DNA from: a virus
Direction: 5' to 3' (one strand)
Length of the DNA stretch: 26,761 nt
Virus record (IMG/VR): IMGVR_UViG_3300024252_000068
Span: 1-26,761 of that record
Shown: one piece after another, positions 1-26,761 of the stretch
How positions within the stretch are numbered: the stretch's first letter is position 1
How the letters are laid out: each line of letters opens with the position of its first letter
Translations under genes and position numbers: made by a program
Notes under the pieces: model-generated
Seen by the model: the letters and a program-made list of their open reading frames with translations, nothing else
Told to the model about the DNA's origin: nothing
Database searches by the model: none

Positions 1-2204
1 GTCGTGCTAGAACTATCCCACCATTTAAAGTTTTTGGAATCCCAATTCTTTGTGTAATATGTTTCTAATGTAAATCGATCAAATCTAAAATCAATTGTAT
101 TCAATGCTCTAGGTAAGTTATTATTGATATTATATGCTACTTCTTTTGCTTTATTTGGTAATGTATATGCAATAACCCAAGCCGAGGTAAATCCTAAAAC
201 AGTGCCATCTATTTGTTTAGATAACATCCATCGTGGCAACACAGTAGATACTTGACCGACATTATTGATCATTTGTTCTTGCATATTTAATAAACTATTG
301 GGTGTTACTGTCTGAATATCATTGTATGGGAAACTTAAATCAACCGATGAACTAATACTTGTACCATTATTATTGACTAAGTTATCAACCATTTGTGCAT
401 AAACCACTTCATATAATATATCACCGTTGTCATCTAACGCTTGCGCTGTTTTTAGTTCACCAATGGTAATGGACTTATCAAAGTGATTATTTTGCATTAC
501 TTCTACATATTTTTCTAGTGTTTCTGGATTTAATCCATAAGCATGATTGTATTGAATTTTGTCAGCTACCCCAAAATTATAATCATCTATTCTATATAAT
601 AAATTTGGGTTGATAATTGATGCATTGCTTAATACACTACTAATATAATCACGATCATCTTCTGGTATGAATGCATCAACATATAATGCATTTGTTGGTT
701 TGTCATATTCATGATTCACCGCAATGGTAAAAGTATTAAATATGGAAACTAATCCATTAGCATCATACGCATTTACGGAGAACGCATATTCCTGATCAAA
801 TGTGGTTTGGTCACCATCTATTGTGATTTCATCGGTGCCAATTGAATTAGTATTGTGCAACGTAGAATCGGCTGAAATATTGTCTAAATCAGTTGTTTTT
901 TTATTATCAACTAGTTTAAATACTTCGTAGCTTACCCTACCTATAATGTTCCCCGATGGTAACAATGTTAACCCTTGTGGTAATTTGTTAGCAACCCCAC
1001 CCTCTTTCAATTTATATTGCAGCGATATATCATTGATATGCTTTGCGGTTACATACAATGTGCTAATTTCGCCATTGTTGATTAATCCCAAATTATCAGG
1101 TACATCCCATTTGACTTCGGCATCAGTATCACCGATGATTTTTATAGTGTAATCATATGTCTGGTGTATATCAATATCATTTAATTTTCTGATTTTTATA
1201 GAAAAACTATAATCTTGATCTACTGTGTTTATATCAGCTAAATTACCGTATATCCATCCTGTACTCGCATCTAACTGGAGTCCAGTCGGCAATGACCCTA
1301 TCAACACAAATTCAATCGGATCGCCATCTGGGTCAATACCATCGCATTGGTAAGCATAATGGTTATCATGTCTAACTGTGCCTAGATCCGATACATAATT
1401 AGTAATATATGGTTGTCTCAATGCAATCACATCACATGTCACATAATCACTATCAGCCGTAAATTCAGTAGTGTCTGTTGTCATACTATCACGACTAACC
1501 ACAAATATTGAATATGTTCGTAGATTGGTATCTACCCCATCTGTGATTTTTAGAGTGAATTGATAATGTTTACTTATTGACCGTGTGCTATAATCCCATG
1601 GAAATTCAATCCAACCGACTGCATCGTTGTCCCACCCTGCCATTGCAGATGTACCAAATGATGCCACGGGTTCAATATAACCATACAACCCAGAACTTGA
1701 TACACTAACTCCGCTAGGTAATTCTCCACTAGCCAATGACATTACTATATCATCGGCAGGATCGTCATCGGTTGTCTCAATTGGTATGTCAACTAATTGA
1801 CCATCAAAATATCTCCCTAATAAACCAGATGCTGTCTGAAATTGTGGGATATCCTGACCAGTAATAGTTAGTGAAAATGTTCTATCATTAACATATTCAG
1901 GAATTAGTGCATTATCTTCTATTTTTTCTGTATAGACACGCACAGTAAAATCAGATGTTATATTTTCATTCACCTGATAAGGTACACCTGTCGCATATCC
2001 GATAGCTTTTGGGATGCCTTCAAGCATTCCTTGTCCACCAACATACATCCCGTTGGGTAATTTACCAGCAATCACCCGATATTTTATCCGTCCTGAATCC
2101 GTTGGGAAATCGGGGTCATATGCTTCTAACAATATCCGGTAGAATTGATCTTCAGCTATAGTGCCTAGATTACCAGATTCAGTTACCCATACTGGTTGTG
2201 CCAT
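1..2204 (-). CDS. Virion structural protein with Ig-like (He_PIG) repeats, C-terminus cut off by window edge
   Basis: Open on the minus strand from ATG at 2204-2202 to the window edge, about 734 codons with no stop, so the C-terminus is missing. Repeated segments of the form LPxGhxhxxxxGxhxG are visible: LPNGMYVGGQGMLEG near residue 49, LPSGVSVSSSGLYGY near 162, LPTGLQLDASTGWIYG near 300 and LPQGLTLLPSGNIIG further on. This is the hallmark of putative Ig (He_PIG) domains, which in phages occur in tail, baseplate or fibre proteins that touch the host surface. Between repeats are Asp-rich stretches such as DPDGDP, possibly calcium-binding as in cadherin-like folds. It starts 12 bases after the tail-fibre-like gene, in the same transcript. 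The structural role is well supported; the exact virion position (baseplate, fibre or neck) cannot be told from sequence. Confidence 0.8.
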   Translation of the reverse strand, partial: MAQPVWVTESGNLGTIAEDQFYRILLEAYDPDFPTDSGRIKYRVIAGKLPNGMYVGGQGMLEGIPKAIGYATGVPYQVNENITSDFTVRVYTEKIEDNALIPEYVNDRTFSLTITGQDIPQFQTASGLLGRYFDGQLVDIPIETTDDDPADDIVMSLASGELPSGVSVSSSGLYGYIEPVASFGTSAMAGWDNDAVGWIEFPWDYSTRSISKHYQFTLKITDGVDTNLRTYSIFVVSRDSMTTDTTEFTADSDYVTCDVIALRQPYITNYVSDLGTVRHDNHYAYQCDGIDPDGDPIEFVLIGSLPTGLQLDASTGWIYGNLADINTVDQDYSFSIKIRKLNDIDIHQTYDYTIKIIGDTDAEVKWDVPDNLGLINNGEISTLYVTAKHINDISLQYKLKEGGVANKLPQGLTLLPSGNIIGRVSYEVFKLVDNKKTTDLDNISADSTLHNTNSIGTDEITIDGDQTTFDQEYAFSVNAYDANGLVSIFNTFTIAVNHEYDKPTNALYVDAFIPEDDRDYISSVLSNASIINPNLLYRIDDYNFGVADKIQYNHAYGLNPETLEKYVEVMQNNHFDKSITIGELKTAQALDDNGDILYEVVYAQMVDNLVNNNGTSISSSVDLSFPYNDIQTVTPNSLLNMQEQMINNVGQVSTVLPRWMLSKQIDGTVLGFTSAWVIAYTLPNKAKEVAYNINNNLPRALNTIDFRFDRFTLETYYTKNWDSKNFKWWDSSST

Positions 2205-2216
2205 TCATTAAGCCTA

Positions 2217-2819
2217 TTAATGTCCACCACTTAAATCAGTACTAGCATCCATAAAACTTAACAAATACCAATTAGTGCCATCAGATATCCAAGTAGTCAC
2301 ATCACCTATTGCGGTAGTAATATCGGTGCTACCCCCTTTGAGTGTTGTTCCAGTTACATCATACATGACTGCGTGATCGGATATGATTGTAATGGTTTGT
2401 CCTGCGGTACTATCATCTAATGCTGTGATCGTTACTGCACCACCTGTCTTAAACAGATTTCCGGTAGCAACCGATGGTGTAGCATCAGCTGCGCCAAATG
2501 TAACAAATGTATTTGCTGGCCCACTGAATGCCGCAGCATTGGCAACAGTTAATTTTCCTGTTACAGATACATTACTTGATGCAGAGACTGCATTTGCTAA
2601 AATGATTGTTCCACTACCATTTGGTGCAATAGTCAATGAACCATTGGCATCATCCGTGCTTATAGTATTAGCCGTTATACTGACATTAGATAAACTTGTG
2701 CCACCTAATTCAGCATAAACCTCACTGAAGTTGTCATTGATTTTGTCAAATGCTGTTCTTAATTGATCGCCGGTACCATCATTTGCACTAGATCCGGTAT
2801 TAACTGTTTGATATGCCAT
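2217..2819 (-). CDS. Tail-fibre-like structural protein
   Basis: A 200-residue protein. The N-terminus (VNTGSSANDGTGDQLRTAF, then DKINDNFSEVYAEL) is a signature seen at the start of many tail fibre or baseplate-attached proteins of marine T4-like phages; it probably anchors the protein to the virion. The middle is a low-complexity beta-rich region (Ser, Thr, Ala, Gly, Val) with repeats such as SNVSITANT and SNVSVTGKLT, typical of a beta-helical fibre shaft. The C-terminus (TTWISDGTNWYLLSF) is a common end of such fibres. It lies just upstream of the Ig-like protein in the same direction. A CTAAATA box (about 2864-2870, minus strand) lies upstream and could be a weak late promoter. Fibre-like identity is good; the receptor or exact position is unknown. 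Confidence 0.75.
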   Translation of the reverse strand: MAYQTVNTGSSANDGTGDQLRTAFDKINDNFSEVYAELGGTSLSNVSITANTISTDDANGSLTIAPNGSGTIILANAVSASSNVSVTGKLTVANAAAFSGPANTFVTFGAADATPSVATGNLFKTGGAVTITALDDSTAGQTITIISDHAVMYDVTGTTLKGGSTDITTAIGDVTTWISDGTNWYLLSFMDASTDLSGGH

Positions 2820-2891
2820 ATTATTTTTACCATCCTTTTAAAAGTATAATTTAACTGTATTTAGCATTAAACTATGCTTACTTGGTGATAA

Positions 2892-3110
2892 TTAATTCCG
2901 CCGTGTGATTCTTCCTTGGGTTAGGTCATATGGACTCATTGTTACTTCAACGTTATCGCCCATCAGTACTCTAATTTTGTTTTTCCTCATTTTACCAGAA
3001 AGATAGCAAATGATTTCTTTATCAATGCCATTAAGTTCTACCCTGCATTTATTGCCAGGTAGAACCTCCGATACTACACCTTCTACATTTATTCCTGCTT
3101 CTTTTGCCAT
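2892..3110 (-). CDS. infA: Translation initiation factor IF-1
   Basis: A 72-residue protein, the same length as E. coli IF-1, collinear throughout and alike at the start ([18 protein letters not shown] against MAKEDNIEMQGTVLETLP), in the centre ([19 protein letters not shown]) and at the end ([13 protein letters not shown]). The family is a single OB-fold S1-like domain that binds the ribosomal A site of the 30S subunit with IF-2 and IF-3 and sets initiation fidelity. All strongly conserved family positions appear intact, so it is probably functional. The start ATG shares bases with the stop codon of the H1-like gene upstream (TAATG), so translation is probably coupled. A host-type translation factor inside a block of phage genes is unusual; it may keep or redirect initiation during infection, which is inference. 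Confidence 0.93.
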
Positions 3111-3286
3111 TAAATAGCGGCTTTTTCATCCATAATTTCTTTCCTACGTTCTTTGATAGATTTAGAAATCTCCTGTAATGCTTTCCTAGCCCTTGCTGCA
3201 CTAGCCTTTACACCGTTTTCGGTAAGTTTCACATTCTCTGCAAGATAAGTTTCCATCTGTTCTACTATAATTTCATGATTTGTCAA
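3110..3286 (-). CDS. Small histone H1-like (Hc1-like) DNA-binding protein
   Basis: A 58-residue protein with a TTG start at 3286-3284, preceded by an AGAGGA ribosome binding site 8 bases away; no in-frame ATG gives a sensible product. The centre and C-terminus ([20 protein letters not shown], then [11 protein letters not shown]) carry the basic, Ala/Arg/Lys-rich helical signature of the Hc1 histone H1-like family, known from Chlamydia and frequent in marine T4-like phages. The expected role is binding or compacting DNA. Its stop overlaps the start of the IF-1 gene, and a sigma-70-like promoter lies upstream (3353-3381), so the two are probably co-expressed. Family assignment rests on the short motif and length; the function in phages is not established. 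Confidence 0.65.
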
Positions 3287-3352
3287 TTTAATATTCCTCT
3301 GTTATGGGTTATTATTTAGCTTTCCCCATTCAGAGGGTGGCATTATTCATGT

Positions 3353-3381
3353 CGTATATCATAGATTTGGTTAATAGTCAA
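3353..3381 (-). promoter_or_regulatory. Sigma-70-like promoter for the H1-like/IF-1 genes
   Basis: On the minus strand TTGACT (3381-3376) and TATACG (3358-3353) are separated by 17 bases, with a TG one base before the -10 box (extended -10). It reads towards the H1-like gene, whose start is about 65 bases downstream. The -35 box overlaps the stop codon of the membrane protein gene. The -10 box is only a 4/6 match. Confidence 0.5.
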
Positions 3382-3638
3382 TGAGATATACGATGGGTAG
3401 GTGAATAGAACCATCGGTATACACCAAACACATCAATAGCAAAGTAAACTAGATTTAATGCAAAATAACCCCATTCTTGACTAAGATAACACCACAATGC
3501 CAAGAATATTGATGCAACCGTCGCAAAGATAAACCCATACTTGCTATATTGGGTGTGCCATGCAATCATAATGCCACCAATCATGCCAGTGGCAGAACCG
3601 ATGTATTGGTAGATATCAAGTATTAATTGTTGGTCCAT
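3378..3638 (-). CDS. Small membrane protein with three predicted TM segments, possibly PnuC-like
   Basis: An 86-residue hydrophobic protein with three likely membrane segments at about residues 10-28, 35-52 and 57-76, and a charged tail. The last segment ends NLVYFAIDVFGVYRWF, which resembles the conserved 'NxxG/DxxxxYRW' end seen in PnuC-type nicotinamide riboside transporters and related half-size transporters. The protein is much shorter than full PnuC (about 220-240 residues), so it could be only a fragment-like relative or a homo-oligomeric half-transporter. If PnuC-like, it would serve NAD precursor uptake, a pathway often found in large phages. No other NAD gene is visible here, so the transporter assignment is tentative. 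Confidence 0.55.
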   Translation of the reverse strand: MDQQLILDIYQYIGSATGMIGGIMIAWHTQYSKYGFIFATVASIFLALWCYLSQEWGYFALNLVYFAIDVFGVYRWFYSPTHRISH

Positions 3639-3675
3639 TTGTCCTTTTTAAAATATCCTTTTATATCTGAGTGTA

Positions 3676-5361
3676 TTATCCGTTGCGTTTGATCGTTAAT
3701 CCGTTGTATTTGGTATTTCTTTTGCGAAAGAACTCTTCGCCGTCTTTTAATGTAAACACACTTGGTGGAAATCCGTAGTTATCTATTAACTCCGTGCGAT
3801 ATCCTGTATATTCTTTGCTATCAAACAAAATAGTAACCTTTCCGCTGTTAAATTCGTTAACTGATACATATGTCTTGTATTTCTCATCTTGATATATGCT
3901 AGTCTTCACCATTTCTTTTTTGTTAGTTAATAGATTAACACACGGAACAACCCCGTTGGTTGTAAAGGCTTTTCTTGGTGTTTGTCCTAATAAATAATCC
4001 GGGTTTTTAAGTAAGAAAGTATCCACTTCGTCTTGTGTTTTAAACCACCGTTGGGTTATTCCATTATGCACATTAATGCGATTGCCTCGTGGTCTGCCTT
4101 TTAAAGTCCATAAGTTATCGAGGTATTTGTCTATATCAGCATTTTTAACACTCTCGTATTCACCATCTTTAAACATCATTACATTACCTTTGTTGAAGTT
4201 GTTATAACGTCCTAGCTTCCATCCATTAGTTAGATAATCATCTATTTTACATGGATTTATTTTTTCATTGGTTGTGCCTTTCGTTACCCATTTAAAGTAA
4301 TGACTTATTACTCTTCCGTTTGCTTCTTCCCAACCGTCATCTTTATACTGAGGTGCATATTCTTCTGGTATTTGCATTTGTTTGAATTGGGTAAGATTAA
4401 TCAGAGAGACATAGTTAACCTTTTCTACTGTGCATTTTCCGCCTTCTCTCCATGTATTATTATCAGATAGAAAATCTAAAAGTTGGTCTTTCTTAATGCG
4501 TTTATTGGTCTCTCCATTGGTAACTGATACACATTTTCCTTTTATCTTGGACCCACTATACCAATCATTGTTCTTTGATAAGAACTCATCAACAGTATCA
4601 CATAGAATGTGTAAATTGTCCTCACCATCAGTAACAACACAATACCGTGGTATTGCTTGAAAACCTTTCCGCCAAGAAGGATTATCAGCTAAGAACAAAC
4701 GCATGTCATCTGGGAATATCGGTTTAGAAATGATATCGTTTGTTACCCAAACTTTACCACTAGCTGTGTTATGTATAGTTGAACCTATTCGCCATTCTGA
4801 ATTTAATGATAGCCATTCCGGAACATCTTCAATCAACGTATTTATGTATCTAGTATCAGTGCCATTGGTAACAGCTACTTTGGTATGTTCATCAACTGCT
4901 GTTTCTATATACTCTTTGATACGAATTTTATCTGCATTCGTAAAGATTGTATCTTTGTAAAATTTACCTAGAATATTAAGATTGTAGTACTTTTTCTTCA
5001 TTATTGAGAATTTATCGTACTTTAGTACTCTGCGATTAACTTGTTCCATTACCTCGTGATATGTCATTTCGGATTTTGAGTAACATATCCGTATAATTTC
5101 TCTATGAAAGTTGTCTCTGCTGTGTTTTTTTATACTCTCTTTTAGAACTCCAGATGACCCATAATACTTTTGCCAGTCAGATTCTACGGTTTTACGCCGT
5201 TTACTGTTCTTCTGTTTTCGCTTAGAATGGAAGTGTTTTTTGCCAATGTAATACATTGGTTCTTCTGGGTAAGCGTCAATGTTAATTCTCGTAATTAAAT
5301 ATATAAATCCTACTGCATCTTTCGGTATTGCTGTTAACTCTGTATTATTGTATATCCACAT
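3676..5361 (-). CDS. GIY-YIG homing endonuclease with tandem DNA-binding-like repeats
   Basis: A 561-residue protein. The N-terminal nuclease domain has GFIY at residues 18-21 and YYIG at 37-40, followed by SDWQKYYGSSGVLKESI and NFHREIIRICYSKSE, the layout of Seg-type free-standing GIY-YIG endonucleases of T4-like phages. From about residue 160 the rest is a degenerate tandem array of roughly 35-45-residue units of the pattern VTNG...(K/R)hI...FL..N..W..G; at least seven can be counted (for example VTNGETNKRI...FLSDNNTWREG). Such modules are probably sequence-reading DNA-binding units; that is inference. The gene interrupts the region between the radical SAM gene and the membrane protein gene and has its own control hairpin. 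Homing endonucleases cut cognate DNA lacking the insertion and so spread themselves. The nuclease assignment is firm; the target is unknown. Confidence 0.88.
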   Translation of the reverse strand: MWIYNNTELTAIPKDAVGFIYLITRINIDAYPEEPMYYIGKKHFHSKRKQKNSKRRKTVESDWQKYYGSSGVLKESIKKHSRDNFHREIIRICYSKSEMTYHEVMEQVNRRVLKYDKFSIMKKKYYNLNILGKFYKDTIFTNADKIRIKEYIETAVDEHTKVAVTNGTDTRYINTLIEDVPEWLSLNSEWRIGSTIHNTASGKVWVTNDIISKPIFPDDMRLFLADNPSWRKGFQAIPRYCVVTDGEDNLHILCDTVDEFLSKNNDWYSGSKIKGKCVSVTNGETNKRIKKDQLLDFLSDNNTWREGGKCTVEKVNYVSLINLTQFKQMQIPEEYAPQYKDDGWEEANGRVISHYFKWVTKGTTNEKINPCKIDDYLTNGWKLGRYNNFNKGNVMMFKDGEYESVKNADIDKYLDNLWTLKGRPRGNRINVHNGITQRWFKTQDEVDTFLLKNPDYLLGQTPRKAFTTNGVVPCVNLLTNKKEMVKTSIYQDEKYKTYVSVNEFNSGKVTILFDSKEYTGYRTELIDNYGFPPSVFTLKDGEEFFRKRNTKYNGLTIKRNG

Positions 5362-5366
5362 ATTTC

Positions 5367-5405
5367 CCCCTCAAATGTATGAGTATTATTTATACATTTG
5401 AGGGG
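5367..5405 (-). promoter_or_regulatory. RBS-sequestering hairpin with embedded late promoter
   Basis: A perfect 14-bp inverted repeat (arms 5392-5405 and 5367-5380, 11-base loop) on the minus strand directly before the endonuclease ATG (5361). The 3' arm contains the ribosome binding site (GAGG at 5372-5369, 7 bases from ATG), so a transcript arriving from upstream would fold and hide it. The T4-late box TATAAATA (5394-5387) spans the end of the 5' arm and the loop; a late transcript starting about 5381 would lack the 5' arm and leave the site free. This is the control logic known for I-TevI and some seg genes of T4. Confidence 0.8.
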
Positions 5406-5584
5406 AACTAGCAGATTACTTAGAAAAACCTAAACCAAAAAAATTAGGTAAACGACTATTTAACAAGATAGCTAAACTATATAAAGAAGAATACTCAAAC
5501 AGAAAACCATTGGAATATCCAAAAAGTGGCAAACTAACTAAAAAGATTACTGAATTAGCCGATAGATATAACTTAACTATATAG
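5402..5584 (+). pseudogene. Plus-strand orphan coding fragment
   Basis: Plus-strand reading frame that is open from just after a TGA (5399-5401) to TAG at 5582-5584, encoding about 60 residues (ELADYLEKPKPKKLGKRLF..., ending ITELADRYNLTI). The composition is charged, Lys-rich and protein-like, but there is no ATG, GTG or TTG at the beginning and no ribosome binding site. It abuts the endonuclease hairpin, and the minus strand here is closed by stops. The simplest reading is the 3' remnant of a gene whose start was lost when the endonuclease gene arrived or when the region rearranged. It could also be chance in an A+T-rich gap. Confidence 0.35.
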
Positions 5585-6874
5585 TATGTCTGTTAATTCA
5601 GGAATACACTCATGCATATTTAGATTTCTGTGCTTATCTAATATTTGTGAGTATTGAACCATTTGGTTATAATAATCTTCATTGAATGTGTTATTTTCTA
5701 ACTCAGAGATCATATACTTTGTTTTTTCTGATATGGTATCATTGGTGTTATACATTTCTAGGTCAAAACATTGTTTCAATCGTTCAATTGCTAATGGACG
5801 TAATGCTGGTGTCAAGTTTTGGAACTTTAAAAATGGCGGATCAACTAAGTCACACGGACCAACATAAATTTGTCTCCCAATCATTAGATTTTTATTGATA
5901 CTATCCCAAAACTGCATTAACTCATGCCAATGCAATACATTATATATCATTGGGACTGGTGCTGTTGAGAACCAAAATGGTTCTGGTAAATCCATTAATA
6001 TCTCTAAATTAGCCATTATTTTATCCCATTTACTGGGATATCTAATGTACTCGTTTACTTTTCCAACACCATCAATCGACAATGTTATTTGCACAGACTT
6101 AAAATGTGATAATAGTTCAACACTTCGTTGTGCTAAGTTAGTAACATTAATGCTAAATTGAACTTCTATATTTTTTGCTATATCTTGATCTATGCAATAC
6201 TGTAATAGAATTGGTATAGATCGCATTACGCTTGGTTCACCGCCTATAAAGAATATTTTATTTACATGATGTATGTTATCTTGCACATCTTGCATATATT
6301 TCTGATCTAACCCAAAATCGACCTCATTTTCAAATATAGGCTTATAGTTGGTAAATTCTGCAAATCGTTGATCCTTATCAAGTATTTTTTTTGCTTCTCT
6401 GGCGGAGGTTGTGGATATATCTGGAGTACACATTACACAAGCAATATTACACAATGATGCTAATCGCAAATCCATTCGTCTAATATGCTTCACCTTACCT
6501 GTGTTTGTAAATTCATTTATTGTATCAACGAAATATGCCGTATCTTCTGGTACTTCCAGTATACGATGGCTTTCTTGCAAACGCAAACTTGCTGACGATG
6601 ATTGTTCTTCATGGTAACAGCGTTCACACCCCTTCACTTGTTTGCTATCAAGCATATCTGCACGGATTTGATTGAGTTGTGTGCTATCCCATGCATCTTG
6701 TATGGTGCTATTATTAACCGTTAGTTGGTTGCCATCTTCATCAAGTAATGCTTGCTCCTTCCATACACAACAGAATCGTTGTCTGCCTTGTGGTCCTAGT
6801 TCATATGTATTAAATGCATATGGACACAGTGTACCTTTGGCGACCATTTGTTTGATATTATCTAATGTAATCAT
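5573..6874 (-). CDS. Radical SAM enzyme with N-terminal SPASM-like Cys cluster (twitch type)
   Basis: A 433-residue protein. The radical SAM [4Fe-4S] motif CxxxCxxC is at C142, C146 and C149 (LCNIACVMC), followed by the SAM-contacting GGE at 211-213 (FFIGGEPS). Before the core, C17, C35/C36, C83 and C86 (CPYAF, FCCVW, GCERCYHEE) form a SPASM-like cluster that would hold an additional iron-sulphur centre; in most SPASM enzymes this domain is C-terminal, but an N-terminal copy is seen in a phage-associated group. SPASM/twitch enzymes commonly modify peptides or sugars; the substrate here is unknown. Its start overlaps the end of the 83-residue gene (ATGA-type overlap), so the two are likely co-translated. 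No obvious precursor peptide gene was recognised beside it. Confidence 0.85.
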   Translation of the reverse strand: MITLDNIKQMVAKGTLCPYAFNTYELGPQGRQRFCCVWKEQALLDEDGNQLTVNNSTIQDAWDSTQLNQIRADMLDSKQVKGCERCYHEEQSSSASLRLQESHRILEVPEDTAYFVDTINEFTNTGKVKHIRRMDLRLASLCNIACVMCTPDISTTSAREAKKILDKDQRFAEFTNYKPIFENEVDFGLDQKYMQDVQDNIHHVNKIFFIGGEPSVMRSIPILLQYCIDQDIAKNIEVQFSINVTNLAQRSVELLSHFKSVQITLSIDGVGKVNEYIRYPSKWDKIMANLEILMDLPEPFWFSTAPVPMIYNVLHWHELMQFWDSINKNLMIGRQIYVGPCDLVDPPFLKFQNLTPALRPLAIERLKQCFDLEMYNTNDTISEKTKYMISELENNTFNEDYYNQMVQYSQILDKHRNLNMHECIPELTDILYS

Positions 6875-7122
6875 ATACTCGTGCTGATAACACCAATAAC
6901 ACCAATTATCAATATTCCATATACAATAGTTTCTATTATGAATTCAGATTGCCTAACATTCGCTGCATAATCTGATAACATATTATCATCGTGTTGCCGA
7001 GTTAATATTTCTTTTTCGATAGCATCAATTAAATATTGTTTCTTTTTTCTTCGATCTAGCTTTAACCCAAGAGTTTCCCCATATTCATCTAACTCTTTTT
7101 TTGACATATCTTCAAGTTTCAT
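6871..7122 (-). CDS. Small protein with SAP/HeH-like N-terminus and C-terminal TM segment
   Basis: An 83-residue protein. Residues 1-40 (MKLEDMSKKELDEYGETLGL, then a basic stretch KLDRRKKKQYLIDAI) look like a helix-extension-helix (SAP, LEM or Rho-N type) fold: 'hxxhSKxELxxhxxxLGhxhD...KxxLIxxI'. Such domains bind nucleic acid. The C-terminus (residues 61-83, IIETIVYGILIIGVIGVIS) is a single membrane helix, so the protein may tie nucleic acid or a partner to the membrane. The gene overlaps the lipase gene upstream and the radical SAM gene downstream by a few bases. No specific function is known. Confidence 0.6.
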   Translation of the reverse strand: MKLEDMSKKELDEYGETLGLKLDRRKKKQYLIDAIEKEILTRQHDDNMLSDYAANVRQSEFIIETIVYGILIIGVIGVISTSI

Positions 7123-8059
7123 CTTCTAAGTACCTTTCTCTATCTTTCCATCGTATTTCTTTGCCACCTGATAATTTAGGTGTTATGTTATCTAAATAGT
7201 TATCCATAAAATGATCTGGTAATTCTTTTGCTATATCCAAAAATGAAAAATCTTCTTTGGCAGCATTTAACCAAAATGAATTAACTCCCATTCCACTTGC
7301 CTGTGCTGGTTCTAAGAAACAATAATACTCATCATTGACTAACTTAATCATTTTGCCAAAGTGCCTATATCGTTTAAACATATACAATAATTCAACTGGT
7401 GGAACTAATGGTACTACATCGGTTTCATTAACTACCCTTGTTAGTGGCAAATGTTCCCATTTAAATATACCATCACGATCAAATACTTTCGGCTGACCGA
7501 ATGTGATTATTTCATTAACATTTAATCCGGCTTGATAACAATATGCACCTACTATAACTGCTTCTGCACCACCTAATGAATGTCCAGTTATATTAATAGC
7601 GTATGATGCGTCAGCCATTAACCTTCTTAAATCAGCAAAAATTCGTTCTGCTACCCCATGAAACCCACTATGCACCTTACATTGCAATCTGGTTGACCAA
7701 TCCTTGTCAAATTTAATATCTTGCATAGCATTCTTGATATTACTAGTACCACGAATAGAGATAGTATAGGTTTTTTCACCTCGATTCGTTAGTAAAAAAT
7801 ATCGAATTTGTTTAATTTCATTCACATATACCTGGTTTGGATATGCTTGCTTAATGTCATCTATTTTATCTGCATATGCTAATTTTGCCAATTCTGCATA
7901 TCTATTAATCTTTTGCCAATCAACATCGTGTGCCATTGTAAATGATTGTTTGTATTGTGAACTTAAATTATATTTACGTTGTATGCGTTTGACTATTTTT
8001 CTTGCGATAAATGCTTTGATTTTTGCCATTGCATATCGTTTGGCGATCCATGTGAACAT
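7112..8059 (-). CDS. Class 3 lipase-like alpha/beta hydrolase
   Basis: A 315-residue protein. The lipase class 3 pattern is complete: the oxyanion strand ISIRGTSN (residues 100-107), the nucleophile elbow GHSLGG with S161, FGQPKV at 187-192, the acid D214 in VNETDVVPLVPP, and H233 in YRHFGKM. The family hydrolyses acylglycerols or phospholipids. There is no classical signal peptide; the N-terminus (residues 1-30) is a basic amphipathic helix that could associate with the membrane. Ribosome binding site AAAGGAG lies 6 bases from ATG, and an AATAAATA late promoter box is 31 bases upstream. Late expression would suit a role in host membrane lysis or in the particle, which is inference. Alternative: lysophospholipase or cutinase-like activity. 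Confidence 0.85.
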   Translation of the reverse strand: MFTWIAKRYAMAKIKAFIARKIVKRIQRKYNLSSQYKQSFTMAHDVDWQKINRYAELAKLAYADKIDDIKQAYPNQVYVNEIKQIRYFLLTNRGEKTYTISIRGTSNIKNAMQDIKFDKDWSTRLQCKVHSGFHGVAERIFADLRRLMADASYAINITGHSLGGAEAVIVGAYCYQAGLNVNEIITFGQPKVFDRDGIFKWEHLPLTRVVNETDVVPLVPPVELLYMFKRYRHFGKMIKLVNDEYYCFLEPAQASGMGVNSFWLNAAKEDFSFLDIAKELPDHFMDNYLDNITPKLSGGKEIRWKDRERYLEDET

Positions 8060-8089
8060 ATCATACTCCTTTTGTTTCAGTATGTATAA

Positions 8090-8097
8090 TATTTATT
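8090..8097 (-). promoter_or_regulatory. Late promoter box (AATAAATA) upstream of the lipase gene
   Basis: Minus-strand AATAAATA lies in the divergent gap between the lipase gene and the plus-strand repeat gene, 31 bases before the lipase ATG. It matches the T4-type late promoter (NATAAATA). It would drive lipase, the 83-residue gene and the radical SAM gene. Confidence 0.5.
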
Positions 8098-8120
8098 CAT
8101 GCGTCCGCAAACTAAATATA

Positions 8121-8858
8121 ATGATGGACTTATACAGCAAACACACAAACCCAGAGACATTATATGGCTATAAAGATAGGTTTGAAATCCCAGGATTCGC
8201 ATATGAAGAAGCAAGACTAACAGGTGAATGGACAGAAGCAGAACCATACATCATGAAAGACCCCAAATATGCATATCTGTATGCTATGGATGCAATACAA
8301 GATGAATGGCCAGAAGCAGAACCATATATAATGAAGAGTCCAGAATATGCATATATGTATGCTAGGGATATAAGAAAAAAAGGCAGATGGCCAGAAGCAG
8401 AACCATATATAATGAAAGATCCATATTCTGCATATTGGTATGCTAGATATGTAATAGAAGGCAGATTTCCAGAAGCAGAACCATATATAATGAAAGACCC
8501 AGAATATGCATATGAGTATGCTGGTGGGGTAATGGGAAACCGATGGTCAGAAGCAGAACCATATATAATGAAAGATCCAAAATATGCATATTTTTATGCT
8601 AAGTATGTAATAGAAGATGAATGGCCAGAAGCCGAGCCATATATAATGAAAGATCCAAAATATGCATATTTTTATGCTATGTATGTAATGGAAAGAAGAT
8701 GGCCAGAAGCAGAACCATATATAATGAAGAGTCCAGAATATGCATCTATGTATGCTAGGGATATAAGAAAAAAAGGCAGATGGCCAGAAGCCGAACCATA
8801 TATAATGAAAGACCCAGAATCTGCATCTAAATACAAGGCATTCATAAGGACACTATAA
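8121..8858 (+). CDS. Solenoid-repeat protein with eight 'EAEPYIMKDP' repeats
   Basis: A 245-residue protein on the plus strand, starting at ATG 8121 (a second ATG follows at once). An in-frame extension to 7854 exists, but it is antisense to the lipase gene and lacks the family's N-terminus. After a leader (MMDLYSKHTNPETLYGY) and a link (DRFEIPGFAYEEARLTGEW), about eight units of 23-25 residues follow: WPEAEPYIMKDP, then a YAYxYAxxVI helix. The pattern suggests paired short helices forming an alpha-solenoid, as in TPR or Sel1 proteins; these serve protein binding. The repeats are nearly identical in DNA, including a segment of about 70 bases (8331-8400 and 8723-8792) with one mismatch, which points to recent expansion. 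No ribosome binding site is seen. Function unknown. Confidence 0.8.
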   Translation: MMDLYSKHTNPETLYGYKDRFEIPGFAYEEARLTGEWTEAEPYIMKDPKYAYLYAMDAIQDEWPEAEPYIMKSPEYAYMYARDIRKKGRWPEAEPYIMKDPYSAYWYARYVIEGRFPEAEPYIMKDPEYAYEYAGGVMGNRWSEAEPYIMKDPKYAYFYAKYVIEDEWPEAEPYIMKDPKYAYFYAMYVMERRWPEAEPYIMKSPEYASMYARDIRKKGRWPEAEPYIMKDPESASKYKAFIRTL

Positions 8859-9313
8859 TGATGGACTTATACAGCAAACATTCAACCCCAGAGTCATTAT
8901 ATGGATATGACCAGTTAGAAAAAAAGTATAGCAAGCCAACGATGGATATGTGTAACCATATGATGAAGGTAAACTATCGCAACCTTGCATTTAATGAATT
9001 TCCATACAATTTTGTTAAGGAGTTGCCTGATGGGTTATCAGTGGAATGGCTTTTGTCCCTCAAAGATACACTAATAACACAATTGCCTAATAACCTAACA
9101 GTAAGAGGGAGTATGAATATTGAGAATACACCAATATCACATTTGCCTGAATATTTAACTATTGGACAGGAGTTATACTTGCATGATACCCCGATGCTAG
9201 ATAAAGAATCATTGCCATGGAATACTATGACGGTAGGTGGACATATACATGGGGTGCCAGAAGAAATAGCTAGGTTACATTCTAACTTTGGGTTTAGGTT
9301 TGATGATGAATAG
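8858..9313 (+). CDS. Leucine-rich-repeat-like protein sharing the leader of its neighbour
   Basis: A 151-residue protein. Its leader (MMDLYSKHSTPESLYGY) is nearly the same as that of the gene before it, and 27 bases around the start are identical. The rest is different: a ladder of units of the form LPxxLxVxxxhxhxxTxI (LPDGLSVEWLLSLKDT, LPNNLTVRGSMNIENT, LPEYLTIGQELYLHDT), which is a leucine-rich-repeat-like beta solenoid often found in marine phages. ATG overlaps the stop of the first gene (TAATG), and AAGGA lies 7 bases upstream, so the two genes are translated together. LRR-like folds bind proteins; the partner is unknown. A perfect palindrome follows directly after the stop. Confidence 0.75.
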   Translation: MMDLYSKHSTPESLYGYDQLEKKYSKPTMDMCNHMMKVNYRNLAFNEFPYNFVKELPDGLSVEWLLSLKDTLITQLPNNLTVRGSMNIENTPISHLPEYLTIGQELYLHDTPMLDKESLPWNTMTVGGHIHGVPEEIARLHSNFGFRFDDE

Positions 9314-9341
9314 AATAATAGGAGCATATGCTCCTATTATT
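9314..9341. terminator. Perfect palindrome between convergent genes, bidirectional terminator
   Basis: A 14-base arm (AATAATAGGAGCAT) is followed at once by its reverse complement, directly after the plus-strand stop and 26 bases beyond the hsp20 stop on the other strand. The A-rich start and T-rich end give ATTATT after the hairpin in both directions. Its place between convergent genes supports a two-way terminator. Confidence 0.65.
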
Positions 9342-9367
9342 CTGCTAGCTAAGGTCAGCTAATGATA

Positions 9368-9811
9368 TTACTGTCTATACTCAATTTCAATAGATTTGGG
9401 CATGAGTTGTTCCGGAATTTCACGCTCCAAAACAAGACTTAAAATACCATTTTCTACTTTAGCAGCCTTTATTTCAATGTGTTCCGCAAGATTGAATGTT
9501 CTACTAAATTTACGTGAACTAATTCCACGATGCACGAATTCGTCAGTAGTCTCTTCATCTGAATTTTCTGCATTAATATTTAGAACATTTTGTTCTACTG
9601 TTACTTTGATATCGCCTTCGCTAAACCCAGCCACCGCAACTTCAATCAGATAATTATTATCATCTTTTTTAATAATATTATATGGTGGGTAGTTTGATTG
9701 TGTATTTACATTTACTGTAGAAAGTAAATTGTCGAATAGTTGGTCAATACCAACTGAATTTTGATAAAACGGAGCGAAATCCTTCGCTCTGATTGTTTTT
9801 AAACTTGTCAT
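9368..9811 (-). CDS. hsp20: Hsp20 small heat-shock chaperone
   Basis: A 147-residue protein with the alpha-crystallin domain over about residues 40-140: PPYNIIKKDDNNYLIEVAVA, then GFSEGDIKVTVEQNVLNI, the loop ending in RGISSRKFSRTFNLAEHI, and the closing AKVENGILSLVL element (normally A.h.nGhL.h.h), with an IEIEYRQ tail. It resembles bacterial IbpA. Such chaperones hold unfolding proteins in oligomers; Hsp20 is common in T4-like phages of marine hosts. Ribosome binding site AAGGAGA stands 6 bases before ATG. A late box (GATAAATA, 9875-9882) and a hairpin (9842-9870) lie in its leader. It is directly downstream of groEL but seems able to be expressed separately. Confidence 0.93.
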   Translation of the reverse strand: MTSLKTIRAKDFAPFYQNSVGIDQLFDNLLSTVNVNTQSNYPPYNIIKKDDNNYLIEVAVAGFSEGDIKVTVEQNVLNINAENSDEETTDEFVHRGISSRKFSRTFNLAEHIEIKAAKVENGILSLVLEREIPEQLMPKSIEIEYRQ

Positions 9812-9841
9812 AATGTTTCTCCTTTAATTAAGCAAGATATA

Positions 9842-9870
9842 CACAGCAAACCCATTTGGCATCTGCTGTG
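9842..9870 (-). other. Hairpin in the hsp20 5' leader
   Basis: Arms CACAGCA and TGCTGTG (9842-9848 and 9864-9870) form a perfect 7-bp stem with a 15-base loop. It lies just downstream of the late box and about 30 bases before the hsp20 start codon, so it would be near the 5' end of the late transcript. It could stabilise the mRNA or take part in control; it does not itself contain the ribosome binding site. Confidence 0.5.
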
Positions 9871-9874
9871 CATA

Positions 9875-9882
9875 TATTTATC
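9875..9882 (-). promoter_or_regulatory. Late promoter box (GATAAATA) for hsp20
   Basis: Minus-strand GATAAATA followed by TATG lies between the groEL stop and the hsp20 hairpin. It matches the T4-type late promoter NATAAATA and would give hsp20 a separate late transcript. Confidence 0.5.
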
Positions 9883-9905
9883 ATTTTACTAAAATGTTAG
9901 TAAAA

Positions 9906-9906
<1 letters not shown>
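9883..9906 (-). other. A+T-only hairpin overlapping the groEL stop
   Basis: A 10-bp perfect stem (ATTTTACTAA, 9883-9892, with TTAGTAAAAT, 9897-9906) and a 4-base loop. It begins at the groEL stop codon. With almost no G or C and no T-run after it, it is a poor Rho-independent terminator; it may mark an RNA end or processing site, or only reflect base composition. Confidence 0.4.
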
Positions 9907-11558
<1,652 letters not shown>

Positions 11559-11855
11559 TTATGATTCAATTACAGCCATTATATCGTCTTCATTCATGAC
11601 GACAAGTTCTTCTCCAGAAACTTTAACTTCAGTTCCTGCAAATTTACCAAATAACACAGTGTCCCCAACGGCAACACCCAAATCAAGCACTGTCCCATTA
11701 TCAAGGACCTTACCTTTACCTGTAGCTACAACAGTGCCACGCGCTGGCTTTTCTGTTGCTGAATCAGGAATAACAATACCACCTGCTGACATTTTCTCTT
11801 CTTCTGTTCTCTTCACAACAACACGGTCGTGTAGTGGACGAATATTTTCATTCAT
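11559..11855 (-). CDS. groES: GroES co-chaperonin
   Basis: A 98-residue protein of normal GroES length, starting [16 protein letters not shown]. The mobile loop ([20 protein letters not shown]) carries the GGIVI tripeptide that binds GroEL, and the C-terminal [13 protein letters not shown] is typical. The ATG at 11855 has AGGAG 11 bases upstream; a longer in-frame start at 11927 is ruled out because it lies upstream of the expected transcription start of the sigma-70 promoter. The sequence around this start is almost the same as that before groEL (AGGAGAAATATATATG). GroES caps the GroEL ring; this is a true bacterial-type GroES rather than a T4 gp31-type protein. Confidence 0.96.
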
Positions 11856-11918
11856 ATATATATTTCTCCTATCAAAGATATGATTATAATTGATCCATAT
11901 TATGCAATCAATGCAAGT

Positions 11919-11947
11919 ATTATACATACATTTTATGCATTAGTCAA
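11919..11947 (-). promoter_or_regulatory. Sigma-70 promoter of groES-groEL
   Basis: Minus-strand TTGACT (11947-11942) and a perfect TATAAT (11924-11919) with 17 bases between. Transcription would start near 11912, giving a leader of about 57 bases before groES. It depends on host sigma-70, so expression is expected early. Confidence 0.85.
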
Positions 11948-12002
11948 TAGTTTTATAATAAAAGAACCCCCTAAAAGCATTGGGCATATCAACATAATTT
12001 CG

Positions 12003-12215
12003 TTATTCTTCCATTTTATCTAATTGTGCTAAATCCGCTGGACTAATTAATGATACAATCCATCCATCTTCTGCTATCCATGCTTTCCCTGGGTATAACA
12101 CAGAACACTCTCCATCCGCAATGCACTTAGGTAAATTATCCGTTCCAGATAGGTCATGCAACTCCGCCTGTGCTAAGTGCCATTGTGCTATTTTACGGTG
12201 AAGTTCTGCTTTCAT
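12003..12215 (-). CDS. Hypothetical protein, 70 residues
   Basis: Unrecognised. The first third is a helix (MKAELHRKIAQWHLAQAELH) and the rest is probably beta-rich (AWIAEDGWIVSLIS). There are two Cys (KCIADGEC) but no CxxC pair. It has an AAGGA ribosome binding site and follows the SGNH hydrolase by 13 bases in the same direction. It is the last gene before the groES promoter. Confidence 0.6.
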   Translation of the reverse strand: MKAELHRKIAQWHLAQAELHDLSGTDNLPKCIADGECSVLYPGKAWIAEDGWIVSLISPADLAQLDKMEE

Positions 12216-12228
12216 TTATACGTTTTCC

Positions 12229-13071
12229 TTAATACCGCATTGGATTAGATGGTTTAAATTTATATTCAATACCACTTAATAGTTTGTGATCAATAGTCTC
12301 AACCCATTCCTCGGTTGCCAATGATATGTTGGCATCAGGAAAATATTTTCTAACTACTGCAAGGTGTGCTAAAGGTGTTGGATGACGATCTATCGTATCA
12401 GCCAATGATAACATCAGTTTTTTATTAGATTTAAGATAACCAAAAAACTCGGCTATTTCTTCCAATATAAAATTATCATCAATATTATGATAATTATCGG
12501 ACAAAATATCACCCAATGATGGCCAATCTTCGCCAGCCATGCGTTTATATAACTTTTCTGCTTCTAACCGATAGGATTTGCTATCAATGTATACACGATC
12601 ATTCTCTCTAAATTGGATATATTCTATATTATTTAATGTGTCTTCGTATACACGATGTGCGTCAACATCGTATTCTTGCCATTTCATTGATCTATAGTTC
12701 AACCCTGCCAATATATTATGTATTGCATCCATATATGCGTAGCTTAGTATTTCATATCCATCTGGACTTGAAATAGGCCAATCATTCAATTCATCACCTG
12801 ATTTATCTGGGAACAGGCTTTGTTTATTGCACCATTCATTGAACTGGTAGTAATCAATCCTAGCAATACCTGTCCATAATATAAGAATGGTGTCATTCTT
12901 CGTAAGATTATTTCGTTTATTGCATTCTATTATTGAATTGAAAATAAATTGATTCCCAGAACCATATCTACCCCAATTTTCATAATAATCATAGGCAGTA
13001 CCTAATATATCAGCCCATGTAGGGTAATGATAATTTGTCATGCTACACCCGAATGTGAATAATCTATTCAA
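12229..13071 (-). CDS. SGNH/GDSL-like hydrolase, TTG start
   Basis: A 280-residue protein. Block I is FTFGCSMT with the probable nucleophile S10 (GCS in place of GDS), block II is GRYGSGN (G37, N40), block III is replaced by ILWTGIARIDYY, and block V is DRHPTPLAH with D228 and H230. The family covers esterases, lipases and carbohydrate deacetylases; here the change in block III leaves the activity uncertain. The start must be TTG at 13071-13069, because the first ATG would remove block I. It overlaps the stop of the gene upstream by 8 bases, so translation is probably coupled. A second SGNH-like gene lies at 25987-26652. Phage members might trim surface glycans; this is inference. Confidence 0.7.
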   Translation of the reverse strand: MNRLFTFGCSMTNYHYPTWADILGTAYDYYENWGRYGSGNQFIFNSIIECNKRNNLTKNDTILILWTGIARIDYYQFNEWCNKQSLFPDKSGDELNDWPISSPDGYEILSYAYMDAIHNILAGLNYRSMKWQEYDVDAHRVYEDTLNNIEYIQFRENDRVYIDSKSYRLEAEKLYKRMAGEDWPSLGDILSDNYHNIDDNFILEEIAEFFGYLKSNKKLMLSLADTIDRHPTPLAHLAVVRKYFPDANISLATEEWVETIDHKLLSGIEYKFKPSNPMRY

Positions 13072-13348
13072 CTAACAATGACTTAATACGATCAATGCGG
13101 AATGAACGCCACCCAGCATTTTCAATATCCCAAACTGTAACCACATCTGGATTATCTTTTCTTGCTAGTGTGGTGTTTTGTTCTTTTGTTTCAGGAAGAT
13201 ACTCAGGTTGAAGGGTGGCAGTCATTTCTCTCATTGATCCATCAGCTTTTTCAAATGTGACAATTGCTGTGCTAGCAGACAACCAATGTTTTACATCATC
13301 TTTTGTGATTGTGGTTACTTCTTCTGCCATATTTGTATATTCTGTCAT
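13064..13348 (-). CDS. SH3-barrel-like protein (DUF2693-like)
   Basis: A 94-residue protein. GGAG seven bases before ATG 13348 decides this start over one 25 codons upstream. The pattern VTFEKADGSMREMTATLQPE...NPDVVTVWDIENAGWRSFR is the signature of a small beta-barrel family frequent in T4-like phages (VxFxKxDGxxRxM...WDhExxGWRSFR). Such proteins are annotated as SH3 barrel fold-containing; their role is not known. It precedes the SGNH hydrolase with overlap. Confidence 0.7.
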   Translation of the reverse strand: MTEYTNMAEEVTTITKDDVKHWLSASTAIVTFEKADGSMREMTATLQPEYLPETKEQNTTLARKDNPDVVTVWDIENAGWRSFRIDRIKSLLVE

Positions 13349-13453
13349 TTTATTGCTCCATATTGATTGGGTGGATACTATTCTGTATTCTGATAGATTA
13401 TGATATATATTTTCCTCTAACAAGGTGCGGCATCTGCAAATGTTATATTAAAC

Positions 13454-13678
13454 TCATCCATAATTATCCCATGCCGCACCATTGATGTCCTTTATGATGT
13501 TATAAAAACATCCTTCGCATACATATGCTTCCACCATCTGTAAATCATGCTCACTGAAATACCCAAATTCATGGGATAACTTAACTGGGTCATGATCGTT
13601 GGTGTATTCAATGCCACACTTATCACATTTAAACCCATTTGAAATCCATATCGCTTCTTCTTGATAGTTCACACCCAT
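13454..13678 (-). CDS. Small zinc-finger-like protein, 74 residues
   Basis: Two CxxC pairs (CDKC at 18-21 and CEGC near 54-57) could bind one zinc ion, in the pattern of a rubredoxin-like or ribbon knuckle. Otherwise unrecognised. Its ATG shares a base with the stop of the gene upstream (TAATG). Confidence 0.65.
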   Translation of the reverse strand: MGVNYQEEAIWISNGFKCDKCGIEYTNDHDPVKLSHEFGYFSEHDLQMVEAYVCEGCFYNIIKDINGAAWDNYG

Positions 13679-14112
13679 TATGCTACTAAGTCCAGATCAT
13701 TTTCAGTAATAATATATTCCGCTCCATCATATTGTTCTATTTTAAATTTTATACCGACCGGTAACCACTTAATAGTTAATCCATTAATGGCACCCAAACA
13801 TTCTTCACCCCACTTTAGATAGCAATAGGAAATAATTTGTTCTAGTACTAGATCGTGATTAGCTATTGGTTTATCTGCTGCTACTTCATCACGTTTTATA
13901 ATAAGTGCCACTAGCCCCAGATCAAACCTTGCATCAGTTCCTTGCCCACACCATCCAACACCATAACTCGTTGATATAATCACCGCAGTGTGGTCATCAA
14001 TGGTGTCCACTCCATCTAATATATCTTTTTCTTGTTGCGTGGGTTCGTGGTCATTTACCGCAACTAGTGTATCGCTAACTTTTACGGCTGGATTAAACAT
14101 CTCACCTATCAT
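13678..14112 (-). CDS. Hypothetical protein, 144 residues
   Basis: Unrecognised acidic protein, probably mixed alpha/beta, with no membrane helix or signal. A segment TSYGVGWCGQGTDARFDLGL is Gly-rich. It overlaps both neighbours (ATGA upstream, TAATG downstream), so it sits in a translationally coupled string. Confidence 0.6.
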   Translation of the reverse strand: MIGEMFNPAVKVSDTLVAVNDHEPTQQEKDILDGVDTIDDHTAVIISTSYGVGWCGQGTDARFDLGLVALIIKRDEVAADKPIANHDLVLEQIISYCYLKWGEECLGAINGLTIKWLPVGIKFKIEQYDGAEYIITENDLDLVA

Positions 14113-14330
14113 TCCCCTTCTCCTTTGTGCCTATGGTCGTAGAACTTAATGTCAATGCTGTGTTTGAGCAAATTTAAACTAAATTCAACCCCTGCGTGAT
14201 CGCCTGACCTAGTGCCAAACATCAAAAAGAGCCATTCATTGTATGCACTATAATCCCATTCCACTTCGATAGACTTATTGGTAGTTATATTGATATTAAA
14301 CCCATTCTTCCATTTAATCAGTCTTTTCAT
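14109..14330 (-). CDS. Hypothetical protein, 73 residues
   Basis: Start at ATG 14330 (MKRLIKWKNGF) with AGG seven bases before it; a start seven codons earlier is possible. It overlaps the phosphoesterase gene by 17 bases. Beta-rich sequence with SAYNEWLFLMFGTRSGDHAG and a basic, His-containing end (YDHRHKGEGE). No family recognised with confidence. Confidence 0.6.
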   Translation of the reverse strand: MKRLIKWKNGFNINITTNKSIEVEWDYSAYNEWLFLMFGTRSGDHAGVEFSLNLLKHSIDIKFYDHRHKGEGE

Positions 14331-14847
14331 ATTTATACCTATATATCTCATCCCCGTAAAAGGTTTTAACTCGTTCTTTTCTTTTATTTATTAATTCATC
14401 ATATGAAATAGGGGTATAGCTGATGTTCTCACAGCATACATTTTCATATCGGATATCATTAATCGTTGCAAAATGGACATGCCCATGAATATTCACTTTC
14501 CCACGCAATTCTACCGGGTGCATAGGTGAATGAGTCAACCAGAAAAACTTATACTTTACCATACCCTCAACTTGATCAAAACATTTTAGATATGCAGTGG
14601 TATCTAAATTGTCGTGATTGCCACGAATTAGTGTCTTACTACCATGTAAGCTATTAATAGTAGCAATGCCTTCCATTGTAAACACAGCATCGCCCAATAC
14701 ATACACCTTATCACGTTTGGTAACTTTGCTATTCCAACAGTCCACTATATATTCTCGATGTTCTGCTTCCGAACTAAATTGTGTTCTGAACGTATGGACA
14801 TTCTTATGCCCTATATGAAGGTCAGATATGAAAAATACTCTAGACAT
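14314..14847 (-). CDS. Calcineurin-like metallophosphoesterase
   Basis: A 177-residue protein with all metal-binding motifs: SDLHIGH (D9, H11), GD at 52-53, GNHD at 76-79, THSPMHP and a final HGHVH. These bind two metal ions and hydrolyse phosphomono- or diesters. Length and order match small YfcE-like or phage phosphoesterases. The first ATG shares bases with the stop of the coiled-coil gene (TAATG). A second, longer member of the same superfamily is at 20573-21421. Substrate unknown; RNA 2',3'-cyclic phosphate or nucleotide substrates are both possible. Confidence 0.9.
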   Translation of the reverse strand: MSRVFFISDLHIGHKNVHTFRTQFSSEAEHREYIVDCWNSKVTKRDKVYVLGDAVFTMEGIATINSLHGSKTLIRGNHDNLDTTAYLKCFDQVEGMVKYKFFWLTHSPMHPVELRGKVNIHGHVHFATINDIRYENVCCENISYTPISYDELINKRKERVKTFYGDEIYRYKYEKTD

Positions 14848-15197
14848 TACCAGAACCCACTATTGAAATATGTTGCTTCAAATATATTATTCACTGATTT
14901 AAATGCCTCTTTTAACTCACTGATTCGTTTTCGTTCTAATTTTAACTCAGTAGCTAATGTGCTAATCTTTTCCTCGTATGGTTTAGTTAATTTAGACTGT
15001 GATTTTGCCGTTGCAGTCCAAGTATTGTTAGCATTGTTCTGCAATACCCGAATCCGATCAGCTTGGTTTTCGATTGTTTCGCATGCTTCTTTAAGAAGTT
15101 TGGCTTCCTTCATTTTGCCTGCTTGTATAATCCACTCACCATCTTCTGAATTATAATGTTTTCTGATCTTTTCTGCAATTGGTTGTTTTGTGCTCAT
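14847..15197 (-). CDS. Coiled-coil protein, 116 residues
   Basis: A charged helical protein; residues about 25-55 (MKEAKLLKEACETIENQADR) and 70-105 (ISTLATELKLERKRISELKE) have the heptad pattern of coiled coils. It is the first gene of the leftward string that begins opposite the lipoprotein. No family recognised. No good sigma-70 promoter was found for it; the boxes TTGAAT and TAACAT upstream are weak. Confidence 0.65.
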   Translation of the reverse strand: MSTKQPIAEKIRKHYNSEDGEWIIQAGKMKEAKLLKEACETIENQADRIRVLQNNANNTWTATAKSQSKLTKPYEEKISTLATELKLERKRISELKEAFKSVNNIFEATYFNSGFW

Positions 15198-15230
15198 AAT
15201 ATTATGTTAACATAAAATACATACACATTC

Positions 15231-15252
15231 AATAAATAATTAGCAATAAATA
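15231..15252 (+). promoter_or_regulatory. Two tandem late promoter boxes before the lipoprotein gene
   Basis: AATAAATA occurs twice on the plus strand, at 15231-15238 and 15245-15252, 14 bases apart and just before the ATG at 15258. Both match the T4-type late box. The nearer one would give an almost leaderless transcript, so the first is the more likely promoter. Confidence 0.5.
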
Positions 15253-15257
15253 CACAT

Positions 15258-15473
15258 ATGAAATTAATTATTACCCTGATGTTGTTTACCCTCGTTGGCT
15301 GCACAAACTCACCTCGTATAGAAATATCAGAAGGTGTTATTATAATGGATCAAACAACATCAGATCGCGTGTTGGAATACATCAAGTTACTGCCCAGAAA
15401 TAATTCGTCCAGTGATGTGACCCCGCAGCATCAGCCATCAATGATATGGCCAAAAAAACAAAATTTTATCTAA
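15258..15473 (+). CDS. Small phage lipoprotein
   Basis: A 71-residue protein with a classic lipoprotein signal: MKLIITLMLF followed by the lipobox TLVGC, acylated Cys at position 15. The mature part is about 57 residues and Pro/Gln/Asn-rich near its end (PQHQPSMIWPKKQ). This size and composition fit an outer-membrane lipoprotein such as a Rz1-like o-spanin, but a matching inner-membrane spanin was not found, and other roles such as superinfection exclusion are equally possible. It is alone on the plus strand among minus-strand genes, and convergent with a membrane protein gene three bases away. Late boxes upstream suggest late expression. Confidence 0.75.
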   Translation: MKLIITLMLFTLVGCTNSPRIEISEGVIIMDQTTSDRVLEYIKLLPRNNSSSDVTPQHQPSMIWPKKQNFI

Positions 15474-15476
15474 CTA

Positions 15477-15665
15477 TTAGTAAACTCGTTTCTTCGGCTT
15501 GATACCCAGTGCTTCTTCTTTATAGAATTCCCAGGTTTTTTGCATTGCTTCGTTGACGGTCGATTCATCTTCAACGACCCACTCAACCAACCACATGAAT
15601 GGCATTATCCCTGTGAATATAGCAATTCCAACAATACGTTTAATTACCCATTTTACTTTACTCAT
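15477..15665 (-). CDS. Single-pass membrane protein, 62 residues
   Basis: A basic start (MSKVKWVIKR), a hydrophobic segment (residues 11-30, IVGIAIFTGIMPFMWLVEWV) and an amphipathic helical tail ending in KPKKRVY. AAAGGA lies before ATG. Convergent with the lipoprotein gene. Unknown function. Confidence 0.6.
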   Translation of the reverse strand: MSKVKWVIKRIVGIAIFTGIMPFMWLVEWVVEDESTVNEAMQKTWEFYKEEALGIKPKKRVY

Positions 15666-15681
15666 TTTAAATCCTTTTAAA

Positions 15682-16380
15682 TTATATCATACAACTAATT
15701 AATATATCCATCTCTTTCTGAAGTTTTTCTTTCTCTTCTTTGGTTTTTAATTCTTTGCTAAATTCATTCTTGTTCATATAATCCCATGGGGTATATGTTT
15801 CAAGCCCATACTCATTAAACCCCAAAAAATTAGCACCATCTCTGAAATTTTGCAATGACAACCCTTCGGTTGTATCCACTTCAAGCCATTTCACCTGTGG
15901 TGGTGTATCCATCTTACTCCAATTTACATATCCTGCGGGGTTTGAATCTGGGTCTATAGCAGTTTGGACATATTTATCAACATATTTACATGATGTATCA
16001 TCATCTACTATTAGGAAACGATCACCTTCTTCTGCCATATCACCAATTGTCCACCATACTTCACTGCCACGACCAGATGTTAATTTTCTCTGGGTTAGAA
16101 TATGGTCATCGTCTGCATATCTATTATTGAACTCCAACCCATTGTTCTTACAAATAGTTTTTAATTCTTCGGTAGTTTTATGCATGCACCAATTAGTACT
16201 AAAGATAATAGTAGCTTCCCCATATTTTGCCCACATATTATGAGCCCAAACAGAGAATTCGTCAAACTTGGTGTTAATACCATCCGCCTCACGGAATTTT
16301 AACTGATTTCGTGGAGTATATAATGATTTGCTTGCTAGTAGTGGTCCATCAAAATCTACTAATATATATGTTTTATTCAT
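15682..16380 (-). CDS. HAD-superfamily phosphatase-like protein
   Basis: A 232-residue protein. Motif I is VDFDGPLL (D9, D11), motif II is IIFSTNWC (Ser or Thr after a hydrophobic strand), and motif IV is FLIVDDDTS. This is the HAD core; the long insertion between motifs I and II and the form of motif II resemble the HAD domains found in phage RNA-repair and nucleotide-processing proteins, but this is tentative. HAD enzymes remove phosphates with an aspartyl intermediate. The last third is a charged helix (KELKTKEEKEKLQKEMD). The start overlaps the stop of the Tat-signal microprotein upstream. Confidence 0.75.
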   Translation of the reverse strand: MNKTYILVDFDGPLLASKSLYTPRNQLKFREADGINTKFDEFSVWAHNMWAKYGEATIIFSTNWCMHKTTEELKTICKNNGLEFNNRYADDDHILTQRKLTSGRGSEVWWTIGDMAEEGDRFLIVDDDTSCKYVDKYVQTAIDPDSNPAGYVNWSKMDTPPQVKWLEVDTTEGLSLQNFRDGANFLGFNEYGLETYTPWDYMNKNEFSKELKTKEEKEKLQKEMDILISCMI

Positions 16381-16531
16381 GTGAAAGATATCCCTCTGGT
16401 GTAGATACTGTAATTATCCCAGTGATAGTGTCAATCCATATATTCCCACCTGTTGCCAACACATCTACACTAAATGGCATTGCTAACAATGGTGTTCCTA
16501 TGATGCATTTCACGAAATCTCGCCTATTCAT
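16373..16531 (-). CDS. Microprotein with twin-arginine (Tat) signal peptide
   Basis: A 52-residue protein whose start MNRRDFVK matches the Tat consensus S/T-R-R-x-F-L-K, followed by a hydrophobic stretch (CIIGTPLLAMPFSVDVLA) with a plausible AxA-like cleavage site near VLATGG. The mature part would be only about 27 residues (GGNIWIDTITGIITVSTPEG...). GGAGG lies 9 bases before ATG 16531. It overlaps both neighbours (16524 and 16380) in the usual manner of this operon. Folded export of so small a product is unusual; it may remain as a membrane anchor. Function unknown. Confidence 0.65.
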   Translation of the reverse strand: MNRRDFVKCIIGTPLLAMPFSVDVLATGGNIWIDTITGIITVSTPEGYLSHE

Positions 16532-16802
16532 CTCCTAGTCCCTCCGTAGAACCAATTTCGTTGATATAATACTTATTCCCGACCAGTTTCATTTTACGGT
16601 GAACTATATCAGCCTCGTTGTTGGTAAGTGATTCGAATACCCCAATCACAGGACGTTGAACACTATTACACCGAGTACAAAAGCGAAATTCCCTCCATTC
16701 GCGGACGCATTCTTCACCTAAAAATTGGTATAACGTCTGTGTATATACATCTTCCCATTTGTGTGGTTTAAACCAAGCACACTTCATTTTACGTTTTATC
16801 AT
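16524..16802 (-). CDS. Hypothetical protein with one CxxC, 92 residues
   Basis: Basic start (MIKRKMKCAWFKPHKW), a CTRC pair (near residues 42-45) and an earlier CAWFKPH that could complete a zinc site. Unrecognised. Overlaps the RMF-like gene upstream by 14 bases. Confidence 0.6.
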   Translation of the reverse strand: MIKRKMKCAWFKPHKWEDVYTQTLYQFLGEECVREWREFRFCTRCNSVQRPVIGVFESLTNNEADIVHRKMKLVGNKYYINEIGSTEGLGDE

Positions 16803-16953
16803 TTAAAAATCCGATTAACCAACCTATATTCCATTCAGCCCACATTGTTGACATAATTGGATATGGATTAAGATCATACTTAGTACCACACTCATACATC
16901 GATTTGCCTACCGAGACAATTAATGTATCTTCTATGTGGGCTGATCTGTTCAC
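16789..16953 (-). CDS. Ribosome-modulation-factor-like microprotein, GTG start
   Basis: A 54-residue protein with GTG start at 16953 and GGA seven bases upstream. The end reads YDLNPYP, IMSTMW, then AEWNIGWLIGF, close to the CPY/NPYP...S/R...W..GW pattern of ribosome modulation factor, which parks 70S ribosomes as dimers. Other parts (the N-terminal 20 residues) do not match RMF, so this may be only a convergent small fold. If real, it is a second translation-related gene besides IF-1. It overlaps the next gene's start by 14 bases. Confidence 0.5.
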   Translation of the reverse strand: MNRSAHIEDTLIVSVGKSMYECGTKYDLNPYPIMSTMWAEWNIGWLIGFLNDKT

Positions 16954-16956
16954 TTT

Positions 16957-17193
16957 CTAATCCACATCAATATGATATCCCAACGAATCGAAATCATCAT
17001 CCATATCACAATCAGTGAAATCCACTATTGATGGGAAGTTGTCTTTAATGCAACTATCACTCCTCAGCCAATCGGTCACTTCTGGATATTGATCTTTTGC
17101 TGTTTCGAGTAAAGTGGTATCATACGCAATAATATGAATATCACCATTTCTGCCCTCAGCACTAACTAAGTTACTGTATTGTTCGGTGTTCAT
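16957..17193 (-). CDS. Hypothetical acidic protein, 78 residues
   Basis: Start at ATG 17193 (MNTEQYSNLVSAEG), overlapping the stop of the membrane protein gene as ATGA; an upstream in-frame start would run deep into that gene. The acidic tail reads DCDMDDDFDSLGYHIDVD. Three residues separate its end from the RMF-like start. Unknown. Confidence 0.6.
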   Translation of the reverse strand: MNTEQYSNLVSAEGRNGDIHIIAYDTTLLETAKDQYPEVTDWLRSDSCIKDNFPSIVDFTDCDMDDDFDSLGYHIDVD

Positions 17194-17378
17194 TCGCTTC
17201 TTTCTCTCCATCTGGTTATATATATATGATCCTTTATTATGAGCAGTCCCCACATCGATGATATTGAGAACCACAATAATCCATACATTGTAGGATCATT
17301 GGCGATTACAAAGGCGCAAAACACCTGAAATGCAAATACTAACAGTGTTAGCCATGAAATTAAATTTTCTTCATTCAT
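17190..17378 (-). CDS. Two-TM membrane protein, 62 residues
   Basis: Two hydrophobic segments (residues 7-26, ISWLTLLVFAFQVFCAFVIA, and 32-48, YGLLWFSISSMWGLLII) followed by a basic tail (RWRERSE). Both ends overlap their neighbours by 4 bases. Unknown function. Confidence 0.6.
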   Translation of the reverse strand: MNEENLISWLTLLVFAFQVFCAFVIANDPTMYGLLWFSISSMWGLLIIKDHIYITRWRERSE

Positions 17379-17725
17379 TTGTTATTCTCCGTGATGTATT
17401 TGTATAAATCATCAATTTTAGTAAGATCAGCTATTACATTATTGGCCGCATCATATATCAATGGTTTTATATGATCTAATTTATCAGTTCTAAATGAATT
17501 TTCTGGACCACACTCATATAACCACCATTGAACTACCTCTCCCATTTCGTCACCGAATAGATCATGCAACAACTGATCTTGTGCTAGCTGAAATTCTTCA
17601 GCAATGCCAGTAATAAAATAATTATCTGAATTTAACTCACGCAATGCATTTGAAAAAACTTTATCAGCCTTTCGTTGCAGTTGCATTCCATTGATCCAAA
17701 TTTTAAATGTTTTTAAGCTAATCAT
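17375..17725 (-). CDS. Hypothetical protein, 116 residues
   Basis: GGAGG nine bases before ATG 17725 fixes this start over one 10 codons earlier. Probably all-helical with aromatic residues (MGEVVQWWLYECGPENSF) and no signal or membrane segment. Unrecognised. Confidence 0.6.
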   Translation of the reverse strand: MISLKTFKIWINGMQLQRKADKVFSNALRELNSDNYFITGIAEEFQLAQDQLLHDLFGDEMGEVVQWWLYECGPENSFRTDKLDHIKPLIYDAANNVIADLTKIDDLYKYITENNK

Positions 17726-17726
17726 A

Positions 17727-17927
17727 TTACCAATCCTCCACACCTGAAATTTCATATTTTCGGATTAGTTTATATCCTTTTTCGTTATCCTCTACCTGGA
17801 CATGCAAGGTTGATCCAATTGCCCCTTCATCTTCTATTAAATCAATGCTTTCATAAAAATCAAATTTTGTTATGAAATCATGTAGTTGATGTATATCTTG
17901 TTTAGTTATTCTGATTTTGTTCTCCAT
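17727..17927 (-). CDS. Hypothetical protein, 66 residues
   Basis: Charged protein (MENKIRITKQDIHQLHDFIT...) with alternating acidic and basic stretches. One base after its stop the next ATG begins. Unrecognised. Confidence 0.55.
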   Translation of the reverse strand: MENKIRITKQDIHQLHDFITKFDFYESIDLIEDEGAIGSTLHVQVEDNEKGYKLIRKYEISGVEDW

Positions 17928-17928
17928 G

Positions 17929-18216
17929 TTAGCAAATTATTGGTCCACATCCCATTGGGCAATTCATATTAGTGCATACATATCCAGTAGTGCCGTTAAA
18001 CTCCATTCCACATTGGTTGCACACTGGGGGTGCAGATTTAAAAGTTGGGTTAGTTCCTTCTTTGTGGACCTGACCAGGTGGTGGAGTCGGATAATACAGG
18101 GGTATATTCTTATTCTCTAATTCTTCCAATCTAGCTTCTAATTCAGCAATTCGTTTAGCTTGTTGATCATCAACTACCATTAACTGTTCAAACAAATTAT
18201 ATTCTGTTTCTGTCAT
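17929..18216 (-). CDS. Coiled coil plus zinc-ribbon protein, 95 residues
   Basis: Residues about 15-40 form a short coiled coil (QQAKRIAELEARLEELENK), then a Pro-rich link (YYPTPPPGQ), then CNQC, CTNMNC and MGC in the last 30 residues, a zinc ribbon. This layout is common in small phage proteins that bind protein or nucleic acid; no specific function is known. Confidence 0.65.
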   Translation of the reverse strand: MTETEYNLFEQLMVVDDQQAKRIAELEARLEELENKNIPLYYPTPPPGQVHKEGTNPTFKSAPPVCNQCGMEFNGTTGYVCTNMNCPMGCGPIIC

Positions 18217-18234
18217 ATCAATCCCATATTAAAT

Positions 18235-18636
18235 TTAATTATCAAACCATATTATAACACGAAAATCGTCCAATGTATTGCCTTTCGCAAAAAATAATAA
18301 TTCGTCTATCCCCAACCATTCCCATATCAGTTCAGCGGTTGATTCAATATACCATGGTTCATTATCTTGGATTACTGCATCAATGAACTGTATAGCCGGC
18401 ATTGTTTTAATAGAATGCGCATCAGACCCCCATGCATCATACTCGTGTTTTGTGGTTTTAGAAACATCATCGGGTATAAAATAATCAGCGGATGCACCAT
18501 CGATGCTACCAGCACAGCGGACACCGGCTAACCTGCAAAAAATCTTATAGGCGCGATTCTGCCATTTTAATTCACTAACGTACTTCCATTTATTGAGTGA
18601 TTTAACTTCCACCGCACCGTGTATATCACACCCCAT
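18235..18636 (-). CDS. Conserved phage protein of the MGCDIH type, 133 residues
   Basis: The N-terminus MGCDIHGAVEVK, followed by RAYKIFCRLAGVR and YDAWGSDAHS, is characteristic of a conserved phage and prophage family; its function is unknown. The Cys and His residues at the start may bind a metal. It begins just after the frameshifted repeat gene. Confidence 0.7.
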   Translation of the reverse strand: MGCDIHGAVEVKSLNKWKYVSELKWQNRAYKIFCRLAGVRCAGSIDGASADYFIPDDVSKTTKHEYDAWGSDAHSIKTMPAIQFIDAVIQDNEPWYIESTAELIWEWLGIDELLFFAKGNTLDDFRVIIWFDN

Positions 18637-18804
18637 TATTGTAACTCATATTTAATGACCCAGTCTTATCTTGATCTGCCCATCTGTTGTCTTTCATAAT
18701 GTAAGGTGGTAGTTCCGCTTCTTCCAAACAACTTCTGGTATTTTAAACCTATCTCCATAGCCATCTAATGCCTCTGGTGTCGTGTGGTATCCGTATAAAT
18801 TCAT
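18626..18804 (-). pseudogene. Frameshifted member of the EAEPYIMKDP repeat family
   Basis: From ATG 18804 one frame gives MNLYGYHTTPEALDGYGDRF and KIPEVVW and stops at 18694; after one base step the other frame continues EEAELPPYIMKDNRWADQDK to a stop at 18626. Together they match the plus-strand repeat protein (leader ...TNPETLYGYKDRFEIP, then EEA...PYIMKD), and the DNA is also alike (GATAGGTTT and flanks). One base seems lost around GTTGTTTGG near 18725-18735. It holds only one repeat, so it is a decayed or truncated copy, unless the shift is programmed or a sequencing error. Confidence 0.65.
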
Positions 18805-18852
18805 TATTTTAGTGTCCCTGAAAATCTCACCTATTTAACCGACCAATTCTTA

Positions 18853-19128
18853 CTAATCTAGATCCTCTAATGAACAATTATTATCTTCCATTATAGAACG
18901 AATCTTATCACGTACCGCATCATACGCATCATACCCGTCACCCGTTAGTTCATCATTGTGCTTACATTCATTGCGCAACCATTGATCTAACTCCCACAAT
19001 GAACTCCAATAGTCATTCCAACTTACTACGGCTTTAGCTTCCTGTTCAGTTAAATTATCAAATGTTATTGATACGGTTTTTGTTTTTTCGTATAGTTCCA
19101 TTGGTACATTCCACATATGTTCACTCAT
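18853..19128 (-). CDS. Hypothetical acidic protein, 91 residues
   Basis: AGGAG seven bases before ATG 19128 decides the start (MSEHMWNVPMELYEKTK). It contains LTEQEAKAVVSWNDYWSS and an acidic tail (MEDNNCSLEDLD). It follows RNA ligase in the same direction. Unrecognised. Confidence 0.6.
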   Translation of the reverse strand: MSEHMWNVPMELYEKTKTVSITFDNLTEQEAKAVVSWNDYWSSLWELDQWLRNECKHNDELTGDGYDAYDAVRDKIRSIMEDNNCSLEDLD

Positions 19129-19150
19129 CTTCTTTCTCCTAATAACATTA

Positions 19151-20116
19151 TTAAAATCTTCCATCTATAATATTCAAAAAATTCACCCTAATAAGGTTCG
19201 CCACGTCTTTATTTAATTGTGATGTAATTGTCTTTTGATCTTTCTTAGCTAACGGATAAAACTCATTTTCTTTACCCCAATCTTCTAGTATATCCACAGC
19301 AACGGCCTTTAATAACAAACCAAAGTCGAATTGTGTTATCGTACCTAGCTTGCTAATAGCACTTCTAATACGATTCTCATTATTATATTGTGAAAGTATA
19401 GCATAGACAGCATTCATCTCATCAGACCAAGATTGGGTTTTTCTTGTTTTCTTTTTATCTGATTTCTCTTTATATTTTTCACTCTTATTTTTAATAATTA
19501 CACGACCACCATTTCCTAGGTATAATACTTTGCTAGGTTTCAGAACTGTGCCTTCCGCAAAGTTTTCATCTTCCCAGTCTTGGTGTATTGTACTTTTGAA
19601 AGTCGGAGATACTAACATTGCATCAGTAAACGATAAATTTAGGGCTAAAATAGGAACAAGTGGTATCCCAAATTCAGTACAGTAATCTCTAACTACATCT
19701 GGATCTAAATAAAATGACATCTCATCGGTTGTTTCGATTCTAATATCAAATGCTTTGAAATCTTTTTCACCATAGTAAACCCTATTTTGAATCCCTTCAC
19801 CACACAGTTCACCAAAAATTTGTACAGTATCAATCTCAATTCCTGTTATCTTGATGCAGGTTGCCATTGCCAACGCAATATCTTTATATTTTTCAAAAAC
19901 TGCTTGACTTCCAAAAAATGCTGAATCTGTAATACATGACCGTTTTGCCGGTCTAACCTCATTCGTTAGTATATCAACAACAAATGAATAATTACTACCA
20001 TCAATTTTTTCACTTACTTCCCAAGTCACATTATTGAATTGATCATGGTTTTTGACATGATCTATAAATTCTTCACGATAGCCGTTTTCAATACCACTGT
20101 ACTTTCTAAATTTCAT
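19151..20116 (-). CDS. rnl2: RNA ligase 2 (Rnl2 type)
   Basis: A 321-residue protein from ATG 20116, with AGGA nine bases upstream; a start 7 codons earlier is less likely because family members begin here (MKFRKYSGIEN, like T4 FKKYSSLEN). Motifs in order: I, EKIDGSN with the nucleophile K37; III, IFGELCGEGIQ; IIIa, FKAFDIRI; IV, AEGTVLKP; V, VIIKNKSEKYKEK. The C-terminal helical domain (about 230-320) that contacts the RNA 3' side is present. T4 Rnl2 is 334 residues, so this is full length. It seals nicks in double-stranded RNA, using ATP. The gene overlaps its upstream neighbour by 11 bases. Role: RNA repair or editing; in T4 its biological task is unclear. Confidence 0.92.
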   Translation of the reverse strand: MKFRKYSGIENGYREEFIDHVKNHDQFNNVTWEVSEKIDGSNYSFVVDILTNEVRPAKRSCITDSAFFGSQAVFEKYKDIALAMATCIKITGIEIDTVQIFGELCGEGIQNRVYYGEKDFKAFDIRIETTDEMSFYLDPDVVRDYCTEFGIPLVPILALNLSFTDAMLVSPTFKSTIHQDWEDENFAEGTVLKPSKVLYLGNGGRVIIKNKSEKYKEKSDKKKTRKTQSWSDEMNAVYAILSQYNNENRIRSAISKLGTITQFDFGLLLKAVAVDILEDWGKENEFYPLAKKDQKTITSQLNKDVANLIRVNFLNIIDGRF

Positions 20117-20351
20117 CTGGTGTTTTCCTACTAGCATAATATGATGCTACTTGCACAGCTTGTTCTAAAAACCCTATACTTTCGATTGTCGGCAAACAAT
20201 TTGCAATTTCAGAAGCATTCCATAACAATGTTTTGTTATCTACTTTAGCAGGATCACCTTCAAATACAAAGCCTGGACACCGTTCCTTAATCAGATTGAT
20301 ACTTGCTGATATGTTAATAGTATCATTGTATAGTAAACCAGTAATATTCAT
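20106..20351 (-). CDS. Hypothetical protein, 81 residues
   Basis: Unrecognised soluble protein (MNITGLLYNDTINISASINL...). Two bases separate its start from the stop of the coiled-coil gene, and its end overlaps RNA ligase 2, so it is probably co-translated with it. Confidence 0.6.
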   Translation of the reverse strand: MNITGLLYNDTINISASINLIKERCPGFVFEGDPAKVDNKTLLWNASEIANCLPTIESIGFLEQAVQVASYYASRKTPDEI

Positions 20352-20353
20352 AT

Positions 20354-20533
20354 CTATTCATCCGTGTGTAATTTTAGCAATTCATCCGTGTGTAATTTTA
20401 GCAATTCATCCACCTTTGAACTGAGTGTTGACAATAATTCCGTGTTCTGATTTGTCCGATCTATTAATGTATTCAGCGTCACTTCTAACTGAGTGTCGTG
20501 ATCTCGTAGCTTAAACTTGTCTTGTGTTATCAT
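20354..20533 (-). CDS. Coiled-coil microprotein with duplicated C-terminus, 59 residues
   Basis: A predicted protein MITQDKFKLRDHDTQLEVTL..., with a helical end TLSSKVDELLKLHT repeated in part as DELLKLHT. No clear ribosome binding site; a sigma-70-like promoter is so close (TACAAT 20545-20540) that the mRNA may be almost leaderless. The start is at ATG 20533. It is short but has a sensible coiled-coil composition. Confidence 0.6.
   Translation of the reverse strand: MITQDKFKLRDHDTQLEVTLNTLIDRTNQNTELLSTLSSKVDELLKLHTDELLKLHTDE
20356..20411. repeat. 24-base tandem duplication inside the coiled-coil gene
   Basis: Two exact copies (20356-20379 and 20380-20403) and the first 8 bases of a third. 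Length is a multiple of three, so the gene gains DELLKLHT without a frameshift. Identity of the copies points to a recent slip. Confidence 0.9.
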
Positions 20534-20539
20534 TTATGT

Positions 20540-20568
20540 ATTGTAGCATAATAATGATATAATTGCAA
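20540..20568 (-). promoter_or_regulatory. Sigma-70-like promoter for the coiled-coil/RNA ligase genes
   Basis: Minus-strand TTGCAA (20568-20563) and TACAAT (20545-20540) separated by 17 bases, in the gap after the phosphoesterase gene. It would start transcription near the ATG at 20533 and serve the following genes including RNA ligase 2. Confidence 0.5.
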
Positions 20569-20572
20569 TAAA

Positions 20573-21421
20573 TTAGATTTCAACTACTAAATCTAAACTA
20601 CATTTACTATTTGTTTCAGTATTTAAATAACCAAATGGATTACATATAACCCTAGTATCTTCTATCATATAATCACTTGAATTATGTGCATGCCCATGCA
20701 ACCACAAAGTAATATCCTTTGTTGATATCCAATTATCTAAATTACTTACGAATGCAGCATTAAGCATATCACCTGCATATAATGGATGAACACTTAGATA
20801 TGAAGGCAGATGATGTGATACTACGACATTTTTCTCGGATTTAAAGTCCCTAAGAACAACATTCATCCATTCTAATGTTTTCTTATGTTCATCTACGGTT
20901 CTGCGTGGGGTTATCCAGTATTTGCCATATTCTTCCCGATCAGCCGCATTACGCATATGTTCATTGGTGGATTCTGCACTATTTAATGAATCTTGGATAT
21001 CCATTGTGGTGATACGAAAATCATTCATTCGTTGTTTGGCATACTCCATTGCTACATTATTATAATCTTGAAAATCAGTCCATAAAATGCCGCCAAGAAA
21101 TGTAGTATCACCGTTCACATATGTTATACCATCATCTAGAAATTGAACACCCTCATCTGCCAATACAGTAGCATTATCATACCATTGTTGGCGAATGTAA
21201 TCCATATTTTTATTATAAAAGGAATGATTGCCTAATACGAATACTACTGGTTTGCCATGATCTTGTGTTAGTTGTTTGCAGAAATTAACTTCATTTTCAT
21301 AACCAACATCAATATCACCTGCCAAAACAATTACATCTGCATCTGTCTGTGGGATGGTTGGTGCATTATTGGCATTTCGCCAAAACTCACAATGCGTATC
21401 ACTTATTGGTTGTATTTTCAT
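20573..21421 (-). CDS. Calcineurin-like metallophosphoesterase (large)
   Basis: A 282-residue protein with SDTHCEF at 7-13, AGDIDVG near 34-40, GNHSFY, VSHHLPS and LHGHAH, the complete motif set binding two metal ions. The length and the GNHSFY variant fit the YpbG/Icc-like phage and bacterial group of metallophosphoesterases, probably acting on a small phosphodiester or nucleotide. The start at 21421 is preceded by three AAGGAAT copies within the 10-base repeat. A TATAAATA late box lies 52 bases upstream, after the terminator of the RNA gene. Substrate unknown. Confidence 0.88.
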   Translation of the reverse strand: MKIQPISDTHCEFWRNANNAPTIPQTDADVIVLAGDIDVGYENEVNFCKQLTQDHGKPVVFVLGNHSFYNKNMDYIRQQWYDNATVLADEGVQFLDDGITYVNGDTTFLGGILWTDFQDYNNVAMEYAKQRMNDFRITTMDIQDSLNSAESTNEHMRNAADREEYGKYWITPRRTVDEHKKTLEWMNVVLRDFKSEKNVVVSHHLPSYLSVHPLYAGDMLNAAFVSNLDNWISTKDITLWLHGHAHNSSDYMIEDTRVICNPFGYLNTETNSKCSLDLVVEI

Positions 21422-21423
21422 CG

Positions 21424-21460
21424 TTATATTCCTTTATATTCCTTTATATTCCTTTATATA
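21424..21460. repeat. Three-copy 10-base tandem repeat in the leader of the phosphoesterase gene
   Basis: TTATATTCCT is repeated three times and then partly. On the minus strand each copy reads AGGAATATAA with a Shine-Dalgarno core; the copy nearest the ATG is correctly spaced, the others would be additional ribosome docking sites. Number of copies could vary by slippage. Confidence 0.8.
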
Positions 21461-21472
21461 TCAACCAATTGG

Positions 21473-21480
21473 TATTTATA
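21473..21480 (-). promoter_or_regulatory. Late promoter box (TATAAATA)
   Basis: Perfect T4-type late box on the minus strand, starting at the last base of the terminator T-run, 52 bases before the phosphoesterase ATG. It would restart transcription after the RNA gene's terminator. Confidence 0.6.
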
Positions 21481-21514
21481 AAAATGCCATCCTAGTTTAT
21501 ACACCCGGATGGCA
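21480..21514 (-). terminator. Rho-independent terminator of the candidate small RNA
   Basis: On the minus strand TGCCATCC (21514-21507), a 14-base loop, GGATGGCA (21492-21485), then TTTTT (21484-21480). An 8-bp GC-rich stem followed directly by a T-run is the standard form. Confidence 0.85.
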
Positions 21515-21716
21515 GAGTGGAGGTTGAGTGCTGAAACTATTTTAAGGGTTATTCTGACTAAAATTGTCATAAGAAACCCACCAGTCCGATGTAACTGTGT
21601 TGACTAAACACTCTCTTTCGACATCAGATGGCGTTGATTCACCTTTTCAGCTAGGCAGTTAGTCAGACATCTTTATCTTTAACTACAACCATTTCTTTAT
21701 ATTAACTAATGTCTGC
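21480..21716 (-). ncRNA. Candidate free-standing small RNA, about 235 bases
   Basis: Bounded by a perfect sigma-70 promoter (21723-21751) and a terminator (21480-21514). The minus strand holds only tiny reading frames; the longest (ATG near 21571) would run through the terminator stem. Two structured parts can be drawn by hand: GGCAGTTAGT (21654-21663) with ACTAA/CTGCC (21705-21717), which competes with CAGACAT (21664-21670) with ATGTCTG (21709-21715); and a nested stem 21582-21632, with CCA/TGG outside, GATGT (21589-21593) with ACATC (21622-21626), and GTGTT-gacta-AACAC (21598-21612) inside. It does not look like a tRNA, tmRNA or any riboswitch that I could recognise. The start of transcription is inferred at 21716-21718. 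Confidence 0.65.
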
Positions 21717-21722
21717 CCAAAT

Positions 21723-21751
21723 ATTATACTACTATTTCATTGATTTGTCAA
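21723..21751 (-). promoter_or_regulatory. Perfect consensus sigma-70 promoter
   Basis: Minus-strand TTGACA (21751-21746) and TATAAT (21728-21723) with exactly 17 bases between, both 6/6. It reads into a gap with no gene. It is the strongest promoter by sequence in this window. Confidence 0.9.
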
Positions 21752-21765
21752 GCTACTAATCATAT

Positions 21766-22080
21766 TCAATATTCTTTGGATAACCGTTCCCATATCTTTG
21801 CTTTTTCAATCTCATCAGTGTATTTTTTATGCAAGATTGTACTTTCTGCGACCCTAGTAACCAATTCAGCCACACATCCCTCGTATATATCAACGAGGTG
21901 CGGAAATTTAACCTCTAAATCAACATCACGAACTGGCAACCCTAATAATTGTTCAATAATACATAAGCGATCTTCTAAATCACGACCATTTAAATCTAAC
22001 ACCCCATTTACGTGCAGCGCAGGTGATCCATCATTGATGTTTTGGAGTCCGGTGATAACCATTGTTTCCAGTGTTTCCAT
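21766..22080 (-). CDS. Conserved phage protein, 104 residues
   Basis: The central motif DRLCIIEQLLGLPVRDVDLE followed by KFPHLVDI is typical of small proteins common in marine T4-like phages (pattern RLxxIExxLxIPxRDxxLExKYPxL); their function is unknown. The end is helical and charged (EIEKAKIWERLSKEY). It is the last gene before the sigma-70 promoter of the RNA locus. Confidence 0.7.
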   Translation of the reverse strand: METLETMVITGLQNINDGSPALHVNGVLDLNGRDLEDRLCIIEQLLGLPVRDVDLEVKFPHLVDIYEGCVAELVTRVAESTILHKKYTDEIEKAKIWERLSKEY

Positions 22081-22082
22081 TG

Positions 22083-22322
22083 TTAGCGATCCTGCTGTTT
22101 GATATACTCAATAATATTAAACCCCATTAAATTAGCGGTATCTTGGATACGAGAGACTGAATTTTTTGCAATAAAATAAACAATCATTAATATCAATGAT
22201 TCCATTACTAATAAATTATTATACTGTAATGTTATTACCGACACAACTAATATTGCCAACATTGATAGCGATTTTGTGAATTTAAATAATAACCAATCAC
22301 GCACTAGTAATTCTTTATTCAC
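22083..22322 (-). CDS. Two-TM membrane protein, 79 residues
   Basis: Two hydrophobic segments (about 18-35 and 37-53; LSMLAILVVSVITLQ and LLVMESLILMIVYFIA) followed by a charged cytoplasmic tail (IEYIKQQDR). It overlaps the gene upstream by 4 bases. Unknown. Confidence 0.6.
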   Translation of the reverse strand: MNKELLVRDWLLFKFTKSLSMLAILVVSVITLQYNNLLVMESLILMIVYFIAKNSVSRIQDTANLMGFNIIEYIKQQDR

Positions 22323-22621
22323 AGCACTAACCCTTTAACTATCATATACTGATCAATCGCATCCATTACATGATCGTGTGCATCTCTTAATGGCACATTG
22401 GTTGGATTATCCAGTATATCTCGTTGAAACATATTCGGTTTGGTAATTATAGATCCATTTTGTACTGCCAATACTCCATCTTCGTGCGATGCTACGTTTA
22501 AACTAAATAAATCAATAGCAGGTGATGATACTAATGAAATATAGGGAATCGCCACTGACGCACCATTCACGTACTCAGTGCGAGGATTGATACTTAATGC
22601 GGGATCGTCTGATAATATCAT
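22319..22621 (-). CDS. Hypothetical protein, 100 residues
   Basis: Unrecognised; a beta-rich start and a helical end (DAHDHVMDAIDQYMIVKGLVL) with acidic and His residues. Overlaps the next gene as ATGA. Confidence 0.6.
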   Translation of the reverse strand: MILSDDPALSINPRTEYVNGASVAIPYISLVSSPAIDLFSLNVASHEDGVLAVQNGSIITKPNMFQRDILDNPTNVPLRDAHDHVMDAIDQYMIVKGLVL

Positions 22622-22655
22622 CCGTTATCCTTTGTAAAATTAATCATAGTGACTA

Positions 22656-23309
22656 TTATACTCTATTATGTGCAAGCACATCAATTTCCTCAAACTGCAA
22701 GGAAGTATCATCACCTGTATTGCCACGTACCAATGCACTACTAGCTATATCATTAACAACAGAAACTAAGTCATCCGTAGTTTTTACCGAATCTAATTTT
22801 GGATAATGCATTCGTGTGATATTGTGCTTTAATCCATGCTCCTTGCCAACTGCTGTATATTCCCTAATATATCCCTCAATTGTTTGCAACTGGCGACGAT
22901 AAGTTGCTATTTCTTGTTGTTTTTTGCGAATGATACTAACATACTCACTAGTATGCCGTGAACTATCCTCCCAAATCCCAGTAAAGTATTTAATTGCATT
23001 GCTTACCTTATCTTCGTTTAGATGCTGATCAATGTAATAGTCAAATTCAATGGTTGAATATACATACACCCCATTAACTATTACCACAAAAACAACACAG
23101 TTATCTTCGTTATCGTGTTCATATGCATACTCCAATGTGTGGTTATGATCATCCCAATATCGTTCATCAAATAATACATGCACACCAATACCAGGACGAT
23201 TAATAACATCCCCTACACGCCATGCATCTAACATTTTTCCAAATCGTTTAGTTTGCACCTCGTGTTCTGTTCCTTCGCACTCTACATAAAAACTATCAAA
23301 CATTCCCAT
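22656..23309 (-). CDS. Conserved phage protein of the MGMFDSFYV type, 217 residues
   Basis: The start MGMFDSFYVECEGTEHEVQT and the following TK...DAWRVGDVI are a known pattern of conserved phage proteins of unknown function; in many, CxxC pairs occur where this has E-C-E-G. The centre (residues about 130-155, IIRKKQQEIATYRRQLQTIE) is a coiled coil. AAGGAAG lies 6 bases before the ATG. No catalytic motif was seen. Confidence 0.7.
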   Translation of the reverse strand: MGMFDSFYVECEGTEHEVQTKRFGKMLDAWRVGDVINRPGIGVHVLFDERYWDDHNHTLEYAYEHDNEDNCVVFVVIVNGVYVYSTIEFDYYIDQHLNEDKVSNAIKYFTGIWEDSSRHTSEYVSIIRKKQQEIATYRRQLQTIEGYIREYTAVGKEHGLKHNITRMHYPKLDSVKTTDDLVSVVNDIASSALVRGNTGDDTSLQFEEIDVLAHNRV

Positions 23310-23451
23310 GATTTTCTTCCTTTATTTTATATTCAGCTAACCTATTATATAACATATCCTTCTGGATTTCATTGCTATGTTCTAAGATATGCAGAAATAT
23401 TTGCCATTTTTCATTGACATTAATGGTCTCAGCATATAAATAAAAAATCAA
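23296..23451 (-). CDS. Possible small protein with uncertain or frameshifted start
   Basis: A frame ending at 23296 (TGA inside the next gene's start) gives 51 residues from a TTG at 23451 (LIFYLYAETINVNEKWQIFL, then HILEHSNEIQKDMLYNRLAE). The frame stays open further up with protein-like content (KEKAQWDLKKL) but no start codon. A GTG with AAGGAG eight bases before it lies in another frame and would join this one if the T6 run near 23443 were T5. So this is either a frameshifted gene or a gene with a rare start. Confidence 0.4.
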   Translation of the reverse strand: MIFYLYAETINVNEKWQIFLHILEHSNEIQKDMLYNRLAEYKIKEENHGNV

Positions 23452-23459
23452 TAACTTCT

Positions 23460-23552
23460 TCAGATCCCACTGTGCTTTCTCCTTAATGTTACAACTTTTT
23501 GTGGCAATTCGATCACAAGTAAATATATCACTATCGTTACACTAAATGCCAT
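23460..23552 (-). CDS. Possible 30-residue membrane peptide
   Basis: ATG 23552 opens a frame MAFSVTIVIYLLVIELPQKV followed by a basic tail (VTLRRKHSGI), one membrane helix with positive tail. No good ribosome binding site at the right distance. It fills the gap between two real genes; it may be real or chance. Confidence 0.4.
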   Translation of the reverse strand: MAFSVTIVIYLLVIELPQKVVTLRRKHSGI

Positions 23553-23563
23553 TACTATGTCTG

Positions 23564-23941
23564 CTACTGTTCCTTGCAATTCTTTATCTCCTTTTTTGCT
23601 TCTTTTAATACAGCAATTAAGCCATCAATATTATTACTATCCACTACAAAATCAGAATGAAATTCTATATAGCCTTTGAATGCCAATTCCCAAATGCCAT
23701 TGATCCTGTTAAGTATACTATTTACCCAATGAATGCGAGTAGGGGTTTTCCACCATTTAGTTTTAAGAGTTTGAAAAAATTGCAATTCTACCATACCTGG
23801 CATATCAGCATCTTTGTTAGTGGTTATCCATGCATTAATATTATGGTCGGCTGCCATGCAACTACATTGTGTAACAAATGTTATAGTACCATCATCCCAT
23901 TCCTTGACTTTAGATGTCATTGGGTATCCAAATTTATCCAT
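23564..23941 (-). CDS. Hypothetical protein, 125 residues
   Basis: Unrecognised; aromatic-rich (WWKTPTRIHWVNSILNRING) with a helical, Lys-rich end (IAVLKEAKKEIKNCKEQ). The start overlaps the membrane protein upstream by 8 bases. Confidence 0.6.
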   Translation of the reverse strand: MDKFGYPMTSKVKEWDDGTITFVTQCSCMAADHNINAWITTNKDADMPGMVELQFFQTLKTKWWKTPTRIHWVNSILNRINGIWELAFKGYIEFHSDFVVDSNNIDGLIAVLKEAKKEIKNCKEQ

Positions 23942-24242
23942 ATAATGCTACTCCTAAGAACATAGAGGAATAATATAACATAGTTCCAATTGAATACATT
24001 AGCATCCATGAAATAACAGTTATACTGCCTTTTATCCAATACCCCTCATCATTGTATTCAGCCAACGATAGCCTAGATGATCCTCTCCATTGCAAATATG
24101 GAATACCAAGCCACATTAAACACGCTAATTTAGACAATGGTGACCCATCATAACGTTCCCCGATAACAGTATTAATCATCCCAATAACCCATACACTACT
24201 AATTGCCGCTGCTATAGTTAATAACCCATATATTGTATTCAT
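23934..24242 (-). CDS. Membrane protein, 102 residues
   Basis: Hydrophobic segments at about 5-25 (YGLLTIAAAISSVWVIGMI), 38-50 and 72-100 (SITVISWMLMYSIGTMLYYS). Probably three membrane helices with a loop containing SSRLSLAEYNDEG. Unknown function. Confidence 0.6.
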   Translation of the reverse strand: MNTIYGLLTIAAAISSVWVIGMINTVIGERYDGSPLSKLACLMWLGIPYLQWRGSSRLSLAEYNDEGYWIKGSITVISWMLMYSIGTMLYYSSMFLGVALYG

Positions 24243-24243
24243 T

Positions 24244-24435
24244 TTATGTTTGTCCTTTTGTATCGTGTTCTACCCATCCTGTATCTCCATCTATTTTATC
24301 TACCCAATCACCTAATAATACCAGAATTAACCCGATTATCCCATAAACCCCACCATGCAACAACACCAGTGCAATTCCACCAATCCATGCCATATATGAT
24401 AGATATTTTAATTTACCTTTCTTAACTAACGCCAT
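24244..24435 (-). CDS. Small membrane protein, 63 residues
   Basis: Basic start (MALVKKGKLKYL), a hydrophobic stretch (MAWIGGIALVLLHGG, then VYGIIGLILVLLGDW) that could be one or two helices, and an acidic tail. One base separates it from the next membrane gene. Unknown. Confidence 0.6.
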   Translation of the reverse strand: MALVKKGKLKYLSYMAWIGGIALVLLHGGVYGIIGLILVLLGDWVDKIDGDTGWVEHDTKGQT

Positions 24436-24445
24436 TGCATAATCC

Positions 24446-24733
24446 TCATATACTACCTCCCATTTTTCCTAATGTGGTTACAATCTTACGAATGCAACCA
24501 TATACTGCTGCATCAGGTGTGCTTTCATTGTCTGATTTAACTTCAAATGTTATCCCGTCTCCACTAACAAACATATCTATTTTACAATACCAATAACTTT
24601 CAATATATGATGTTTTTGTTAATAACGGATCACCAAATAATCCCAAATCGGTTAACATCTGATTTAAATTCGTACCTGTGCCATCAATTGCTGATGCTGA
24701 TACATGTTTTTTAAGTTTGTCTAGGTCTTTCAT
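24446..24733 (-). CDS. Hypothetical protein, 95 residues
   Basis: Unrecognised; the helical, Lys-rich start (MKDLDKLKKHVSASAIDGTG) is followed by a beta-rich middle (YWYCKIDMFVSGDGITFEV). It overlaps the upstream zinc-ribbon gene as ATGA. Confidence 0.6.
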   Translation of the reverse strand: MKDLDKLKKHVSASAIDGTGTNLNQMLTDLGLFGDPLLTKTSYIESYWYCKIDMFVSGDGITFEVKSDNESTPDAAVYGCIRKIVTTLGKMGGSI

Positions 24734-25080
24734 TTGTTACGTTCCCTACATTTAGGACAATAACTATCGCTACCTTCAGCCATTAACAATGCCCCACATA
24801 TGCTACATGTGTTTTCATTCACCGTGATATCCAATACGGCCGATGTATGATCAACTACACTGTACCCTTCATCGGAATGGGTATCATTTATTTCATACAA
24901 TGATGCTAATTCATCTGAGTGAATGGTTATTGCTAGATCATCATGCCATATGTAATAATCCATAAACTCTCCCGATGCGTCTTCGTTATATACACGAAAA
25001 ATTGGGGTACCAGTTATATTAAAAATTAATACACCAGATAATCCATTTGCCGGTCGTTCATTCTCGTATGTGACTGTCAT
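24730..25080 (-). CDS. Protein with C-terminal zinc ribbon, 116 residues
   Basis: A beta-rich body with DYYIWHDDLAITIHSDE, then CSIC and CPKC near the end (NTCSICGALLMAEG, SYCPKCRERNK), a rubredoxin-like zinc knuckle. Unknown partner. Overlaps its neighbours by 4 bases each. Confidence 0.65.
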   Translation of the reverse strand: MTVTYENERPANGLSGVLIFNITGTPIFRVYNEDASGEFMDYYIWHDDLAITIHSDELASLYEINDTHSDEGYSVVDHTSAVLDITVNENTCSICGALLMAEGSDSYCPKCRERNK

Positions 25081-25457
25081 TGGCTAATATTCTTATTGTA
25101 TAATGCCTGTGTAGTTGCATTGTCCTTGCAAATCCCACATTTTTCACCAGCAGACACTAGTAATTCTTTACAAGATTGACACCAATCCCACCCATCAGTG
25201 GTTATTTGATGTTCACCTGGTCCATTATTGCAATTAACCCCGCATTCTTTCACCTGATCCCACAATAAAGTAAAGGACTCCATCTCCCAATCACCCCGCC
25301 CCAAATAATCACAATACCCATTCTCTTGTTTGGGTTTACCATCACGGATAGACCAGTACTTACATACATTCGTTCGCATTCTACCAGTTTCTTTCTCTAT
25401 TGATTCAATCGTATAGCAGTACCATCCAACAGGTATTTGGTCTTCTGGTTTACTCAT
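25077..25457 (-). CDS. Cys-rich conserved phage protein, 126 residues
   Basis: Start ATG 25457 (MSKPEDQIPVGWYCYTIESI), overlapping the upstream stop; a longer start 5 codons earlier is possible. The pattern PVGWYCYT...CKYWS...QENGYCDYLGRGDWE...LLWDQVKECGVN is conserved in phages of several types. The end adds WCQSC and CGIC, a likely zinc site. Function unknown. Confidence 0.7.
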   Translation of the reverse strand: MSKPEDQIPVGWYCYTIESIEKETGRMRTNVCKYWSIRDGKPKQENGYCDYLGRGDWEMESFTLLWDQVKECGVNCNNGPGEHQITTDGWDWCQSCKELLVSAGEKCGICKDNATTQALYNKNISQ

Positions 25458-25716
25458 GCAATACATATACATTCACGAGCTGTTTAAACATAACAGCAGA
25501 TATATTATGATCCATCTTTGTCCACTCATCGTTGATATCAATTTCACAAAAATCGTTACATACTCTAAGAGATAGCAATGAAATTACTTGTTTATATTTA
25601 ATGGTAGCATCGAAATAGTCACAAGTATCCACCGACCCTGTAAAATCCACATTAATATCAAAATCCGAATCTAGTAGCATTTCCACCTTTTTTGTGATTC
25701 TCTTTAAATATTTCAA
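25450..25716 (-). CDS. Hypothetical protein, 88 residues
   Basis: Basic start (MKYLKRITKKVEMLL), acidic centre with TCDYFDATIKY and a beta-rich rest. Overlaps both neighbours. Unrecognised. Confidence 0.6.
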   Translation of the reverse strand: MKYLKRITKKVEMLLDSDFDINVDFTGSVDTCDYFDATIKYKQVISLLSLRVCNDFCEIDINDEWTKMDHNISAVMFKQLVNVYVLHE

Positions 25717-26003
25717 CGCATTAACTCCATGCTTGTAATTTTAGAAAATGATTCAATAAAGTTTTCTTCATCGCTGATAATATATGCCTCGGTTCGTACT
25801 TGGTCATCATACTTGTTTACACCATTTCCATGTGGTTTGTCGCGTTTAGTATACTCAATAATTTTGCCGCCAGTTGCCGCACGGACATTAATTCTTAATC
25901 CATAGTTAGGAAAGTCACTGGTACTCACAGGTGAGTCACCCATTGTATTTTTGTCATCAAGAGTTCCTAGTTTATGTTTAAGCCATTTAAATATCATCTT
26001 CAT
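25713..26003 (-). CDS. Conserved phage protein, 96 residues
   Basis: GGAG seven bases before ATG 26003 fixes the start (MKMIFKWLKHKLGTLDD), rather than a start 54 codons earlier deep within the SGNH gene. The central YGLRINVRAATGGKIIEYTK and the end AYIISDEENFIESFSKITSM follow a pattern common in marine T4-like phages (beta strand, ATGG, acidic IISD). Function unknown. Confidence 0.65.
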   Translation of the reverse strand: MKMIFKWLKHKLGTLDDKNTMGDSPVSTSDFPNYGLRINVRAATGGKIIEYTKRDKPHGNGVNKYDDQVRTEAYIISDEENFIESFSKITSMELMR

Positions 26004-26652
26004 TATCATTCTCCATATACTCAATAACCAACTCTGCAATTTTTTTATGACCCAACTCATTGGGGTGATGTAAATTACCGTCAAAGAACTTACCTTTAAA
26101 TGTAGCGTTTGGACCATCATCACCAATCTCAAGATCATACTGATGCGCAAATGCATTATCTCCATTTAACATATCAGTTAGACTATGTTTGGTTGATAAG
26201 ATATATCTATCATCTATTAAATTATCATACCTTATCTCCAATCGCCCATAATTGTGCATCAACACGAACTTACACCCAATTGATCTTAACACCATAATAA
26301 TATTAATTATAAAAAGATTATGATGATAGATAAACCACTCGCTAGTTTTGCCTGTCTTCATAAATTTTTCCCATTCACCATCAAAATTGCCTATGGTCTT
26401 CCACCTACCCTCCGTCTCTGTATACCACCTGACATCAGGTGGTATAACTACAGTTACTATATCAGAACTAGATATTATGTTACTGTTATCTAATAACATT
26501 TTGGTTACTAACCCTAATGACATTCCGTTTTTGCTATAATTAATATATTCGCAATTATAATGATGTGATAACCAATAAACAAAAGGGAATTCAGTTTTGC
26601 TATCTAATTCAGCACCAGCACCCCAACTATCACCAAAGCAAACGATCTTCAT
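25987..26652 (-). CDS. SGNH/GDSL hydrolase
   Basis: A 221-residue protein. Block I is CFGDSWGAG with nucleophile S9, and the end has FFDGNLHHPNELGHKKIAE, the DGxxHP block V with H196 and an upstream Asp (D191). The usual block II Gly and block III GxND are weaker (YSKNGMSLG and VTVVIPPDVRW), as is common in phage members. The family removes acyl groups from lipids or sugars. The ATG overlaps the stop of the partial gene upstream as ATGA. A more divergent SGNH protein is at 12229-13071. Confidence 0.8.
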   Translation of the reverse strand: MKIVCFGDSWGAGAELDSKTEFPFVYWLSHHYNCEYINYSKNGMSLGLVTKMLLDNSNIISSSDIVTVVIPPDVRWYTETEGRWKTIGNFDGEWEKFMKTGKTSEWFIYHHNLFIINIIMVLRSIGCKFVLMHNYGRLEIRYDNLIDDRYILSTKHSLTDMLNGDNAFAHQYDLEIGDDGPNATFKGKFFDGNLHHPNELGHKKIAELVIEYMENDNEDDI

Positions 26653-26761
26653 TTTTCTTCCTCCTTTTTCTCTTCTTTTTCTTTTCGAAATTGGTTAATA
26701 GTTTCTAGATCATAGTCATATCGATCATTATGTTCACAAAACTGTTTGATTTCTTCTGGTG
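26649..26761 (-). CDS. Acidic-basic C-terminal part of a protein, start beyond window
   Basis: The minus strand is open from the window edge to TGA 26649-26651, giving about 36 residues, PEEIKQFCEHNDRYDYDLE followed by a highly charged tail (RKEKEEKKEEEK). The N-terminus is outside. It overlaps the SGNH start by 4 bases. Nothing more can be said. Confidence 0.6.
   Translation of the reverse strand, partial: PEEIKQFCEHNDRYDYDLETINQFRKEKEEKKEEEK

Follow-up and report, generated by a model that had tools for sequence, protein, structure and literature searches.

The DNA analysed here, called the window, is a stretch of 26,761 bases from an IMG/VR virus record. It was found to encode a GroEL, an RNA ligase 2 type ligase, two phosphoesterases, a SegE-type GIY-YIG endonuclease and a protein with a baseplate/tail-fibre connector match; judged by this gene content, the window fits a fragment of a T4-like myovirus. 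According to our own gene list 93% of positions 2217-26652 are coding, and the largest gap between genes, 344 nt at 21422-21765, holds no plausible gene. It is flanked upstream by a gene for a 104-aa protein of unknown family (21766..22080, minus strand) and downstream by a gene for a calcineurin-like metallophosphoesterase of 282 aa (20573..21421, minus strand). Another gap, 279 nt at 15198-15476, contains a plus-strand ORF; this ORF (15258-15473, +) codes for 71 aa starting MKLIITLMLFTLVGC with a lipoprotein-type signal, is located inside a block of minus-strand genes and is possibly a spanin. A 78-bp repeat in 7.7 copies (8218-8826) was seen within the plus-strand ORF 7854-8858.

The minus strand of the large gap carries a sigma-70 consensus promoter (21723..21751) with TTGACA at 21751-21746 and TATAAT at 21728-21723, separated by a 17-base spacer, and the two 6/6 boxes described in a sequence-only reading of this DNA are indeed present. 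A tool scan was made of 12000-26761 and a script scan of the entire window on either strand; the latter revealed no other site that matches the consensus in 12/12 positions, in agreement with the earlier description of the site as the strongest promoter in a region where almost every base is coding. Under a first-order Markov model 0.09 perfect promoters are expected by chance per window with spacers of 16-18 bases, and ~0.03 with a spacer of 17 alone. Weaker promoter-like matches amounted to 85 in the window compared to 79 ± 9 in shuffled sequences, and therefore it is the perfect site that carries the evidential weight.

The use of such promoters was surveyed in 1.97 Mb of loci from other viral records, mostly large phages with related GroEL or phosphoesterase genes. 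This set contains 104 distinct perfect promoters, nearly all of them on the strand of the query gene (plus), which corresponds to a density of ~1 per 19 kb; at the composition of the window, ~1 per 290 kb would be expected. An ORF of at least 50 aa starts within 250 nt of 99 of the 104 promoters. Since four of the other five lead to tRNAs (the fifth is without assignment), a perfect promoter without an ORF usually marks an RNA gene in these large phages, the class being small (n = 5), and the survey thus yields a practical rule: in such phages, an ORF-less perfect sigma-70 promoter points to an RNA gene. The promoter of the window has no ORF behind it and belongs to this class, but its RNA is not a tRNA. 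Like the window locus, the units in L020/L021 and L094 have a perfect TTGACA/TATAAT promoter facing an RNA gene; they contain tRNAs, whereas ARAGORN and Rfam find none at the window locus. At the L020/L021 site, one of the four that lead to tRNAs, a folded stretch of ~290 nt is transcribed ahead of the tRNA. In L021, from a 342-kb phage, this strongly folded RNA (14268-14556, +; z -3.7) is located between the perfect promoter (14234) and a tRNA-Ser, and it matched neither Rfam nor phage records.

Downstream of the promoter, the interval is closed by an intrinsic terminator (21485..21514, minus strand) with the layout TGCCATCC-14 nt-GGATGGCA followed by TTTTTAT, and the 8-bp hairpin with a T-run (here five Ts) that had been read at this end is therefore real. 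Three inner pairs reduce its loop to 6, and the element folds with -17.2 kcal/mol compared to -6.7 ± 2.4 kcal/mol in shuffles (z -4.4). The standard scan missed the terminator because the loop limit of the scanner is 8; a scan with longer loops found it. ORFs of at least 20 aa wholly or mostly within the RNA interval do not exceed 57 aa. The transcript strand offers just two candidates: a 9-codon ORF, MVVVKDKDV, near the 5' end of the RNA, with a ribosome site that looks poor in the sequence, and an ORF of 38 aa that extends through and past the terminator. The claim of about 235 bases without a plausible gene thus holds. From the promoter and terminator positions, the fold and the coding potential, we predict a non-coding RNA of ~235-238 nt (21480..21717, minus strand) that starts with a G at 21716-21718 and ends in the T-run.

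The stretch 21717-21475 folds with -64.7 kcal/mol compared to -50.6 ± 4.4 kcal/mol after shuffling (z -3.2), and none of 200 shuffles was as good. Much of this score derives from the terminator; the RNA without it, started at 21716, gave a z of -1.5. The 5' hairpin domain (21654..21717, minus strand) can form two mutually exclusive stems. Folding of growing transcripts showed that these are true alternatives, as had been proposed: CAGACAU/AUGUCUG (-9.0 kcal/mol) forms at 56-60 nt and is replaced from 64 nt on by forms closed by GGCAG/CUGCC (-12.3 kcal/mol). The 5' hairpin alone is no more stable than shuffles (z -0.7). The nested central hairpin of the sequence-only reading was found as well, but as a component of a larger three-way-junction domain (21530..21651, minus strand), in which the stem GCUGAAA/UUUCAGC closes a junction with one long and one shorter hairpin; the domain has 37 pairs in total. 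This domain, the basis of model R1, folds with -33.7 kcal/mol compared to -22.9 ± 3.6 kcal/mol in shuffles (z -3.0). Since this value contrasts with those of the 5' hairpin and of the RNA without terminator, the junction domain would be the part of the RNA most likely under selection, and support for the 5' part is weak.

A covariance-model search against Rfam 15 placed the locus in no family at the gathering score; down to an E of 10 only matches of the eukaryotic snoRNA type and other chance matches appeared, so that even permissive thresholds reveal no known family. ARAGORN detected neither a tRNA nor a tmRNA, and 6S RNA and RNase P were likewise unmatched in Rfam. Similarity to 175 phage tRNAs was no longer than 11 nt, and a tRNA-Ser-like stretch on the opposite strand, GATGGCAGAGTGG, has no cloverleaf and the same best match of 11 nt, indicating chance. 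A hammerhead ribozyme was also considered (CUGAUG-UC-GAAA) and rejected: there is no A after CUGAUG, no stem II and no Rfam hammerhead at E 10. Homologues of the RNA were found neither by a DNA search of phages and plasmids, nor with two exact patterns in viral contigs, nor with two exact 20-mers in prokaryote genome contigs, nor through the neighbouring proteins. A structure-plus-sequence covariance model, the reach of which is limited because it was built from a single sequence, found none in ~1 Mb of loci and 33 whole records. The weak matches in these searches were short (~14-43 nt) and judged to be chance. Four contigs of the same species (L002-L005), 99.8% identical in the overlap, all end short of the RNA locus, and for this reason the absence of homologues is strong just for distant relatives. 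As no homologue was found, there is neither covariation to draw on nor a sign of selection.

In sum, the locus combines a promoter, a terminator, the lack of a plausible ORF and a better-than-random fold, and the relatives that were examined show no connection of such an RNA with the phosphoesterase (see below). It is likely a free-standing RNA gene with a host-type promoter and terminator. This part of the sequence-only reading is borne out by the anatomy and by the use of perfect promoters in related phages, but its suggestion that the product mimics a host RNA found no support, with Rfam, the 175 phage tRNAs, plasmids and prokaryote contigs all lacking a meaningful match. Judged by its sequence, the product is a credible candidate for a new, orphan phage small RNA that has no known family or detectable relative.

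How might such an RNA act? Between the junction domain and the terminator lies a G-free, CU-rich linker of 15 nt, ACUCAACCUCCACUC (21515..21529, minus strand), a candidate pairing region that contains ACCUCC, as in the anti-Shine-Dalgarno sequence of 16S rRNA. Its mean unpaired probability was 0.95-0.98 when the transcript began at 21717 or 21718, and 0.76 when 21716 was taken as the start. From this composition and exposure, we infer that the linker may pair in trans. On balance, we regard it as somewhat more likely than not that the phage has a self-contained RNA gene here whose structured RNA of ~235 nt regulates in trans via this linker, with the phosphoesterase as a separate unit. Host RNA polymerase with the main sigma factor would transcribe the RNA and, since the promoter is a perfect host-type one, would probably do so from the start of infection; the early timing is suggested by the promoter type, and the RNA may be abundant. 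Transcription would stop at the intrinsic terminator, and the junction body and the terminator hairpin would protect and present the unpaired linker, which could then pair with purine-rich Shine-Dalgarno regions of mRNAs, probably those of the host. Pairing of the linker with translation starts or Shine-Dalgarno regions in the window was not enriched (431 of 500 shuffled linkers were at least as good), and therefore targets, if any, would be located in the host or in other parts of the phage genome. Whole-RNA duplexes with translation starts in the window were no better than shuffled ones in a test that permitted unrealistically long loops. A single pairing, that of UGGUUGUAGUU in the RNA with AAAUACAACCA at the phosphoesterase start (10/11 pairs), was rejected because the whole-RNA duplex is weaker than most shuffles.

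A linker-based regulator has two main rivals, a decoy for a protein and a unit that is functionless or decaying. In the former case, the RNA would not be an antisense regulator but a structured decoy by which a host protein, for example a nuclease, an RNA chaperone or a defence sensor, is bound and titrated. Its mostly compact junction fold and the lack of a pairing target in the window are consistent with such a role, but it matches no known protein-binding RNA family and a binding partner cannot be named; we consider a decoy rather unlikely. A decayed or lineage-specific remnant, whose promoter and terminator work while the RNA is functionless or encodes a short peptide, is doubtful to the same degree. 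The searches without a homologue, the z of only -1.5 without the terminator and the 9-codon ORF near the 5' end argue for it. On the other hand, a phage with such dense coding has kept a perfect promoter together with a strong terminator, and the junction domain folds clearly better than shuffles; in addition, a good ribosome site is missing from the 9-codon ORF, and the 38-aa ORF does not end before the terminator but runs through it.

Somewhat less probable still is that the transcript is the attenuator leader of the phosphoesterase gene, in which a conditional terminator and a 5' switch or junction sense a signal for read-through. The layout invites this reading: the RNA is on the same strand, its terminator precedes the gene, as in riboswitch-type attenuators, at 64 nt upstream of the start codon, and the 5' stems are mutually exclusive. 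However, the minimum-energy and centroid folds contain no anti-terminator pairing with the terminator arms, no Rfam riboswitch matches, and the phosphoesterase probably has a promoter of its own past the terminator. Where the terminator tail ends, it overlaps with TATAAATA (21473..21480, minus strand), the octamer named as the T4 late promoter (PMC3014915), which is located 52 nt before the start codon of the phosphoesterase. The window contains no excess of this octamer, but its use at this gene is supported by a copy upstream of the gene 3676-5361 that is kept in relatives; it is of the T4 late type and likely drives the phosphoesterase separately from the RNA. Between it and the gene, a three-fold 10-bp repeat, TATAAAGGAA (21424..21459, minus strand), provides three Shine-Dalgarno-like sites, and a pairing of 6-8 bp between the phosphoesterase leader and the first codons could enclose all three.

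The comparison with other phosphoesterase loci also bears on attenuation. A tblastn search, which gave 80 loci, identified L109 as the nearest relative (59% aa identity). There, a promoter is located directly upstream of the phosphoesterase gene, the other upstream genes differ and some synteny is kept among the genes downstream; the RNA is absent upstream of the phosphoesterase and elsewhere on the contig. In 15 more distant homologues, inspection of ~200 upstream bases by eye revealed no comparable leader, and a DNA search of the loci gathered for this comparison gave no match to the RNA. Because of the separate TATAAATA promoter and the missing leader in L109 and in the 15 distant homologues, an attenuator of a conserved operon is unlikely; a lineage-specific attenuator may exist.

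Returning to the linker-based regulator, its boldest version would make the RNA the first example of a novel family of phage RNAs that act early. On a folded scaffold, these would expose a copy of the 16S rRNA anti-Shine-Dalgarno core, ACCUCC, and would use it during takeover to block mRNAs of the host or to disturb ribosome binding; we consider this a long shot. Very improbable is a promoter that serves the DNA, with the transcript priming replication as an R-loop and the RNA having no further function: in T4, R-loops at the origins serve to initiate replication (PMC3016281), and a strong promoter that faces no coding sequence would be in keeping with this, but the GC skew is unchanged at 21.5 kb and a primer needs neither an efficient terminator nor a folded product.

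Small RNAs without an assigned function are known from T4. RNAC and RNAD are encoded in the tRNA region of T4 and their role is unknown (PMC3014915). The RNA described here differs from RNAC and RNAD in its location and layout: it forms a unit of its own, has a separate promoter and terminator and lies away from any tRNA. According to a review from 2010, no small trans-acting regulatory RNA of T4 had been functionally characterised, and candidates might come to light in the genomes of phages related to T4 (PMC3014915). The RNA of the window qualifies as one: its boundaries are unusually clear and it has a specific candidate pairing region; it is a well-delimited, single instance in a phage group where such RNAs are poorly known. 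Small regulatory RNAs of the proposed kind are encoded by other phages: PreS of lambda and VpdS of the temperate phage VP882 act in trans, depend on Hfq and have demonstrated targets (PMC12197685). In contrast, the RNA of the window is known from its sequence alone and has no known sequence relation to them. Further structured non-coding RNAs, GOLLD and ROOL, occur in phages. These ornate RNAs are large and form homo-oligomeric complexes (PMC12286853), whereas the RNA of the window has only ~235 nt and matches no Rfam family.

The second copy of the late promoter is part of a separate arrangement. Upstream of the gene 3676-5361, which encodes the SegE-type GIY-YIG endonuclease, a 16-bp hairpin (5362-5407, minus strand) hides the ribosome site, and TATAAATA is located in its loop; therefore, only late transcripts would expose the ribosome site of the endonuclease. 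The arrangement is kept in L007 at ~7930-7980 (CATAAATA; stem GCCCTCAAG/CTTGAAGGC with one mismatch) and on the reverse strand of L008 at ~5500-5560 (TATAAATA; stem TTTACCCTC/GAGGGTAAA), with changed stem bases in both, and it matches the style of control of I-TevI and mobE (PMC3014915).
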